Below the pieces are notes generated by a model. That model was not told where the DNA came from. It saw only the letters and a program-made list of their open reading frames with translations, and made no database searches. This document shows positions 1 through 64,000 of a stretch of 64,000 nt of DNA, piece by piece. This DNA is from Motilibacter deserti. GTDB lineage: Bacteria > Actinomycetota > Actinomycetes > Motilibacterales > Motilibacteraceae. The position numbers and the translations under genes are program-made. Each line of letters starts with the position of its first letter. The stretch's first letter is position 1. Location: positions 588,129 to 652,128 of the forward strand of contig NZ_JAANNP010000002.1 of assembly GCF_011250635.1 (NCBI RefSeq), in the 5' to 3' direction.

Positions 1-777
1 ATCTCGTGCCGGCGGACGGCCCGCGAGCTGCGCGTCGCTCCGCGCGAGGTCCTGGTGCTGAGCGTGCAGCAGGGGGCCGAGTGGGCGGCCGAGACGCAGG
101 GGACGACCCGCACGTCGCTGACCAGCGAGCTGTTCCTCAAGGACCTGACGACGACGTCGAGCTACGTGCGCCGCGGTGCGGGCTCGGCGCATTTCCTCTT
201 CGTGGACCACGCCCAGCTCGGGCTGCCGGCCGAGGACGTACGCCGCGCCGTCCGCCGCCTCGAGTCCAGCCCGCTGGTCGACCTGCTGCGCGACCACCTG
301 GCGGGGCTGGTCGCCGCGGCCCGCGTGGTGGCGCCCGGCCCGGCTACGGCCGCCCTGGCGGCGGCCACCACGGAGCTGCTGCGCGCGCTGGTGATGACGG
401 CGGCGGACGAGGACGGCGCGCCGCGGGCGTACGCGCTGGCAGAGACGCTGCTGCCGCGGGTCCGGCTCTACATCGCCCGCCACCTGCAGGACCCGGGCCT
501 CACGCCGGCGCGGATAGCGGCCGCGCACGCGGTGTCGCTACGCCAGCTCTACAACGTCTGGTCCGAGAGCGGGGAGCCGACGCTCGCGCAGTTCATCCTC
601 GCCGAGCGGCTGGCCGGGGCGCGGGCCGAGCTGGCGTCGCCGGCGGCGCAGGGCCGGACCGTGGCGTCGGTGGCGTCGGGCTGGGGGTTCGTGGACGCGA
701 CGCACTTCGGGCGGCGGTTCCGGCAGGCGTACGGCGTGAGCCCGGGGGAGTGGCGGCGGCAGGCGCTGGCGGCCTGA
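1..777 (+). CDS. AraC-family transcriptional regulator (5' end cut off)
   Basis: The reading frame is open from the first base, so the start lies outside the window; the GTG at 55 is only an internal codon. About 258 residues are visible. The last ~100 residues form the AraC/XylS DNA-binding domain: a first helix-turn-helix around 'LTPARIAAAHAVSLRQLYN' and a second ending in 'FVDATHFGRRFRQAYGVSPGEWR', which is the family signature. The region before it resembles the AraC-type ligand-binding (cupin-like) domain used by many actinobacterial regulators. The regulated target and ligand cannot be read from the sequence. The next gene starts 100 bases downstream and is probably separately transcribed. 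Confidence 0.88.
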   Translation: MSCRRTARELRVAPREVLVLSVQQGAEWAAETQGTTRTSLTSELFLKDLTTTSSYVRRGAGSAHFLFVDHAQLGLPAEDVRRAVRRLESSPLVDLLRDHLAGLVAAARVVAPGPATAALAAATTELLRALVMTAADEDGAPRAYALAETLLPRVRLYIARHLQDPGLTPARIAAAHAVSLRQLYNVWSESGEPTLAQFILAERLAGARAELASPAAQGRTVASVASGWGFVDATHFGRRFRQAYGVSPGEWRRQALAA

Positions 778-864
778 CCTCGTCTTGTCCACAGGCAGTG
801 CGCTGGGGCTGCGTGCGGCACGCGGGTTGTCCCCAGCCTCCCCCGGAGACCGCGCCCGGGCGCT

Positions 865-870
865 TAACCT
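865..870 (+). promoter_or_regulatory. candidate -10 element for a leaderless dinG transcript
   Basis: TAACCT fits the actinobacterial TANNNT -10 pattern and lies 8 bases before the ATG at 879. There is no Shine-Dalgarno sequence in between, which fits a leaderless mRNA. No convincing -35 is visible, so this is tentative. Confidence 0.35.
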
Positions 871-878
871 CGTACGTC

Positions 879-2903
879 ATGGCGAGCGGCGTGCGGAAGA
901 TCCCCGGGGTGAGCGAGACGCTCGCCGCGGCCGTTGCCGCGCTCGGGGGCGCCGAGCGGCCGGGCCAGGTCAAGATGGCCGAGGCGGTCGCCGACGCGAT
1001 GGAGACCGGCGAGCACCTGCTGGTCCAGGCCGGCACCGGCACCGGCAAGTCGCTGGCCTACCTCGTGCCCGCCCTGCTGCACGCCGCGCGCGGGGACGGG
1101 CCGGTCGTGGTCGCGACCGCGACGCTCGCGCTGCAGGCCCAGATCGTCGACCGCGACCTGCCGCGGCTGGCCCACGCGGTGTCGCCGCTGCTCGGGCGCA
1201 AGCCGACGTTCGCGATCCTCAAGGGCCGCTCCAACTACGTCTGCAAGGCCAAGCTCTCCGGCGCCGTGCCGGACGACGACGCGTCGGCGCTCTTTTCAAC
1301 GCCGTCCACGCCGCTCGGCAAGGACGTGCAGCGGGCGCGCGAGTGGGCGGGCGAGACCGAGAGCGGCGACCGCGACGAGCTGGTGCCGGGCGTGTCGCAG
1401 CGGGCGTGGCGGCAGGTCAGCGTGACCTCGCGCGAGTGCGTGGGGGCGCAGAAGTGCGCGTTCGGCCAGGAGTGCTTCGCCGAGCTGGCCCGGGCGCGGG
1501 CCGCCGAGGCCGACGTCGTGGTGACCAACCACGCGCTGCTGGCGATCGACGCGCTGGAGTCCTTCGCGATCCTGCCCGAGCACGACGTGGTCGTGGTCGA
1601 CGAGGCCCACGAGCTGGTCGACCGGGTGACCGGTGTCGCGACCGCCGAGCTGACGGCCTCGATGGTCGAGCGGGCGGGGTCGCGGGCGCTCAAGCTGGTG
1701 GACGACGAGGCCGCCGACCTGCAGGACTCGGCCACCGAGCTGGCCCGGGCCATGGACGACCTCGCGCCGGGACGGCTTCCGTCGCCGCTGCCCGCCGCGC
1801 TCACCGACGCCCTGATCACGATGATGGACGCGGCGCGCGCGACCCAGTCCGCGCTCAACCGCGTGAAGGAGGCGGAGGAGGGCGACAAGAAGGCCGCCCG
1901 GGCGGCGGTCGACGCGGCGTACGAGGTGGCCGACCGGCTGCTCACCCAGTCCGCGTGGGACGTGGCCTGGGCCTCGGTCAACGAGCGCGGGCCGTCGGTC
2001 TCGCGCAGCCTGCACGTGGCGCCGCTGTCGGTCGCCGGCCTGCTCCGCGACCGGCTCTTCGGCGAGCGGACCGTGGTCTGCACCTCCGCGACGCTCGAGC
2101 TCGGCGGGTCGTTCGACCTGGTCGCGCGGTCGCTCGGGCTCGGCGTGATCACGATCGACGGCGAGGACGTGGCCGGGTCGTCCTACGCCGCGCTCGACGT
2201 CGGGACGCCGTTCGACGCCGCGCGGCAGGGGATCCTGTACGTCGCGTCCCGGCTCCCGCAGCCCGGCCGCGAGGCGATGGCACCGCAGGTGCTGGACGAG
2301 CTGGAGGCGCTGGTCTCGGCCGCCGGGGGCCGCACCCTGGGACTGTTCTCGTCGATGCGCGCCGCGCAGGAGGCGGCGTACTCGATGCGTGAGCGGCTGG
2401 ACGTGCCGGTCATGCTGCAGGGCGAGGACACGACCGCCGAGCTGGTGCGCCAGTTCTCCTCGACGGCGTCGTCGTGCCTGTTCGGGACGATGTCGCTCTG
2501 GCAGGGCGTGGACGTGCCGGGGTCGGCGCTCCAGCTGGTGGTGATGGACCGGATCCCGTTCCCGCGGCCGGACGACCCGCTGATGGCGGCGCGCAAGGAC
2601 GCGGCGGGGCCGGCCGGGTTCCAGACGGTCTACACGGCGCACGCGGCGCTGCGGCTGGCGCAGGGCGCGGGCCGGCTGCTGCGCGCCGTGACGGACCGGG
2701 GCGTGGTGGCGATCCTCGACCCCCGGCTGACGACGAAGTCCTACGGCCGGTTCCTGCGCGAGAGCCTGCCGCCGTTCTGGATGACGACCAACCGCGAGAC
2801 CGTGCTCGAGGCGCTGCGCCGGATCGACAAGGACGCGCCGCCGATCGTGCCGGTGCGGGTGCCGCCGCCGCGGGCGGGAGCGTTGACGGCCGCTTCGGGG
2901 TAG
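879..2903 (+). CDS. dinG: ATP-dependent DNA helicase, DinG/XPD-like (Fe-S)
   Basis: A 674-residue superfamily 2 helicase of the XPD/DinG type, expected to unwind DNA with 5'-3' polarity in repair. The Walker A motif 'AGTGTGKS' has its Lys at residue 57 and the DEAH box 'VVVDEAHE' begins at residue 241. Between them lie four spaced cysteines (YVC, REC, QKC, QEC) that match the 4Fe-4S cluster of this family. The C-terminal helicase half carries motif VI 'QGAGRLLR'. I chose the ATG at 879 because the sequence from 'MASGVRKIPGVSE' onward is helicase-like. The frame is open further upstream, but that part is a shadow of the AraC gene. It stands next to a DNA ligase gene, which fits a DNA-repair neighbourhood. 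Confidence 0.9.
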   Translation: MASGVRKIPGVSETLAAAVAALGGAERPGQVKMAEAVADAMETGEHLLVQAGTGTGKSLAYLVPALLHAARGDGPVVVATATLALQAQIVDRDLPRLAHAVSPLLGRKPTFAILKGRSNYVCKAKLSGAVPDDDASALFSTPSTPLGKDVQRAREWAGETESGDRDELVPGVSQRAWRQVSVTSRECVGAQKCAFGQECFAELARARAAEADVVVTNHALLAIDALESFAILPEHDVVVVDEAHELVDRVTGVATAELTASMVERAGSRALKLVDDEAADLQDSATELARAMDDLAPGRLPSPLPAALTDALITMMDAARATQSALNRVKEAEEGDKKAARAAVDAAYEVADRLLTQSAWDVAWASVNERGPSVSRSLHVAPLSVAGLLRDRLFGERTVVCTSATLELGGSFDLVARSLGLGVITIDGEDVAGSSYAALDVGTPFDAARQGILYVASRLPQPGREAMAPQVLDELEALVSAAGGRTLGLFSSMRAAQEAAYSMRERLDVPVMLQGEDTTAELVRQFSSTASSCLFGTMSLWQGVDVPGSALQLVVMDRIPFPRPDDPLMAARKDAAGPAGFQTVYTAHAALRLAQGAGRLLRAVTDRGVVAILDPRLTTKSYGRFLRESLPPFWMTTNRETVLEALRRIDKDAPPIVPVRVPPPRAGALTAASG

Positions 2904-2912
2904 GGGCGGCCC

Positions 2913-4394
2913 ATGGCTGCGAAGGACCGGCTGTCGACCTACCGCTCGATGCGGTCGGCCGAGCGCACGCCGGAGCCGGTGCCGGCGGAGGGGCCGTTGC
3001 CCGCGGGCAACGACGACACGTTCGTCATCCAGGAGCACCACGCGACGGCGCTGCACTGGGACTTCCGGCTCGAGCGCGGCGGGGTGCTGGTCTCGTGGGC
3101 GGTCCCCAAGGGGCTGCCGACCGACCCGAAGCGCAACCACCTGGCGGTCCACACCGAGGACCACCCGATGGACTACGCGTCGTTCGCGGGGGAGATCCCG
3201 CACGGCGAGTACGGCGGCGGCCAGGTCTACCAGTGGGCGCGCGGGACGTACGAGACGGTCAAGTGGACCGACCGCGAGGTCCAGGTCGTGCTGCACGGCG
3301 GACCCGCGGAGATCGACGGCGCGAAGTTCGTGCTGTTCCAGACCGGCGGCAAGAACTGGATGGTGCACCGCATGAGCCCTGCCCCTGCCGCTGCCTCGGG
3401 GAGGTCGTGGGCGCCGTTGCCCGAGCTCATCAAGCCGATGCTGGCCACGGCCGGGTCGCTGCCCCCGCCCCGCGACGACGACCAGTGGGCCTTCGAGATG
3501 AAGTGGGACGGCATCCGGGCGGTCGTCTACATCGAGGGCGGCCGCGCGCGGGCCGTCTCGCGCAACGACCTGGACGTCACGGGCGGCTACCCCGAGCTGC
3601 GCGCCCTCGGCGAGGCGCTCGGGTCGCGGCAGGTCGTGCTGGACGGCGAGCTGGTGGCGTTCGGCCCGGACGGGCGCGTGTCGTTCGGGGCGTTGCAGCA
3701 GCGGATGCACGTACGCGGCGCCTCCCAGGTCCGGTCGCTGGCGCGCTCGGTGCCGGTGACGTATCTGATCTTCGACGTGCTGCACCTGGACGGGGAGTCC
3801 ACGCTGGAGCTGCCGTACGACGAGCGCCGTGCGCTGCTGGAGGGCCTCGGGCTGGCCGGGGCGCGGTGGGCGACGCCGCCGGTGTTCGTGGGGGGCGGGG
3901 CGGACGCGATGGCGGTGTCGAAGGCCCAGGGGCTCGAGGGCGTGGTCGCCAAGAAGCGGGACTCGACGTACGACCCGGGGCGGCGCTCGGGGTGCTGGGT
4001 CAAGGTCAAGCACTTCCTCACCCAGGAGGTCGTGCTGGCGGGCTGGAAGCCGGGGGAGGGGCGCCGGCGCGGGGGCATCGGGTCGCTGGTGCTGGGGGTC
4101 TACGGCGACGAGGGGCTGACGTACGTCGGGAACGTGGGGACCGGCTTCACGGCGGCCGCGCTGGCGGACCTGGAGCGCACGCTCGCGCCGCTGGAACAGG
4201 CGCAGAGCCCGTTCGACGTCGAGGTACCGAAGACACACGCCAAGGACGTGCATTGGATCTCACCAACCCTGGTTGGTGAGGTTGAGTTCGGTAACTGGAC
4301 CCGAGACGGAAGACTGCGTCACCCTTCGTGGCGGGGCCTGCGACCCGACAAGCGGGCCGAGGAGGTACGTGTAGAGCCGCAGGGAAACGGCTAG
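2913..4394 (+). CDS. ligD: LigD-type ATP-dependent DNA ligase with N-terminal 3'-phosphoesterase
   Basis: This 493-residue protein has two LigD modules. Residues ~25-155 are the 3'-phosphoesterase domain ('FVIQEHHATALHWDFRLE', 'GEIPHGEYGGG', 'GKNWMVHRM'), which trims 3' ends in bacterial non-homologous end joining. Residues ~170-480 are the nucleotidyltransferase and OB-fold ligase domain with the adenylation motif 'KWDG' (Lys197), 'DGELVAF' and the late motif 'GVVAKKRDSTY'. The polymerase/primase module of full LigD is absent, and no Ku gene is in this window, so those functions must be encoded elsewhere or the protein acts without them. It starts 9 bases after dinG and may be co-transcribed. 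A perfect palindrome sits in its 3' end (4259-4280). Confidence 0.9.
   Translation: MAAKDRLSTYRSMRSAERTPEPVPAEGPLPAGNDDTFVIQEHHATALHWDFRLERGGVLVSWAVPKGLPTDPKRNHLAVHTEDHPMDYASFAGEIPHGEYGGGQVYQWARGTYETVKWTDREVQVVLHGGPAEIDGAKFVLFQTGGKNWMVHRMSPAPAAASGRSWAPLPELIKPMLATAGSLPPPRDDDQWAFEMKWDGIRAVVYIEGGRARAVSRNDLDVTGGYPELRALGEALGSRQVVLDGELVAFGPDGRVSFGALQQRMHVRGASQVRSLARSVPVTYLIFDVLHLDGESTLELPYDERRALLEGLGLAGARWATPPVFVGGGADAMAVSKAQGLEGVVAKKRDSTYDPGRRSGCWVKVKHFLTQEVVLAGWKPGEGRRRGGIGSLVLGVYGDEGLTYVGNVGTGFTAAALADLERTLAPLEQAQSPFDVEVPKTHAKDVHWISPTLVGEVEFGNWTRDGRLRHPSWRGLRPDKRAEEVRVEPQGNG
4259..4280. repeat. perfect 10-bp-arm palindrome inside the 3' end of ligD
   Basis: CTCACCAACC - CT - GGTTGGTGAG is a perfect inverted repeat with a 2-base spacer. 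It lies within ligD codons, about 125 bases before the start of the winged-helix gene at 4405. It has the size and symmetry of an operator for a dimeric regulator, but could equally be a chance or RNA hairpin. Base composition here is lower in G+C than the rest of ligD. Confidence 0.5.
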
Positions 4395-4404
4395 GCTGCA
4401 CCAC

Positions 4405-4683
4405 GTGGCCGATCGAGAGTGGACCTTCCTCAGCAACCACGGGCACGTGCTCGTGGCCATCGCCCAGGACCCGGAGGCTCGGGTCGTGGACATCGCCGAG
4501 CGCGTCGGCATCACCGACCGGGCCGTGCAGGCCATCCTGAACGACCTCGAGGCGACGGGGTACGTGCGACGGACCCGCGAGGGGCGTCGGAACACGTACC
4601 GCGTGCTCCGCGGGGGCCGGCTGCGGCACCCGCAGGAGAAGAAGGTGCGCGTCGGCGGGTTCCTGGAGCTGTTCGGCGCCTGA
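4405..4683 (+). CDS. small winged-helix (MarR/ArsR-like) transcriptional regulator
   Basis: A 92-residue protein from a GTG start, 10 bases after ligD stops. Nearly the whole length is one winged helix-turn-helix: 'HGHVLVAIAQDPEARVVDIAERVGITDRAVQAILNDLEATGYV' gives the helices and 'RRTREGRRNTYRV' the wing. Proteins of this type are common in actinomycetes and act as dimeric repressors, but have no recognisable ligand site here. The position suggests co-transcription with ligD or control by the palindrome inside ligD. The target is unknown. Confidence 0.75.
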   Translation: MADREWTFLSNHGHVLVAIAQDPEARVVDIAERVGITDRAVQAILNDLEATGYVRRTREGRRNTYRVLRGGRLRHPQEKKVRVGGFLELFGA

Positions 4684-4701
4684 TCCGCACTTCACGGGTG
4701 G

Positions 4702-4719
4702 CGGCCGCTGCGGCGGCCG
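4702..4719 (+). terminator. weak GC hairpin after the winged-helix gene
   Basis: CGGCCGC-TGCG-GCGGCCG forms a 7-bp stem 18 bases after the stop, without a clear T-run. The rest of the gap up to 4972 shows nothing firm apart from one DnaA-box-like word near 4923. Confidence 0.35.
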
Positions 4720-4972
4720 TCTGCTCGTGATTGGTCGGTGTTCGAGGTGCTGGCCTTCGGTGATCACCGTTGCGCGCATCCGGGTGCGGGTGCTGTTCCT
4801 GGGGTTGCCTCGGCCGTCGCCGTCCTCGTCGCTCCTCCCGGCTGGCTCGGGGGCGCCGTTTCGTGGTCTCGCGCCGGCGTGGCGGGGCGCGTACGCCCTC
4901 CGTGTGACCGGGCCGTCACCCGTCTGTGGATAACGCCAGCGGGGTGCGTGCGCACTAGCTACGGTCCCGGTC

Positions 4973-5545
4973 ATGCGCCTCAGGTCCTTGAACGCGGTGG
5001 CCGCCGCCGGGTCGGCCGTGATCATGCTCGGTGGGTGTGGTGGTGGGGGTGGCGGCCAGGCTGCGCCGGCGGTGGTCATCCCGACGCAGGTGGCGAGTGT
5101 GAGTGCTCGTCCGGCGGCGCCTACGCCGACGGTGGACGTGACGTCTGAGACGTACGAGAGCGCCAAGAGTTTCGTCGGCCACTACGTCGACCTCGTCAAC
5201 TACGCGTATCGCACGGGGGACGCGCGCCCGATGCGGTCGCAGAGCCTCGCTGAGTGCGTAGCTTGCTCCAGGTACTCAACCTCGGTGTCGGACGTGTTCT
5301 CCTCAGGCGGCCACTTCGAGAAGTACGCGATGGAGGTCACCGACCTGGCCGCTCCGGGGCGAGCTGGCACGGAGGTGCAGACCGTCATGGTCACCCTGGA
5401 TTACGACGGCCTGGTGTGGGTCGACAATGCAGGAAAGCGGCGGTCTGTCGATAAGCCTGCTAGCGACGTTCGTCTATTCTTCCGACTGCAACACGCCGGT
5501 GATGGGTGGCGGGTTGCGGGCATCGACAGCGGTGCGGTCACGTGA
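4973..5545 (+). CDS. DUF6318-like secreted lipoprotein
   Basis: A 190-residue lipoprotein. The N-terminus is a lipoprotein signal with lipobox 'MLGGC' (Cys near residue 22), followed by a glycine run and a short Ala/Pro/Thr linker, as expected for membrane-tethered actinobacterial lipoproteins. The mature part ('SAKSFVGHYVDLVNYAYRTGD', 'SLAECVACSRY') matches my recollection of the DUF6318 family, which has two close cysteines and an NTF2-like shape. Function is unknown. Its stop codon overlaps the next start (GTGA), so the two genes are translationally coupled and probably act together at the cell surface. Confidence 0.75.
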   Translation: MRLRSLNAVAAAGSAVIMLGGCGGGGGGQAAPAVVIPTQVASVSARPAAPTPTVDVTSETYESAKSFVGHYVDLVNYAYRTGDARPMRSQSLAECVACSRYSTSVSDVFSSGGHFEKYAMEVTDLAAPGRAGTEVQTVMVTLDYDGLVWVDNAGKRRSVDKPASDVRLFFRLQHAGDGWRVAGIDSGAVT

Positions 5546-6441
5546 GCGTCATGAACAACGAGCGCCTCCGGGTCAGCAAGACTTTCATCCTGTGCTTCGT
5601 GGCGGCGATGGCACCAGCCGGCGCGGCGTCTGCTGTCGGGGTCACGCCCGCTCCGTGCGGCGGTCTCAGCTGCACGCCGGGGTGGGGGGTGACTAGCCCA
5701 GGAGCTACCACCCGACCAACTTCCCCTCCTGGATCGTCCGCACCGTCCGGCGACGTCCACGAGGGCCCGTACGTCGAACGGGCCTATACGCCAGCGTGCG
5801 ACGGAAACACGCCCGGGGACGTCGTGGACCCCGGATGCACTCGCGCGACAACAGGCTGCGGCCCCGGCGAAATCAGAAGCTGGATCTGGACTCGCACGGT
5901 CACTCCTCCAGCTCCTCCTCCCGATGTATGGACGTTGGGTGATCTGGTCTGCCGAAGTGAGTCAGCGCCGGCGCTGGAGGAGCCGCGGGCTACGCCGGAG
6001 CAGATTTACGAGGCGTATCGTCACCTGCCGGTGAAGCGTGCCGACGTCGGCGTGCAGCCCGAAGGGAGAACCCTGGTTGGTCTCCCGACAATTTTCTTCA
6101 CGCGAGTTTCAGATGAATCGCGATGGGAGGACGTGCGAGTAGCTGGGGAGGAGATCGACTTCATCGCCACTCCCGAGAAGTACATCTGGCACTTCGGCGA
6201 CGGCATCGAGCTGACGACGACCGACCCCGGCAAGCCATACCCGAACCAGACCGTTACCCACAAGTACATGGACTCCGGGGCCACCGTCCGCCCTTCCGTC
6301 ACCGTCGTCTGGGCCGGTAAGTACCGGCACCACGACGAGACGGTCTGGCGCGAGGTCCCGGACCATGTCGAGGCGGACGGTCCGACGGTCGCCTTGGAGG
6401 TCGCGTCAGCCGGATCGGAGCTGGTCAGCGGCGAGTCGTAG
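5542..6441 (+). CDS. secreted protein with PKD-like domain
   Basis: About 299 residues from the GTG at 5542, which overlaps the upstream stop; an ATG at 5551 is an alternative. The N-terminus is a signal peptide ('[19 protein letters not shown]'), followed by a Cys/Pro-rich region. Near residues 200-265 there is a PKD-type beta-sandwich signature: '[12 protein letters not shown]' and '[18 protein letters not shown]'. The stretch has weaker G+C bias than most neighbours. Lipoprotein plus PKD-protein pairs with overlapping ends recur in actinobacterial genomes, but the function is not known to me. No enzyme motif is visible. Confidence 0.7.
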
Positions 6442-6478
6442 GGGCGTCCGGATCATCCACAAACGTGTCACGAAGCCC

Positions 6479-6507
6479 TTTGCCGAGAGTGCTCTTACTG
6501 CTACGCT
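6479..6507 (+). promoter_or_regulatory. candidate promoter for the cold-shock gene
   Basis: TTTGCC (6479-6484), a 17-base spacer and TACGCT (6502-6507) resemble an actinobacterial housekeeping promoter. Transcription from about 6514 would give a 5' untranslated leader of ~130 bases, a length typical of cold-shock mRNAs. Confidence 0.45.
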
Positions 6508-6641
6508 CCACCTCGGTCGCAGAGGTTCGTGCGTGTGTGCGTAAGTTGCGTGGCGCTCGCAGTGGATCGTTCACGCGGGCGTGTAGGTCCCATGCAGAGG
6601 TGGGGCCCCCGTGGCGACCAGAGCCAGGAAGGTTCGAGGTT

Positions 6642-6842
6642 ATGGCTCAGGGCACCGTTAAGTGGTTCCGTGACGACAAGGGCTACGGGTTCATCGAGCA
6701 GGACGGCGGCCCCGACCTGTTCGTGCACTTCCGCGCCATCCAGGGCAACGGGTTCAAGACCCTCGCCGAGGGGCAGCGCGTGGAGTTCGACACCGAGCAG
6801 GGTCAGAAGGGGCCGCAGGCGGTCAACGTCCGCGTCGTCTGA
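6642..6842 (+). CDS. CspA-family cold-shock protein
   Basis: A 66-residue single OB-fold domain. Both RNA-binding motifs are present: RNP1 as 'KGYGFIE' and RNP2 as 'LFVHFRAI', with the family opening 'GTVKWF'. It should bind single-stranded nucleic acid and melt RNA structure. The ATG at 6642 follows a purine-rich ribosome site (AGGAAGG). The FRAI form (Phe-Arg in place of the more usual His-Ser-Ala) is seen in several actinobacterial Csps. It is monocistronic: a long leader precedes it and a strong hairpin terminator follows within 20 bases. Confidence 0.95.
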
Positions 6843-6860
6843 GACACCCCTAGACTTCGA

Positions 6861-6896
6861 CTAAGCCCCGCCGGCCAGCAGGCCGACGGGGCTTAG
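6861..6896. terminator. strong bidirectional terminator between csp and lexA
   Basis: CTAAGCCCCGCCGGCC - AGCA - GGCCGACGGGGCTTAG makes a 16-bp stem with a single G-T wobble. It starts 18 bases after the cold-shock stop and is flanked by short A/T stretches, so it can also stop transcription coming from lexA. Confidence 0.85.
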
Positions 6897-7022
6897 TCGT
6901 TACGCCGAGCAACATTTCTGGCCTCGCTTGCGGCCGTCCTCGTGCCTGCATTCTTTCGCCATGCAACCGGCGCCGTTACGAGCTCGTTAATAGTCGACGT
7001 CGCACGTGACAGCTGGCTGCAC

Positions 7023-7694
7023 TCAGACCTTTCGCAGGACCGCCACGACCCGTCCCAGAACGGTTGCGTCGTCGCCCGGAATGGGCTCGTAGGCAGCGTT
7101 GTGCGGCAGCAGCCAGATGTGGCCGTCGCGACGGCGATACGTCTTGACTGTCGCCTCGCCGTCGATCATGGCTGCCACGATCTCGCCGTTGTCCGCGACC
7201 GGCTGCTGTCGCACCACGACCCAGTCGCCGTCGCAGATCGCGGCCTCGATCATCGAGTCGCCCCGGACCTCGAGCAGGAACAGCTGCCCGTCCCCGACGA
7301 GCCGACGGGGGAGAGGGAACACGTCCTCGACGGCCTGCTCCGCGAGGATCGGGCCGCCCGCGGCGATCCGCCCCACGAGCGGCACGTAGCTCGGCGCCGG
7401 TCGCTCGTCGAGCTCCCCTGTCTCGTCCGGCACCTCGTCCAGCTCGGGCGACACGACCTCGATGGCCCGGGGGCGGTTCGGGTCCCGTCGCAGGTATCCC
7501 TTGCGCTCGAGCACCCGCAGCTGGTGCGCCACGCTGCTGGGGCTCGTCAGGCCGACCGACTCCCCGATCTCACGCATGCTCGGGGGGTAGCCGCGGCGCT
7601 CCACGTTGTCGCGGATCACCTCGAGCACCTTGCGCTGGCGGGGGGTCAGCCCCGAGGCGTCGGCAGGCCCGTCGGGGATCTCGCGGACGCTCAC
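7023..7694 (-). CDS. lexA: SOS repressor LexA
   Basis: A 223-residue LexA. The N-terminal winged helix is '[12 protein letters not shown]' to '[15 protein letters not shown]'. The C-terminal S24 peptidase domain has the self-cleavage site Ala112-Gly113 in 'RIAAGG', catalytic Ser147 in 'RGDSM' and Lys184 in 'ATVKTY'. RecA-stimulated self-cleavage releases the SOS regulon. I chose the GTG at 7694 because GGAGG lies 5 bases before it; a TTG at 7706 would add four residues but lacks a site. It is divergent from an SOS-type LysM gene, with LexA-type operators in the shared region, so it is almost certainly autoregulated. Confidence 0.96.
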
Positions 7695-7785
7695 GCGCTC
7701 CTCCAAGTCGTACTGCGCACCCTCGCGGACGCCGGTCAGCGCCGCGATCTCTGAGGCAAACGCTAGCGAGGACGGCGGTCCCGTT

Positions 7786-7799
7786 CAAACATGTGTTCG
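7786..7799. promoter_or_regulatory. LexA operator (SOS box) 1
   Basis: CAAACATGTGTTCG matches the Gram-positive SOS consensus CGAAC-RNRY-GTTYG at all but one position. It lies 91 bases upstream of the lexA start and 86 bases before the LysM gene, so it can serve either. Confidence 0.8.
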
Positions 7800-7837
7800 A
7801 TTCGGCGTGTTGCTTGTCGGTCCCAGGTGGTACAACA

Positions 7838-7867
7838 CGTACAGGTGTTCGATCGAACGCCTGTACG
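7838..7867. promoter_or_regulatory. 30-bp near-perfect palindrome, probable second LexA operator
   Basis: The 30-base stretch from CGTACAGG to CCTGTACG reads almost the same on both strands, with one mismatched base pair. It contains CGAACGCCTGTACG, a two-mismatch SOS box, in both orientations, overlapping at the central GTTCGATCGAAC. It lies 18 bases before the LysM start, the position expected for an operator that blocks that promoter. Confidence 0.65.
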
Positions 7868-7885
7868 AGGACCTGGAGGCTACTG

Positions 7886-8233
7886 ATGAGCACGCTGACC
7901 GTCGCACCCCGCCCCCTGTCGCACCCGCAGCAGGCCGTCTCCCACCTGCGCCTCACGACGCGGGGCAAGGCCGTGATCGTGGTCGCGCTGGCGATCCTTG
8001 CGCTCCTCGCCCTCAGCTGGGGCCGCGGGGGCGGTGTCCAGGCCTCCTCCACGTCGGCCGGTCCGGCCACCGCCTACACCAGCGTGGAGCCCGGAGACAC
8101 GCTCTGGGCCATAGCGCTCAGAGTCGCCCCCCAGGACGATCCGCGCGACACCGTCGACCGCATCCTCGAGCTCAACGCCCTGACCACGGCCAAGATCGAG
8201 CCCGGTCAGCGGCTGATCGTGCCGTTGTCGTGA
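7886..8233 (+). CDS. LysM membrane protein divergent from lexA (SOS cell-division inhibitor type)
   Basis: A 115-residue protein with one transmembrane helix (residues ~30-48, 'AVIVVALAILALLAL') and a C-terminal LysM domain ('YTSVEPGDTLWAIAL...IEPGQRLIVPL') that binds peptidoglycan outside the membrane. I chose the ATG at 7886 (GGAGG ten bases before) over the longer frame because the operator palindrome lies between them. This layout, lexA divergent from a small membrane LysM gene, is that of Bacillus yneA, Corynebacterium divS and mycobacterial Rv2719c, which delay division during DNA damage. The same role is inferred here. Confidence 0.82.
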   Translation: MSTLTVAPRPLSHPQQAVSHLRLTTRGKAVIVVALAILALLALSWGRGGGVQASSTSAGPATAYTSVEPGDTLWAIALRVAPQDDPRDTVDRILELNALTTAKIEPGQRLIVPLS

Positions 8234-8254
8234 CCTGCTGAGCTGCGGGGTCTG

Positions 8255-8284
8255 TTGACATCCCGTCCGAGGGCCCGGTCACAC
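8255..8284 (+). promoter_or_regulatory. candidate promoter upstream of GH97 gene
   Basis: A perfect -35 TTGACA at 8255-8260 is followed by an 18-base spacer and TCACAC, a poor -10. It would give a ~150-base leader before the start at 8435. Confidence 0.35.
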
Positions 8285-8434
8285 TGCGGACGCGGAACCG
8301 ATTCCGTGCGGATTGTCGGGCTGTTGCCCGCCGGGCTTGCCGTCCTGGTCGGCCATCACAGCCACGTCCGTCCGCCCATCCTGCCGGCTCACGTCGAGGG
8401 GCCGGCGAGGCAACGACGCCTTCCGGGAGACCGC

Positions 8435-11400
8435 ATGAGACTTCCCAGCCGACTCCGCCGCCCGCGGACCGACGTGCTGACCGCCGCCGCGTCCGCCAGG
8501 CCTGGTGTGAGCGCCCCAACGAGCAGCCGTCCGAGCGCCTCTCCAGGCCGTACCAGGGCCAGGACGTCGCTGCATCGCCTGACGGCTGTCGCCCTGGCTC
8601 TGCCGATGCTCGCCGCCTCGGGAACCATCGCCAGCGCCGCCACGGTCGCGACCGCCCCCGCCGCGCTGGCTGCCGAAGGGCCAGCGGTGACGTCGCCGGA
8701 CGGTCTCCTGGCGCTCGCCGTATCGACCGACGCGGGCCGCCTCACCTACGAGGTCACGCGGGCTGGGCGCAGCCTGGTGCTGCCGTCGGCCCTCGGCCTC
8801 CGCCTGACCGACGGCACCACCCTGGGGAGCGACGTCACGGTGACCGGCACCTCATCTCGTGCCAGCGACACCACCTGGCGGCCGGTCTGGGGTGCCGACC
8901 CCACCGTGCGCGACGACTTCCGGGAGCTCACCGTGGGGTTCCGGCAGGCCGACGGCCGCACCTTCAACCTCGTCGTCCGCGCCTATGACGACGGCGTCGC
9001 CTTCCGCTACGACGTACCCGCCCAGCCCGGCCTGCCTTCGCTGCAGATCGTCGACGAGGCGACCGAATTCGCGCTCACCGGCGATCCGGACGCCTGGTGG
9101 ACGCCGCGCTCTCTCGCGTACGACGGGGACGAGCAGCTCTGGCGCTCGACCGCGTACAGCCAGATGGGGTCGAGCATGACCCCCGCGACCTTCCGCTACG
9201 CGGACGGCACGCACCTGTCGATCCACGAGGCCGACCTCGTCGACTACGCGGGCATGACCCTCGTCAAGGAGGGGCAGCGCCTGCGCGCGGCTTTGACGCC
9301 CACGCCGGGCCGCGCCGCGGCCGTCGTCACGTCCACCGGCCGCGCGACGCCGTGGAGATCACTCACGATCACGGGGGACGCGGCAGGGCTCGTCGAGTCG
9401 CACCTGCTCGAGAACCTCAACCCGCCCTGCGCCATCTGCGACCAGGACACCTCCTGGATCCAGCCTACGAAGTACGTCGGGATCTGGTGGGCGCTGCAGC
9501 ACGGCGCGTTCACCTGGGAGACCGGCCCCAACCACGGTGCCACGACCGCGCGTGCGAAGCAGTACATCGACTTCGCCGCGGCGCACGGCATCGGCGGGCT
9601 GCTCGCCGAGGGGTGGAACGAGGGCTGGGAGGGCTCCTGGGCCGACCAGGACTTCGTGAACGCTACGCCCGACTTCGACCTCGCGGAGGTCGTCGCCTAC
9701 GGCAAGAGCAAGGGCGTCGAGTTCATCGCCCACAACGAGACTGGCGCCTCGCTCGACAACTACGAGCGTCAGATCGACCAGGCCTTCGCGCTCTACGAGA
9801 GCCTCGGGATCCACTACCTCAAGACCGGCTACGTCGGTCAGATCCCCGGCCAGTACACCTACTCGCAGCGCTCGGTGAACCACTACCGGACCGTGCTGGA
9901 GAAGGCCGCGCAGCACCAGATCAACGTCAACTGCCACGAGTGCATCCATGCCACCGGCGAGGTGCGGACCTATCCCAACGCCATCTCCCGCGAGGCGATG
10001 CGCGGCCAGGAGTACGACGCCTTCAGCGAGGGCAACTCGCCCGAGCACACACTGATCCTGCCGTTCACGCGCATGTTGTCGGGTCCCATGGACTACACGC
10101 CCGGCATCTTCGACATCTTCTGGGACCCCCGCAACGCCGGTCGCCGCGTCCACACGACCGTTGCCAAGCAGCTGTCGTACTACGTGAACTACTTTTCCGG
10201 TGTCCAGATGGCGGCTGATCTGCCCGAGCACTACGAGGGCCGGCCAGGGCTGGAGTTCATCGAGGACGTGCCCGCACGGTGGGACCAGACCGACGTGCTC
10301 TCCGCGGCAGTCGGCGACCACCTGGTGACGGCCCGGCGGTCCGGAGGCGAGTGGTACGTCGGCGCGATGGCGGGCGAGCGCGCGCAGACGCTGCGCTACC
10401 CGCTCTCCTTCCTCGGCAGGGGCGACTGGGTCGCCGAGTCCTACACCGACGCGCAGGCCACCGACTACACGACCAACCCGACCGCGCTCACGATCGACCG
10501 GTCCGTCGTGACGCGCAAGGACACCTTCGTCGCCGCGCTCGAGCGCAGCGGGGGGCAGGCGGTCCGTTTCCGGCCGGCCACCGCGGCCGACCTCGCCGAG
10601 CTCCCACGCTACGTCGAGCCCGAGCTCGACGTCGTGTCGGTCGCGGCACCCGCAAGCGCCCAGGAGGGGGACCTGGTGACGATCACCGCGACCGTGGCCA
10701 ACGCCGGCTCGGTGCCCGGCGGCGACGTCGTTACGATGAGCGTCAAGGGCGGCGCCGTGACCCAGTCGCGCAACGTCCGGGTGGATGGCGACGGCACGCG
10801 CACCGTCGCGTTCCAGGCTCGGCTCACCGGCCGGCACAGCGCTCGCGTCATCGTCGGGGACGAGCGGGTCACCGTACGCATCGAGCACCCGTCCGACGCA
10901 GTCCCGGCACCGACCGGGCTGCGGGTCACCCGGTTCGCCGGCTCGCTCGTCGCCCTCGCGTGGGACATGGTGCCCGGCGCGAGCTACCAGGTGTTCCGCC
11001 GCAGTGCCGACGGCATCTACGAGGAGCCGATCGCGGTGCTGCCGGCAGGGGCGACGAGCTACCTCGACACCGGAGTCTCGATCGGCGGGACCTACTCCTA
11101 CGTCGTCCGCGCCGTCGTCGAGGGGCGGACATCCATCCCGTCGAACGAGGTGACCCAGACGACGTCGGCGCAGCAGGTGCAGGTCACCTGGCGGGTCCGC
11201 GTCCCCGACTTCACCCCGCCGGGCGACACGATCTACATGCCCGGCTCGATCCCCGAGCTCGGGCCATGGGACCCGGGCAAGCTCGCGATGACGCGGGTCG
11301 GCCCGAACCTGTGGGAGGCCAGCCTGTCGCTGCTCGAGGGCACGACTGTGGACTACAAGTACACCCGCGGCAGCTGGGCCAAGGTCGAGGACTGGGGCGA

Positions 11401-11539
11401 GATCGTCGGGACGAACAACCGCCGGGTCACCGTCTCGTACGGGACGACCGGCGCCCAGCTCGTCAACGACACCTCGACCGACCCCGCGACGCCTGACATC
11501 CACGAAGCGGTCCGGTCCTGGATCGACGTCCGCTCGTGA
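8435..11539 (+). CDS. secreted GH97 alpha-glucosidase with Fn3 and CBM20 modules
   Basis: 1034 residues from the ATG at 8435, preceded by GGGAGA. After a long basic signal region comes the three-part GH97 unit (about residues 90-720). 'NCHECIH' (Glu502) and 'RGQEY' (Glu526) are 24 residues apart, as are catalytic Glu508 and Glu532 of Bacteroides SusB. Gly465 in 'LKTGYVG' stands where retaining GH97 enzymes have their nucleophilic Asp. This points to an inverting alpha-glucosidase acting on starch-type glucans. Then follow a CARDB/NEW3-like beta domain (~730-815), an Fn3 domain (~825-910) and a CBM20 starch-binding domain (~915-1010, 'MPGSIPELGPWDPG'). It stands alone between terminators. Confidence 0.88.
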   Translation: MRLPSRLRRPRTDVLTAAASARPGVSAPTSSRPSASPGRTRARTSLHRLTAVALALPMLAASGTIASAATVATAPAALAAEGPAVTSPDGLLALAVSTDAGRLTYEVTRAGRSLVLPSALGLRLTDGTTLGSDVTVTGTSSRASDTTWRPVWGADPTVRDDFRELTVGFRQADGRTFNLVVRAYDDGVAFRYDVPAQPGLPSLQIVDEATEFALTGDPDAWWTPRSLAYDGDEQLWRSTAYSQMGSSMTPATFRYADGTHLSIHEADLVDYAGMTLVKEGQRLRAALTPTPGRAAAVVTSTGRATPWRSLTITGDAAGLVESHLLENLNPPCAICDQDTSWIQPTKYVGIWWALQHGAFTWETGPNHGATTARAKQYIDFAAAHGIGGLLAEGWNEGWEGSWADQDFVNATPDFDLAEVVAYGKSKGVEFIAHNETGASLDNYERQIDQAFALYESLGIHYLKTGYVGQIPGQYTYSQRSVNHYRTVLEKAAQHQINVNCHECIHATGEVRTYPNAISREAMRGQEYDAFSEGNSPEHTLILPFTRMLSGPMDYTPGIFDIFWDPRNAGRRVHTTVAKQLSYYVNYFSGVQMAADLPEHYEGRPGLEFIEDVPARWDQTDVLSAAVGDHLVTARRSGGEWYVGAMAGERAQTLRYPLSFLGRGDWVAESYTDAQATDYTTNPTALTIDRSVVTRKDTFVAALERSGGQAVRFRPATAADLAELPRYVEPELDVVSVAAPASAQEGDLVTITATVANAGSVPGGDVVTMSVKGGAVTQSRNVRVDGDGTRTVAFQARLTGRHSARVIVGDERVTVRIEHPSDAVPAPTGLRVTRFAGSLVALAWDMVPGASYQVFRRSADGIYEEPIAVLPAGATSYLDTGVSIGGTYSYVVRAVVEGRTSIPSNEVTQTTSAQQVQVTWRVRVPDFTPPGDTIYMPGSIPELGPWDPGKLAMTRVGPNLWEASLSLLEGTTVDYKYTRGSWAKVEDWGEIVGTNNRRVTVSYGTTGAQLVNDTSTDPATPDIHEAVRSWIDVRS

Positions 11540-11586
11540 CGCCTGATCGGGGCGGTCGGCGCTGACACGTCCACAGCCGCGCTCGT

Positions 11587-11617
11587 CCCCGCCGGCGCTG
11601 CGACAGCGCCGGCGGGG
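11587..11617 (+). terminator. terminator after the GH97 gene
   Basis: CCCCGCCGGCGCTG - CGA - CAGCGCCGGCGGGG is a perfect 14-bp stem, 47 bases after the stop. No T-run follows, as is usual in this group. Confidence 0.7.
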
Positions 11618-11787
11618 GAGAGCGGACACGCACGTCGTGTCTCCTCGGCGACGCCGCTGCGTGCCCGATCGGCGCGACACGCCCGACACGCCGAGCGCCC
11701 GAAATCTGCTTTGCACCGCGCGACCTGCGACGACGCGATCACGCCCCGACCCCCGCTTGCGGCCTTGGGGTTGGGCCACCTAAGGTC

Positions 11788-11831
11788 CACTACATCTTGT
11801 ACTTACACCCGTGTAAGTCATCCACATGTGG
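11788..11831 (+). promoter_or_regulatory. candidate NrdR operator region upstream of nrdR
   Basis: CACTACATCTTGTA (11788-11801) resembles the NrdR box as I know it from actinobacteria (CACWACATCTWGTG). A second symmetric element, CCACATGTGG (11822-11831), is centred 32 bases away, matching the three-turn spacing of tandem NrdR boxes. Between them lies a perfect inverted repeat, ACTTACAC-CC-GTGTAAGT (11801-11818). The rest of 11540-11902 holds only the GH97 terminator. Confidence 0.5.
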
Positions 11832-11902
11832 TCCCCAGCTTCTCCCGAGGTTGTCCCCAACTTCGTGCACAGGCCGGGCCCCCAACGCCTGAGGAGGCAG
11901 CG

Positions 11903-12391
11903 GTGCACTGCCCGTTCTGCCGCCACACCGACTCTCGCGTCGTCGACAGTCGGGTGAGCGACGACGGTGCCAGCATCCGGCGCCGCCGGCAGTGCCCGGA
12001 GTGCACGCGCCGCTTCACGACGCTCGAGACCGCCAGCCTCGCCGTCATCAAGCGCAGTGGCGTCACCGAGCCGTTCAGCCGGGCCAAGGTGCTCGTCGGG
12101 GTCCGGAAGGCCTGCCAGGGCCGCCCGGTCACCGAGGACCAGCTCGCCCTGCTCGCCCAGCGCGTCGAGGAGGCCATACGCCTCTCCGGCTGCGCCGAGG
12201 TCGAGGCCCACGAGGTGGGACTGGCTGTCCTCGAGCCGCTCCGCGAGCTCGACGAGGTCGCCTACCTGCGCTTCGCCAGCGTCTACCAGGGCTTCGACTC
12301 CCTCGAGGACTTCGAAGCCGCCATCACCCTGCTGCGCGCCGAGCGGGATGCGGTGGGCCTCGAGCCCGCCGCGGGCTCGGCGAGCGGCTGA
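11903..12391 (+). CDS. nrdR: transcriptional repressor NrdR
   Basis: A 162-residue NrdR from a GTG start with GAGGAGG just upstream. The N-terminal zinc ribbon has the two CxxC pairs ('CPFCRH' and 'CPECTRRF'), followed by the ATP-cone ('[24 protein letters not shown]') that senses ATP/dATP. NrdR represses ribonucleotide reductase genes, and the next gene, 105 bases downstream in the same direction, is the class II reductase. The symmetric elements upstream (11788-11831) suggest autoregulation of nrdR-nrdJ. Confidence 0.95.
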
Positions 12392-12496
12392 CCGCGTACG
12401 AGGCCGACGTTGGCCGGATCGGACGCGAACGAGTCTCAGCTGCCGGAATGGCCTGAGATGCCCAGCTTGTTTCACATCTATGAGGAGGACCGGGTC

Positions 12497-15349
12497 GTGA
12501 CGGAGACGTCGAGCGAGCGCAAGCCGACGGTGCGTCGCCAGCGCGGAAGCGTGCCAGCGGGGCTGAAGGTCGAGCGCATCTACACGACTCCCGGGGTTCA
12601 CCCGTACGACGAGGTGACCTGGGAGCGTCGCGACGTCGTCCAGCAGAACTGGAAGACCGGCGAGACGATCTTCGAGCAGCACGGGGTCGAGTTCCCCGAC
12701 TCGTGGTCGGTGAACGCCTCCACGATCGTCACGACGAAGTACTTCCGCGGCGCCGTCGGCACCCCGCAGCGCGAGTGGAGCCTCAAGCAGCTCATCGACC
12801 GCGTCGTGCTGACCTACACCAAGGCCGGCAAGGACAACGGCTACTTCGCCACGGAGGCGGACGCCGAGGTCTTCGAGCACGAGATGACCTACGCGCTGCT
12901 GCACCAGGTCTTCGCGTTCAACTCCCCGGTGTGGTTCAACGTCGGCACCGCTGAGCCGCAGCAGGTCTCGGCCTGCTTCATCCTCGCGGTCGACGACTCG
13001 ATGGACTCGATCCTCAACTGGTACCGCGAGGAGGGGCTGATCTTCAAGGGCGGCTCCGGTGCCGGCCTCAACCTCTCCCGCATCCGCTCGAGCAAGGAGC
13101 TGCTGTCCTCCGGCGGCACCGCGAGCGGCCCGGTCAGCTTCATGCGCGGCGCCGACGCCAGCGCGGGGACGATCAAGTCCGGCGGGGCAACCCGTCGCGC
13201 GGCGAAGATGGTCGTGCTCGACGTCGACCACCCCGACATCGAGGAGTTCGTCGAGACCAAGGCGCGCGAGGAGAACAAGATCCGCGCGCTGCGGGACGCC
13301 GGCTTCGACATGGACCTGGGCGGCGCGGACATCACGTCTGTGCAGTACCAGAACGCCAACAACTCGGTCCGCGTCAACGACGAGTTCATGACCGCGGTCG
13401 AGAAGGGCACCGAGTTCGGCCTGCGCGCCCGCAAGGACAACGCGGTCATCGAGACCGTCGACGCCCGCGAGCTGTGGCGCAAGATCGCCCAGGCCGCGTG
13501 GGAGTGCGCCGACCCGGGCGTGCAGTACGACGGCACGATCAACGACTGGCACACGAACCCCGAGACCGGCCGCATCACCGCGTCCAACCCGTGCTCGGAG
13601 TACATGTCGCTGGACAACTCCTCGTGCAACCTCGCGTCGCTGAACCTCATGAAGTTCCTCCGCGACGACGACACGTTCGACGCGCAGACCTTCGCCAAGG
13701 TCGTCGAGCTCGTCATCACCGCGATGGACATCTCCATCTGCTTCGCGGACTTCCCGACCGAGGCCATTGGCGAGACCACCCGCGCCTACCGCCAGCTCGG
13801 CATCGGGTACGCCAACCTGGGCTCGCTGCTCATGGCCACCGGCCACGGCTACGACTCGCCCGGTGGGCAGGCCATCGCCGCCGCGATCACGTCGCTCATG
13901 ACCGGTGTCGCCTACCGCCGCTCGGCCGAGCTCGCCGGCATCGTCGGCGCCTACGACGGCTACGCCCGCAACGCCACCGCGCACAAGCGGGTCATGCGCA
14001 AGCACGCCGCGGCGAACGACTCGCTGCGCACGCTCGGCGCGATGGACCGCGACCTCCACACCCTCGCCACGAAGGCGTGGGAGGAGTGCCTGTCGATCGG
14101 GGAGCGCAACGGCTGGCGCAACGCGCAGGCCTCGCTGCTCGCCCCGACCGGGACCATCGGCTTCATGATGGACTGCGACACCACGGGCATCGAGCCGGAC
14201 TTCTCGCTGGTGAAGTTCAAGAAGCTCGTCGGTGGCGGCTCGATGCAGATCGTCAACCAGACGGTGCCGCGGGCCCTGCGCCAGTTCGGCTACCCGCAGG
14301 AGACCATCGAGGCGATCGTCGAGTACATCGCCGAGCACGGCCACGTCGTCGACGCGCCCGGCCTGCGCCCGGAGCACTACGAGGTCTTCGACTGCGCCAT
14401 CGGCGAGCGCGCGATCGCCCCCATGGGCCACGTGCGCATGATGGCCGCGGTGCAGCCGTTCCTGTCCGGCGCCATCTCCAAGACGGTCAACATGCCGGAG
14501 ACGGCGACGGTCGAGGAGATCGAGGACGTCTACTTCCAGGGCTGGAAGATGGGCCTCAAGGCGCTCGCGATCTACCGCGACAACTGCAAGGTCGGCCAGC
14601 CGCTGTCCGACGCGAAGGCGAAGCCTGCTTCGGCTGAGGCTCCTGCCGCCGAGGCCGCGCCGGCGCCGGTCATCGAGTACCGCCCGACCCGCAAGCGCCT
14701 GCCGAAGTCGCGCCCGTCGATGACGACCTCGTTCCGCGTTGGCGGCGCCGAGGGCTACATGACGGCCGGCTCCTACCCGGACGACGGCCTCGGCGAGGTC
14801 TTCCTCAAGCTCGGCAAGCAGGGCTCGACCCTCGCCGGTGTGATGGACGCCTTCTCCATCGCGGTGTCGATCGGTCTGCAGTACGGCGTGCCGCTCGAGA
14901 CGTTCGTCGAGAAGTTCACCAACCTGCGCTTCGAGCCGGCGGGCCTCACCGACGACCCCGACGTCCGCATGGCCCAGTCGATGATGGACTACATCTTCCG
15001 TCGCCTGGCGCTGGACTACCTGCCCTTCGAGACGCGCGCCGAGCTCGGCATCTACTCGGCCGAGGAGCGGGCGCGCCAGCTCGACACGGGGTCGTACGAG
15101 GCCGTCCAGTCGGCTGACGACGACGTCGAGGAGGAGCTCGAGACGTACGCCCAGTCGGCGCCGGTGTCGCCGGCTCCCAAGGCTGTGCAGTCCGCTCCTG
15201 CGGAGGTGCACTCGTCGGCGGAGCTGATGGAAGCGCAGTTCGGGCGGACCGCTGACGCGCCGCTGTGCATGAGCTGCGGGACGAAGATGCGGCCTGCGGG
15301 TAGCTGCTACGTGTGCGAGGGGTGCGGGAGCACCAGCGGTTGCAGCTGA
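12497..15349 (+). CDS. nrdJ: adenosylcobalamin-dependent ribonucleoside-diphosphate reductase (class II)
   Basis: A 950-residue NrdJ. It reduces ribonucleotides to deoxyribonucleotides with a B12-generated thiyl radical and needs no oxygen. 'NPCSEYMSLDNSSCNLASLNL' carries the catalytic Cys/Glu region, 'VSACFILAVDDSMDS' holds one of the redox cysteines, and the C-terminal tail has CxxC pairs ('CMSCGTKM', 'CYVCEGCG') for re-reduction. The stretch ~715-770 is an Ala/Pro-rich insert. I chose the GTG at 12497 because GAGGAGG lies upstream and the protein then begins 'TETSSERK', like related NrdJ; an upstream ATG at 12458 is possible. Expected to be repressed by the adjacent NrdR. Confidence 0.95.
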   Translation: MTETSSERKPTVRRQRGSVPAGLKVERIYTTPGVHPYDEVTWERRDVVQQNWKTGETIFEQHGVEFPDSWSVNASTIVTTKYFRGAVGTPQREWSLKQLIDRVVLTYTKAGKDNGYFATEADAEVFEHEMTYALLHQVFAFNSPVWFNVGTAEPQQVSACFILAVDDSMDSILNWYREEGLIFKGGSGAGLNLSRIRSSKELLSSGGTASGPVSFMRGADASAGTIKSGGATRRAAKMVVLDVDHPDIEEFVETKAREENKIRALRDAGFDMDLGGADITSVQYQNANNSVRVNDEFMTAVEKGTEFGLRARKDNAVIETVDARELWRKIAQAAWECADPGVQYDGTINDWHTNPETGRITASNPCSEYMSLDNSSCNLASLNLMKFLRDDDTFDAQTFAKVVELVITAMDISICFADFPTEAIGETTRAYRQLGIGYANLGSLLMATGHGYDSPGGQAIAAAITSLMTGVAYRRSAELAGIVGAYDGYARNATAHKRVMRKHAAANDSLRTLGAMDRDLHTLATKAWEECLSIGERNGWRNAQASLLAPTGTIGFMMDCDTTGIEPDFSLVKFKKLVGGGSMQIVNQTVPRALRQFGYPQETIEAIVEYIAEHGHVVDAPGLRPEHYEVFDCAIGERAIAPMGHVRMMAAVQPFLSGAISKTVNMPETATVEEIEDVYFQGWKMGLKALAIYRDNCKVGQPLSDAKAKPASAEAPAAEAAPAPVIEYRPTRKRLPKSRPSMTTSFRVGGAEGYMTAGSYPDDGLGEVFLKLGKQGSTLAGVMDAFSIAVSIGLQYGVPLETFVEKFTNLRFEPAGLTDDPDVRMAQSMMDYIFRRLALDYLPFETRAELGIYSAEERARQLDTGSYEAVQSADDDVEEELETYAQSAPVSPAPKAVQSAPAEVHSSAELMEAQFGRTADAPLCMSCGTKMRPAGSCYVCEGCGSTSGCS

Positions 15350-15354
15350 TGTGA

Positions 15355-15391
15355 GGCGTCAACGTCCGCTCATTGAGCGGACGTTGACGCC
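15355..15391 (+). terminator. terminator after nrdJ
   Basis: GGCGTCAACGTCCGCTC - ATT - GAGCGGACGTTGACGCC is a perfect 17-bp stem 5 bases after the nrdJ stop. It also marks the left edge of the accessory island. Confidence 0.85.
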
Positions 15392-15492
15392 CCGCATCTC
15401 AGCGCTGACATTCTCACGGGGGCTGCAATGGGCGAAAGTTATGGGCAGAGGCGCCGCACCAGGTCGGAGACCGCACACAGAGAGGCGCAACT

Positions 15493-16704
15493 GTGAAGGC
15501 GAGGTCGGTACGGGATCTCGCTGCTGAAGCGGACCTCGAGCTTGACTACGCGCTCGTCACGCTTTGGGATGCCGGTGTTGATGAGGTGCGCCAGCCTGAC
15601 GACCTTGTGCATCCAAACCAGATTCGCCTCGCCCAAACTGCGCTCGGACTGCCCACCAAGGCTGACGTGACGTCCCCGGCTTACTGGCGGGGGAGGCTAT
15701 CGATTCATGGCGACTTGGATTGGCAAACACTCCTGGCAACCCTCGATATCGCGTACCACCCGGAGGCGCGGCGGCTGCCTAAGGGGGCAGTAGCGAAACT
15801 TCGTCGACATGCTGAGTCGTTGGGGCGCGGGATACCGGTGCAGGCGCGATCGCCGGAGGTCGTCAAGCCTGGTGCAGTGGTCGCTCCTCTGATGTGGCGA
15901 GCTGTCGGGCGGGAGCGCGAGATCGTCTACTTGACGCCGGCTCAGCTGGAAAGCATCCATCAGGCTCTGATCGACGACTTCGCGGACACAGATGATCCCT
16001 TCGGTTATCCCTGCGGAGTACGAGAGCCGGCCCTCCTCGAGTCCGCCGCTTTTCGCCCTCAAACTAGCTTGGGGGAGCACCAAAAGTACCCCACGGTCGA
16101 GATGGCCGTTGCCGCACTGTTGCACTCTTTAATCCACGACCACCCCTTCCATAACGGCAACAAGCGAACAGCTCTTGTGGCGATGTTGGTTATGCTTGAC
16201 GAGCATGACCTGCTATTGACCTGCAGCGAGGACGAGGTCTTTCGGCTGGTGTTACGCGTTGCTCAGCACAGTCTGGTGCCTCGAGGTGCAGATCACCTTG
16301 CTGATCGCGAGGTGCTAGCTGTAGCTTCATGGATCCGTCAAAACACTCGCGGGATCGAATGGGGGGAGCGCCCGATCAAGTGGAGCCGCCTCCGTAGGAT
16401 CCTCGTGGGCTACGGCTGCACACTCGAGAAGGCTCGCAGTGTAGGAAACCGCATGAACATTGAGCGTGAGCACCTGACGCGCGGCTTCCTAGGACGGACG
16501 AAGCGCGTTGCTCTTCGTACCCAAGTCGCTTACGGAGACGAGGGTAGAGAGGTAGATCGGGACACGCTCAAGAAGATTCGCAAGGATCTGCTTCTCGATG
16601 AGGAGCACGGGATTGATTCGAGCGCCTTCTACGAGAACGCCTGTCTGCCCGCTGACTTCATCAATCGGTATCGCAAGACCTTGAAGAGGCTCGCGAGATT
16701 GTGA
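15493..16704 (+). CDS. Fic/Doc-domain protein with extra N- and C-terminal domains
   Basis: A 403-residue protein with the Fic/Doc core at residues ~145-275: 'YLTPAQLESIHQAL' and the active-site loop 'HDHPFHNGNKRTALVAML' with His217. Fic proteins transfer AMP or phosphate to target proteins, and all core residues are kept. The first ~50 residues ('KARSVRDLAAEADLELDYALVTLWDAGVDEV') resemble the small IF2 N-terminal helical domain. The last ~110 ('IKWSRLRRILVGYG...VDRDTLKKIRKDL') have the pattern of a HicA-like double-stranded-RNA-binding fold, without its usual Gly-Ser-His. Codon use is less G+C-biased than the neighbours, suggesting transfer. No antitoxin gene is visible beside it, so the extra domains may be regulatory. 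Confidence 0.7.
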   Translation: MKARSVRDLAAEADLELDYALVTLWDAGVDEVRQPDDLVHPNQIRLAQTALGLPTKADVTSPAYWRGRLSIHGDLDWQTLLATLDIAYHPEARRLPKGAVAKLRRHAESLGRGIPVQARSPEVVKPGAVVAPLMWRAVGREREIVYLTPAQLESIHQALIDDFADTDDPFGYPCGVREPALLESAAFRPQTSLGEHQKYPTVEMAVAALLHSLIHDHPFHNGNKRTALVAMLVMLDEHDLLLTCSEDEVFRLVLRVAQHSLVPRGADHLADREVLAVASWIRQNTRGIEWGERPIKWSRLRRILVGYGCTLEKARSVGNRMNIEREHLTRGFLGRTKRVALRTQVAYGDEGREVDRDTLKKIRKDLLLDEEHGIDSSAFYENACLPADFINRYRKTLKRLARL

Positions 16705-16720
16705 TTTGGACTGACGAGCT

Positions 16721-17095
16721 CTAAGACGAGGACCAAATTGATAGACGGCGTGCGATTTGGCCGGGTGTTGCACTGTTAGAGGCAGCGGCCATAACGAGGT
16801 CGAAGGCGTCGTCCTCTGGAGCGACGAGCCGTTGACCGTTCACTTGCAGGAATACGCAAGCCGCAAGCCAGGCGAGGCGCTTGTTCCCGTCCACCAGGGG
16901 ATGTGACGAGACGCATGCGTGCAGCAGGGCGCCCGCCTTGTGATGTATCGTTGGGAAGGCGCTGATGCCGCCAAATTCGGCAGCCGGTCGACCGGCGACA
17001 GCTGCTAAGAGCGCTACGTCTCGAACAAGGGCGCGGCCATCAATGGCAATATCACTAATAGTCGCAAGCTGATGTGTGGACAGGAAAAGCGTCAT
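16721..17095 (-). CDS. Doc-type toxin (death-on-curing family)
   Basis: A 124-residue protein of normal Doc length. The active-site motif is 'HPLVDGNKRLAW' with His65; Doc kinases inactivate EF-Tu by phosphorylation. The N-terminal 'HQLATISDIAIDGRALVRDVALLAAVAGRPAAEFGG' matches the Doc fold before the motif. The ATG at 17095 overlaps the stop of a short upstream frame (ATGA), the usual antitoxin-toxin coupling. It converges on the larger Fic gene, the two stops being 17 bases apart. Base composition is mixed. Most likely a mobile toxin-antitoxin module. Confidence 0.85.
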   Translation of the reverse strand: MTLFLSTHQLATISDIAIDGRALVRDVALLAAVAGRPAAEFGGISAFPTIHHKAGALLHACVSSHPLVDGNKRLAWLAACVFLQVNGQRLVAPEDDAFDLVMAAASNSATPGQIARRLSIWSSS

Positions 17096-17265
17096 GCCTC
17101 ACCTAGTCGAGATAGAAGACTGCGGTACTGCGCGGCGTCTTCCTTTGCTGCGACCACGACAGCCATGTCCTCCGGATGTGAGAGCTGACCTGGAGTTTTA
17201 GCGATGCTGTCGCTGGCGACGTCGCGCAGAGATTCTGGGGGTGGAAAATCGTCTCCGCTGAACAC
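17092..17265 (-). CDS. small antitoxin candidate upstream of the Doc toxin
   Basis: A 57-codon frame starting with GTG at 17265 and ending in a TGA that overlaps the Doc ATG. It reads 'MFSGDDFPPPESLRDVASD' and ends 'AAQYRSLLSRLGEA'. I do not recognise the family; it is not an obvious Phd. The call rests on position, the 4-base overlap with the toxin, and a TACACT -10 element six bases upstream, which suits a leaderless mRNA. There is no Shine-Dalgarno sequence. An overlapping longer frame exists (17103-17438) but looks random. Composition is acidic to neutral, as for many antitoxins. Confidence 0.55.
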   Translation of the reverse strand: MFSGDDFPPPESLRDVASDSIAKTPGQLSHPEDMAVVVAAKEDAAQYRSLLSRLGEA

Positions 17266-17271
17266 GTAGCA

Positions 17272-17277
17272 AGTGTA
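17272..17277 (-). promoter_or_regulatory. candidate -10 box of the leaderless Doc module
   Basis: On the minus strand TACACT fits TANNNT and is followed by six bases and then the GTG of the antitoxin candidate. This is the spacing of leaderless actinobacterial transcripts. The -35 is not clear. Confidence 0.4.
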
Positions 17278-17845
17278 GCACGCTGAAAATGTCTCGAGTT
17301 CTGTGCTTTGCGAGTATGGGAAAGGTGCTCGTAAACTGGGCTCCTTACGTCACTATGTGCGTGACTCTCGGGCGCCTCGAACGGGAGCCTTGTCTGTCGC
17401 GCTGGGGCCACCTGAAACGACGCCTCTGTTGACTGCACGCCTCCTTCAACGCGTATCTCTAAGCGTATTTCTGCAAGCCTTGTTGATCGACGTGCAACTG
17501 TCTGGGCCGCCTTGTGCTATTCGCGCATGACCCGCGAGAACATGTGACAAAGTGTGTAGACGGCCACACCGTGCGCTGTCTTCTCTCTCGTTCATAGTGC
17601 GCTCGTTGAGAAGCCCCGGCCAACTCAGGTGCACTGACGGCTTCCCTGATCGCCCAGACCGTTCCCCCGGAGTTGCTTCTGTCGTGGATTAGCATCGCCA
17701 AGGGGGTCGTGTCCGCCGCCGGGCCAAGCGCCTCGCGCGTTGCACGGCTAAAGCCTCCCGAACGCGACTAGCTGGTCCGCGACCGGCGCAGCGGCGGGCG
17801 AAACGAGCCGTGGACGACCTTGCCCGCCATCACGAGCGCGAAGTC
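17278..17845. other. gene-poor lower-G+C spacer
   Basis: No frame here has the codon bias or motifs of a real gene; short open frames on both strands look random. The stretch has more A+T than its surroundings and separates the Doc module from the IS110 remnant, so it is probably decayed mobile DNA. Confidence 0.6.
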
Positions 17846-18950
17846 GGTGTACCCGGCCGCATCTCGATCGGTGCGTCGACGGCAGCCGGCTGCACGCCAA
17901 GGCCCTGCCCAACGACAAGGCCGCCTCCGCGGCGTCCTCGGCACGCTGGCCGAGCACGGCCGGGTGCTGCTGGTCGTGGACCAGCCGGCCTCGATTGGCG
18001 CACTCGCGATCGCCGTCGTCCGGCTGATGGGCATCGACATCGCGTTCTTGCCGGGGCTGGCGATGCGCCGGATCGCCGACCTGCACCCCGGGCAGGCCAA
18101 GACCGACCCGCGACGCCTACGTGATCGCTCACGCCGCTCGCACCATGCCGCACACCCTTCGCCGGGTCGGCAAGGACGACGAGACCCTCGCCGACCTCGC
18201 CGCCGAGCGAACCCGGCTGGCCAACCGGCTGCGGGACGCGCTGCTGCACGTGCACCCGGCGCTGAAACGCCTACTGGGCAAGCATTGCGACCGCCCCCGG
18301 GGCCTCGCCGTCCTCGCGGCCGCCTCCACCCCGCAGGCGTTGCGCGAGCTCGGGCCCGACGGAACCGGCGCGCTCAAGAGTCCGCGGTCGCCGCCGCTGG
18401 CCAAGGCCCTGCCCGCCAAGATCCTGGCAGCGCTCGACGAGCGGACCGCGACCGTGCCCGGCACGGATGCGTTCGGCCGGATCATCGCCGGCGTCGCCGC
18501 CCAGCTCGCCGCCGTTCACGCCGAGCGGGACGCGCTCGGCAAGGACCTCGAGGCCCACCTGGAGGCCCACCCTCTTGCCGAGGTCCTGACCTCGATGCCT
18601 GGCGTCGGGCTCAGGACCGCAATCACTTGGCTCACCATCCTTGGCGACGGCACGGCGTTCCCCACCGCCGCGCACCTCGCCACCTACGCCGGCCTCGCCC
18701 CGGTCACCCGACGCTCGGGGTCCTCGATCAGGGGCGGGACCCGCTTCCGCGCGGCAAACCACGCCCTCAAGTCCGCGCTGTTCTTGTCAGGCTTCGCCAG
18801 TCTGGGCGCCCCGGCCTCCCGGGCCTACTATGACCGCAAACGCGCCGAAGGCAAGCGCCACAACGCCGCTCTTATCTGCCTGGCCCGGCGCCGCGTCGAC
18901 GTCCTGCTCGGTATGTTTCGCGCCCGCACCAGGGCTTTGACCCCGGTTCT
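17846..18950 (+). pseudogene. IS110-family transposase remnant (frameshifted)
   Basis: Pieces in three frames join into one IS110 transposase. 'DGSRLHAKALPNDKAA' is followed after ~17930 by 'LRGVLGTLAEHGRVLLVVDQ' to 'GQAKTDPR' in a second frame, and from ~18115 by 'AYVIAHAARTMPHTLRRVG' in a third. The last part carries the C-terminal Transposase_20 region ('SMPGVGLRTAITWLTILGD', 'THLATYAGLAPVTRRSGSS'-like). The start is missing: the first Asp of the DEDD catalytic set is gone. At least two frameshifts make it inactive. After ~18945 the frame runs on into unrelated DNA antisense to the broken toxin gene. IS110 elements lack long terminal repeats, so the exact ends cannot be placed. Confidence 0.8.
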
Positions 18951-18997
18951 TGGACACTCCGAATCCCGCACGGGCGGCAGGAAGCGAAATGTTCGAG

Positions 18998-19317
18998 CAG
19001 CAGCTCGGCCGCCGCGAGGTACGACGCGCCGTAGACCGTCACCGCGTCCCGCACCTCCCAGACCCGCTCCGCGAGGGGCTCGTAGGGCCACAGCTGCAGC
19101 GGCAGGGCGAGCAGGTCCGCATGGCCAGGTCCGCCGCGGCGGGGGAGAGGGCGCCGGACAGCTGCAGCCGGCGCAGAACTTCCGCGGCCTCGAGCAACAC
19201 CAGCTCCGGGGGCGCCAGCGCGGCGTCAGCCACGGCCCGGGCGGCCCAGTCACCCGAGGGCGACGACTCGACCAGGAGCGCCACCGGCGCCGAGGAGCCG
19301 GTGACCAGCGTGGTCAC
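18998..19317 (-). pseudogene. VapC-like PIN-domain toxin, frameshifted and truncated
   Basis: Read on the minus strand from GTG 19317, 'VTTLVTGSSAPVALLVESSP' to 'GALSPAAADLA' is the N-terminal part of a PIN ribonuclease. After a frameshift near 19120 the protein continues as 'ADLLALPLQLWPYEPLAERVWEVRDAV' and 'YGASYLAAAELL'. It then ends abruptly where the IS110-side DNA begins, losing the last strand and acidic residue. The first catalytic Asp (normally V-D-S-S-A) is also replaced (T-G-S-S-A). The start overlaps the stop of the antitoxin remnant (GTGA). The toxin should be dead. Confidence 0.75.
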
Positions 19318-19550
19318 CGTCGGCCGGCGTCCCGCGCGGCGAGCAACTGAGCGACCGGCACGGTATGACTGGTCCACCGTGCCCGGCTGCGGGCGCGTGC
19401 GTCGAGGTCCTCGACGGTAGGACGGCAGGCCAGCTCCGTGAGCTGGGCCGCGAGGTACTCCTGCAGCGATCGTCCTGTGCGCGCCGCGCGGGCGGCCAGC
19501 TCGCTGCAGACCTCGAGGGCAGGTCCCGGATCGTGATGTCCGGAGCGCAT
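19314..19550 (-). pseudogene. VapB/FitA-like antitoxin remnant
   Basis: The frame reads 'EVCSELAARAARTGRSLQEYLAAQLTELA', the ribbon-helix-helix part of a VapB-type antitoxin, and ends 'VPVAQLLAARDAGRR' with its stop overlapping the PIN gene start. The expected N-terminal strand 'DITIRDLP' is present but in another frame, so there is a frameshift near 19520. Together with the PIN remnant this is a former vapBC operon, damaged in both genes. Confidence 0.65.
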
Positions 19551-19617
19551 GCACGCCAGCTGCAGACGCACTGCTCTACAGCGGCCTCACTCGACAACCT
19601 GCCGGTACCTTCGCACC

Positions 19618-21036
19618 ATGAGCACGACCGAGCCGCCCGCCCAGCTGCCCGACGCGCTTCCGGATGACGACCACGACGCCCTCACCGCCGCGCTGTCATC
19701 AATCTGGCTGCGGCGCGTGGTCGCCTTCGCGGACTACGTGGGCGAGGGACGGCAGCTCACCAGCAAGGGCAACCTCCGGCTGGCGGACGCCCAGGCGCTG
19801 GCCACGCTGCTCGAGACCGGGGAGACGCTCGACCGCGACTTCGGCGGGTTCACCCAGAAGGTCCGCCGCGCGGTCGAGCTCGAGCTGGTCGACCTGACCC
19901 ATGAGCTGGCGCTGGCCTCCGGCGCGGTCGAGGTCCTGCGCAAACGCTTGGTCCGCAGTGCAACGCTCGACTCGCTGCTCGAGCGGCCGGCCGAGGCCTG
20001 GCTGGAGCTGTTGACGGCGCTGCTCTTCGACGTGGGGCCGGTGCAGCACCACTGGCGCGATGACCGCTACGGCTTCGGCTGGCACGCGGAGGCCGCCGAC
20101 CAAGCCCTGGCGTCGTTGATGACCGGCCTGCACGCCGCCGGCGACCGGACCGAGCTGGCCGCGTTCGTCGAGGGGGTCTGGGCTGAGCTGGGGGAGACGG
20201 TCGACCTGTCCGTCCTGCCACCGGAAGAGGTCCGGGAGGACCGCAAGGGCTTCGTCCGGGACCTGCTGGGCGGGATCCAGCGGCTGCTCGAGTTCGGCGC
20301 CGTCGAGCTCGACGAGGACGGCCACGCGACGGTGGACGAGGCGCTCGCCCCGCTCGACGACCCCACGGTCGCCCCGCGAGCGCTGCGCGTGCGTGGCTCG
20401 GTCGCGCTGACCCCGCTGGGTGCTTGGGCCATGGAGCAGGTGGAGGCCGGCTCGCCGGACGCCCTGCTGACCGCCGACCCGGAGGAGCTGCTCGCGGTCG
20501 CGGTGCACATGCCGATCGAGGAGGGCATCCAGCAGATCCGCGACTGGGTCGCCGCCGGCGAGGGAGGCGCAGGCCGACTGGTCGACGCCCTGCTCGGGAT
20601 GAAGGCGGAGCATGATCTCGTCCGCGTCACCGGTGCGCTGGCCCTGTCGGCCCTCGACGCGCGGCACCCCGACGCCGTCGTCGCCGTCGAACGTCTCGGA
20701 CAGCACGCGGGCCTTCGGCCGTTCGCCGACGTGTGGCGGCTGAAGGCCGGGCTCTACACCCTCCCGCCGGAGGGCGAGAGTCCCGAGCGACTGGTGCAGC
20801 TGCTCTACGCCGCGCTGCTCATGGAGCCGTTCGAGACCCTCGCTCCGCTGATCTCCGCGGTCTGCGCGCCCTTGTCCGTCGACGAGGCCGTCGAGCGGAT
20901 CTGGCGGTTGCGCATGTCCGAGACGGAGCGGGTGCTGGAGGGGCTGGCCGGCTCCCTGACGCTCCCGGCCGAGGCGAAGGCCGCACGCAAGGCGCTGTTC
21001 AAGCACCGGTCGCTGGGACTGGCGCAGCCGGAGTAG
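19618..21036 (+). CDS. hypothetical protein, 472 aa
   Basis: A soluble 472-residue protein with normal high-GC codon use. It starts at the ATG at 19618. The N-terminal stretch 'WLRRVVAFADYVGEGRQLTSKGNLRLADAQALATLL' recurs in actinobacterial hypothetical proteins, some annotated as pRiA4b ORF-3-like or plasmid-related, but I cannot assign a function. The rest is helical and rich in Glu, Leu and Ala with no catalytic motif. Its stop lies 3 bases from the convergent ABC permease stop. Confidence 0.7.
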   Translation: MSTTEPPAQLPDALPDDDHDALTAALSSIWLRRVVAFADYVGEGRQLTSKGNLRLADAQALATLLETGETLDRDFGGFTQKVRRAVELELVDLTHELALASGAVEVLRKRLVRSATLDSLLERPAEAWLELLTALLFDVGPVQHHWRDDRYGFGWHAEAADQALASLMTGLHAAGDRTELAAFVEGVWAELGETVDLSVLPPEEVREDRKGFVRDLLGGIQRLLEFGAVELDEDGHATVDEALAPLDDPTVAPRALRVRGSVALTPLGAWAMEQVEAGSPDALLTADPEELLAVAVHMPIEEGIQQIRDWVAAGEGGAGRLVDALLGMKAEHDLVRVTGALALSALDARHPDAVVAVERLGQHAGLRPFADVWRLKAGLYTLPPEGESPERLVQLLYAALLMEPFETLAPLISAVCAPLSVDEAVERIWRLRMSETERVLEGLAGSLTLPAEAKAARKALFKHRSLGLAQPE

Positions 21037-21039
21037 GGG

Positions 21040-23538
21040 CTACACCGCGTACGCCGGCCGCTCCCGTAGCACGCGGCGTCCTGGCAGCTCGATGCACGCG
21101 AACGTGCTGCCCACGACGACCAGCACCACCGCCGGAAGCAGCCAGAGCGGTCCGGCTGCCCATGGCCGGTCGAGGAACCCGACGCCCAGCAACATCAGCG
21201 GTACCGCCGCGACCGCGAGCCCGCTGCCGATCGCGCACACCGAGAGCAGCGAAGCCTCCCGCCGCAGCATCGCCCGCAGCTGCCGGGAGGTCGCACCGCT
21301 GAGCCGCAGTGCCGCCAGCTCGTCCCGACGCTGTGAAGTGGCCGCCACGAGCTTGTTCGCGATGCCCATCAGCACGTACCCAAGCAACACCAGGATCACG
21401 ACGAGGTTCAGCTTCACCTCCGGCGGCACAGGCAGGGATCCGCTGGAGATGGACGACAGGGCGAGCCCGGGCTGCACGTCCACCGCTTCCGCCAGCCTGG
21501 AGCTTCTCTCGGTACGCACCAGCACGCGATCAGCCAACAGTCCCGTGTGCCCCTCGGCCAGGTCGCGAGACAGCACCACCGACCCGAACCCGAGCGACCG
21601 CGAATACACCGCCACGACCCGCGCCTGCACCGACGCGCCGTCACCGAGCAAAAGAGCCACGTCGCGCCCGACCCCGGCGTTCCGCGACCGGGCCACGTCC
21701 TCGGACACCGCAACGGTGGCTCCGTGCAGATCGGCAACGTCGCCGGCGCGTACACCAAGGTCCAGCACGTCCCAAGTGTCGGGCTCGAGCACCATTGCCG
21801 GCTCGGGCTCCACCTCGACGTCGCCGAGCACCGTGTGCGGCCAGAGCACGGTCGTCGACGAGACAGCCGAAGCGGCCTTCACCCCAGGAATCGTGCGCAG
21901 CTGCTCGACCAGCCCGTCTGGCACCCCGCCCAACGCGCCGGCCGACACCTCGTGCTGCGCCAGCGACCCGGCGCTGCTCTCGCGCTCGACGGCGGCCATC
22001 ACCGTCGTCTGCGCGAGGACGTAGGTCAGCACCAGCACCACCGCCATCGCGAGCGTCGACACCACCCCGGCCGACCGGACGGCGAACGCACGCACGTTCT
22101 CCACCGCCAGCCACAGGGGTGACGACGCCCGCCGCTGCGAGCGAGGCCCGAGCAGAGCGCCGAGCCGCTGCAGCAGGGCCGGCCCGGCGAGGGCGAGGCC
22201 GATCGAGGCGATGATCCCCGCCAGCGACGTCATCCCAGCGCCGAGCGCGGAGCGCATGAGCAACGGTGCGACGGACAGCACGAGGGCACCGCCGAACAGC
22301 ACGAGGCCAGAGACGACCCGGACGCGCGAGACCTCGCGCGGCTCGCTATGCGATTCAAGAACCGCTTCGACCGCGGACATCCGCGACGTCCGCCGCGAGG
22401 CAGCCCGCGCAGCAACCTGCACGGTGGCTCCGAGCAGCAGCAGGGCGCACAACGCCGGTAGTGGGCTCCGGGCGAGTGGCATCTCTGGCGGCAACCCGAG
22501 CCCGGTGAGCAGCCCGCGCAGCTGGCCCGCCACGGCGTACCCGAGGACGATGCCGGGAACGGCGCCAACGGCAGCGGCAACGGAAGCCTGCCCGGCCGCC
22601 AGCGAGCGCACCTGGCGCGGGGTAGCGCCGACAGCGCGCAGCAGGGCGAGCTCGCGGCGCTGGCCCTCGACCGCGACGGACAGCGCGCCGGCGACGATTA
22701 AGCCGACGACCAACAGCACGATCCCGCTCAACGACCCCGCGGCCGCGAGCAGCAGCCCGCGCGACGCGGCCGCCGCGGGGGAGGCGGCGTCGCCACGGCT
22801 CGCGCCCGTCGACGCCACGAGCCCCGAGCCGGCGAGCCGCGACCGCACCTCGTCGGCGACCTCGGACGATCGGCCCGGAGCAGCACGGACGCCCACGAGG
22901 TCCACCGTCCCGGCGCGTACGCCGGACTCCCGCCCCGCGAGCCGCAGCGCCGTCGCATCGGCGAGCAGGACACCTGCGTGCGGTGACCCGACGACGGCCG
23001 TGACGACGTACGACCCCGACCGGCCCGCGATCACCAGCCGCGCCCGGTCGCCCACGGCGAGCCGGGTGGCAGCGGCCAAGGAGGACCCGAGCGCGACCTC
23101 GCCGTTCCCCACCGGTGCGCGCCCCTGCACCGCCACACGCCCGAGGAGGGCGGCCGACGACCACCCGTGCCCCGCGGAAGCAGGGTCCTCCGTGCTCACG
23201 ACCCGGCCCCCGGGCGCGACGACCGCGGCGGGAAGGCTCACGTCCCCGACCACCGACTCCACCCCGGGCACGTCCCGCAGCTGCGAGACGACGGACGCAG
23301 GCACCACCGCCCGCTCCGGCAGCGGCACCGACACGTCCCCCGGCACCGGCAGCGACTGCCGAGCAGTCACGACGACGTCCGCGCCCGCGAGCCGCCCGGG
23401 TGGCAGGTGCGAGCGCACCCCTGACTCGAAGAGCACACCAGCACCGGTGAACAGCGCCGCGCCGCCGAGGACGGCCAGCGCGATCGCGAACAGCGCCGCC
23501 ACGCGGCGGCGCGCCATGCTCGACGCCAGCTGCAGCAC
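21040..23538 (-). CDS. ABC transporter permease, FtsX/MacB type
   Basis: An 832-residue membrane protein from a GTG start, 3 bases after its ATPase partner. There is an N-terminal transmembrane helix ('ALFAIALAVLGGAALFTGAG'), a large extracellular domain, then two FtsX-type membrane units: one at ~265-400 ('GIVLLVVGLIVAGALSVAVEGQRRELALLRAVGATPRQV') and one near the C-terminus ('LRLSGATSRQLRAMLRREA'). The repeated 'LR..GAT..Q' coupling helices contact the ATPase. Such exporters move lipoproteins, peptides or antibiotics out of the membrane rather than importing solutes. A divergent two-component system next door suggests stress- or drug-induced expression. Confidence 0.9.
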   Translation of the reverse strand: MLQLASSMARRRVAALFAIALAVLGGAALFTGAGVLFESGVRSHLPPGRLAGADVVVTARQSLPVPGDVSVPLPERAVVPASVVSQLRDVPGVESVVGDVSLPAAVVAPGGRVVSTEDPASAGHGWSSAALLGRVAVQGRAPVGNGEVALGSSLAAATRLAVGDRARLVIAGRSGSYVVTAVVGSPHAGVLLADATALRLAGRESGVRAGTVDLVGVRAAPGRSSEVADEVRSRLAGSGLVASTGASRGDAASPAAAASRGLLLAAAGSLSGIVLLVVGLIVAGALSVAVEGQRRELALLRAVGATPRQVRSLAAGQASVAAAVGAVPGIVLGYAVAGQLRGLLTGLGLPPEMPLARSPLPALCALLLLGATVQVAARAASRRTSRMSAVEAVLESHSEPREVSRVRVVSGLVLFGGALVLSVAPLLMRSALGAGMTSLAGIIASIGLALAGPALLQRLGALLGPRSQRRASSPLWLAVENVRAFAVRSAGVVSTLAMAVVLVLTYVLAQTTVMAAVERESSAGSLAQHEVSAGALGGVPDGLVEQLRTIPGVKAASAVSSTTVLWPHTVLGDVEVEPEPAMVLEPDTWDVLDLGVRAGDVADLHGATVAVSEDVARSRNAGVGRDVALLLGDGASVQARVVAVYSRSLGFGSVVLSRDLAEGHTGLLADRVLVRTERSSRLAEAVDVQPGLALSSISSGSLPVPPEVKLNLVVILVLLGYVLMGIANKLVAATSQRRDELAALRLSGATSRQLRAMLRREASLLSVCAIGSGLAVAAVPLMLLGVGFLDRPWAAGPLWLLPAVVLVVVGSTFACIELPGRRVLRERPAYAV

Positions 23539-23541
23539 GGC

Positions 23542-24315
23542 TCAGCCCTCCTCGAGCGCGACGAGCCGGTTGGCGACGGCCGGAGCGGTGGGCGAGCCGA
23601 CCTGTTCGACGACCCGGCCGTCGGCCATCACCAGCGCGGTGTCGGCGTACGCGGCTGCCGCCGGGTCGTGCGTCACCATCACCACCGTCTGCCCGAGCTC
23701 GGTGACGAGGCTGCGGAGCAGGGCGAGCACCGTGCGCGCGGTACGCAGGTCCAGCGCACCCGTCGGCTCGTCGGCGAACACCACCGCAGGCCGGGCGATC
23801 AGCGCCCGGGCGATCGCCACGCGCTGCTGCTGGCCGCCCGACAGCTCGGCCGGCCGCGCGTCCAGCCGCTCCGGCAGACCGACCCGCGACACCAGCTCGC
23901 GCAGCCAGCCAGGGCCGGGGGTCTTGCCCGCGAGCCGTAGCGGCAGCGTGATGTTGTCGGCGACGCTCAGCGACGGGATGAGGTTGTACGCCTGGAAGAC
24001 GAACCCGATCCGCTCCCGCCGCAGCTCCGTCCGCCGCGTCTCGCCGAGCCCGGAGACCTCGACGCCCTCGATCCGTACGCTGCCCGTGGTGGGCACGTCG
24101 AGCCCCGCCGCACAGTGCATCAGCGTGCTCTTGCCCGACCCCGACGGGCCCACGACCGCGACAAAGGCCCCCGACGGCACCTCGAGGGAGACGTCGTCCA
24201 GCGCTCGCACGCCGCCGGCGTACGTCTTGGACACGGCCTCCAGCGAGATGGCAGAAGCGGGACCGGGGTGTAGCGGTTCGGCGAAGACAGGTTCAGCCAT
24301 CGGGGCGACGCTCAC
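23542..24315 (-). CDS. ABC transporter ATPase, LolD/MacB type
   Basis: A 257-residue ATPase with Walker A 'GPSGSGKST', Q-loop 'FQAYNLIPSL', signature 'LSGGQQQR', Walker B 'VVFADEPT' and the switch His in 'MVTHD'. The 'GALDLRTA' stretch after Walker B is typical of LolD-like exporters. It is the first gene of a two-gene operon with the FtsX-type permease. A second in-frame ATG at 24300 could be the true start. Confidence 0.93.
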   Translation of the reverse strand: MSVAPMAEPVFAEPLHPGPASAISLEAVSKTYAGGVRALDDVSLEVPSGAFVAVVGPSGSGKSTLMHCAAGLDVPTTGSVRIEGVEVSGLGETRRTELRRERIGFVFQAYNLIPSLSVADNITLPLRLAGKTPGPGWLRELVSRVGLPERLDARPAELSGGQQQRVAIARALIARPAVVFADEPTGALDLRTARTVLALLRSLVTELGQTVVMVTHDPAAAAYADTALVMADGRVVEQVGSPTAPAVANRLVALEEG

Positions 24316-24485
24316 GAGGCACTCCTTGCATCGATGTGGAGGTGCCTTCGACGCTAGGCAGCGGGGACGCTGCGGCCGAGCCCGCGCACGGGCGTCTTCA
24401 CGGTGCAGCAGGCACTACCGACAACCGGTGGCGAGCCCCCTACGCTCGAAGGGACCGCAAGCCGCCCCGATGGACGGAGCTCGAC

Positions 24486-25757
24486 GTGCCGCCCCAGGCG
24501 CCCCAGGACGACGAGGCCCAGGAAGGCCTGCGTGCTCGGCTGCCGCGCGTGGCCGGTGACGCCCTCGTCTCGCTGGAGCAGGTGGCCGGGGCCTTCGTAA
24601 CCGCGGTGCTCGCCTTCGGCGTGCTGTCCTGGCTGGGCGTCGTCCTCGTGCTGTGCGTCGTCGGGGTCGGCCTGCTGCTGGTCCCGAACGCGCTGCGGGC
24701 GGTCCACGCGGTCGCGGAGCGCGAGCGCAACCGCCTTCGCCGGACGAACGGCCCCTTCCTCGGCCCAGGCGACCCGCCTGGGCAGCTCGGAGCGGCGCGC
24801 AACGACCCGGACGTACGCCGTGAGCTGCGCTGGCTCGTCGGCCACGCCACCGGCGGGCTGTTGCTCGCGGCGCTCGGCCTGCTGCTGCCGATCTCCGGCC
24901 TGCGCGACGTCACCGTGCCGCTGTGGTGGCGCTTCTTCGCGCAGGGCGAGGTGACGCCGACCCTGAGCCTGTGGGTGGTCGGCAGCTGGGGGAGCGCCTT
25001 CGCGGCTCTCCTCCTGGGCGTCGGGTGGATCGCGCTCAGCGCGACTCTCACCCCGGCGATGGCGCGTTGGCTCGTACGCCGGGGGCTGCGCCTGCTGCCG
25101 CTCGACCCCAGCAGCGACCTCACCCTGCGCGTGGCTCAGCTGTCCGCGACCCGGGCCGCCGCGCTCGACGCGCACGCGACCGAGCTGCGACGCATCGAGC
25201 GGGCGCTGCACGACGGCACGCAGAACCGGCTCGTCGCCGTCACCGTCCTGCTCGGCGCCGCGCGACGGGCCGCGGAGCGCAACCCGGCGGCCGCCGCGGA
25301 GATCCTCGAGCGCGCGCAGGCCGCGGCGGAGGACGCCCTGGCCGAGCTGCGCGGCGTCGTACGCAGCATCCTCCCGCCCGTGCTCGCCGACCGCGGCCTC
25401 ACGGGAGCGCTGCGCGGCCTCGCCGCGACCAGCCCGATTCCGTGCGACCTGCGCGTCGACGTCCCCGGCCGGTGCGCGGCGGCCGTCGAGGCCACCGCGT
25501 ACTTCGTCGTCGCGGAGTCGTTGACCAACGCGGCGCGGCACAGCGGCGCCACCGCGGTCGACGTCGACGTGCGCAGGCGTGGCGACGAGCTATACGTGCG
25601 GGTCACCGACAACGGCAAGGGCGGGGCCGACGAGGCGCGCGGCAGTGGCCTCCTTGGCATCCGGCTGCGCGTCGAGGCGCTCGACGGCACGGTGACGATG
25701 ACCAGCCCGGTCGGCGGGCCGACGACACTGGAGGTACGGCTGGCATGCGGATCGTGA
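24486..25757 (+). CDS. NarL-type sensor histidine kinase
   Basis: 423 residues from the GTG at 24486, chosen because GGAG lies 7 bases upstream; longer starts back to 24336 exist. Two pairs of transmembrane helices (~35-75 and ~125-190) form a short sensor. The HisKA_3 box is 'ERALHDGTQNRLVAV' with phospho-acceptor His242. The ATPase domain has the N box 'VVAESLTNAARHSG' and G box 'VTDNGKGG'. It overlaps the response regulator by 13 bases. The divergent exporter is the likely target, as in many actinomycete envelope-stress systems. Confidence 0.9.
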   Translation: MPPQAPQDDEAQEGLRARLPRVAGDALVSLEQVAGAFVTAVLAFGVLSWLGVVLVLCVVGVGLLLVPNALRAVHAVAERERNRLRRTNGPFLGPGDPPGQLGAARNDPDVRRELRWLVGHATGGLLLAALGLLLPISGLRDVTVPLWWRFFAQGEVTPTLSLWVVGSWGSAFAALLLGVGWIALSATLTPAMARWLVRRGLRLLPLDPSSDLTLRVAQLSATRAAALDAHATELRRIERALHDGTQNRLVAVTVLLGAARRAAERNPAAAAEILERAQAAAEDALAELRGVVRSILPPVLADRGLTGALRGLAATSPIPCDLRVDVPGRCAAAVEATAYFVVAESLTNAARHSGATAVDVDVRRRGDELYVRVTDNGKGGADEARGSGLLGIRLRVEALDGTVTMTSPVGGPTTLEVRLACGS

Positions 25758-26398
25758 TCGCCGAGGACGACGCCCTGCTTCGCGAAGGCGTCGCCCTCCT
25801 GCTCAAGGCCGAGGGGCTCGACGTCGTCGCCACCGCCGAGGGGCCGGACGCGTTCCTCGCCGCCGTCGACGAGCACCGTCCCGACGTCGCCATCGTCGAC
25901 GTCCGTATGCCACCCACGCACACCGACGAGGGCATCGTCGCGGCGGTCGAGGCCCGCCGCCGGCAGCCGGAGCTAGCCGTGCTGGTGCTGTCGGCGTACG
26001 TCGAGCAGGCCTTCGCGACCGACCTGCTGGCCAGTGGGGCGGCGGGGCTCGGCTACCTGCTCAAGGAGCGTGTCGGGCGCGTGGAGTCGTTCCTCGAAGC
26101 GCTGCACCGGGTCGCTGCCGGCGGGACGTCCATCGACCCCGACGTCGTCGCGCAGCTCATGACGCGCGGGCGCGCCGACGCCGGGTTGGAGCGGCTGACG
26201 TCGCGCGAGCGTGAGGTGCTCGACCTCATGGCGCAGGGCCTGGGCAACGCGGCCATCGCCGAGCGGCTGGTCGTCACCGACGGGGCGGTGCACAAGCACA
26301 TCCGCAGCATCTTCTCAAAGCTCGACCTGCCACCGACCGAGCAGACCGACCGGCGGGTCGTCGCGGTGCTGAGGTATCTCGAGGACCTCCGCCGCTGA
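25745..26398 (+). CDS. NarL/LuxR-family response regulator
   Basis: A 217-residue regulator with a receiver domain (acidic pair 'EDD', phospho-acceptor Asp52 in 'IVDVRMPP', Lys in 'LLKERVG') and a C-terminal LuxR helix-turn-helix ('LTSREREVLDLMAQGLGNAAIAERLVVTDGAVHKHI'). The ATG at 25745 lies inside the kinase gene, so the pair is translationally coupled. It probably activates the divergent ABC exporter genes. Confidence 0.93.
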   Translation: MRIVIAEDDALLREGVALLLKAEGLDVVATAEGPDAFLAAVDEHRPDVAIVDVRMPPTHTDEGIVAAVEARRRQPELAVLVLSAYVEQAFATDLLASGAAGLGYLLKERVGRVESFLEALHRVAAGGTSIDPDVVAQLMTRGRADAGLERLTSREREVLDLMAQGLGNAAIAERLVVTDGAVHKHIRSIFSKLDLPPTEQTDRRVVAVLRYLEDLRR

Positions 26399-26481
26399 CC
26401 CCGCGGGTCTCCACGAAGAGTGCAGCGGCGCAGCTGAGCTGAACTGGACGTCCGAGGTTGCACCACCCATGAAGTACACAC

Positions 26482-26525
26482 GGGTCCGGGGCGAAAGGCC
26501 CGCAGCAGCCGGCACCTCAGGACCC
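26482..26525 (+). other. possible structured leader upstream of the Fn3/OmpA gene
   Basis: Within the 200-base leader of the next gene, GGGTCC (26482-26487) can pair with GGACCC (26520-26525), enclosing a hairpin CGGGGC-GAAA-GGCCCG-like arm with a GNRA loop. After it comes CGCAGCAGCC. This is loosely like a cyclic-di-GMP-I aptamer but misses its conserved GCAAAGCC core. I call only a structured leader. Confidence 0.25.
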
Positions 26526-26599
26526 ACCTCCTCCCGCCGATAGGCACTCGCGCCCGGCGAACGTCCGTGCGGAGGAAGTCGAGAGAGGTAGCTCCCCTG

Positions 26600-29500
26600 A
26601 TGCACGGGCCCAGATTCCGTCTTTTGTCGATGGCCACAGCACTTGCCATCGCGTCGACCGGCGCCGTCGCGACCGCGACGTCCGCATCGGCGGCCGACGC
26701 GACGTACGCCCTCCAAGGGCTGAGGTTCGTCAACGTCTCGGACAGCCCGTGGTACGACGACTACAGCGGCCGCGTGACCAGCGACGGCACCATCGCCATC
26801 GGCTTCGACCCCGACGACGGCCCCTTCGTCCCGGTCCTCAAGGCCGAGGGCCGAGTGCAGGTCTACTACAACGACGGAGCGCCGCACTTCACCATCAGTG
26901 GCAGCGCCGCCGAGGCCACGACCGGCAAGGACGTCCAGTTCCTTCAGGGCAACCAGGACTTCGTCATCGACTCGCTGGTCGGGGAGGGAACCCCGATCTA
27001 CAGCAGCTACAAGTACATCAACATCTTCGACGACTCCTACTTCACGCCGCGGCGCGTGCAGATGGAGAGCACCCCGTCGGGCGGCCGCCTCGATTTCCAA
27101 GGCACCCTCGGGGTCCCGGCGCTGGGCAACCTGCAGCTGCCCATCCAGGAGAAGAACGAGGTGCGCGCCGAGCCGGGCCGGCTCGCGCTGTCTGGTGTCG
27201 GGCCGGAGATCACCGCCGACGGCTTCGGCATCGGCAACTACGGCCCGCACCTCTTCAACGACGCCGTCGACCCCGGGGACAAGCTCACGATCGACTACGC
27301 GTACGACTCCGAGCACGACACCGACACCTTCACGGTCCGAGGCAAGGGCTCGCTGCAGGTGCCCGGCGGAGCGCAGCGCGCCGCCATCGAGCTCGGCGGC
27401 ACCGACGCCCAGGGCGAGCAGCTGGACCCGCTCGTCGTACGCGACGGTCAGGTCGCCGCGCTGGAGGCCCGGGCCATCGGCACCCTGTCCGCCGGCTACG
27501 TGAACATCGAGCCCGTCAACGTGATCGCCCGCTACCTGCCGCCGAAGGACGACTCGATCTTCGCCCGGCTGGGCTTCTCCGGCCCCGCCCGGCTCAGCAA
27601 CGCCGGTGACGCGCCGGTCGACGTCACCCTCGACGCCCCCGGGATGGTGCTGACCGTCAGCGGCTGGGACCCGTTCGGCTACACCCTCCTCGGCACGCTC
27701 AAGGCGTCGCTCGCCAACGGGCACTACAAGAGCCTCTACAGCAACGGCGGGAACATCGTCCTCAACGGCCCGGTCGAGATCGCGGTCGCACCGGGAACCT
27801 ACGTGGGCGACAACTTCCCGCTGGTCCAGGTCAACAACGGCAGCGTCTCCGGCGCTTTCACCAATGCGAGCGACGGCACCGTCCTCACTCTTCCCGACGG
27901 CCGCAAGTTCCGCGTCGACTACCGGCCGGACACGGTCCTCGCCACGCAGGTGCCCGGCGTGGCGGCCCCGGCCGCCCCCGCCCGGCCGACCGTCGTGCGT
28001 GGCGACCGGCAGGCGACGGTGTCGTGGACGGAGCCGGAGGCCAACGGGGACCCCATCACCAAGTACACCGTCACCGCGCACGACGCCAACGGCGTCGTCG
28101 ACACGCTCACCGCCGGCCCCGACGCCCGCTCGCTGCCGTTCCCCGGGCTGACCAATGGCACGGCCTACACGTTCACCGTCGTCGCCCACAACGGGACCGG
28201 CGCCTCCGACCCCTCCCCGGCCTCCGCCGAGGCGACGCCCGCCGCCGTCCCGGGCGCCCCGACAGCCGTCAGCGCACTGCGCGGCGACGCCAAGGCGACG
28301 GTCTCCTGGTCCCCGCCGTCCGACAGCGGAGGCGATGCCGTCGTCGCATACACCGTCACGGCCTCGCCCGGCGGCGCGACCCAGCGCGTGCCCGGCAACC
28401 AGTTCAGCGTGGTCCTCGGCGGCCTCGCCAACGGGGTCGCGCACACCTTCGTGGTGACGGCCGAGAACGCCGTCGGCGCGGGCGTCGCGTCCGCTGCCTC
28501 TGCCCCCGTGACGCCGGCGACCGTGCCGGACGCGGCGACCGACATCATGGCCGTCCCGGGCAGCGGGAAGGCGACCGTCTCGTGGACCGCGCCCGCGGTC
28601 GACGGCGGCGAGGCCGTCTCCAAGTACAAGGTCGTCACCTACGACGCCCACGGCGGCTACCTGAAGGACGAGACCGTCGTGGGCGCCACGTCCCTCCTCG
28701 TCACCGGCCTCGTCAACGGCGCGCGCTACTCGTTCCGGGTCTCCGCGGTGAACGCGGTCGGCGGCAGCACGCTCTCCGCCTTCTCCGCGCCGGTCGTGCC
28801 GTGCGATGCTCCCGGCGCCCCGGTCGAGGTGTCGGCGCAGGCCGGCGACGGCCGCGCCACGGTGACGTGGTCGGCGCCGCTCAGCGACGGCGGCGCGCCG
28901 GTCACCGGCTACCTCGTCACCGCGTACGACGCCGAGGGCCGCCCGGCCGGCAGCGTCCGCGCGGGCGCGCAGGCAACCTCCGCCGTAGTGGAGGGGCTGA
29001 CCGGTGGGGTCGCCTACACCTTCCGCATCGCCGCGGAGAACGCCACCGGCGCCGGTGAGCTGTCCGGGGCCTCGGCCGCCGTGACGCCCCGCGGCGTCGC
29101 GGGCGCCCCGGCCGACGTCACCGCGGTCGCCGGCGACCGACAGGCCACCGTGTCCTGGAAGGCTCCCGCTCGCGACGGCGGCGCGCCGATCACCGGCTAC
29201 ACCGTCGTGGCGTCGCCCGGTGGGACCTCCGTGGTCGTCGGCGCCGACGCGCGCTCCGTGGTCGTGCCCGGCCTGGCCAACGGCACCGCCTACACCTTCA
29301 CCGTGACGGCGACCAACGCGCTGGGGCAGAGCAGCCCGTCGGCCGCGTCGACCGCCACCGTGCCGGTCGCGGCTGCCCCGGTCGTCCCCGCTCCGGCCCC
29401 GGTCGCTCCGGCCCCGGTCGCTCCGGGCCCGGTGGCCCCGGCTCCGGTGGCCCCGGCTCCGGTCGCGCCGGCCCCGGTCGCCCCGGCCCCGACGCCGACC

Positions 29501-30163
29501 CCTGCCCCCGCCATCGTCGTGCCCGCGAAGGCCGCCACGAAGGTGAAGCAGAACTCCGTCGCCGTCGGCTGCACCGCCGGGACCGGCACCGTCACCGCGT
29601 GCGAGATCAAGCTCGTGGCAACCGTCCGCGGCAAGCAGGTCGTCATCGGCCGTGGCACGTTCACGGGCGCCGGCGAGGCGTCTAGCGTCGATGTCAAGGT
29701 CGTGCTGACGCCCGCGGGCAAGAAGCTCGTCGCCCGACCCGGCGGTCTGCGCACCCAGGTCGTGGCCTCGGTCGAGACGACGGCGGCCGCGGAGCCGACC
29801 GTGCTCAAGGCCGTCGCGACCGTTGTCCCGCCGCGGGTCATCGTCACCCCCGCCGACCTGCTCTTCGCGTACGGCTCGGCTGAGCTCACCCCGAAGGGGC
29901 GCCGCTACGTGGCGGGCCTGCGGGAGCGGGTCGGAGCGGCGAAGGCAGCCCGGTTCGAGGGCTACACCGACAGCGCCGGAAGCGCCGCGCTCAACCAGCG
30001 CCTCGGCCTCGCCCGGGCCAAGGCGGTCGCCGCTGCGCTCGGGCTGGACGAGAGCGTCAAGGTGACCTTCGTGTCCTTCGGCGAGACGAACCCGCACGCC
30101 TCGAACGCGACCGCCGACGGCCGCGCCGCGAACCGGCGCGTCGACATCGTGCTGTCGTACTGA
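26600..30163 (+). CDS. large secreted protein with five Fn3 domains and C-terminal OmpA domain
   Basis: 1187 residues from the ATG at 26600 (GAGAGAGG upstream). There is a signal peptide ('ATALAIASTGAVATATSASA'), then ~430 residues of beta-rich sequence I do not recognise. Five Fn3 repeats follow (~455-923, each with 'ATVSW' and 'GTAYTFTV'-like strands), then a Val-Ala-Pro-Ala-Pro linker (~925-970). Next is a ~100-residue beta domain with two cysteines, and an OmpA-type domain (~1080-1187, 'LLFAYGSAELTPKG'). 'YTDSAGSAALNQRLGLARA' keeps the Asp and, 15 residues later, the Arg that grip diaminopimelate in E. coli OmpA. It probably sits non-covalently on peptidoglycan. The last two domains are shared with the protein at 56736-60671. 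Confidence 0.85.
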   Translation: MHGPRFRLLSMATALAIASTGAVATATSASAADATYALQGLRFVNVSDSPWYDDYSGRVTSDGTIAIGFDPDDGPFVPVLKAEGRVQVYYNDGAPHFTISGSAAEATTGKDVQFLQGNQDFVIDSLVGEGTPIYSSYKYINIFDDSYFTPRRVQMESTPSGGRLDFQGTLGVPALGNLQLPIQEKNEVRAEPGRLALSGVGPEITADGFGIGNYGPHLFNDAVDPGDKLTIDYAYDSEHDTDTFTVRGKGSLQVPGGAQRAAIELGGTDAQGEQLDPLVVRDGQVAALEARAIGTLSAGYVNIEPVNVIARYLPPKDDSIFARLGFSGPARLSNAGDAPVDVTLDAPGMVLTVSGWDPFGYTLLGTLKASLANGHYKSLYSNGGNIVLNGPVEIAVAPGTYVGDNFPLVQVNNGSVSGAFTNASDGTVLTLPDGRKFRVDYRPDTVLATQVPGVAAPAAPARPTVVRGDRQATVSWTEPEANGDPITKYTVTAHDANGVVDTLTAGPDARSLPFPGLTNGTAYTFTVVAHNGTGASDPSPASAEATPAAVPGAPTAVSALRGDAKATVSWSPPSDSGGDAVVAYTVTASPGGATQRVPGNQFSVVLGGLANGVAHTFVVTAENAVGAGVASAASAPVTPATVPDAATDIMAVPGSGKATVSWTAPAVDGGEAVSKYKVVTYDAHGGYLKDETVVGATSLLVTGLVNGARYSFRVSAVNAVGGSTLSAFSAPVVPCDAPGAPVEVSAQAGDGRATVTWSAPLSDGGAPVTGYLVTAYDAEGRPAGSVRAGAQATSAVVEGLTGGVAYTFRIAAENATGAGELSGASAAVTPRGVAGAPADVTAVAGDRQATVSWKAPARDGGAPITGYTVVASPGGTSVVVGADARSVVVPGLANGTAYTFTVTATNALGQSSPSAASTATVPVAAAPVVPAPAPVAPAPVAPGPVAPAPVAPAPVAPAPVAPAPTPTPAPAIVVPAKAATKVKQNSVAVGCTAGTGTVTACEIKLVATVRGKQVVIGRGTFTGAGEASSVDVKVVLTPAGKKLVARPGGLRTQVVASVETTAAAEPTVLKAVATVVPPRVIVTPADLLFAYGSAELTPKGRRYVAGLRERVGAAKAARFEGYTDSAGSAALNQRLGLARAKAVAAALGLDESVKVTFVSFGETNPHASNATADGRAANRRVDIVLSY
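29381..29500 (+). repeat. in-gene tandem repeat coding a Val-Ala-Pro linker
   Basis: Repeated units such as GGTCGCTCCGGCCCC encode (V-A-P-A/G-P)n. The linker separates the last Fn3 domain from the wall-binding part and is a likely site of length variation. Confidence 0.8.
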
Positions 30164-30177
30164 CCGAGCCGTTCCGC

Positions 30178-30214
30178 CGCGAGGCCGTCCCCTTGTCCTG
30201 GGGGCGGCCTCGCG
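30178..30214 (+). terminator. terminator after the Fn3/OmpA gene
   Basis: CGCGAGGCCGTCCCC - TTGTCCT - GGGGGCGGCCTCGCG is a 15-bp stem with one wobble, 14 bases after the stop. Confidence 0.8.
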
Positions 30215-30358
30215 CCGATCGTGGGCCAGCAAGGCCTGGTCGTTGCACCCCGCGGTAGTGCAGGCGGTACCAACGAGACGCCAGCCCGGGGGATCGGAAG
30301 CGCCGCTCGAAAGGACGAGTGTTGACCACGTCAGCACGAAGCCTCGAGAAGGAGCGAC

Positions 30359-31525
30359 ATGCGCCTCACCTCCGGCCCCACCGCCCGCAGCCGCCGCACG
30401 CTCGCCGGCGTCGCCCTCGCGGCGGTCGCAGCCACGACCGTGCTCACCACCGTCCCGGCCGACGCTGCGGGCACCCAGCGAGCCGACGCCACCCAGCAGC
30501 GTCTGAACGCCTTGGTCACCGAGGACCAGGCCCCCGGCGCGCTCGGCGCCGTCAGCAACCGTGACGGCAAGATCCGGAACTACACCGCAGGCGTCGGCGA
30601 CCTCGAGACCGGCGCCAAGGTCCCGACCGACGGGTACGTCCGCATCGCCAGCAACACCAAGACCTACACCGCGGTGGTGGTCCTGCAACTGGTGGGCGAG
30701 GGCAAGGTCGACCTCGACAAGAGCGTCGACACCTATCTGCCGGGCGTCGTCCGCAAGAACGGCAACGACGGCCGCCGCATCACCGTCCGCCAGATCCTGC
30801 AACAGACTTCCGGGCTCCCGGACTACGACGAGGACATCTTCCTGCCGTTCGACAAGGCGCAGCGCACCTACCGGGACCCGCGCTCGCTGGTCGACGTGGC
30901 GCTGACGCACAAGTCGCACTTCAAGCCGGGTGCGAAGTGGGAGTACAGCAACACCAACTACGTGCTCGCCGGGCTGATCGTCGAGAAGGTCACCGGCCGC
31001 CCGATCGGCGAGCAGATCACGGACCGCATCCTGAAGCCGCTCGGGCTCAGGCACACGTACTGGCCCGGCCTCGGCACGCTGACCATCCGGTCCCCGCACC
31101 CCAAGGGCTACCACCGAGAGAAGGCCGGTGACGCGTTCCAGGACATGACCGCGTTCGAGCCCTCGGGAGGCTGGGCCGCGGGCGCGCTCGTCGCGACCCC
31201 GAGCGACCTGCTGAAGTTCTTCCACGCCGTCCTCGACGGCAAGCTGCTCAAGCCCGAGCAGCAGAAGGAGATGCTGACGACCGTCAAGGCGCCCGGCTTC
31301 GAGCCGGAGAGCGGCTGGTCGTACGGGCTCGGCATCGCCAAGAAGAAGTTGTCGTGCGGCGTGGAGGCGTGGGGCCACGGCGGGGACTTCGTCGGCTACG
31401 AGACCCGCGACCTGGTGACCCGCGACGGGCGCGGCGCTGCCTTCGCCGTCACCGCCCTCCCGGTCACGCTCGAGCCGCTGAGCCACCTCAACAACGCGGT
31501 CGAGAAGGCGGTCTGCGAGGCGTAG
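30359..31525 (+). CDS. secreted serine hydrolase (beta-lactamase class C / DD-peptidase family)
   Basis: A 388-residue exported protein with signal peptide ('GVALAAVAATTVLTTVPADAA'). The three active-site motifs of the family are present: S-x-x-K as 'ASNTK' (Ser98, Lys101), Y-x-N as 'EYSNTNY' and H-x-G as 'WGHGGDFVG'. Such enzymes are D,D-carboxypeptidases, esterases or D-amino-peptidases; the sequence resembles the Streptomyces R61-like group. True beta-lactamase activity cannot be inferred. The ATG at 30359 follows AAGGAG. It is flanked by terminator-like hairpins on both sides, so probably transcribed alone. Confidence 0.88.
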   Translation: MRLTSGPTARSRRTLAGVALAAVAATTVLTTVPADAAGTQRADATQQRLNALVTEDQAPGALGAVSNRDGKIRNYTAGVGDLETGAKVPTDGYVRIASNTKTYTAVVVLQLVGEGKVDLDKSVDTYLPGVVRKNGNDGRRITVRQILQQTSGLPDYDEDIFLPFDKAQRTYRDPRSLVDVALTHKSHFKPGAKWEYSNTNYVLAGLIVEKVTGRPIGEQITDRILKPLGLRHTYWPGLGTLTIRSPHPKGYHREKAGDAFQDMTAFEPSGGWAAGALVATPSDLLKFFHAVLDGKLLKPEQQKEMLTTVKAPGFEPESGWSYGLGIAKKKLSCGVEAWGHGGDFVGYETRDLVTRDGRGAAFAVTALPVTLEPLSHLNNAVEKAVCEA

Positions 31526-31538
31526 CGCCAGAGGGAGC

Positions 31539-31590
31539 GGAGCTGTGGAGCGCTGACCGCGTCAGGGCGCGGCCAGCGCTCCACAGCTCC
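31539..31590. repeat. intergenic hairpin element, copy A
   Basis: GGAGCTGTGGAGCGCTG is followed 18 bases later by its exact reverse complement; inner CCGCG/CGCGG pairing extends the stem. It starts 13 bases after the serine hydrolase stop and can act as terminator. The core GTGGAG-YGCYG-RCCG recurs at 62466-62515 and 63676-63715. Confidence 0.75.
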
Positions 31591-31706
31591 GCCGTCGCCG
31601 GTGCGGGGAGCACTCGGCGAGGGGCAGCGGCGCGCCGCCCCCGGCGTACCGTGGCCTCGGGCACCCAGCCCGCTTGGTCCCGAGATGTCAGGGAGGACAT
31701 CGCACC

Positions 31707-33647
31707 GTGAAGACCTTCTCCCGAGCGCTGGCCGCGGCCGTCGTGACCGCTCTCGTCGGTACGCTCGCGCCGGCCGCCACCGCCGCGCCCCCGGAGCCTG
31801 CGCTGACCGACGCGACGTACTTCAACAGCGCGTCGCAGAACGCGGCGGACCCGTTCGTGCTATTCGACGAGGCGAGCGGCTACTACTACGCCTATTCGAC
31901 CGACGGCGCGGACCGCGGCTGGGACTTCGGCATCTACCGCTCGGCCGACCTCTCCACGTGGGAGCACGTCCCTGGTGGTGCGCTTAGCCAGAGCGACCCG
32001 AAGCGCTGGGGCAAGGACTGGTTCTGGGCGCCGGAGGTCTACCACAACGACAAAACCGGGCTCTACTACTTCTTCTACGCCGCCCGCATGCAGGACGACG
32101 TCCAGCAGACGTTCGGCTACGCGGACTTCGAGGAGCCGAGCAAGGTCGGGGTCGCGGTGTCGACGTCGCCGGCGGGGCCGTTCCACAACATCTCCGACGA
32201 GCCCATCGACTACTGGCCCTACGACCCGGACTACCGGGACGTCAACCTCATCATGGACGCGACGCAGCGGAAGCCTCCGGCCACACGGGAGGAGGGTGAG
32301 ACGGCGCCGCTGGGGACGTACATCCCCTTCATCGACCCCAACGTCTTCTTCGACGACGACGGGCGCGTCTATCTCTACTACTCGCGCAACGCCTACCGGA
32401 ACTGGGTCTGGGACACGGACCTCGGCAAGTACATCGAGGAGTCCAACATCTACGCGGTCGAGCTGACCGCGGACTGGTGGAACGACCCGACGGGCACGAC
32501 GATGCCGTCGATCACCCCCGCGTACAAGAACGCCAATGTCCGCCCCGGTGCTCCGGAGGGTGCGCGCCGCGACGGGTTCACCCCGGTCGTGAACTACGGC
32601 TCGGACAAGCAGGCGTGGGAGAACGCCCACGTCAACGACTACACCGTCTACGTCGGGCAGAAGAAGGACCGTCGCTGGTCCGAGGGCTCGACGACGGTCA
32701 AGCACTACGTGAACGGCAAGGCCGTCTACTACCTGCTCTACTCGGCGAACAACTGGGAGAACGAGAACTACGGCGTCGGGTACGCGACGGCGGACAGCCC
32801 GCTCGGCCCCTGGCGCAAGTTCGAGGGCAACCCCGTGCTGTCCAAGAACGCGGCGCTCCCGATGTACGGCACCGGCCACGGCAGCGTCATCGCCTCCCCG
32901 GACGGCAGCGAGCTCTACTACGTCCACCACGGCCGGCCGGGTGCGACGTCCGGGCCGCGCAAGCTCTACACCGAGCGCATGACGATCGACGACGCGAAGC
33001 CTGATGCGAACGGCAACCCGACGCTAAGCATCGACCAGACGACGGCGGACCGCCCGGTTCCGTCGGGCGTCGGCCCGTTCTCGATCACAGCGGGAACAGC
33101 GACGAAGCTCGAGCCCGGCGAGGCTGCGGACGTCGCGGTCACCGTCAAGAGCGCCCCCGGCGCCGCGCTCCCGCTGACCGACCCGCTGAACCGCGTCACC
33201 GCTCTCGTGGCCGACCCCGCCGTCGCCACCGCAACCGTCTCCGGCGGGACGGTCCGCGTGACCGCCAACAGCGCCGGCACGACGCAGGTCACCGTGACGT
33301 ACCAGCGGCAGCAGTCCTCGGGCGCCTACGTCGACGTGCACAACCTGACCGAGGCCGGCGCGACGCCGGTCGCGGTCACCTTCACCGTCGTCGTCCACCC
33401 GACGCTCGCCCAGCTGCGCGCGACGGTGGACGAGCTCGTCACGGGCAAGCACGTGGTCGCCAGCTACGGCCGGGACCTGCGCGAGCTGCTCGACACCGCC
33501 GAGGCCGCCCAGGCGCGCGGCGACGACGGCGCGGTGCTGGCCGCGGTGCGGCAGCTGAGCGGGGTCGTGACCGCGGCCCGCCCGGCCAAGGTCGACGCGT
33601 ACGCCCGCCAGCAGCTGACGCAGCTGCTCGGGCTCTGGCTCGCCTGA
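31707..33647 (+). CDS. secreted glycoside hydrolase family 43 enzyme
   Basis: 646 residues from GTG 31707 with GGGAGG upstream. The signal peptide ends about 'APAATAAPPEP'. Residues ~35-430 form a five-bladed propeller with GH43 signatures: Asp48 in 'AADPFVL' (base), 'WAPEVY', 'IDPNVFFDDDGRVYLYYS' (third acidic residue) and Glu326 in 'SEGSTTVKH' (acid), then 'MYGTGHGS'. GH43 enzymes usually cut arabinose or xylose linkages; the specificity cannot be told. Beyond ~430 lie a bacterial Ig-like domain ('VADPAVATATVSGGTVRVTANSAG') and a short helical FIVAR-like tail that may bind sugar or wall. A hairpin terminator follows. Confidence 0.87.
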   Translation: MKTFSRALAAAVVTALVGTLAPAATAAPPEPALTDATYFNSASQNAADPFVLFDEASGYYYAYSTDGADRGWDFGIYRSADLSTWEHVPGGALSQSDPKRWGKDWFWAPEVYHNDKTGLYYFFYAARMQDDVQQTFGYADFEEPSKVGVAVSTSPAGPFHNISDEPIDYWPYDPDYRDVNLIMDATQRKPPATREEGETAPLGTYIPFIDPNVFFDDDGRVYLYYSRNAYRNWVWDTDLGKYIEESNIYAVELTADWWNDPTGTTMPSITPAYKNANVRPGAPEGARRDGFTPVVNYGSDKQAWENAHVNDYTVYVGQKKDRRWSEGSTTVKHYVNGKAVYYLLYSANNWENENYGVGYATADSPLGPWRKFEGNPVLSKNAALPMYGTGHGSVIASPDGSELYYVHHGRPGATSGPRKLYTERMTIDDAKPDANGNPTLSIDQTTADRPVPSGVGPFSITAGTATKLEPGEAADVAVTVKSAPGAALPLTDPLNRVTALVADPAVATATVSGGTVRVTANSAGTTQVTVTYQRQQSSGAYVDVHNLTEAGATPVAVTFTVVVHPTLAQLRATVDELVTGKHVVASYGRDLRELLDTAEAAQARGDDGAVLAAVRQLSGVVTAARPAKVDAYARQQLTQLLGLWLA

Positions 33648-33658
33648 GCCTTCCGACG

Positions 33659-33689
33659 GCAGGGCCGCGCGCGGGCAGCGCGGCCCTGC
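33659..33689 (+). terminator. terminator after the GH43 gene
   Basis: GCAGGGCCGCGC - GCGGGCA - GCGCGGCCCTGC is a perfect 12-bp stem, 11 bases past the stop. Confidence 0.75.
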
Positions 33690-33751
33690 CTCGGCTGGGG
33701 CGTTCCGGACGCGGGTCGCGGCCCGCTGCCCGGGTCTGGGAGGCTCGGGGA

Positions 33752-34870
33752 GTGACCAACGACGAGCTCGCGAGCCTCGACGCGCAGACCCGCCAGGCGC
33801 TGGACGCCTACGGCTTCGACGCCGACCAGTTCCGCCGGCTGCAGGCCATGGTGGCGGAGGGGGCGCTGTCGCCGGAGACCAACGCCGTGACCGGCGGAGT
33901 GGAGTCGTCCCGCCCGGAGGACATCACCCGCCTCCCGGCACCGGGGGACGCCGGCTACGAGGAGGCGCACGCGACCGGCCTCGAGCTGCTCCGCTCGGGC
34001 ACCGTCGCGTCCGTCGTGCTCAACGGCGGGATGGCGACCCGGTTCGGCGGCGTCGTCAAGGGCGTGGTCGAGGCGATCGACGGCAGGAGCTTCCTCGAGC
34101 TCAAGCTCGCCCAGGCGCACGCGATCGGAGCGGCCCTCGCCGCTCCCGCCCACGTCGCCGTCATGAACAGCTACGCCACCGACGCCACGACCCGCGAGTT
34201 CGTCGCCGGCCTCGACCTACCCGAGCCGCTCTACTTCAGCCAGTACGTCTCGCTGCGCCTCGAGGCGGACGGCTCGCTGTTCCGCGACGCCGACGGCCGC
34301 CCGTCGCTCTACAGCCCCGGCCACGGCGACTTCCTGCTCGCGTTCCGCCGCTCCGGTGTACTGCACGAGCTGCAGGACCGCGGCGTGCAGTACGTGACGG
34401 TCTCCAACGTGGACAACCTGCCCGCCCGGCTCGACCCCGTCGTGCTCGGCGTCCACATGCTGCAGGGCAAGCCCATGACCGCCGAGGTCGTGCAGAACAA
34501 GGGCGACGTCGGCGGCTCTCCGGCCCGCGTCGACGGGCGCCTGCAGATCGTCGAGGGCATGCGCTTCCCGGCAGGCTTCGACGCCAGCAAGCTCCCGTTC
34601 ACCAACGTCAACACCGTCACGTTCGACCTCGAGGCGCTCGACCAGGACTTCGAGCTGACGTGGCTCTACGTCGAGAAGCAGGTCGAAGGCCGGACGGCCG
34701 TCCAGCTCGAGCGGCTCTACCACGAGGCATCCGCCTTCCTGGACACGACGTACCTCGAGGTCCCGGCCGTCGGGCCGCGTGGGCGCTTCCTGCCGATCAA
34801 GACCCCGGCCGACCTCGAGGCCGCGCAGGGCCCGCTGCGGGAGCTGATCGACCGGCCGCCGCTGTCCTGA
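33752..34870 (+). CDS. UTP-dependent sugar-1-phosphate uridylyltransferase (UDPGP family)
   Basis: A 372-residue protein starting with GTG at 33752 (GGGAGG upstream). The nucleotide-binding loop 'VVLNGGMATRFGGVVKG' is the UDPGP form of the L-x-x-GG-x-GTRFG motif with the catalytic Lys. 'YVTVSNVDNL' carries the metal-binding Asp and 'DVGGSPARVDGR' the sugar-site loop. This is the eukaryote-like UDP-GlcNAc/UDP-glucose pyrophosphorylase family rather than bacterial GlmU or GalU. It makes a UDP-sugar from UTP and the sugar-1-phosphate. Whether the sugar is GlcNAc or glucose cannot be read; the nearby amino-sugar genes make GlcNAc plausible. Confidence 0.8.
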   Translation: MTNDELASLDAQTRQALDAYGFDADQFRRLQAMVAEGALSPETNAVTGGVESSRPEDITRLPAPGDAGYEEAHATGLELLRSGTVASVVLNGGMATRFGGVVKGVVEAIDGRSFLELKLAQAHAIGAALAAPAHVAVMNSYATDATTREFVAGLDLPEPLYFSQYVSLRLEADGSLFRDADGRPSLYSPGHGDFLLAFRRSGVLHELQDRGVQYVTVSNVDNLPARLDPVVLGVHMLQGKPMTAEVVQNKGDVGGSPARVDGRLQIVEGMRFPAGFDASKLPFTNVNTVTFDLEALDQDFELTWLYVEKQVEGRTAVQLERLYHEASAFLDTTYLEVPAVGPRGRFLPIKTPADLEAAQGPLRELIDRPPLS

Positions 34871-34934
34871 TCGGTCGCCCTCAGGCTCCACGTCCGGTCC
34901 GCCAGCGGTGCTTAGGGCCAGCGTGCCGGCAGGG

Positions 34935-37327
34935 TCACCACAGCTGGTCGGGCAACGGCGTCACCCCTCGGATCCCGTCGAGCGTGAAGAGATGGCCCTC
35001 CGGGTCGCCGTCGACATAGCCGCCCACGGCATCGCTCCGGACCAGTTGCAGGTCCCGGACGACGAGGGTCTCGCGCTCGCCGAAGTCGTCGACGTAGTCC
35101 AGCAGCACCGGAGTGCCGCTGGCCACCGCCGCGAGCAGGGCCTCCAGGCCGTCTAGGCCGAGGCTCGCGGCCGGCGGGTCGCCGTCGCTGCGTCCGACCG
35201 CGAGCGGGTCCTGCTGCGGCGCGTTCAGCAGTGTGTGCGCCAGCTCGGCCGGCGACGGGGGTGCGGGTGCGGCGCTGCTGCTTCTCCCGCGCGTCCGGCG
35301 CCACGCGGGCCGGGGCCGCCGCGACCCAGTGACGGCGCGCGCTGCTGCACCGGCCGCTCGACGACGACCTCGCCGCTCTCGGACTGGCGGACCGGTGCGT
35401 ACCCCGCCGCCCGCAGCAGGGCCACCGTCTCCTCGACGGGCTTCGCGCTCGCCAGCACCGTCGGCGCGAGCAGCCGCGGCTGCAGGGCGGCCAGCCCCTG
35501 CGTACGCGAGACCTCGGCCAGCAGCGCCACGTCGTCCGAGACGACGCAGCTGGCCACCGGGGCCACCCGCAGCCGGCCGTGCCGTCGGGCGACGTCGTGG
35601 ATCAGGTACGTCAACGGCTGGGGCAGCGGGGTCCGCGCGGCCACGACGCCCAGCCGGCGCTCGAGCTCGTCGGCGGTCGTGCCGGCGTCGAAGGCCCGGC
35701 GGACGGACGCAGCGGAGAAGCGCCAGACCGTGGCCCCACCACGCGCCTCGACGTCCGCCGCGCTGCCGAGCAGCTCGGCCAGGCCAGGGTCCGGCGGCCC
35801 CGTCACGACGGCGGTCAGGTCGGCCTGGAACGTCGCCGTCGAGGCGGCTGGCGGCAGAAGCGCAGTGCACGCATCGCGCAGCGCCTCCCGCGCGCCCGTC
35901 TCGTCGGCCAGCACGAGTGCGCGGCCGATGGGGGAGGCGGCGTCGAGCGCGACGACGCCGAGCCGTCGGGCCTCGTGCCAGACCGCCTCGACGTGCGGGT
36001 CGGACTGCGGCACGTAGGCCAGCGGCCGCTGCCAGGCCACGCTCGCAGCGACCGCCGGCAACGACGCCGTGGCCTTCCCTTCGGGCAGCGCCGCGAGGGC
36101 ACGGATGAGTGCGGCGCGCAGCGGGCGTACGCCCACCTGCTCGTGCCGGTAGCCGAGTGGCGCGGTCTTCGGCTCGTCCTCGCCCACGTGGCCGGGCGAC
36201 CACGGCAGTGCCCACCACGCCGCGACGAGCTCCGCGTGCCGGTCACCCGGCCCCAGCGCCCGCCACTCGTCGAACGTCGGCGTCGGCAGCACGGCGTCCT
36301 GCGCGCTCACGAGACCGGCCGCCTGCGCGACGGTGAGCGCGAACGCGAGGTCCTCCTCGCTCCACCCGATCGCCTTGGCGAGCCGCCGGGTCTCGCGGAC
36401 GCCGATGCCGCCGGCCTTCAACGTTGCGGCTGGAGCAGCCGACAGGCTCTCGAGAGTCGTCGCCAGACCGTCGAGGAACCCTGCCGCTGCGCTGCCCGCC
36501 TCTCCGGCGACCCGCTGCGGCTCGACCGGTTGCACCGGGGCGTCCGGGGGACGCGGCGGCAGCGTGACCCGGAACGAGGGGTCGCGCAGGGCGAGCACGG
36601 TCTCCCGGGCCATCACCGCCGCGGACCAGTCGAGCCGGCGCAGCAGGCCGCGGTCGAGCAGCCACTGCTCGGCCGACTGGGCCCCCCTCGAGCGAGCGGG
36701 CCATCCCGACCAGCTCTCGGCCTCGACGACGGGGTTGCCGTAGACCAGCTCGTCGAGGAGCTTCTGCACCGGCAGCGGCGTGCGGCCGACGAGTGGGCCG
36801 AGCAGGTCACGACTGCTCAAGGCGCCGGTCAGGGACTGCAGGCGCTCGGCCTTGCGAGTCGGCACGCCCAGGCCCAGCGCCGTCAGCCGTTGGCCGAGCT
36901 GTTCGCTCGTCAGTGCGGCGAGGAGGTCGGCGAGGTCGGGGCCGAGCCCGATCGGCATAGGCCAGAGGTGGCGCAGCCCCTCGCTCAGCCGGATCCGGCC
37001 GCCCGCCCGCCACGCCAGTGCGGAGCGCCGCAGCTACTCGAACGCCTCGTCCGCGCGCGTCGCGTCCGGCGTGCCCGGGTCTCCCACCAGGACGAGCTCC
37101 CCGGCGTCGGCTCCGTCGCCGATCCCCTGCACCACCTCCGCCAGCGCGAGCGTCGCCGCGTCGAGCTGGGCCAGGGCGAGGGCCGTCGACGGCGAGGACG
37201 CCAGCCGGGCGGCGAGGAGCGGGATGGAGGCAGGGACGGGGTCGGCCGTCGCGTCGGGCCGCCGGGTGAGAACTCCCGCGAGCTCGGCCTCGGACAGCGT
37301 GCCGAGGTACGCCTGCAGGTCCCGCAT
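34935..37327 (-). pseudogene. helicase-associated (XPB-like C-terminal) protein gene, broken twice
   Basis: Reading from ATG 37327, 'RDLQAYLGTLSEAELAGVL' runs to a TAG at 37036-37034 ('DEAFE stop LRRSALAWR'). The same frame then continues through the family core, with the 'RWRFSAASVRRAFDAGTTADELERRL'-type helicase C3 region and 'QPLTYLIHDVARRHGRLRV', to ~35330. The true C-terminus 'PAPPSPAELAHTLLN' to 'TLVVRDLQLVRSD...FTLDGIRGVTPLP' (a WYL-like end) is in another frame, so there is an indel near 35240-35330. Restored, the protein would be ~800 residues, normal for actinobacterial helicase-associated proteins next to DNA-repair helicases. The TAG could be a single C-to-T change from CAG. Sequencing error cannot be excluded. 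Confidence 0.75.
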
Positions 37328-37481
37328 CGGGCCACCCTACGATCGGCCCGGCCTCGCCCTCCGGCGCGATCCACAGAAGCGAGCAACGGTTGACGCATCC
37401 CGTCCCGGTGCAGCAGCGTTGCCCGCGGCCTGACATCGCCGGACAACCGGGGGCGAAGGCCGCGTCTCGCGGAGGTGCCAC

Positions 37482-40259
37482 GTGACCCGTACACCCGCCC
37501 GGCTGCTGCCGGCCCTGCTCTCTCTCGCGCTGGCGGTGCTCCTGCTCCCCGCGCTGTCCACGGCGCCGGCCCAGGCCGTCCCACCGGTGGACGCTGCGCT
37601 GGACGTGATCCCACGTCCGCAGAGCGCGGTCGCGACGGGCGGGTCGGCCACGCTGCCGGCGGTCGTCGGGCTGGTCGCGGCGCCGTCGGCGGATCCGGCC
37701 GCCCTGGCCCAGCTGAAGGACCTGCTCGGCCGACAGGGCGTCAGCACGCGCGACGGGGCCATGACCGGCCGCGACGGGGTGACCTTCTACCTGGACGGGC
37801 CGGGTGCCGGCGCCGCCCTGCAGCGCATGGGCACCCAGGGGCCTGCGGGCCTGCCATCCGGCGGGTACGTCCTCGCGTCCGGGCGCGACGGCAAGGGCTG
37901 GTCGGTCGTCCTCGCGGGAGTCGACGCCGACGGCACGTTCCATGCCGTCCAGACGCTCGAACAGCTCCTTCCGGCCGCCGCCGGCACGACGCGCACCCGG
38001 CTGCGGGGCGTGACGATCCGCGACTGGCCGGGCTTCGGCACGCGCGGCGTGATCGAGGGCTTCTACGGCGCGCCCTGGTCGCCGGAGGACCGGCTCCGCC
38101 AGCTGGAGGCGTACGGCGACCTGAAGCTCGGTACCTACGTCTACGCGCCGAAGGACGACCCGTACCACCGCGAGCGGTGGCGCGACCCGTACCCGTCGGA
38201 CCAGCTCGCGCAGCTGGGCCAGCTCGTCACGACGGCGCGCGACAACCACGTCGACCTGGTCTTCGCCGTCTCGCCGGGCCAGTCGATCTGCTACACCTCC
38301 GAGGCCGACATCTCCGCGCTGTACGCGAAGGCGGAGGCGGTCTACGGCCTCGGCGTGCGCGACTTCGCGCTCTTCTTCGACGACATCTCCACTTCGCTGA
38401 ACTGCGCTTCGGACCAGCAGCGGTTCGGCGCGGACGCCTCGCCCGCGGCGGCCGCCCAGGCGTACCTGCTCGACCGTTTCCAGCGTGAGTTCCTCGCCGC
38501 GCACGCGGGCAGCGGGCCGCTGCAGACCGTCCCGACCGAGTACTCCGGCCTCGGCGCCTCCGCCTACAAGTCGCGGTTCGCGGCCCTCGTGCCCGCCGGC
38601 GTCAACGTCTACTGGACCGGCTCCGACGTCGTCGCGCCGACCGTCACCGCGGCGCAGACCCAGCAGGCCAGGACGCTCTACGGCAGCCACCCGCTGCTGC
38701 TGTGGGACAACTACCCGGTCAACGACTACTCCGAGGACCGGCTCTACCTCGGCCCGCTCGTCGGCCGCGCCCCGGACCTGCCCGCGGCCGGCCTCGACGG
38801 CGTGATCGCGAACCCGATGGTGCAGGCCGAGCCGTCACTGCTGCCCCTCGCCACGACCGCGGACTACGCCTGGAACCCCGCGGCCTACGACCCCGACGCC
38901 TCGCAGGCCCGCGCAGCCCGCTACCTCGCCGGCGACGCGGCCGATGCGCTGCTCACGTTCGCCGACGTCAACCGCAGCTCGCCGTTGGGACAGGCCGAGG
39001 CGCCGCGGCTCGCCACGCTGATCGCGGCGTTCGAGGCCGAGCTCGACGCCGGGACGCTCACGTCGAGCACGACGCGCCGGCTGGAGGACGCGTTCGAGGA
39101 GCTGCAGAAGGCGCCCGGAATCCTGCGCGAGAACGCGCAGACGCAGAGGTTCGCCGAGCAGGCCGACCTCTGGCTGCGAGAGGCGGAGGCGCTCGGCCGG
39201 GCCGGGGCGGCCGCGGCGGGCTCGCTCTATGCCCAGTCCCGCGGGCACGAGACGTCGGCGTGGAACGACCGAGCCGCCCTCGAGGAGGCGCTCGCCGAGT
39301 CGATCGAGCTGCGGCCGACGGTGGGCTACGGGGTGCTCGACACCTTCCTGCGCCGGGCGCAGCAGGCCAGCACGGTCGTCACGCTCTCGTCGCCGGCGGC
39401 GGGGACGACGTTGACGCCGGGCAGCGACGTCGTGCTGACGGCAGGCATTGCGTCCGGCTCGGCGGGTGTTGCGGCGGTGCGGTTCTACGTCGGCGGCCGC
39501 CTCGTCGGCACCGCGACGGGCGCGCCGTGGCAGGTCACGTGGACCGACGTCCCGCGCGGCGTCGCGCAGGTCGTCGTCGAGGCCGAGGACGCCTCCGGCC
39601 GTCGCATCGCGTCGACACCGGTGGACCTCACCGTGGGCGTACCCGATCGGGCGCTGCTCCTCATCGGCATGGACGCGCCGACCAGCAACCCCGAGGGGAC
39701 GGTGGGCGAGCAGGCCGTCGTCTCGCGGCTGGCGCGGCTCGGCCTTGCGACCGACATCCGGATCGCCGCGAGCACGACGACGGCTGACGCGAACGGCTAT
39801 TCGCTGATCGTGGTCTCGTCCACGGTCGCCTCCTCTGCCGTCGGCACGAAGTTCCGCGACCTCGCGATCCCGGTCGTGGCGTGGGAAGCGTTCGTGTTCG
39901 ACGACTTCAGGATGACCACGAACCAGGGGGAGGAGTTCCGCCAGCAGACGATCGACGTCGTGCCCGGCACCCCGCTGTCCGCCGGGCTCAGCGGGACCGT
40001 GGCCGTCTACCGCGCCCCCGGGCGCATCCGCTGGGGCGTGGTCGGACCCGGGGCCGTCGTCGCGGCGACCTACACCGGCATCCCGACACGTGCAACGCTC
40101 TTCGGGTACGCCGCCGGCGCGCCACTGGTCGACGGCAGCCCCGCTCCGGCCGCGCGGGTCGGCATGTTCCTCGGGGACGAGGCGCTCGACCCGGGGCTGG
40201 CCAACGACGCGACTCTCGCACTCTTCGACCGCTCGGTGACGTGGGCGCTCGGGAGGTGA
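37482..40259 (+). CDS. secreted GH84 beta-N-acetylglucosaminidase
   Basis: 925 residues from GTG 37482 (GGAGG upstream) with a signal peptide ('LLSLALAVLLLPALSTAPAQA'). Residues ~40-180 are the N-terminal alpha/beta domain and ~185-480 the GH84 barrel: 'RGVIEGFYGAPWSPEDRL' and 'FALFFDDIS', with catalytic Asp300-Asp301 matching the Asp pair of NagJ/O-GlcNAcase for substrate-assisted cleavage. A helical domain follows, then an Ig-like Big_9 domain (~630-720) and an unusual ~190-residue domain ('ALLLIGMDAPTSNPEG') with a flavodoxin or amidotransferase-like pattern. It removes terminal beta-GlcNAc from glycans. Its stop overlaps the nagA start (GTGA), tying outside hydrolysis to GlcNAc catabolism. 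Confidence 0.9.
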   Translation: MTRTPARLLPALLSLALAVLLLPALSTAPAQAVPPVDAALDVIPRPQSAVATGGSATLPAVVGLVAAPSADPAALAQLKDLLGRQGVSTRDGAMTGRDGVTFYLDGPGAGAALQRMGTQGPAGLPSGGYVLASGRDGKGWSVVLAGVDADGTFHAVQTLEQLLPAAAGTTRTRLRGVTIRDWPGFGTRGVIEGFYGAPWSPEDRLRQLEAYGDLKLGTYVYAPKDDPYHRERWRDPYPSDQLAQLGQLVTTARDNHVDLVFAVSPGQSICYTSEADISALYAKAEAVYGLGVRDFALFFDDISTSLNCASDQQRFGADASPAAAAQAYLLDRFQREFLAAHAGSGPLQTVPTEYSGLGASAYKSRFAALVPAGVNVYWTGSDVVAPTVTAAQTQQARTLYGSHPLLLWDNYPVNDYSEDRLYLGPLVGRAPDLPAAGLDGVIANPMVQAEPSLLPLATTADYAWNPAAYDPDASQARAARYLAGDAADALLTFADVNRSSPLGQAEAPRLATLIAAFEAELDAGTLTSSTTRRLEDAFEELQKAPGILRENAQTQRFAEQADLWLREAEALGRAGAAAAGSLYAQSRGHETSAWNDRAALEEALAESIELRPTVGYGVLDTFLRRAQQASTVVTLSSPAAGTTLTPGSDVVLTAGIASGSAGVAAVRFYVGGRLVGTATGAPWQVTWTDVPRGVAQVVVEAEDASGRRIASTPVDLTVGVPDRALLLIGMDAPTSNPEGTVGEQAVVSRLARLGLATDIRIAASTTTADANGYSLIVVSSTVASSAVGTKFRDLAIPVVAWEAFVFDDFRMTTNQGEEFRQQTIDVVPGTPLSAGLSGTVAVYRAPGRIRWGVVGPGAVVAATYTGIPTRATLFGYAAGAPLVDGSPAPAARVGMFLGDEALDPGLANDATLALFDRSVTWALGR

Positions 40260-41434
40260 GCGACCCGCGCGAGTGGCTCGTCCTGTCGGCAGGCACGGTC
40301 GTGCTCGAGCGCGAGGCCGTGTCGCCCGGCTGGGTCGCGGTCGCGGGGGAGCGGATCGTGTCCGCCGGTCGCGGCGACCCACCGGCCGGGGCCGCGAGCT
40401 ACGTCGACCTGCCCGGCCGGACGATCCTGCCCGGCTTCGTCGACCTGCACATGCACGGCGGCGACGGCGCCCAGGTCACGTCGCCCGACCCGGACGAGAT
40501 CCTGCGGGCCGTGGCGTTCCACCGGTCCCGCGGCACGACGCGGACGCTCGCCAGCCTCGTCACGGACGACCTGGACAAGATGGCGGCCGCGCTCGAGGCG
40601 ATCGCCGGCATCGTGCACGCCCAGGACGGGCTGGGCGCCGTGGTGGGCGCGCACCTCGAGGGGCCGTTCCTGAACCCGCGCAAGCGCGGCTCGCACGACC
40701 TCAGCTTCGTGCTCCCGCCGACCCTTCCCGCGCTGCGCAAGCTGCTGGACGCTGCGGACGGCACGGCGCGGGTCGTGACGATCGCCCCGGAGCTCGACGG
40801 GGCGACCGATCTGATCCGGGAGCTGGTACGCCGCGACATCGAGCCCGCCGTCGGCCACACCGAGGCGGACCACGCCCAGACGAAGCAGGCCTTCGCCGAG
40901 GGCGCCCGGCTGATGACGCACCTGTTCAACGCGATGCCGCCGCTGCACCACCGGCAGCCCGGCCCGGCGGGCGCCGCACTCGCCGACCCGAACGTCGTCT
41001 GCGAGCTCATCAACGACGGCGTGCACGTCCACCCGGACCTCGTGCGGGTCGCGACGAGGACCGCGGGCGTCGACCGGATCGCCTTCGTCACCGACGCCAC
41101 GCCGGCCGCCGGCCGCAGCGACGGCGACTACTTCCTCGGCCCGGTCCCGATCCAAGCCCGCGGCGGGACGGTGACGCTGGCGGACGGCGGGCTGGCCGGG
41201 AGCGTGCTGACGATGGACCGCGCCGTCCGGCTCGCGGTGGCTACCGGCGGGCTGTCGCTCGTCGAGGCGTCGCGAGCGGCGAGCCTGACGCCGGCCCGGT
41301 TCCTCGGGATCGCGGACCAGGTCGGGAGCATCGCGCCGCGCAAGCTGGCGGACCTGGTCGTGCTGGATGCCGTGGGGGACGTGGAGGCGGTGCTGGCCGC
41401 GGGAACCGTCGTCGCCGGCCGGCTGCCGACGTGA
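40256..41434 (+). CDS. nagA: N-acetylglucosamine-6-phosphate deacetylase
   Basis: 392 residues from GTG 40256 overlapping the GH84 stop. It has all amidohydrolase signatures of NagA: 'DLHMHGGDG' (metal H-x-H), 'AHLEGPFLNPRKRGSH', metal His in 'AVGHTEADH' and 'THLFNAMPPLHHR', and catalytic Asp in 'FVTDATPAAG'. It releases acetate from GlcNAc-6-P to give GlcN-6-P for NagB. It is one of two nagA genes here; the other (50532) is more diverged. Co-translation with a secreted hexosaminidase is a direct link between substrate release and use. Confidence 0.93.
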   Translation: MSDPREWLVLSAGTVVLEREAVSPGWVAVAGERIVSAGRGDPPAGAASYVDLPGRTILPGFVDLHMHGGDGAQVTSPDPDEILRAVAFHRSRGTTRTLASLVTDDLDKMAAALEAIAGIVHAQDGLGAVVGAHLEGPFLNPRKRGSHDLSFVLPPTLPALRKLLDAADGTARVVTIAPELDGATDLIRELVRRDIEPAVGHTEADHAQTKQAFAEGARLMTHLFNAMPPLHHRQPGPAGAALADPNVVCELINDGVHVHPDLVRVATRTAGVDRIAFVTDATPAAGRSDGDYFLGPVPIQARGGTVTLADGGLAGSVLTMDRAVRLAVATGGLSLVEASRAASLTPARFLGIADQVGSIAPRKLADLVVLDAVGDVEAVLAAGTVVAGRLPT

Positions 41435-41527
41435 CGGCGCAGGTCTTCGCGCCCAGCGGCGTCTGAGACCCTGGGCTCGCTCCACGCGGGGCCGTCTGGC
41501 AACCGCGGTGTCGCAGGAGGAGACGCG

Positions 41528-42076
41528 GTGCCATCCGATGCTCCGGTCACGCCAGGCGGCTCCACCGCAGCGATCGGGCCGTCGCCACGTGCTCTCGGGA
41601 ACGTGCCCACCGGCGAGCTGCTGGCGGGCTACGCGGCGACGCTGGCCGAGCTGAGGGCCCGCGGGGTCCTCCGGACGGCGAACGCCCCCGCGGGCGACTA
41701 CGGGGAGTGGCTCGTGGCGCGAGCCTTCGGCGTGGAGCTGGAGGCGAACTCCGCGAAGTCCTACGACCTCGTCCTCGATGACGGCCGCCGGGTCCAGGTG
41801 AAGACCAGGGTGGTGTCCGACCCGCCCCGCAACGGACAGCTCCAGACGTCGGTCTTCCGCAGCTGGGGGTTCGACCTCGCGGGCCTCGTGCTGCTGCGCG
41901 AGGAGGACTACCACGTCGTCCGCGCCGTGCTGTTGCCCCGGGACGTCGTGCAGCAGCGCGCCCGGCGCAGCGAGCACGTCAACGGGGCCTCGTTGCAGAT
42001 GACCCCCGAGCTGCTCCGCGACCCGGCTGCCGAGGACGTGACGGAGCGGCTGCGCCAGGCGGCTCTGCGGGGGTGA
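41528..42076 (+). CDS. hypothetical protein with PD-(D/E)XK nuclease-like core
   Basis: A 182-residue protein from GTG 41528 with GGAGGAG upstream. After a disordered start, residues ~55-110 read 'GDYGEWLVARAFGVEL...SYDLVLDDGRRVQVKTRVV', with the D-(x)n-Q-x-K arrangement and N-terminal helix Glu typical of the restriction-endonuclease-like fold. 'VFRSWGFDLAGLVLL' fits the following strand. Proteins of this size with this core occur alone in many bacteria; their function is unknown to me. No methyltransferase is nearby, so it is not an ordinary restriction system. Confidence 0.6.
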   Translation: MPSDAPVTPGGSTAAIGPSPRALGNVPTGELLAGYAATLAELRARGVLRTANAPAGDYGEWLVARAFGVELEANSAKSYDLVLDDGRRVQVKTRVVSDPPRNGQLQTSVFRSWGFDLAGLVLLREEDYHVVRAVLLPRDVVQQRARRSEHVNGASLQMTPELLRDPAAEDVTERLRQAALRG

Positions 42077-42110
42077 CCGCGCTGCGACGCGCCGCGGACG
42101 ACTGACGGCG

Positions 42111-42623
42111 TCAGCCGCGCGCCTGACGGGCGAGCTTCTCCTCGCACGCAGCCCGCAGCGCCGCCCGGTCCACACCCAGCGCCTGCAGCACCCGCGGGAA
42201 CGTGCCCCGCTCCTGCTCGCACGCCGCGGCGACGACGTGGGCGCCGAGCAGCCGGTCGGCGCCCGAGGACTGCTTGAGGGCCGTTGCCGCCCGGAAAGCC
42301 TGGTCCGCGGTGGCAGTGGCGCGGAACCCGCGCGGCCCGACGCGCCGCCCGGCGGCGACATCGGGCTCCCGCACGGAGCCGTCGACGCCGACGGACACGA
42401 GGGCGTCCGCGTGCACCCGGGCCAGTGCCGCGCGGAGGGACGCGTCGGACACGCCGAACCCGACGAGCACGTCTGCGGCTGTGCCGTCCGGCAGCCCGAG
42501 CGCGGCGAGCACCAGGTGCTCCACGCCCGGCAGGTCGTCCCCGGCGGCCAGTGCCTCCTGCTCGGCGCCCGTGAGCAGGGCGTTGACCGTGCGGACGTCG
42601 GCGGCCTTGTCGCGAAAGCTCAT
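42111..42623 (-). CDS. Clp N-domain protein (no ATPase)
   Basis: A 170-residue protein consisting mainly of a Clp amino-terminal domain: two helical repeats, 'VNALLTGAEQEALAAGDDLPGVEHLVLAAL' and 'TATADQAFRAATALKQSSGADRLLGAHVVAAACEQE'. These domains in ClpA/ClpC bind substrates or adaptors. There is no AAA module, so it may act as an adaptor, decoy or sensor. Its ATG overlaps the stop of the small HTH gene (ATGA). The pair is therefore an operon under the palindromic operators at 42876-42917. Confidence 0.82.
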   Translation of the reverse strand: MSFRDKAADVRTVNALLTGAEQEALAAGDDLPGVEHLVLAALGLPDGTAADVLVGFGVSDASLRAALARVHADALVSVGVDGSVREPDVAAGRRVGPRGFRATATADQAFRAATALKQSSGADRLLGAHVVAAACEQERGTFPRVLQALGVDRAALRAACEEKLARQARG

Positions 42624-42871
42624 TGCTTCTCCTTGCGGGATCGGGTCCGGGAGCGGGGCGACGGTTCTGGCAGCAGCGGCGCGAACTTCTTGTGCGCGGC
42701 CTGCGCGCTGATGCCGAGCGTCTGGCCCACGTCGGCCCAGGTCCAGCCCGCGCCGATCGCGTGCACCACTGCGGCCGACTCGAGCTGGTTCGCCAGCCGG
42801 CGCAGCGCGAGCACGGCGGCCAGTGCGGCCTGCGTGTCGTCGACCGCCGGAACCTCGATCACCTCCGCCAT
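42620..42871 (-). CDS. small helix-turn-helix regulator paired with Clp-N protein
   Basis: An 83-residue basic-tailed protein with a helix-turn-helix 'AIGAGWTWADVGQTLGISAQAAHKKFAPLL'. I chose the ATG at 42871 because the operator palindrome lies directly before it; an upstream start at 42907 would run through the operator. It is the first gene of the pair with the Clp-N protein and probably binds the palindromes TCAAC-N4-6-GTTGA upstream to control its own operon. The signal is unknown; protein-quality stress is a guess from the Clp-N partner. Confidence 0.7.
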   Translation of the reverse strand: MAEVIEVPAVDDTQAALAAVLALRRLANQLESAAVVHAIGAGWTWADVGQTLGISAQAAHKKFAPLLPEPSPRSRTRSRKEKQ

Positions 42872-42875
42872 GGTT

Positions 42876-42917
42876 ATCAACCTAGGTTGATGAGCTTCTG
42901 CTGTCAACCGCAGTTGA
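42876..42917. promoter_or_regulatory. twin palindromic operators before the HTH/Clp-N pair
   Basis: ATCAACCTAGGTTGAT (42876-42891) is a perfect 16-base palindrome; TCAACCGCAGTTGA (42904-42917) is a second copy with the same half-site TCAAC. Their centres are 27 bases apart. They lie immediately 5' of the HTH start on the minus strand, in locally A/T-richer DNA. Confidence 0.75.
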
Positions 42918-42924
42918 TAACAGG

Positions 42925-42959
42925 CGAGCCCCGCTGCCGAGGATCGGCAGCGGGGCTCG
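42925..42959 (-). terminator. terminator of the sugar ABC operon
   Basis: CGAGCCCCGCTGCCGA - GGA - TCGGCAGCGGGGCTCG is a perfect 16-bp stem 20 bases past the permease stop on the minus strand. It also shields the HTH/Clp-N operon from read-through. Confidence 0.85.
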
Positions 42960-42979
42960 GGCGAGCCGGACGGGAGGGC

Positions 42980-43912
42980 CTACTTCACCGATCCCGCCGT
43001 CAGCCCACCGGCCAGCCGCTTCTCGATGAGCGAGAACAGCACCACCACCGGCACGATCGCCACGATGGAGACGCCGAAGATGTACTGCCACTGCGCGGCG
43101 TAGAGCCCGAAGAACCGCGGCAGCGCGACGGTCAGCGGCTGCAGGTCGTTCGAGGTCATGATGATCGACGCGGCGGCGTACTCGTTCCACGCGGCCACGA
43201 AGACGTAGATCAGCGCCGTGACGATGCCGGGCCACACCAGCGGCAGCGAGATGCGGGTGAGGATCTGCAGCCGGCCCGCGCCGTCGAGGGCCGCCGCCTC
43301 GTCGACCTCGCGAGGGATCGAGGCGAAGAACGCCTGCATGATCCACACCGCGAAGGTCAGGTTGAAGGCGGAGTTGACCAGGATCATCGCGATCCAGGTG
43401 TCGTTCAGCCCGAGCTGCAGGAACTCCCGGAAGAGGCCCACGGCCAGCACGGTCGGCTGCAGCATCTGCACGATGAGCACGAGCGCGAGGAAGACGGTCC
43501 GCCCGGGGAACGTGTAGCGAGCCGTGAACCACGCTGCGGGTGTCGCGACGAGGAGCACGATGGCCGTAGCGACGACCGAGATGACGATCGTCGCCGTCAG
43601 CCCGTCGGACGGGTGGACGTTCGACGACCACATCGTGCGGTAGTTGTCGAAGTGCAGCGCATCGCCGATGTAGGGCGGCGGGATGCGGGTGATCTCGGCC
43701 TGGGTCTTCAGCGAGCCGATGAACATGATCGCGTACGGCACGATGAAGACCGCGATGATGACGACCGACCCGAGGAGCATCAGCCACGGGTTGGGCCGCC
43801 GGTTCACGCCCGCGCCGCGCGAGCGGCGGCCGCGGCCGGAGGAGTCCGCGGTCGAGAGGCCGGCTCGCGGGGCAGGCACCGACGTGGTGACACCAGGGTC
43901 GACGACGGACAT
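42980..43912 (-). CDS. sugar ABC transporter permease, MalG type
   Basis: A 310-residue inner-membrane protein with six predicted helices after a ~45-residue cytoplasmic tail. The EAA loop 'REVDEAAALDGAGRLQILTRISLPLVWPGI' contacts the ATPase. It is the third gene of a binding-protein/permease/permease operon and its ATG overlaps the upstream stop (TGATG). No ATPase gene is present, so a shared MsiK-like ATPase encoded elsewhere is expected. Substrate by context: GlcNAc or a GlcNAc oligosaccharide. Confidence 0.92.
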   Translation of the reverse strand: MSVVDPGVTTSVPAPRAGLSTADSSGRGRRSRGAGVNRRPNPWLMLLGSVVIIAVFIVPYAIMFIGSLKTQAEITRIPPPYIGDALHFDNYRTMWSSNVHPSDGLTATIVISVVATAIVLLVATPAAWFTARYTFPGRTVFLALVLIVQMLQPTVLAVGLFREFLQLGLNDTWIAMILVNSAFNLTFAVWIMQAFFASIPREVDEAAALDGAGRLQILTRISLPLVWPGIVTALIYVFVAAWNEYAAASIIMTSNDLQPLTVALPRFFGLYAAQWQYIFGVSIVAIVPVVVLFSLIEKRLAGGLTAGSVK

Positions 43913-44853
43913 CAGCGGTCCTTCGTGGGCCGCAGCACGGCCAGGTAGACGGCGATCACGGTCATGACGACGAGGAAGTTCACGACCGACAGCGCGGACG
44001 CGACGCCCGGGCCGAGCACGGTCTTGTACTTGAAGATCAGCGTCGTGGTGATGTCGGCGTCGTAGCCGGGGGCCTCGACGAGGATCTGCAGGATCGGCAG
44101 CGAGTTGAAGACGTTGATGATCATGATGAGCGTCGCGATGCTGATGGCCGGCCGCAGCATCGGCAGGATCACCTTGGTGTAGCGCTGCCAGGCCGACGCC
44201 CCGTCCACGTACGCCGCCTCGACCACGTCGTCCGGCACCCCTTGCAGCCCGGACAGGATCGTGTAGGTGGTGAACGGCAGCGACACGAAGATGGCCACGA
44301 CCATCGCGGTGATGAACGCCGGCACGGCGCTCTTGGTGAAGCCGTAGGGCGAGTCGAGGATGCCGACGTCGACGAGGAAGCGGTTGATGATGCCGTAGTC
44401 CGGGTTGAGGCCGTAGAAGAAGATCGACGTCGTCATGACGACCGACGCCGCCCACGGCACGACGACCGCGAGCCGGACGAGCTTGCGGCCGCGGAACTGC
44501 TTGTTGAGGAACTGGGCCAGGAACAGCGAGATCACGATCGAGACGACCGTGACGACGGCCACCCAGATGAACGTGTTGAGGAAGACCCGGCCGATGTTGA
44601 CACCCGGGTAGTCCAGCGCCTGCTGGTAGTTGTCGAAGCCGGCGCCCCCGCGCTCCACGCCGATCCGGTTGAACTTCCGGAACGACGTGTAGACCATGTA
44701 GCCGGCCGGATAGAGCACGACGCCGAAGATCAGCAGCAGCGCCGGCGCGAGCCACGGCAGCGCGGTGAAGAGGCTGCTGTGCCCGGGTGCCCGCCGGGCC
44801 CGGCGCGGGCGCGCCCCGAGGGTCGACGGCGCCGGGGCGGTCGTGGTGGCCAC
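43912..44853 (-). CDS. sugar ABC transporter permease, MalF type
   Basis: A 313-residue permease with six transmembrane helices; the first is 'LPWLAPALLLIFGVVLYPAGYM'. The EAA loop is 'DDVVEAAYVDGASAWQRYTKVILPMLRPA'. It is partner of the downstream MalG-type permease (overlapping) and lies behind the binding-protein gene, from which a hairpin at 44900-44932 separates it. Confidence 0.92.
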   Translation of the reverse strand: MATTTAPAPSTLGARPRRARRAPGHSSLFTALPWLAPALLLIFGVVLYPAGYMVYTSFRKFNRIGVERGGAGFDNYQQALDYPGVNIGRVFLNTFIWVAVVTVVSIVISLFLAQFLNKQFRGRKLVRLAVVVPWAASVVMTTSIFFYGLNPDYGIINRFLVDVGILDSPYGFTKSAVPAFITAMVVAIFVSLPFTTYTILSGLQGVPDDVVEAAYVDGASAWQRYTKVILPMLRPAISIATLIMIINVFNSLPILQILVEAPGYDADITTTLIFKYKTVLGPGVASALSVVNFLVVMTVIAVYLAVLRPTKDR

Positions 44854-44899
44854 GGCAGACCTCCTGTTCCGGAATGACGGATCGACGAACGGCAGGGGA

Positions 44900-44932
44900 G
44901 AGGTGCCCGCCCGCGCATCGGGCGGGCACCTC
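44900..44932 (-). terminator. intra-operon hairpin between binding protein and permeases
   Basis: GAGGTGCCCGCCCG - CGCAT - CGGGCGGGCACCTC is a perfect 14-bp stem, 18 bases after the binding-protein stop. Such hairpins allow partial read-through and keep the binding protein in excess over the permeases. Confidence 0.7.
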
Positions 44933-44950
44933 GGCGGTCGGACGGTTGCG

Positions 44951-46270
44951 TCAGCCCCCGGCGTTGGCCTGCTCCTCGATGCCGCTCAGGACCTCCTGGG
45001 CGGACTGGGTGGCGATGCTGCCGGCGTTCTGCTGCAGCGCGTTCTGCAGCGCGGTCCAGTTCGGGTTGCCCTGCGGGAGGAAGCGGACGCTGGACAGCAC
45101 GTCGTAGAACGGCTTGTTGTTCGTGTCGGACGCCGACTTCTCCTGGATGGCCGCGCTCGTCACCGGCAGCAGGCCCGTGCCCTCGGCCCACGGGCCGTAG
45201 ACCTCGGGCGTGTAGAGGTAGTCGAGGAACGCCTTGGTCGCGGCCTTGCGGTCCTCGTCACCGTTGTCGAACGCCTCGATGAAGTCCGTGACACCGAGGT
45301 TGGCCGACGCGGAGCCGTCCTTGGTGGGCATCGGAGCCACCTCGAACTTGACGTTCGGGAACTTGCTGCGCGTCTCGGCGAGCAGGCCGGGGTGGCTGAC
45401 GTACATGCCGAGCTTGCCCTGGTTGAACAGGTCGGCGACCGCCTGCCGGTTGCTCGCGCCCGGGTTGGGCTGCGTCGCCTTGGCGTCGATGAACTTCTTC
45501 ATCTCCTCGAACGCCGCGACGTTCTGCTCCGACGCGACGGTCAGGTCGCTGCCGGACACCCAGTCCCCGCCGTTGCCCCACACCCAGAGGCTGGCCTCGA
45601 CCTGGGCCTCCTCCTGGCCGAGCGGCATGCCGTAGCCGTAGACGCCGCCGCCCAGCTTGGAGATCTTGGTCGCGGCGTCGAGCAGCTCGTCCCACGTCTT
45701 CGGCGCCGCCGAGATGCCGGCCTGCTCGAAGAGGTCGGTGTTGTACGCCAGCAGACGCGCCGAGGCGATGTCCGGCGCCGCCCACTGCGTGCCGTCCTCG
45801 CCGACGCCGTTCTTCAGCAGCGCAGGCTCGATGCTCTGCAGCGTCTCCGGGCTCATCACCTCGTCGATCGGGTAGAGGATGTCGCTGTTCGCGTAGTCGG
45901 CGAAGTTGTTGTCGTTGAGGATGTCCGGCGCGTCCTGGCCCTGGATGCGGGCCTGCACCTTCTCCGTGAAGCCGTCCCAGGCCTCGATCTGCAGCTCGAC
46001 CTTGACGTTCGGATACTTGCCGTTGAAGCCCGTGATGACCTTCTGCCAGTCGGCCTGGGAGGTGTCGGTGTAGCTCGGCGCGAGGATCTTGATCGTCGTC
46101 GAGAGGTCGGCCCCGGCGCTGGCGGCGGGCTGGGCCGCGCCGTCCGAGCCGGAGTCGCCCTCGTCGTCGCCGCCGCAGGCGGACAGCAGCAGGGCACCGG
46201 CCAGGGACAGCGCGGCCCAGCGGGCCGGTCCGAAGCGGCCCCTGCGGCGGAAGGGCGAGGAGTCGGTCAT
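44951..46270 (-). CDS. sugar ABC transporter substrate-binding lipoprotein
   Basis: 439 residues with lipobox 'LLLSAC' (Cys near residue 32) and a Gly/Asp/Ser-rich tether. The body is a family 1 solute-binding protein: 'ITGFNGKYPNVKVELQIEAWDGF', 'DAPDILN', 'YNTDLFEQAGISAAPKTWDELLDAATKI' and 'AAFLDYLYTPEV'-like end. It should catch an oligosaccharide or GlcNAc outside the membrane for the two permeases. The neighbouring ROK repressor and nag genes point to amino sugars, but the ligand cannot be read from sequence. Confidence 0.92.
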   Translation of the reverse strand: MTDSSPFRRRGRFGPARWAALSLAGALLLSACGGDDEGDSGSDGAAQPAASAGADLSTTIKILAPSYTDTSQADWQKVITGFNGKYPNVKVELQIEAWDGFTEKVQARIQGQDAPDILNDNNFADYANSDILYPIDEVMSPETLQSIEPALLKNGVGEDGTQWAAPDIASARLLAYNTDLFEQAGISAAPKTWDELLDAATKISKLGGGVYGYGMPLGQEEAQVEASLWVWGNGGDWVSGSDLTVASEQNVAAFEEMKKFIDAKATQPNPGASNRQAVADLFNQGKLGMYVSHPGLLAETRSKFPNVKFEVAPMPTKDGSASANLGVTDFIEAFDNGDEDRKAATKAFLDYLYTPEVYGPWAEGTGLLPVTSAAIQEKSASDTNNKPFYDVLSSVRFLPQGNPNWTALQNALQQNAGSIATQSAQEVLSGIEEQANAGG

Positions 46271-46370
46271 GGGGTCCTCCAGGGTCTGAAGAGCTGTCTC
46301 GTGGTGCCGGGGCGACGAGCGGGTGGAGCGGTCGGGACCGAAGCCGGTCGCGGGGTTCAGGAGCTCGGGT

Positions 46371-47573
46371 TCAGAGCGTCATGGCGGCCTCTGCGGCCAG
46401 GGCGAGGGCGCCGAGCACGACGGCCCGGTCGCCGAGGGAGTTCTGCAGCACCCGCACGGGATGGCCCGAGCGGGGAGTCGTGTAGCGCTGGACGGCGGCC
46501 TGCACCGCATCGGACAGCACGGTGCCGCCGGCGGCCAGCGAGCCGCTGACGACGACGGCCTGCGGCGCGAGCAGCGTGCACGCGTCGGCGACGACCTTGC
46601 CGATCAGGGCGCCGGCGTCGCTGACGGCACGCACCGCCGCCCGGTCGCCGCGGCCGACGAGCCGCTCGAGGTCCTCGCGCGTACGCGCCGCCTCGCCGTG
46701 CACCGCGCGCAGCTCGCCGAGCACGTGGTCGAGGGAGGCGACGGTCTCGAGGCAGCCGCGGTTGCCGCAGACGCAGAACCCGCCGCCTTCGACGACCTGC
46801 ACGTGCCCGATCTCGCCCGCGCCGCCGCGGAAGCCGCGGTGCAGCCGGCCGTCGAGCAGCACGCCGAGCCCGACACCGGACGAGGCGTCGAGCCCGAGCA
46901 CGTCGGCCATGCCCTGCGCAGCTCCGTGCTGCGCCTCGCCGACCGTCAGCAAGTCGGCGTCGTTCTCCACCGACACGGGCAGGTCGCGGCCCAGGGTCTC
47001 GGTGACCACCTTGGCCACGGTCACGCCGCTCCACCACGGCGCGCGGGTCGAGACGGCCGATGCCGTGACGGGGTCCACGACGCCGGGCACCCCGACGACG
47101 ACCCGGGCCAGCCGCTCGACCGGGACCCCGGACGCGGCGACCGCCTCCGAGACGACCCCCTCGACCAGGCCGGCCAGCGGCCCGACGTCCTCGGCGTCCG
47201 CCTCGAGCGGGGCGGGGAAGAGCCGCTCGGACTCGGCGAGCACGCGGTGGTCGAAGTCGCCCACCGCTCCGCGCACGCCGTCGTAGGACAGGTCCAGGCC
47301 CATCACCACGCCCCGGTCGGGCGCGAGCCGGACCAGCCGCCCCGGCCGGCCCGTACGCCCCCCGGCCGTGCCTGCGCCCGAGCCGTCCGCGATCTCGACG
47401 ACCCCGGCGCCGGCCAGCTCCGCGACCAGGCTCGAGACCGTCGTCGAGGAGAGCCGGGTGGCGCGGGCGAGCGCGGCGCGGCTGGCAGGGCCCTCGCGCA
47501 GCACCCCGAGCAGCAGGGCGCGGTTCGCGGACCGCAGCGCCTGCTGGCCTCGGGTCGCGGAATCGGCCGGCAT
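46371..47573 (-). CDS. ROK-family transcriptional regulator (NagC/XylR type)
   Basis: A 400-residue repressor. The N-terminal winged helix ('LLLGVLREGPASRAALARATRLSSTTVSSLVAELAGAGVV') binds DNA. The C-terminal ROK sugar-binding part has 'GLDLSYDGVRGAVGDFDH', the zinc site 'CVCGNRGCLE' and 'GGAGEIGHV'. It lies 100 bases upstream of the ABC operon in the same direction and divergent from nagB-kinase-SIS-nagA, so it probably controls both and is released by GlcNAc or a GlcNAc phosphate. Confidence 0.9.
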   Translation of the reverse strand: MPADSATRGQQALRSANRALLLGVLREGPASRAALARATRLSSTTVSSLVAELAGAGVVEIADGSGAGTAGGRTGRPGRLVRLAPDRGVVMGLDLSYDGVRGAVGDFDHRVLAESERLFPAPLEADAEDVGPLAGLVEGVVSEAVAASGVPVERLARVVVGVPGVVDPVTASAVSTRAPWWSGVTVAKVVTETLGRDLPVSVENDADLLTVGEAQHGAAQGMADVLGLDASSGVGLGVLLDGRLHRGFRGGAGEIGHVQVVEGGGFCVCGNRGCLETVASLDHVLGELRAVHGEAARTREDLERLVGRGDRAAVRAVSDAGALIGKVVADACTLLAPQAVVVSGSLAAGGTVLSDAVQAAVQRYTTPRSGHPVRVLQNSLGDRAVVLGALALAAEAAMTL

Positions 47574-47717
47574 GGCCGGAACGATCGCGCTAGCACCGGG
47601 CTCTCGTCAATGCCCGGACGATTACGACCCTGTAAAGGCTCTGTCAGCACAAGATCAGCAAGAAGTTGGAGAAAGTCGAGCCCGAGCACACCTTCGCATC
47701 GCCAGTTCCTCCACTGC

Positions 47718-47747
47718 TTGACACCCGGTAGACGACGGGTCGATGCT
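47718..47747 (+). promoter_or_regulatory. candidate promoter for the nagB operon
   Basis: TTGACA (47718-47723) is followed 18 bases later by GATGCT, a weak -10. It lies ~105 bases before nagB in the divergent gap (47574-47849). I found no clear symmetric operator there. Confidence 0.35.
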
Positions 47748-47849
47748 GCGGACGGCCGTCGCCGGGTTTGGCCCGCACCTCGGGCGGCATCAGACGGCCA
47801 CCGTGCGCGACGAGGCGCCGACCCCGAACCCCCTGCCGAAGGAGGCACC

Positions 47850-48629
47850 GTGGAGGTCGTCCCCGTCGACGGCCCGGCCGAGGCCGGCGCGCTCGTCGCC
47901 GACATCGTGGCCGCCGCGGTCACGGCCGGCGCCCGCGTGCTCGGGCTCGCGACCGGGTCCTCGCCGCTGCCGGCCTACGCCGAGCTCGGGCGCCGTTGCC
48001 GGGCCGGGGAGGTCAGCCTCGCCGGCCTCGACGCATTCCTGCTCGACGAGTACGTCGGGCTGCCCCCCGACTCGCCGCAGAGCTACGCGCGCTTCATCCG
48101 GGACGAGTTCGTGAACCTGGTCGACCTCGACCCCGCGCGGGTGCACGGGCCGGACGGCAGCGCGCCCGACCCGCTCGCCGAGGCGCGCCGCTACGACGTG
48201 GCGCTGCGCGACGGCGGCCCGGTCGACGTGCAGATCCTCGGCATCGGCGCCAACGGCCACATCGGCTTCAACGAGCCGGGCTCCTCGCTCGCCTCGCGCA
48301 CCCGGCTCAAGACGCTCGCCGAGCGCACGCGGCAGGACAACGCGCGCTTCTTCGACCGTCCCGAGGACGTGCCGCGCCACGTCATCACGCAGGGGCTCGG
48401 CACGATCCGCGAGGCCCGCCACCTCGTGCTCGTCGCCACCGGCGAGGCGAAGGCCGCCGCGGTCGCCGCCGCGGTCGAGGGCCCGGTCACCGCGAGCTGC
48501 CCCGCGTCGGTGCTGCAGCTGCACCCCCACGTCACGATGGTCGTCGACGAGGAAGCCGCGGCGCAGCTGCGCGACCTCGACCACTACCGCTTCGTGCTCA
48601 CGCACAAGCCGGCCGGCCAGGGGTTCTGA
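47850..48629 (+). CDS. nagB: glucosamine-6-phosphate deaminase
   Basis: A 259-residue NagB from GTG 47850 (AAGGAGG upstream). It has the phosphate loop 'GLATGSSPLPAYAEL', the catalytic Asp/Glu segment 'FLLDEYVGLPPDSPQSYA', and 'LGIGANGHIGFNEPGSS' with the catalytic His. It converts glucosamine-6-phosphate to fructose-6-phosphate and ammonia, the last step of GlcNAc use. It is the first gene of a tight operon: its stop overlaps the kinase start (TGATG). A missing C-terminal allosteric tail makes it shorter than E. coli NagB. Confidence 0.93.
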   Translation: MEVVPVDGPAEAGALVADIVAAAVTAGARVLGLATGSSPLPAYAELGRRCRAGEVSLAGLDAFLLDEYVGLPPDSPQSYARFIRDEFVNLVDLDPARVHGPDGSAPDPLAEARRYDVALRDGGPVDVQILGIGANGHIGFNEPGSSLASRTRLKTLAERTRQDNARFFDRPEDVPRHVITQGLGTIREARHLVLVATGEAKAAAVAAAVEGPVTASCPASVLQLHPHVTMVVDEEAAAQLRDLDHYRFVLTHKPAGQGF

Positions 48630-49645
48630 TGGCGCAGGCCCTCGCGCCGGCCGCCGCACCGGAGGAGGGGTACGCCCGGGAGGGCGTCGCCGCCATCGTG
48701 GCCGTCGACGTCGGCGGCACCACGATCAAGGCCGCGCAGGTGACACCTGAAGGCGGACTCCTGACTCGTCGTACTGTCCCCACGCCGCACGACGGCACGC
48801 CCGTGGCCGACGCCGTCGCCGGGATCGTGGCCGAGCTGCGCACCCCCTCCACCGAGTCCGTCGGCGTGGGCATGCCCGGCCTCGTCGACAGCCGGGCCGG
48901 GGTGGTGCGGTTCTCCGCCAACCTCAACCTGCGCGACGCTCCCATCGGTGCCCAGCTCTCCGAGCGGCTCGGCGTGCCGGTCGCGATCGAGCACGACGTG
49001 CGCGCCGCCTGCGCCGCGGAGCTGCGGCTCGGCGCCGGGCGGCGGGTCGAGGACCTGCTCTGCGTCGTGCTCGGGACCGGGGTCGCCGCCCGCTCGATCA
49101 TCCGCGGCCGGCTGCTCGACGGGTCGACCGGCACGGCCGGGGAGCTCGGGCACGTGTGCATCGACCCCGGCGGCGAGCCGTGCGCCTGCGGCGCCCGCGG
49201 CTGCGTCGAGGTGTACGCGTCGGCGGCGGGCGTGCTGCGCAGGTTCCGCACCGCGGGGGGAGACCCCTCGCTCGACACCCCCGGGGTCGTGGCCGTCCTC
49301 GGCCGCGACCCGCTCGCGGACCGGGTCTGGGCCGACGCGGTCGACGCGCTGGCCGCCGGGATCGCCGCGGCCACGCTGCTCACCGACCCCGCGCTCGTCG
49401 TCCTGGCTGGGGGCCTCAGCGGCGCCCGCGACGCGCTGGCCGGGCCGCTGGCCCGCGCGCTGCAGGAGCGCCTGCCGTGGCGGCAGGCCCCCGCGCTGGA
49501 GATCTCCGCGCTCGGCGCCGACGCCGGGCTGCTCGGATCCGCGCTCGCCGCCGCCGATGCGGCAGGCTGGCAGGAACGTACCCGCCGCTGGGCCCCGCCC
49601 GGCGCGCAGCACCCGCAGGACGCCCGCTTGGAGGACGCGCCGTGA
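48629..49645 (+). CDS. ROK-family sugar kinase (probably GlcNAc kinase)
   Basis: A 338-residue kinase with 'AVDVGGTTIKAAQV' (ATP phosphate loop), 'VGMPGLVD', the catalytic Asp in 'IEHDVRAACAAEL', 'GTAGELGHV' and the zinc site 'CACGARGCVE'. The hit to ROK kinases is clear; there is no DNA-binding domain. Glucokinase and GlcNAc kinase cannot be separated by eye, but its place between nagB and nagA favours GlcNAc or glucosamine. It overlaps both neighbours by four bases or less. Confidence 0.88.
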   Translation: MAQALAPAAAPEEGYAREGVAAIVAVDVGGTTIKAAQVTPEGGLLTRRTVPTPHDGTPVADAVAGIVAELRTPSTESVGVGMPGLVDSRAGVVRFSANLNLRDAPIGAQLSERLGVPVAIEHDVRAACAAELRLGAGRRVEDLLCVVLGTGVAARSIIRGRLLDGSTGTAGELGHVCIDPGGEPCACGARGCVEVYASAAGVLRRFRTAGGDPSLDTPGVVAVLGRDPLADRVWADAVDALAAGIAAATLLTDPALVVLAGGLSGARDALAGPLARALQERLPWRQAPALEISALGADAGLLGSALAAADAAGWQERTRRWAPPGAQHPQDARLEDAP

Positions 49646-50526
49646 CCACGTACGTCGAGACCGAGATCGCCGCCCAGCCCGACTGCTGGCGGCGCGCGAC
49701 CGAGCTCGCCCCCGCGTACGCCGAGGTGCTGCCGCAGCCCGGCGAGCGCGTCGCCGTCGTCGGCTGCGGGACGAGCTGGTTCATGGCGATGAGCTACGCC
49801 GCCCTCCGCGAGCAGGGCGGGCTCGGGTGGACGGACGCCTTCGCCGGGTCGGAGTTCCCCTTCGGGCGGGACTACGACCGGCTGGTCGCCATCACCCGGT
49901 CCGGCACGACGAGCGAGATCGTCAGCCTGCTTCAGCGAACGTCGATTCCTGCGACGGTGATCACTGCTTGCCCCGGGGAGCCCGCCGCGGCGCAGGGCGG
50001 CGCGGTCGTCGACCTGTCCTTCGCCGACGAGGAGTCGGTGGTGCAGACGCGGTTCGCGACGACGACGCTCGCGCTGCTTCGCGCGTCGCTCGGCCACTCG
50101 TTGGACGCCGCGATCGTCGACGCCGAGGCCGCGCTGGCCGTCGACGTCGCGCCCTGGGTGCCATCGACCCAGGTGTCGTTCCTCGGGCGCGGATGGACGA
50201 TCGGCCTGGCCCAGGAGGCCGCGCTCAAGGCGCGCGAGGCGTCGCAGACGTGGTGCGAGGCGTACCCGGCGATGGACTACCGGCACGGGCCGATCGCGAT
50301 CGCCGAGCCCGGGCGTCTGGTGTGGATGTTCGGCGAGCCGCCGACGGGGCTGGCCGACGACGTCGCGGCGACCGGCGCCGAGCTCGTGACGAGCGAGCTC
50401 GACCCGCTGGCCCACCTCGTCGTGGCGCAGCGGCTCGCGGTGGCGAAGGCGCAGGCGCTCGGGCTCGACCCCGACCGGCCGCGCTCGCTCACCCGCGCGG
50501 TGGTGCTCTCGCCCGAGCAGGTCTGA
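49642..50526 (+). CDS. SIS-domain sugar isomerase/deaminase-like protein
   Basis: 294 residues from GTG 49642, overlapping the kinase stop. It has two SIS domains as in the isomerase half of GlmS: 'VVGCGTSWFMAMSYAALRE', 'ITRSGTTSEIVSLLQ', then 'LGRGWTIGLAQEAALKAREASQTWCEAYPAMDYRHGPIAIAEP'. There is no glutaminase domain, so it does not make GlcN-6-P from glutamine. Such proteins (AgaS/FrlB/NagB-II-like) deaminate or isomerise amino-sugar phosphates or act as sugar-phosphate sensors. In this operon a second, NagB-II-like deaminase is the likely role. Confidence 0.82.
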   Translation: MTTYVETEIAAQPDCWRRATELAPAYAEVLPQPGERVAVVGCGTSWFMAMSYAALREQGGLGWTDAFAGSEFPFGRDYDRLVAITRSGTTSEIVSLLQRTSIPATVITACPGEPAAAQGGAVVDLSFADEESVVQTRFATTTLALLRASLGHSLDAAIVDAEAALAVDVAPWVPSTQVSFLGRGWTIGLAQEAALKAREASQTWCEAYPAMDYRHGPIAIAEPGRLVWMFGEPPTGLADDVAATGAELVTSELDPLAHLVVAQRLAVAKAQALGLDPDRPRSLTRAVVLSPEQV

Positions 50527-50531
50527 GGCCG

Positions 50532-51644
50532 GTGCTGCTCACGGCCGACCGGGTCGTCACGGCCTCCCAGGACCTCCGGCCGGCCTGGCTGCGGGTGACG
50601 GACGGCCGGGTCGAGGCGCTCGGGCAGGGCGAGACGCCGGTGCGCGCCGACGAGCACGTCGCCGGCGTCGTCGTGCCGGGCTTCGTCGACGTGCACTGCC
50701 ACGGCGCGGTCGGCGCGGACTTCGCAGGCGCGGACGAGGCGGGCGTGCGGGCGGCGGCCGCCTTCCACTGGCGGGCCGGCACGACGTCGGTCGTGGCGTC
50801 CGTCGCGACTGCGCCGCTGGACCTCATGGAGCGCCAGGTCGCGCGGCTCGGCGGGCTGGTCGCCGACCGGGTCGTCGCCGCGGTGCACGTCGAGGGGCGC
50901 TTCCTGTCGCCGTTGCGCAAGGGCGCCCACGACGAGCGGCTCCTGGTGCCCCCGGACCGCGCCGACCTGGACCGGCTGCTCGCGGCGGGGCCGGTCGCGA
51001 TGGTGACGCTGGCGCCCGAGCTGCCGGGCGGGCTCGACGCCGTACGCCGACTGCACGACGCGGGGGTCGTCGCCGCGCTGGGGCACAGCGACGCGGACGC
51101 GGCCACCGCGACCGCGGCAGTGGATGCCGGTGCGCGGTCGGTGACGCACCTGTTCAACGGAATGGTCCCGTTCTCCCATCGCGCGCCCGCGCTCCCCGGC
51201 GTCGCGCTCACCGACGACCGGCTGACGCTCGAGCTGGTGGTCGACGGGCAGCACCTGGACCCGCTCGCCGTGACGATGGCGCTGCGCGCTGCGGGCGACC
51301 GGGCCGTGCTCGTGAGCGACGCGATGTCCGCGACCGGACAGCCGGACGGGCGCTACGACCTGGCCGGCAACGAGGTCGAGGTCGTCGACGGTGTGCCGCG
51401 CGTCGTCTCGACGGGCTCGCTCGCCGGGAGCACGACCCCTGTCGCCGGCGGCCTGCGCCGTCTCGTGCTCGACCACGGGCTCGGGCTGCAGCAGGCGCTG
51501 GCGGCGGTCACGTCCCGGCCGGCGGCGCTGCTCGGCCTCGAGGGCGTCGGCGACCTGGGGCTGGGGACGCATGCCGACCTCGTCGTGCTCGACCCCCACG
51601 AGCTGACCGTCCTGCGGGTCATGCGGGGCGGGGAGTGGCTCTGA
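50532..51644 (+). CDS. second N-acetylglucosamine-6-phosphate deacetylase-like protein
   Basis: 370 residues from GTG 50532. It keeps the metal and catalytic residues of NagA: 'DVHCHGAVG', 'HVEGRFLSPLRKGAH', 'ALGHSDADAAT', 'THLFNGMVPFSHR' and 'LVSDAMSATG'. In the usual 'EGPF' motif the Pro is Arg here, which puts a bulky charge next to the metal-ligand Glu and may alter substrate choice. It is the last gene of the nagB operon. The other nagA (40256) is standard, so this copy may act on another N-acetyl sugar phosphate. Confidence 0.85.
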   Translation: MLLTADRVVTASQDLRPAWLRVTDGRVEALGQGETPVRADEHVAGVVVPGFVDVHCHGAVGADFAGADEAGVRAAAAFHWRAGTTSVVASVATAPLDLMERQVARLGGLVADRVVAAVHVEGRFLSPLRKGAHDERLLVPPDRADLDRLLAAGPVAMVTLAPELPGGLDAVRRLHDAGVVAALGHSDADAATATAAVDAGARSVTHLFNGMVPFSHRAPALPGVALTDDRLTLELVVDGQHLDPLAVTMALRAAGDRAVLVSDAMSATGQPDGRYDLAGNEVEVVDGVPRVVSTGSLAGSTTPVAGGLRRLVLDHGLGLQQALAAVTSRPAALLGLEGVGDLGLGTHADLVVLDPHELTVLRVMRGGEWL

Positions 51645-51949
51645 GCACGGCCGCCACCACGTACATCCGCGTCGAGCGGAGCAGGGACGGCACCTACGCG
51701 GCCGACCTCTCGACCGACCTCGACGCGCTGTGCGAGGGGATGGAGTACGGCGACGTGTGCGAGGGCGAGTACGAGGTCTGGGTCCATCCCGGCGGCGAGC
51801 TCTGCGCAGTCGTCCCGGACCGGGCCGTGGCCGAGCGGGACCATTGGGCGACGCCGCGGGCGGACCTCTGGCTGCCCGAGCTCCGTGTGGTCGGGTCGGA
51901 CCCGGCGCGGGTGGCGGAGGCGTACGAGCAGCTGACCCGGCGCCGCTAG
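51635..51949 (+). CDS. hypothetical protein, 104 aa
   Basis: A small acidic protein starting with GTG 51635 inside the end of the nagA-like gene and ending in a 3-base overlap with convergent cutC. 'TTYIRVERSRDGTYAADLSTDLDALCEGMEYGDVCEGEYEVWVHPGG' shows a mixed beta pattern with an even spread of Asp, Glu and Tyr. I do not recognise the family. Codon use is normal for the genome, so it is likely real, and the overlap suggests expression with the nag operon. Confidence 0.6.
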   Translation: MALSTAATTYIRVERSRDGTYAADLSTDLDALCEGMEYGDVCEGEYEVWVHPGGELCAVVPDRAVAERDHWATPRADLWLPELRVVGSDPARVAEAYEQLTRRR

Positions 51950-52692
51950 CCGCCGTCGCGCTCCAGTGCGGCGAGCACGTCGCGGACCGGGCCGGCGGCA
52001 GTGACGAGGCGGGGCCCGGTCTCGTAGGAGACACCGCTCGCCGAGGCGGCCGGGGCCACGGGCACAGAAGCCCGGAAGTGCACTTCCTGCACCCCGGTGC
52101 GCCTCACCAGCTCCGCGACGTTGTGCGCGCGTACGCCGCCACCGGCCAGCACACCGATGCGCCCGGCCGCCTGCTCGACCAGCGCCGCCAGCATCGGAGC
52201 TCCCTCGGCACAGGTCCGCGCGCCGCCCGAGGTGAGGACGCGCGTGAAGCCCAGGCCCACCAGGCGCTCGAGCGCGTCGGGCAGGTCGGCGAGCGTGTCG
52301 AACGCCTTGTGCATCGTCACCGGCGCGCCGCCGCAGGCCTCGACCAGCCGGGCCAGCACCGGCTCGTCGAGCGCGCCGTCGGGTGTCAGCGCGCCCAGCA
52401 CGAAGCCGACGGCCACGCCCGGCGGCACGGGCAGTGCGCGTACGGCCGCGATGTCCGCGAGCATCACGTCCACCTCGGCGGGGGAGTAGGCGAAGCCGCC
52501 ACCGCGCGGGCGAATCATCACCTGAACGCCGATGCGGGAGACCCGGGCCAGCACCGCGGCGACCGTGCCGATGCTGGGCGTCGTGCCGCCCTCGACGAGC
52601 CCCGCGCACAGCTCGACGCGGTCGGCGCCGACGGACTCGGAGAGCACCACGCCGTCGACGTCGTCCAGGCAGACCTCGGTGACTACGTGCAC
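51946..52692 (-). CDS. cutC: CutC-family protein
   Basis: A 248-residue TIM-barrel CutC from a GTG start: 'TEVCLDDVDGVVLSESVGADRVELCAGLVEGGTTPS', 'VQVMIRPRGGGFAYS', 'TMHKAFDTL', 'FTRVLTSGGARTC' and 'VLAGGGVRAHNV'. The family is labelled copper homeostasis from old E. coli genetics, but the copper role is doubtful. Here it ends directly against the amino-sugar operon, convergent with it. This fits a carbohydrate function better than copper handling; that is inference only. Confidence 0.9.
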   Translation of the reverse strand: MHVVTEVCLDDVDGVVLSESVGADRVELCAGLVEGGTTPSIGTVAAVLARVSRIGVQVMIRPRGGGFAYSPAEVDVMLADIAAVRALPVPPGVAVGFVLGALTPDGALDEPVLARLVEACGGAPVTMHKAFDTLADLPDALERLVGLGFTRVLTSGGARTCAEGAPMLAALVEQAAGRIGVLAGGGVRAHNVAELVRRTGVQEVHFRASVPVAPAASASGVSYETGPRLVTAAGPVRDVLAALERDGG

Positions 52693-52759
52693 GGGTGCAG
52701 GCTAGGCGCTCCGGCGAGACGGAGCACCAGCGTGCGGCTTCGGAGCCGCGAGCCGGACG

Positions 52760-54706
52760 TCAGCGGCCGTTCGCCAGCCAGCCGTTCGTGCCGCCGTTCA
52801 CACCGAAACCGAGGATCAGCCCGTCGGTGCTCGTGGACAGCGTGAAGTCGACGACAGCTTCAGAGTCGCTGGCGATGGTCGTGGTGCCCGAGGCGAGGTC
52901 GACGCTGTAGACACGCCGGACGCCGCCCGCCACCCCGGACGTGATGCCGCTCGCCGCCGTCGCATAGGCGACCCGAGAGCCGTCGCCGGAGAGGGCGACG
53001 TCCCACACCTCGGCGTCGGGGAGGCTGCCGTCCGCGCTGAGCGAGACGACCGTCGTCGTGCCGGCCGCGAGGTCCGTCACGAACGCGACCCGGTGGCCCT
53101 CGGAGGCCCAGCCGCCGCTGCGCGGGACGGTGCGCGTGGCGCCGTACGCGACCTTCGTGCCGTCGGCGGAGAGCGTGGGCCCGCTGGCGGACCATGTCGC
53201 ACCCGTGCCGTCGACGGGCGGCAGGACGCTGCGCGTCGTGCCCGACACGAGGTCACGGACGTAGACGTTGTTGAACGGTCCGACGCTCGCCCCGGCCAGG
53301 CTCCCGTCGCGGGAGGTGAAGGCGACGAAGCGGCCGTCGGCAGAGATGGACGGCGCGAAGCTGGCGTTGTCGCTCAGCTCGCCCGACGGCTCGACGCTCA
53401 CCAGCTCCGTGGTGCCGGTCTGGCGGTCGTGACGGAAGACCTGGAGGTAGGAGCCCGTCGCTGTGTGCCCGCGGAACGCGACGTAGCGGCCGTCCGCGGA
53501 GAGCACCGGCCGGCTGTTCATGTTGTCGTTGGCCGACTGCTCGCCCTCGCTGAGCCCGGGCCCCGCGGAGACGAGCTCGACGGGCCCCGTGCCGACCGTG
53601 GAGACGAAGACGTTGTAGCCGTCCGGGGCGCTGGCGACCAGGGCGCGCGAGGACGAGACGAAGGCGACCGTCGTCCCGTCGGCGGAGATGCCGATCTCCT
53701 TCGGGCTGACGTTCGGCGCCACGACCACGGAGTCGCCGGTCTGCCGGTCGAAGCGTGCGACCGAGCCGTTCTGGTCGTACGCGACGTAGCGGCCGTCGCC
53801 AGACACGGCCGGCTTCGAGGCCGGGCCGGACGTGCCCGTAAGCGACGGAAGGCCGGAACCGGACCAGGCCGCGGGCGACGTGGGGGTGGGTGTCGGCGTC
53901 GGCGTGGGTGTCGGGATGGGCGTCGGCGCCGGGCTCGAGGACGGGGCGGGAGACGCCGGCGGGGTCGGGCTCTGCGACGCGGAAGCGGCCGGGGAGGCGC
54001 TCGGAGCCGGTGCGGCCGCGGGCTGCGGCGCGGAGGGCGCGCTCGGCGCGGGGGTGGGCGTCGGCCCGGGGGCAGGCAGCGGAATCGCCGCAAGCGCCAG
54101 CCGGGGCGAGACGAACGCCTTCGCACCCTTGGCGGCCGAGACCACGGCCCGCAGGGACAGCGAGCCAGAGGTCGACGCCGCCACCGAGAACCGGGCCACG
54201 CCGGAGGCGTTTTCCCGTGCCGTCATCGGGCTGCCCCAGCGGCTGCCGTTCAGGCGCTGCAGCACGACCTTCCGACCGGGACGGGCGGGCCGTGCGGTGA
54301 GGGTGATCTCGGCCGAGGTCGTGGCGGTCGCCGCCCGGGCGACCCGCAGGACGGCCGTCTGCGCGACGACGACCACGCGCGCCTTCGGCGTGGTGAACGA
54401 GCCCGACACGACGCGCAACGAGTAGGCCCCGGTCCGCGCGGGGGCGACGAACCGGACGGCGTAGCTGCCGGTCCTCGTCGTGCGGCCGACACCGGCGCGT
54501 ACCCAAGTCCGGCCGTTCCAGCGCTGGACGGTGACGCTGCGTACGCCCGCCCGGGCGAACGTGCCCTTCGCGACGAGCTGCTCACTGGGAGCGGCGGTGC
54601 TCACGGAGACCGTCAGCGACGGCTTGGCCGCCGCCTCGGCCGGCTGGGCCACGAGCCCAGTGGTTGCAAGAACGGCAAGGCCGACGAGCGCCGGAGCGCG
54701 GTTCAC
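52760..54706 (-). CDS. secreted protein with PD40-type beta-propeller
   Basis: 648 residues from GTG 54706 (GGGGGG upstream). The signal peptide is 'ALVGLAVLATTGLVAQPAEA'. Two ~90-residue beta domains of a Streptomyces-type surface repeat follow ('VQRWNGRTWVRAGVGRT', 'VLQRLNGSRWGSP'), then a Pro/Thr/Ala/Ser linker. The C-terminal half is a six- or seven-bladed TolB-like propeller with blades such as 'SKPAVSGDGRYVAYD', 'APSISADGRFVAFTS' and 'GPTLSADGTKVAYG'. The role is unknown; such proteins bind partners outside the cell. No catalytic motif is seen. A longer start at 54823 would only add upstream sequence without a signal. Confidence 0.8.
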   Translation of the reverse strand: MNRAPALVGLAVLATTGLVAQPAEAAAKPSLTVSVSTAAPSEQLVAKGTFARAGVRSVTVQRWNGRTWVRAGVGRTTRTGSYAVRFVAPARTGAYSLRVVSGSFTTPKARVVVVAQTAVLRVARAATATTSAEITLTARPARPGRKVVLQRLNGSRWGSPMTARENASGVARFSVAASTSGSLSLRAVVSAAKGAKAFVSPRLALAAIPLPAPGPTPTPAPSAPSAPQPAAAPAPSASPAASASQSPTPPASPAPSSSPAPTPIPTPTPTPTPTPTSPAAWSGSGLPSLTGTSGPASKPAVSGDGRYVAYDQNGSVARFDRQTGDSVVVAPNVSPKEIGISADGTTVAFVSSSRALVASAPDGYNVFVSTVGTGPVELVSAGPGLSEGEQSANDNMNSRPVLSADGRYVAFRGHTATGSYLQVFRHDRQTGTTELVSVEPSGELSDNASFAPSISADGRFVAFTSRDGSLAGASVGPFNNVYVRDLVSGTTRSVLPPVDGTGATWSASGPTLSADGTKVAYGATRTVPRSGGWASEGHRVAFVTDLAAGTTTVVSLSADGSLPDAEVWDVALSGDGSRVAYATAASGITSGVAGGVRRVYSVDLASGTTTIASDSEAVVDFTLSTSTDGLILGFGVNGGTNGWLANGR

Positions 54707-54812
54707 GGTTCCCCCCAGGAAATGCAACGGCGCGCATCTCGCGCCGTCCCCGATACACGCGCAGGCTAGTGCATCCGTGGGGAGGCCGATCTCGAACTCC
54801 TGGACCTGCCGG

Positions 54813-56006
54813 TCAGCGTTCACTCTCGCGGGTGTGTCCGGGGGCCAGCGCCGCGTACGCCGCCTCCTGCAGCGCGGCGTGCGGCGCGTAGTCGGCCGGG
54901 CCCTCGAACAGCCGCTGGGTTAGCACGATGACGGTGAGGCCCCGTGCCCGGTCGACGAGCCACGACGTGCCGAGCCCGCCCTCCCAGCCGAAGGCGCCGC
55001 GCATCGGGCCGTCCGTGAGGAGCGAGCCGCCCAGGCCCCACGTCCGGCCGTCGAGGAAGACGCCCGCGCTGCGCGCCTGCTCCGGTGTGAGCTGGCCGCG
55101 CGTCATCTGCTCGGCCGCGCCGGCGCTCAAGACCGGTTGGCCGTCCCGCAGCAGCATGCGGGCGAACGCCAGCAGGTCGTCGGCCGTGGACAGCAGCCCG
55201 CCCGCACCGTCCTCGAACGCCGGCGGCCGGCTCCACTCCCCGTCCGGCCCGTCCCACACCTCGAGCCCGCCGCCCGTCGGCCGGTACGCGGTGGCGAGCC
55301 GCCCGGGCTCGCGGGCCCAGAACCCCGTGTCGCGCATGCCCAGCGGCTCCAGCACCCGCGACGTCAGCGCATCGCCGAAGGTGCACTCGGCCGCGCGGGC
55401 CACGAGCACCCCGAGCACCTGGGAGCCGGTGTTGTAGAGCCACCGCTCTCCCGGCTGCGCCATCAAGGGCAGCGTTCCGAGTGCGGCGACCCAGTCGTCG
55501 GGCGCGGGCAGCGACTGCGGGCGTGGAGGCCCGACGAGGCCGAGCCGCAGCCGGTCGGCGGCCGCGACCACCGGCCACGGCTCCGGGCCGTCGAACATCT
55601 CCATGGCCACGCCGAAGCCGGACGTGAAGGTCAGCAGGTCCCGGACCGTGACCGCGCGCTCTGCCGGGACCGCGTCGTCCAACGGGGCGTCGGGCCGCCG
55701 CAGCACCCTGCGGTCGGCCAGCTCCGGCAGCCAGCCGTCGACCGGCGCGTCGAGTTCCAGCAGCCCCTCGTCGACCAGGGCGAGGACGACGGCGGCCGTG
55801 AGCGGCTTGGACGTCGAGGAGATGCGGAAGACCGAGTCGCGCTGCACCGGTGCGCCGTCCAGGGCCAGCCGGCCGCGGGCCTCGACGTGGGCCTGCTCGC
55901 CGCAGGCGACGAGCGCGACCAGGCCGGGGAGCGCACCTTCGTCGACGAACCGCGCCGCGGCTGCGGAGAACTCCTGAAGCCCCGTGCCGGTGAGCCCGTC
56001 AGACAC
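54813..56006 (-). CDS. serine hydrolase (beta-lactamase class C family), cytoplasmic
   Basis: A 397-residue protein starting with GTG 56006 and lacking a signal peptide. It has S-x-x-K as 'SSTSKP' (Ser64, Lys67), 'LYNTGSQVLG' for the Tyr motif and 'FGWEGGLGTSW' in place of H-x-G. These features are typical of esterase/beta-lactamase-like proteins of family VIII. It overlaps the preceding DinB-fold gene by 8 bases, so the two form an operon. The physiological substrate is unknown; it is probably not a penicillinase. Confidence 0.85.
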   Translation of the reverse strand: MSDGLTGTGLQEFSAAAARFVDEGALPGLVALVACGEQAHVEARGRLALDGAPVQRDSVFRISSTSKPLTAAVVLALVDEGLLELDAPVDGWLPELADRRVLRRPDAPLDDAVPAERAVTVRDLLTFTSGFGVAMEMFDGPEPWPVVAAADRLRLGLVGPPRPQSLPAPDDWVAALGTLPLMAQPGERWLYNTGSQVLGVLVARAAECTFGDALTSRVLEPLGMRDTGFWAREPGRLATAYRPTGGGLEVWDGPDGEWSRPPAFEDGAGGLLSTADDLLAFARMLLRDGQPVLSAGAAEQMTRGQLTPEQARSAGVFLDGRTWGLGGSLLTDGPMRGAFGWEGGLGTSWLVDRARGLTVIVLTQRLFEGPADYAPHAALQEAAYAALAPGHTRESER

Positions 56007-56586
56007 GGGCCGTGGGACGCCACATCGGGTCGCGGCCGGTCAGGCCGAGGACCCGGTCCATGAGCAGCGCATCGTCCGGCACTGGGACCGGCGGCCCGAA
56101 CAGGCCAGGCGTGCCGTTCGGTGCCTGCGCGACGCTGGCCAGCAGGAAGCCGTGCAGCGCCTCGGCCAGGCCGTCGTCCCACTGGAACGGCTGGCCGGTC
56201 GCCACCGACAGGTCCCAGCCGTGCACCAGCAGCTCGTCCAGGGCGAAGAAGCCCGCCGCGTCACCCGGCAGGTCGATGCCGCCGACCCGGGTAGGGCCCG
56301 ACCACGCGTCCTCCAGCCTCCACGCCTCCGCCAGCGTCGCGAGCAGCCCGGGGAGCTCCTGCCGCCACCCGGGCCGCAGCTGTGCGGCATCGGGCTGCGG
56401 CGCGGCGCTGCCGCCCACGAGGTCCTTGCGGGCCGCGGCCGTGAAGCCGAGGCAGAGCCCTTCGACGTGGTGCAGCAGCGCGGCGACGCTCATGTCGGGG
56501 CACGGCGTCGGGTCGGCCAGCTGGTCGTCGCGCACCGTCGCGACCAGCTCGGCCAGCGTGCGGGTGGCGGGGCCCAGGTCGAGCAT
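55999..56586 (-). CDS. TIGR03086-like metal-binding protein (DinB/mycothiol-transferase fold)
   Basis: A 195-residue helical protein. 'PATRTLAELVATVRDDQLADPTPCPDMSVAALLHHVEGL' and 'DELLVHGWDLSVATGQPFQWDD' carry the three conserved histidines/Asp (HH, H) of the actinobacterial maleylpyruvate-isomerase/DinB-type family that binds zinc and often uses mycothiol. I chose the ATG at 56586 since the upstream extension is low-complexity. It is first in an operon with the serine hydrolase. A conjugation or detoxification role is plausible. Confidence 0.82.
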   Translation of the reverse strand: MLDLGPATRTLAELVATVRDDQLADPTPCPDMSVAALLHHVEGLCLGFTAAARKDLVGGSAAPQPDAAQLRPGWRQELPGLLATLAEAWRLEDAWSGPTRVGGIDLPGDAAGFFALDELLVHGWDLSVATGQPFQWDDGLAEALHGFLLASVAQAPNGTPGLFGPPVPVPDDALLMDRVLGLTGRDPMWRPTARV

Positions 56587-56685
56587 GGGGCGTCTCCTCG
56601 TCGGCGGTGTCCTTCGCGGGCGGTCGGAGGGCAGACGACCGGCGACGGCCGGACTCATCGGCTCCGGCACGTTGGGTGGAGAAGG

Positions 56686-56722
56686 CCGACGGCCGCCCCG
56701 CGGATCGCGGGACGGCCGTCGG
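56686..56722 (-). terminator. terminator after the large CshA/OmpA gene
   Basis: CCGACGGCCGCCCCGCG - GAT - CGCGGGACGGCCGTCGG is a 17-bp stem with one wobble, 13 bases past the gene's stop on the minus strand. Confidence 0.85.
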
Positions 56723-56735
56723 GTGGTGCTCGGCG

Positions 56736-59700
56736 TCAGTAGGACAGCTTGATGTCCGTACGCCGGTTCAGCTGCCGCCCGCGGGCGGTCGTGTTGCTCG
56801 CGATCGGCGAGGTCTCGCCCTGAGTGACCGTCACCGCGTCGGCGTCCAGGCCCTTGAGCAGGAACGTGCAGACCGAGACCGCGCGCCGCTTCCCAAGGCC
56901 GACGTTGTAGCTGGTCGTGTCCCGCGAGTCGGTCGACCCGACGCACGTGACCGTGCGGACGCCCGTGAGCTTCGTGCGCAGCGACGTGAGGTACTTCCGG
57001 TCCGCCGGGCGGATGACCGCGCTGTCGGTGTCGAAGTAGACCGGGCGGATCACCAGGACGTTCTGGGCGACGACCTTCGTCCGGGTGTGCACGACGAGGG
57101 TGGCGCCGCCGCCGCGCCGCGCGATGCGCGAGACGACGGACATCTCACGGCCACCCGGCTGGGCGGCCAGCGCCCGGCCGAGGGTCGTCAGCTTGACCGG
57201 GACCGAGAGGTAGCGGACCGACGAGGTCGCCGCGACCTTCATCGAGCCGCGGCCGGTGACCGTGGGCTCGCCGTTCACGGTCGCGAAGAGCGTGACCCCG
57301 CAGGCGTCGATGCGCGCGTTCGAGACCGAGCAACTCACCGGAACGGTGCTTCCGGAACCCGCGATCGTCCTCCGCGTCGGCGCCGCCGTGCCGCCGGTCA
57401 CCGGGGGCAGCACCACGGGGGCCACCGGCGCCGGGACGACGCTCGGGACGTACGTGGCGCCGACGACCTGGTTGTAGGCGTCGGTCAGCCGGAACTTCAC
57501 GCCCTTCGCCACGCCGGTGAAGCCGGGAGCGGGGACGAACGTGATGGTGCCGGTCGTGGTGTCGAGGGCGTACGTGCCCTCACCGGCGACGACCACGACG
57601 GTCGAAGGGTTGCCGGAAGCGTCGAGCAGCGTGGCCGACCCGCCGCGCGGGACCACGATGCCGCCGGTCTGCTGAGCGGTGCCGGTGCCCGTCGAGGACA
57701 GCGAGGACGGCGCGGCGAGGGCCGGCGCGGTCGTCGTCACGGTCACGGTCGCGGTGACCCGGCGGCCGGCGCCGTCGACCGCGGCGTAGCCGAACGTGTC
57801 GGCGCCCGAGTGCCCGAAGGCGGGGGTGTAGGTGACGTTGCCGGCGGCGCCGACGACCGTGGTGCCGTGCGCCGGGGCCGCGGTGACGGCCACCGAGGAG
57901 CGGTCGAACTCGCCCGAGTCGTTGGTCAGGACGTCGATCTTGACCGGCGTTTCCGCCGGTGTCACGGCGGTGTCGTCCGCGGCACGCGGCGTGACCGTCA
58001 CGGTGACTGTGCCGACGGCGATCCCACCACGGCCGTTGTCCACGGTGTAGGTGTAGGCGTCGTTGCCGCTCCAGCCGGCGTCCGGGGTGTAGGTCACCCG
58101 GCCGTCGGCGCCGAGCACCGCGCCGCCGTGGGCGGGCTGCGTGATGCCGGTGACCGTGAGCGGGTAGCCCGCCGGGTCGGTGTCGTTGGCGCGGACGTCG
58201 GTGGTGACCGCGGAGCCGACGGGCGTGGTGGCCGTGTCAGGCCCGACGACGGGCGCGCCGGCCGCGACGACCGTCAGCGTGAGGGTGGTGACGGCGGTGC
58301 CGCCCTGGCCGTCGGCGACCTCGATGATCGAGACGTACGAGCCCGGCGTCGTCACCGTGCCGGTGAACGCGCCGCCGGTGCCGAGCGTCACGCCGGCGGG
58401 CAGCACGCCGCCGGTCCTGGTGTAGGTGAGCGGGTCGTGGTCGGCGTCGGTGGCCGCGAGCGCGGTCGGCGTGTCGCCGAGGACGACCGTCTGCGCCGTG
58501 TTGCTCGCGGCCCCGGTGTAGGCGGGGGCGATGTTCAGCACGTGCCACTGCGCGTAGAGCGTCGCGTGTGCGTTGGCGCTGTAGGTCGAGCCGGGGGCGT
58601 ACGCGGTGCCCGAGCCGTCCGCCGCCGTGTTCCAGCCGGTGAAGGCCCGGCCGGCGTACGTGACGCCGGAACCGGTCGCGACAGTCACCGAGCCGCCCTC
58701 GACGAAGTCGGCCGAGGCGGGCGCGCCGGTGCCGCCGTTGGCGTCGTAGCCGACCGTGTAGACGGGCGCCCACCGGGCGTACAGCGTGACGTTCGCGTTG
58801 CTGGCGTAGGTCGCGCCCGCCGCGTAGCTCGTGCCGCTGCCGTCGGCCGCGGTGTTCCAGCCGCGGAAGACGTAGCTGGCGCGGGACAGGCCGGTGCCCG
58901 CGGCGACCGTCGTCGAGCCGCCGGCCGAGAAGGTGGACGCGGCCGGCGTGGTGCCGGTGCCCGCGTTGGCGTCGTAGCTGACCGTGTAGGTCGCGAGCGC
59001 GACGTCGAAGAAGCGCTCGACCGGCGAGGCGAAGGCGAAGGTGCCGTTGCCCGGCTGGGTGGCGCGGACCTTGCAGACGCCCGGCGCCACCGCGCGGATC
59101 GAGAGGCCCGTGACGGTGCAGACCGACGGCGTGTAGGACGCGAGGGTGACGGGGAGCCCGGAGCTGGCCGTCGCGCCCGACGGGAAGGTCTGCGGAGCGC
59201 CGGTTGCGAGCAGCTGCGTGCCCGGGGCCGGGAAGGTGATCGACTGCCCGGCGAGCGTGGAGACGGGGAAGGTCACCTCGACCGGCGGGGCGAACCCGTA
59301 CGTCGCGTCACCGTCCTGCGTCGCCTCGATGGTGCAGGCGCCGGTGATGAGGGCGTCGATCTTCGTCGGGTCCACGGAGTTCACGGCGCAGATCGCCGGG
59401 GACTTGCTGGTCAGCGTGACCGGCAGGCCCGACGAGGCGGTGGTGTCGGAGGCGACCGTGCTGCCCGGCGCGGCGACGACCGGGCTGGGGAAGGTGATCG
59501 TCTGGCTCGTCGTCGACGGGCTCAGGGTGACGGTGTTGGAGCCGGTGCTGAAGGCGAGGCCGTCCGAGACGCGGAAGTCCATCGTGTCGAGCGGGCCGGC
59601 CGTCAGGCGCAGCTTGCCGAGCTCGATGTCCTCGGTCGTGACGAACTGGCCCGCCGTGACCGGCGTCCACGACGAGCCGGTCTGCAGCTCGAGGGCCCCC

Positions 59701-60671
59701 TGGGTGGGCGTCGCGACGATCTTCACCCCGGCCATCGGGTTGTCGTCGGGGTCGGAGTAGGTGCCGAAGGTCGACAGCGGCAGCGCGGTCGGCACGCCCG
59801 GGACGACGTTGACCGTGCGGCTCGTCGTCGTCGGCGGCTGGTTGAACGGGTTGTCGTAGGTCACGACCTGCGTCGAGTAGGCGCCCCAGTTGGGGGCCCC
59901 GAACTGGACGCCGAAGAAGTTCTGCCCGCCCTCGACGTTGCCGAAGACGATGTCGATCCGGCTCAGCGCGTCATAGGTGACGCTGGCCTGGTCGCGCGGG
60001 TCGTTCGGCCGGTTGCCCTGCTCGGTCGCCTTGAAGCGGACCCGGTTGGTGCTGGAGGGCTGGGAGACCTCGAGCCACGGCTGGTTCGCCGTGTTGCGGG
60101 CGTTGACCACCGTGTAGCGCTGGAAGCCGGTGAAGTCGGTGAACTGGTACTCCGGGCCGTTCGACGTGTCGATGTCGATCGAGGTCATCGTCACGTTCTT
60201 GAGGACGACCGGCGTCCCGGACCCGGGGCGGGAGTACGTGCCCGCCTCGTAGAACGCGAACGAGAAGCCCGTGGTGCCGCCGCCGCTCGGGGTCGTGGCG
60301 TCGATCTGGAAGTTGCCGGCGGTGGTGCTCGCGCTGCCGGGGTTGTCGTACGACCCGACCGTGGTGTTCGGCGAGATGTGGCTGGTGACGACCGCGTCGA
60401 CGGCCACGCCCGACACGTTGGCCACGTTCTTGTAGAGCACGACGTCGCCGTCTTTGGTGCCGGAGCCGGTGCCGCTGATGTCGACGTAGTTGCCCGTGGT
60501 GTGGTTGAAGGCCAGCGTCTGGCCGGACATGTTGAGGCTGGTGTACGCGGTGGAGCGCGAGGCGTCGAGCAGGCCGGCGCCGGTCAGGCCGGTCGCCACG
60601 AGCGCCGCGGCCGCCGCCGTGGCTGCCCAGGTGCGCCGGCGGAGGCGGTGCCGGGGTGCGTATCTGTGCAC
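56736..60671 (-). CDS. giant surface protein with InlB-like, cadherin/CshA-type repeats and C-terminal OmpA domain
   Basis: 1311 residues from GTG 60671 (CTGGAG upstream). A basic start and signal helix ('AATAAAAALVATGLTGAGLL') lead to a ~300-residue N-domain with no family I know ('NMSGQTLAFNHTTGNYVDISG'). Then come Ig-like repeats with 'ITFPSP' strands, two InlB B-type repeats (~565-710, both with 'FRGWNTAADGSGT'-like cores), a He_PIG-type domain, two cadherin-like 'VTYTPDAGWSGNDAYTY' repeats and one CshA-type fibril repeat ('GTYALDTTTGTITFVPAPGFTG'). The end (~1190-1311) is OmpA-like, keeping Asp in 'GSTDSR' and Arg 15 residues later. This looks like a peptidoglycan-bound adhesin; the last ~210 residues parallel the protein at 26600-30163. 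Confidence 0.85.
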   Translation of the reverse strand: MHRYAPRHRLRRRTWAATAAAAALVATGLTGAGLLDASRSTAYTSLNMSGQTLAFNHTTGNYVDISGTGSGTKDGDVVLYKNVANVSGVAVDAVVTSHISPNTTVGSYDNPGSASTTAGNFQIDATTPSGGGTTGFSFAFYEAGTYSRPGSGTPVVLKNVTMTSIDIDTSNGPEYQFTDFTGFQRYTVVNARNTANQPWLEVSQPSSTNRVRFKATEQGNRPNDPRDQASVTYDALSRIDIVFGNVEGGQNFFGVQFGAPNWGAYSTQVVTYDNPFNQPPTTTSRTVNVVPGVPTALPLSTFGTYSDPDDNPMAGVKIVATPTQGALELQTGSSWTPVTAGQFVTTEDIELGKLRLTAGPLDTMDFRVSDGLAFSTGSNTVTLSPSTTSQTITFPSPVVAAPGSTVASDTTASSGLPVTLTSKSPAICAVNSVDPTKIDALITGACTIEATQDGDATYGFAPPVEVTFPVSTLAGQSITFPAPGTQLLATGAPQTFPSGATASSGLPVTLASYTPSVCTVTGLSIRAVAPGVCKVRATQPGNGTFAFASPVERFFDVALATYTVSYDANAGTGTTPAASTFSAGGSTTVAAGTGLSRASYVFRGWNTAADGSGTSYAAGATYASNANVTLYARWAPVYTVGYDANGGTGAPASADFVEGGSVTVATGSGVTYAGRAFTGWNTAADGSGTAYAPGSTYSANAHATLYAQWHVLNIAPAYTGAASNTAQTVVLGDTPTALAATDADHDPLTYTRTGGVLPAGVTLGTGGAFTGTVTTPGSYVSIIEVADGQGGTAVTTLTLTVVAAGAPVVGPDTATTPVGSAVTTDVRANDTDPAGYPLTVTGITQPAHGGAVLGADGRVTYTPDAGWSGNDAYTYTVDNGRGGIAVGTVTVTVTPRAADDTAVTPAETPVKIDVLTNDSGEFDRSSVAVTAAPAHGTTVVGAAGNVTYTPAFGHSGADTFGYAAVDGAGRRVTATVTVTTTAPALAAPSSLSSTGTGTAQQTGGIVVPRGGSATLLDASGNPSTVVVVAGEGTYALDTTTGTITFVPAPGFTGVAKGVKFRLTDAYNQVVGATYVPSVVPAPVAPVVLPPVTGGTAAPTRRTIAGSGSTVPVSCSVSNARIDACGVTLFATVNGEPTVTGRGSMKVAATSSVRYLSVPVKLTTLGRALAAQPGGREMSVVSRIARRGGGATLVVHTRTKVVAQNVLVIRPVYFDTDSAVIRPADRKYLTSLRTKLTGVRTVTCVGSTDSRDTTSYNVGLGKRRAVSVCTFLLKGLDADAVTVTQGETSPIASNTTARGRQLNRRTDIKLSY

Positions 60672-60813
60672 GAGAACTCCAGAGAACGGCGCGCACCGGG
60701 CGCGGCGAAAGATCAACGTTCCCTCTATCGGCCGTACAGATCGCGGTCTGAGCGGTGTCGGGCCGCCCGCCGGTAGCCTGGGTGTGGCGTGACACACCGA
60801 CAGGAAGCACCCC

Positions 60814-62460
60814 ATGAGCAGCACAGCTGAGGTACGCGGCCCGGACGAGGACCAGGGGCCCGGCCCGGCGCTGCTCGCGGGCGACGCTGCGGGCGAGGCC
60901 GCGCGGCGGCGTACGTTCGCCGTCATCTCGCACCCGGACGCCGGCAAGTCCACGCTCACCGAGGCGCTCGCGCTGCACGCGCGGGTGATCCAGGAGGCCG
61001 GTGCCGTCCACGGCAAGGCCGGTCGCCGTGGCACCGTCTCCGACTGGATGGAGATGGAGCGCAACCGCGGCATCTCGATCACCTCGTCGGTGCTGCAGTT
61101 CGGCTACCGCGACGCCGTGATCAACCTGCTCGACACCCCCGGCCACGCCGACTTCTCCGAGGACACCTACCGCGTGCTCGCGGCCGTCGACGGCGCGGTC
61201 ATGCTGCTCGACGCCGCCAAGGGGCTGGAGCCGCAGACGCTCAAGCTCTTCGAGGTCTGCCGCGCCGGCAAGGTGCCGATCATCACGGTGATCAACAAGT
61301 GGGACCGCCCGGGCAAGGAGCCGCTCGAGCTGCTCGACGAGATCGAGTCGACGATCGGGCTCAAGCCGACGCCGGTCAACTGGCCGGTCGGGATCGCCGG
61401 CGACTTCCGCGGGCTGCTCGACCGGCGGACGGGGGAGTACGTCAAGTTCACCCGCACCTCGGGCGGCGCGACCGTCGCGCCCCAGGAGGTCTTCAAGCCG
61501 GTCGAGGCGGCCGAGCTCGAAGGCGTCGCGTGGGAGACCGCGGTCGAGGAGTCCGAGCTGCTGGAGGCCAGCGGCGCCGACCACGACCAGGACGCGTACA
61601 TCGCCGAGGAGACCTCGCCGCTGCTGTTCGCGTCGGCGGTGCAGAACTTCGGCGTCAAGCAGCTGCTCGACGTCCTCGTCGAGCTGGCCCCCGCCCCCGC
61701 CCCGCGCCCCACGGTCAAGGGGGACCGGCGTGAGCTCGACGCACCGTTCAGCGCGTTCGTGTTCAAGGTGCAGGCCGGCATGGACACCGCCCACCGCGAC
61801 CGGGTGGCGTACGCCCGGGTCTGCTCGGGCGTCTTCGAGCGCGGCATGGTCGTCACCCACGCCGCCAGCGGCAAGCCGTTCCACACGAAGTACGCCCAGG
61901 CGCTCTTCGGCCGCGAGCGCTCCACGCTCGAGACGGCGTACCCGGGCGACGTCATCGGCCTGGTCAACGCCAACGCGCTGCGCGTGGGCGACTCGCTCTA
62001 CGTCGACAAGGCGGTCGAGTTCCCCGCCATCCCGTCGTTCGCGCCCGAGCACTTCTCCGTGATGCGGGCCAAGGACGTCGGCCGATACAAGCAGTTCCGC
62101 CGCGGCGTCGAGCAGCTGGACCAGGAAGGCGTGGTCCAGGTGCTGCGCTCGGACCTGCGTGGCGACCAGGCGCCCGTGCTGGCCGCCGTCGGGCCGATGC
62201 AGTTCGAGGTGTCGGCCTACCGCATGGAGCACGAGTTCAACTCGCCCGTGATGATGGAGCCGCTCGAATACACCATCGCCCGCATCACCGACCCCGACGC
62301 CGCCGACACCCTCTCGCGGCTGCCCGGGGCCGAGCTGATGATGCGCAGCGACGGCACGGCGCTGGCGTTGTTCCTGAACAAGTGGCGGATGATGACGATC
62401 TCGCGCGAGCACCCGGGGCTGCGGCTGGACCCGCTGGTGGGCGGGGCGTCGGCGGTCTGA
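60814..62460 (+). CDS. prfC: peptide chain release factor 3
   Basis: A 548-residue translational GTPase. G1 is 'SHPDAGKST', G3 'LLDTPGHADFSED', G4 'INKWDRPGKE' and G5 region 'VNWPVGIAGDF'; the RF3-type switch I 'GRRGTVSDWMEMERNRGISITSS' separates it from EF-G. It recycles RF1/RF2 after termination. The ~25-residue N-terminal extension before the G domain is Gly/Asp-rich and may be over-called, with no nearer start. A candidate -10 (TAGCCT near 60774) precedes it. Confidence 0.93.
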   Translation: MSSTAEVRGPDEDQGPGPALLAGDAAGEAARRRTFAVISHPDAGKSTLTEALALHARVIQEAGAVHGKAGRRGTVSDWMEMERNRGISITSSVLQFGYRDAVINLLDTPGHADFSEDTYRVLAAVDGAVMLLDAAKGLEPQTLKLFEVCRAGKVPIITVINKWDRPGKEPLELLDEIESTIGLKPTPVNWPVGIAGDFRGLLDRRTGEYVKFTRTSGGATVAPQEVFKPVEAAELEGVAWETAVEESELLEASGADHDQDAYIAEETSPLLFASAVQNFGVKQLLDVLVELAPAPAPRPTVKGDRRELDAPFSAFVFKVQAGMDTAHRDRVAYARVCSGVFERGMVVTHAASGKPFHTKYAQALFGRERSTLETAYPGDVIGLVNANALRVGDSLYVDKAVEFPAIPSFAPEHFSVMRAKDVGRYKQFRRGVEQLDQEGVVQVLRSDLRGDQAPVLAAVGPMQFEVSAYRMEHEFNSPVMMEPLEYTIARITDPDAADTLSRLPGAELMMRSDGTALALFLNKWRMMTISREHPGLRLDPLVGGASAV

Positions 62461-62465
62461 GCGAC

Positions 62466-62515
62466 GAGTCGTGGAGTGCTGACCGCGCTATCGCACGGTC
62501 AGCGCGCCACGAGTC
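62466..62515. repeat. intergenic hairpin element, copy B
   Basis: GAGTCGTGGAGTGCTGACCG pairs, with three mismatches or wobbles, with CGGTCAGCGCGCCACGAGTC. It begins 5 bases after the prfC stop, between convergent genes, so it can end both transcripts. The core matches copies A and C. Confidence 0.7.
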
Positions 62516-62574
62516 CTGGTGCACGAGCGGCCGGAGCTGGTCGGCCGCAGCGTAGGCCCCACGTGTCGTGTCGC

Positions 62575-63513
62575 TCATGCAGGCATGCAGGTCGCTCCGC
62601 ACCGCCTGATGGGACCGGTCCAGCCGCGTGCGATGAGCAGTGTCCCCACCTGCTTCGCCACCTCACAGGGGCGCCCCGTGACGTCGGGGTAGCCGTAGCG
62701 CAGGGTGGCTCGAGCGCCGAGGGTCACGGCGTTGTCCCGCGCCATGTCGCGCCAGATGTCCTGCGGCCTCGAGTGCCCCAGACGGCCGTCCAGCTCGATG
62801 AGCACGCCGTAGTCCTCGTAGTCGACGTCCCGGTAGACCGTCGCCACGCTGACCACTTCCCTGGCTTGCCGCCGGCCCGTCGGTAGGCCGTGGCGACGCT
62901 CCACGTCTCGCAGGTAGCGCAGCTCGAGCAGTGTGTGGGCTCCTGCCGCCACGTCGTCGAGCACCCCGAGGACGTCGCGCCGGCGGTGGAAGCGCCCGTG
63001 GCGGGAGGCCGCGTCCCGCAACCGCTCCGGCGTCGTCAGGCGACGCTGAACCGCCTGTGCGACGAGGGCCAGGGCGTCGTCGAGGGTCCGCGCCGTGGCG
63101 GCGAGGTCCAGCACGGTGTGCTCGAGGCGTGTGCGACGCGGGGCCGCGCTCGGGTGAGTGCTCCCGTGGAGCAGCTTTGACCTACGCACGTGGACGCCCG
63201 CGGGTGGTGCAATGCGACGGTCGGCCGGGATGACGATCGTGGGCTGCGCGGGAGGTGCATCAAGAAGCCCCCACAGCCACGCGGCCGAGCCGTGGCTGGC
63301 GGTGGCGCCGCGGCCGCACGCGAGCACTGCCGCCCAGATCTCGCCGAGCGGCGTGAGCGGCCCTTGATCGACGCAGTAGACCGCTCGGTGAACGGTCCGC
63401 CAGCGCCCGGACTCGAGGCGCCAGTCGAGGGCATCGGTGGAGAGGACCTGCAGGGCCTGGCCACGGGAGATGACGCAACCCTGCTTCTGCGCGACCTGCA
63501 TCAGCCACGTCAT
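62575..63513 (-). CDS. AbiEi-like N-domain with DUF559 (Vsr-like nuclease fold) protein
   Basis: A 312-residue protein. The first ~90 residues ('QVAQKQGCVISRGQALQVLSTDALDWRLESGRWRTVHRAVYCVDQ') match the winged-helix AbiEi antitoxin N-domain. The C-terminal ~100 ('YRDVDYEDYGVLIELDGRLGHSRPQDIWRDMARDNAVTLGARATLRYGYPDV') match DUF559, an endonuclease-like fold with E-x-D and a following RD. Such proteins are very common in actinomycetes, often without the AbiEii toxin; none is seen here. It is more likely a lineage-specific nuclease or regulator than a full TA system. Confidence 0.82.
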   Translation of the reverse strand: MTWLMQVAQKQGCVISRGQALQVLSTDALDWRLESGRWRTVHRAVYCVDQGPLTPLGEIWAAVLACGRGATASHGSAAWLWGLLDAPPAQPTIVIPADRRIAPPAGVHVRRSKLLHGSTHPSAAPRRTRLEHTVLDLAATARTLDDALALVAQAVQRRLTTPERLRDAASRHGRFHRRRDVLGVLDDVAAGAHTLLELRYLRDVERRHGLPTGRRQAREVVSVATVYRDVDYEDYGVLIELDGRLGHSRPQDIWRDMARDNAVTLGARATLRYGYPDVTGRPCEVAKQVGTLLIARGWTGPIRRCGATCMPA

Positions 63514-63675
63514 GGCACGAGCCTGGCGTCGTCCGCCGCGGGTCGTGCGTCGTCACCGACGGTCTGTGGACGAGCGCGCCGTCCCGCCGCACCTGTGGAG
63601 GACTCAACCCACGCGGTCGTGGCCGGAGCTCCACAGCTGCGGGAGGACGAAGGATCCTGCAGATAGGCGCAAGGC

Positions 63676-63715
63676 GTGGAGTGCCGGCCGTGCCATCACC
63701 CGGCCAGCACTCCAC
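63676..63715. repeat. intergenic hairpin element, copy C
   Basis: GTGGAGTGCCGGCCG - TGCCATCACC - CGGCCAGCACTCCAC is a 15-bp stem with one mismatch. It lies between the DUF559 gene and the gene at the window edge and shares its core with copies A and B. A weaker relative, CTGTGGAG...CTCCACAG, is at 63593-63637. Confidence 0.7.
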
Positions 63716-63732
63716 AACTCGGCAGTGCCGCC

Positions 63733-64000
63733 TCAGCCCAGCGGCATCTCGTCGAACAGCACCGTCGGCGCCTGCGGGTCGCGGGTGTCGTAGCGGTAGG
63801 ACCGGACGACCATGTCGGCGGTGTCGAGCACCGAGAACACGGTGATGTCGTTGCTCGAGACGTACGGCATCGGCCGGCCGGCGGCGTCCAGCAGCGGCGC
63901 GACGGTGGGGACGACCGGCTCGAGGCCGCCCGGGTCCCCGAGCAGGACGTTCTCGCCGTCGTCGGGGAGTGCGCGCTTCACGCCGTTGAAGTCGTCGAAC
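63733..64000 (-). CDS. hypothetical protein, N-terminal part outside the window
   Basis: The frame is open to the window edge; the GTG at 63981 is probably internal, because in-frame codons before it read 'FDDFNG'. The visible C-terminal 88 residues ('LGDPGGLEPVVPTVAPLLDAAGRPMPYVSSNDITVFSVLDTADMVVRSYRYD') end in 'LFDEMPLG'. I do not recognise it. Its stop is just beyond hairpin C. Confidence 0.6.
   Translation of the reverse strand, partial: FDDFNGVKRALPDDGENVLLGDPGGLEPVVPTVAPLLDAAGRPMPYVSSNDITVFSVLDTADMVVRSYRYDTRDPQAPTVLFDEMPLG

Follow-up and report, generated by a model that had tools for sequence, protein, structure and literature searches.

An Ig-like and OmpA-type C-terminal module on a predicted secreted Fn3 protein of Motilibacter deserti

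Introduction

The gene at 26600-30163 encodes a protein with a signal-peptide-like start, a series of Fn3 repeats, and a C terminus that resembles the peptidoglycan-binding OmpA domain. This raises the question of how such a protein would be held at the surface of a Gram-positive bacterium and which part of it would serve as the anchor. A reading made from the sequence alone had seen in it a non-covalent alternative to sortase anchoring, common to two proteins in the window (the whole stretch of DNA analysed, 64,000 nucleotides). The locus was examined with profile searches, structure prediction, and comparison with 394 genomes of the class and a sample of the phylum. The reading preferred here, to which we assign a probability of about 0.7, is that the protein is a secreted, fibrillar adhesin-like surface protein that would be held to the wall non-covalently by a two-domain C-terminal anchor; its peptidoglycan binding, orientation, and adhesive role, like its export, are what we infer from the features described below.

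Results

Domain layout of the 1187-residue protein

The features of the gene and its product are as follows.

26600..30163, + strand: gene for the 1187-residue Fn3/Ig-like/OmpA protein (open reading frame from ATG at 26600 to TGA at 30161-30163; Pfam fn3 five times and OmpA)
26600..26692, + strand: predicted signal peptide, residues 1-31, with SASA at its end (sequence and a crude hydrophobicity test)
26693..27973, + strand: N-terminal region, residues 32-458 (427 residues), a possible head domain, without a Pfam match
27974..29359, + strand: five Fn3 domains, residues about 459-920 (Pfam fn3; boundaries by motif)
29360..29509, + strand: Val-Ala-Pro-rich repeat linker, residues about 921-970 (sequence)
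29510..29836, + strand: Ig-like beta-sandwich domain, residues 971-1079, with Cys991 and Cys1001 (alignment, model, Foldseek matches to Ig-like folds)
29861..30136, + strand: OmpA peptidoglycan-binding domain, residues 1088-1179, with Asp1124 and Arg1139 (Pfam PF00691, whole-genome match, model)

The first 31 residues, MHGPRFRLLSMATALAIASTGAVATATSASA, are followed by ADATYAL and were compatible with a signal peptide in the crude hydrophobicity test. Five stretches matched Pfam fn3 (E 1e-66), with repeats that start, by motif, at about residues 459, 550, 642, 737, and 833, and the Val-Ala-Pro linker behind them was evident from the sequence, so this part of the earlier description stands. Residues 32-458 gave no match in Pfam and no recognised adhesive domain there. 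Relatives of this region were found, across the 394 class genomes, in its own genome only (one partial paralogue at 29% identity and one fragment), and its last ~70 residues presumably recall the beta-helix repeats of autotransporter-type proteins. The polypeptide ends 8 residues past the OmpA domain, with NRRVDIVLSY as its last residues. In its length, its stalk of five Fn3 domains, its C-terminal OmpA domain and, by the crude test, its signal peptide, the protein has the makeup of a fibrillar adhesin-like protein.

The C-terminal domain belongs to the OmpA family

A C-terminal OmpA domain had been proposed before any database search, and the profile search agreed: residues 1088-1179 matched PF00691 with 40.7 bits against a cut-off of 27.2 (E 3.2e-10), and the match recurred in a whole-genome profile search. 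Matches of the protein by phmmer, to solved OmpA domains, included E. coli YiaD, mycobacterial Rv0899, and Omp38 of Acinetobacter baumannii, and MotB models remained far under their cut-offs (28 bits against 300). Alignment placed Asp1124, within the motif GYTD, and Arg1139 at a spacing of 15 residues, as had been noted. The numbers Asp271 and Arg286, which the sequence-only reading had ascribed to E. coli OmpA, are those of A. baumannii OmpA (PMC5974059).

By every feature testable here, the domain is a member of the OmpA family. It shares with the known members of PF00691 (OmpA, Pal, OprF, MotB, YiaD, and Pba/PA1041) a profile score above the cut-off, the Asp/Arg spacing of 15, and a match to the DAP-bound fold. 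Those members mostly link an outer membrane, a lipoprotein, or a motor to the wall, whereas here the domain ends a Gram-positive secreted Fn3 stalk and is preceded by an Ig-like domain that has no reliable Pfam match. What is new is the setting of the domain, on a Gram-positive Fn3 stalk protein, and its Ig-like companion.

An Ig-like domain and the OmpA domain form one module

In all five OmpA proteins of this genome, the OmpA domain is preceded by an Ig-like domain of ~105 residues in which two cysteines are invariant. An alignment of the 216-residue C terminus was matched full-length by all five, so that what these proteins share extends beyond OmpA. The earlier proposal of an OmpA end as the wall anchor is therefore right as to the presence of the domain but too narrow, as the conserved Ig-like domain would be part of the anchor as well. 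An AlphaFold model of the module, built with 17 module sequences, reached a pLDDT of 87 and a pTM of 0.78. Its best solved matches in Foldseek were OmpA-type peptidoglycan-binding domains (OprF, PA0833, A. baumannii OmpA, and the C-domain of Rv0899), with E values of 3e-8 to OprF and 3e-7 to 3td5; the OmpA half matched 3td3, 3td4 (OmpA with DAP), and 3td5 (OmpA with a meso-DAP pentapeptide), which bears out the fold proposed from the sequence. Modelled alone, the Ig-like domain had a pLDDT of 79.5 and weakly resembled Ig-like folds (best Foldseek E 1e-3, TM about 0.45). Pfam gave no convincing match to it, the best chance matches covering 1-2 of 17 members, and no solved relative was found by sequence.

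Among the aligned Ig-like plus OmpA modules, the Asp is kept in 18 of 18 and the Arg in 17 of 18. The exceptions are a spacing of 14 in two modules and, in genome G307, a Trp for the Arg: the protein concerned (L144) has a full module, with Trp at the position of the expected DAP-binding Arg and an Arg one residue earlier. All aligned full-module proteins carry the module to the C terminus or to within one residue of it.

A domain that has lost peptidoglycan binding and acts merely as a structural cap or oligomerisation unit could account for the missing Arg in G307 and for the OmpA halves of several module proteins, which score under the Pfam cut-off. Since all five copies in this genome, and nearly all relatives, retain both Asp and Arg, such a loss is considered very improbable.

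The module is reused behind different stalks

The second of the two window proteins that had been said to share the OmpA end is real, and the genome total is larger, with five OmpA matches. Its features are the following.

56739..60671, - strand: second module protein, with Flg_new, Big_9/cadherin, CshA stalk, Ig-like, and OmpA domains (Pfam, module alignment)
56739..57389, - strand: C-terminal Ig-like plus OmpA module of this protein (alignments and genome search)

Read from a GTG at 60671, with another nearby start possible, to its end at 56739, this protein has 1311 residues; its OmpA domain scored 34 bits, and its Asp/Arg spacing is also 15. Similar proteins were found in genomes G001 and G004. 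The domains upstream of the module vary widely (Fn3, CshA, Big_9, cadherin, Flg_new, FG-GAP, Vgb/NHL propeller, and IgGFc-binding), as would fit an exchangeable anchor. CshA repeats were present in 13 of the module proteins counted, that is, in most of them, and were absent by Pfam from the 1187-residue protein. Four further proteins of the genome, with other heads and stalks, are closed by the same module, which suggests an exchangeable anchor cassette; as the common ending of five different proteins, the module has the appearance of a non-covalent wall anchor in general use.

Module proteins lack other anchors in a genome that encodes sortases

Sixteen module proteins were examined by script. 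Their last 60 residues contained no LPxTG-like motif, none of the proteins had a C-terminal stretch of sufficient hydrophobicity to form a membrane helix, and a signal-peptide-like start was seen in most of the 16. In the 1187-residue protein itself, no LPXTG-like motif, C-terminal membrane helix, or basic tail was found. The same genome gave four sortase matches, and at least two of its proteins end in LPRTG or LAKTG with a hydrophobic stretch and then basic residues behind the motif. The one ending in LPRTG, in which the hydrophobic stretch is accompanied by Arg residues, contains Big_9, a domain also seen in the second window protein. The suggestion of a non-covalent alternative to sortase thus agrees with the lack of sortase motifs and C-terminal helices in the module proteins, but as four sortases and LPXTG-type proteins coexist with them, the OmpA route would run in parallel to sortase anchoring and not replace it. 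The presumed end result is the same as for LPXTG proteins, from which the module proteins differ in having neither a sorting signal nor a C-terminal membrane helix.

The lack of a membrane or covalent tether in the module proteins also suits a different arrangement, in which the OmpA end binds the peptidoglycan of other cells or shed wall fragments and the protein, once released, serves as a bridge or matrix protein. A soluble OmpA domain would bind DAP-type peptidoglycan in trans, and peptidoglycan of this type is widespread. We regard this as quite unlikely, because the module always lies at the extreme C terminus with a linker or stalk before it, which is where a wall anchor sits, and because an exported module would first encounter the wall of its producer.

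Ligand of the OmpA domain

The host MurE carries the motif DNPR, which is the motif of DAP-adding enzymes. A DNPR MurE was found in all 10 genomes of the class sample that belong to the host family or carry the full module. Genomes G248 and G352 have DDPH in place of DNPR, and their OmpA proteins keep the Asp/Arg spacing of 15. The residue pair alone therefore neither proves DAP binding nor fixes the ligand. The proteins concerned (L180, L182, L184, and L185) would be suited to testing whether the pair tracks DAP.

Retention of the spacing next to a DDPH MurE would be explained if the domain were a general wall binder that recognises a feature not unique to DAP, such as a shared part of the stem peptide. 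This is judged unlikely. Pba of Pseudomonas aeruginosa, a tested OmpA family lipoprotein with both residues, binds meso-DAP specifically (Tri-DAP and not Tri-Lys; PMC7947798), and the corresponding protein of Borrelia, a spirochaete with ornithine-type peptidoglycan, has Glu in the place of Asp (PMC8092773). As for the DDPH genomes, their peptidoglycan type is itself only inferred.

Distribution in the class and phylum

Profile matches to the module were found in 175 of the 394 class genomes, nearly all of them confined to the OmpA part, which makes OmpA-type domains a common feature of this class. The view that such a domain is unusual outside outer-membrane bacteria, or in Gram-positives, was accordingly rejected; a solved precedent exists in mycobacterial Rv0899. 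Fewer matches were obtained for the Ig-like domain, 17 in 9 genomes, and all 17 coincide with a full module, directly before OmpA. In the phylum sample, two full copies of the module were found in G505, a genome of another class, and a single, more distant one in G574. Another family of the phylum gave three weak matches, two in G701 and one in G535, that take in the Ig-like part but no OmpA. They suggest that the Ig-like domain may exist apart from OmpA, and the statement that it occurs only with OmpA, which holds for 17 of 17 within the class, is softened by them. In a contig scan with the module, the conserved OmpA motifs outweighed the rest of the patterns, so that nearly all matches were OmpA domains of outer-membrane bacteria; Nonomuraea candida was the one named actinobacterium.

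Discussion

The features above can be assembled into a tentative order of events. The protein would be exported through its signal peptide, and the OmpA domain at its extreme C terminus would dock onto stem peptides of DAP-type peptidoglycan, where Asp1124 and Arg1139 would hold DAP. The Ig-like domain may act as a conserved spacer or collar before OmpA, and the Val-Ala-Pro linker would pass through the wall; the stalk, made up of the five Fn3 domains, would present the N-terminal head outside. Alongside the sortase system, the module would provide an anchor cassette that can be exchanged between proteins. Beyond this protein, there is in our estimate an even chance that Actinomycetota possess in the Ig-like plus OmpA unit a dedicated cell-wall sorting module that has not been described before, a non-covalent anchor of fibrillar adhesins on DAP-type peptidoglycan that can be swapped with sortase signals on the same stalks.

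The closest actinobacterial comparison is ArfA/OmpATb (Rv0899), whose solved C-domain matches that of the 1187-residue protein in sequence and structure. Rv0899 combines an N-terminal membrane anchor with a BON-like central domain (PMC6151718) and lacks an Fn3 stalk, whereas the protein described here has the stalk and gave no BON match in Pfam. With fibrillar adhesin-like proteins on CshA, Fn3, or Big stalks it shares the signal peptide, the repetitive stalk, and a C-terminal anchor. A survey of CshA_NR2 adhesins reported the sortase motif as universal in Gram-positives and OmpA ends in Gram-negatives (PMC10952558). In contrast, the OmpA end here is found in a Gram-positive, on a protein with neither CshA repeats nor a recognised adhesive domain. 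Module proteins with CshA repeats indicate that OmpA ends exist in Gram-positives too; the published statement concerns the narrower CshA_NR2 set. No OmpA-anchored Fn3 proteins of actinobacteria were found in the literature searched.

Surveys of Gram-positive adhesins look for sortase motifs. In another survey, only about half of the training proteins had a known anchor, which points to anchor domains still to be recognised (PMC9210967), and the Ig-like plus OmpA module would be one such anchor, easy to recognise. OmpA goes unmentioned in a general review of surface display in monoderms (PMC5817068); the module could be a tag for protein display on DAP-type Gram-positives.

Other genes of the window

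Just upstream of the adhesin-like gene, at 21040-26398, lie an FtsX-type permease gene (- strand) and a sensor kinase/LuxR-type response regulator pair (+ strand), and the adhesin-like gene may be regulated from there. The window also encodes a Fic/DOC family protein (15493-16704, E 6e-14) and a mycothiol-type (MDMPI_N) domain. Three glycoside hydrolases are encoded at 8255-11539, 31674-33647, and 37482-40259; the types present are a GH97 with CBM20, a GH43 with a Big_2/FIMAH-like end, and a beta-N-acetylglucosaminidase with Big_7.
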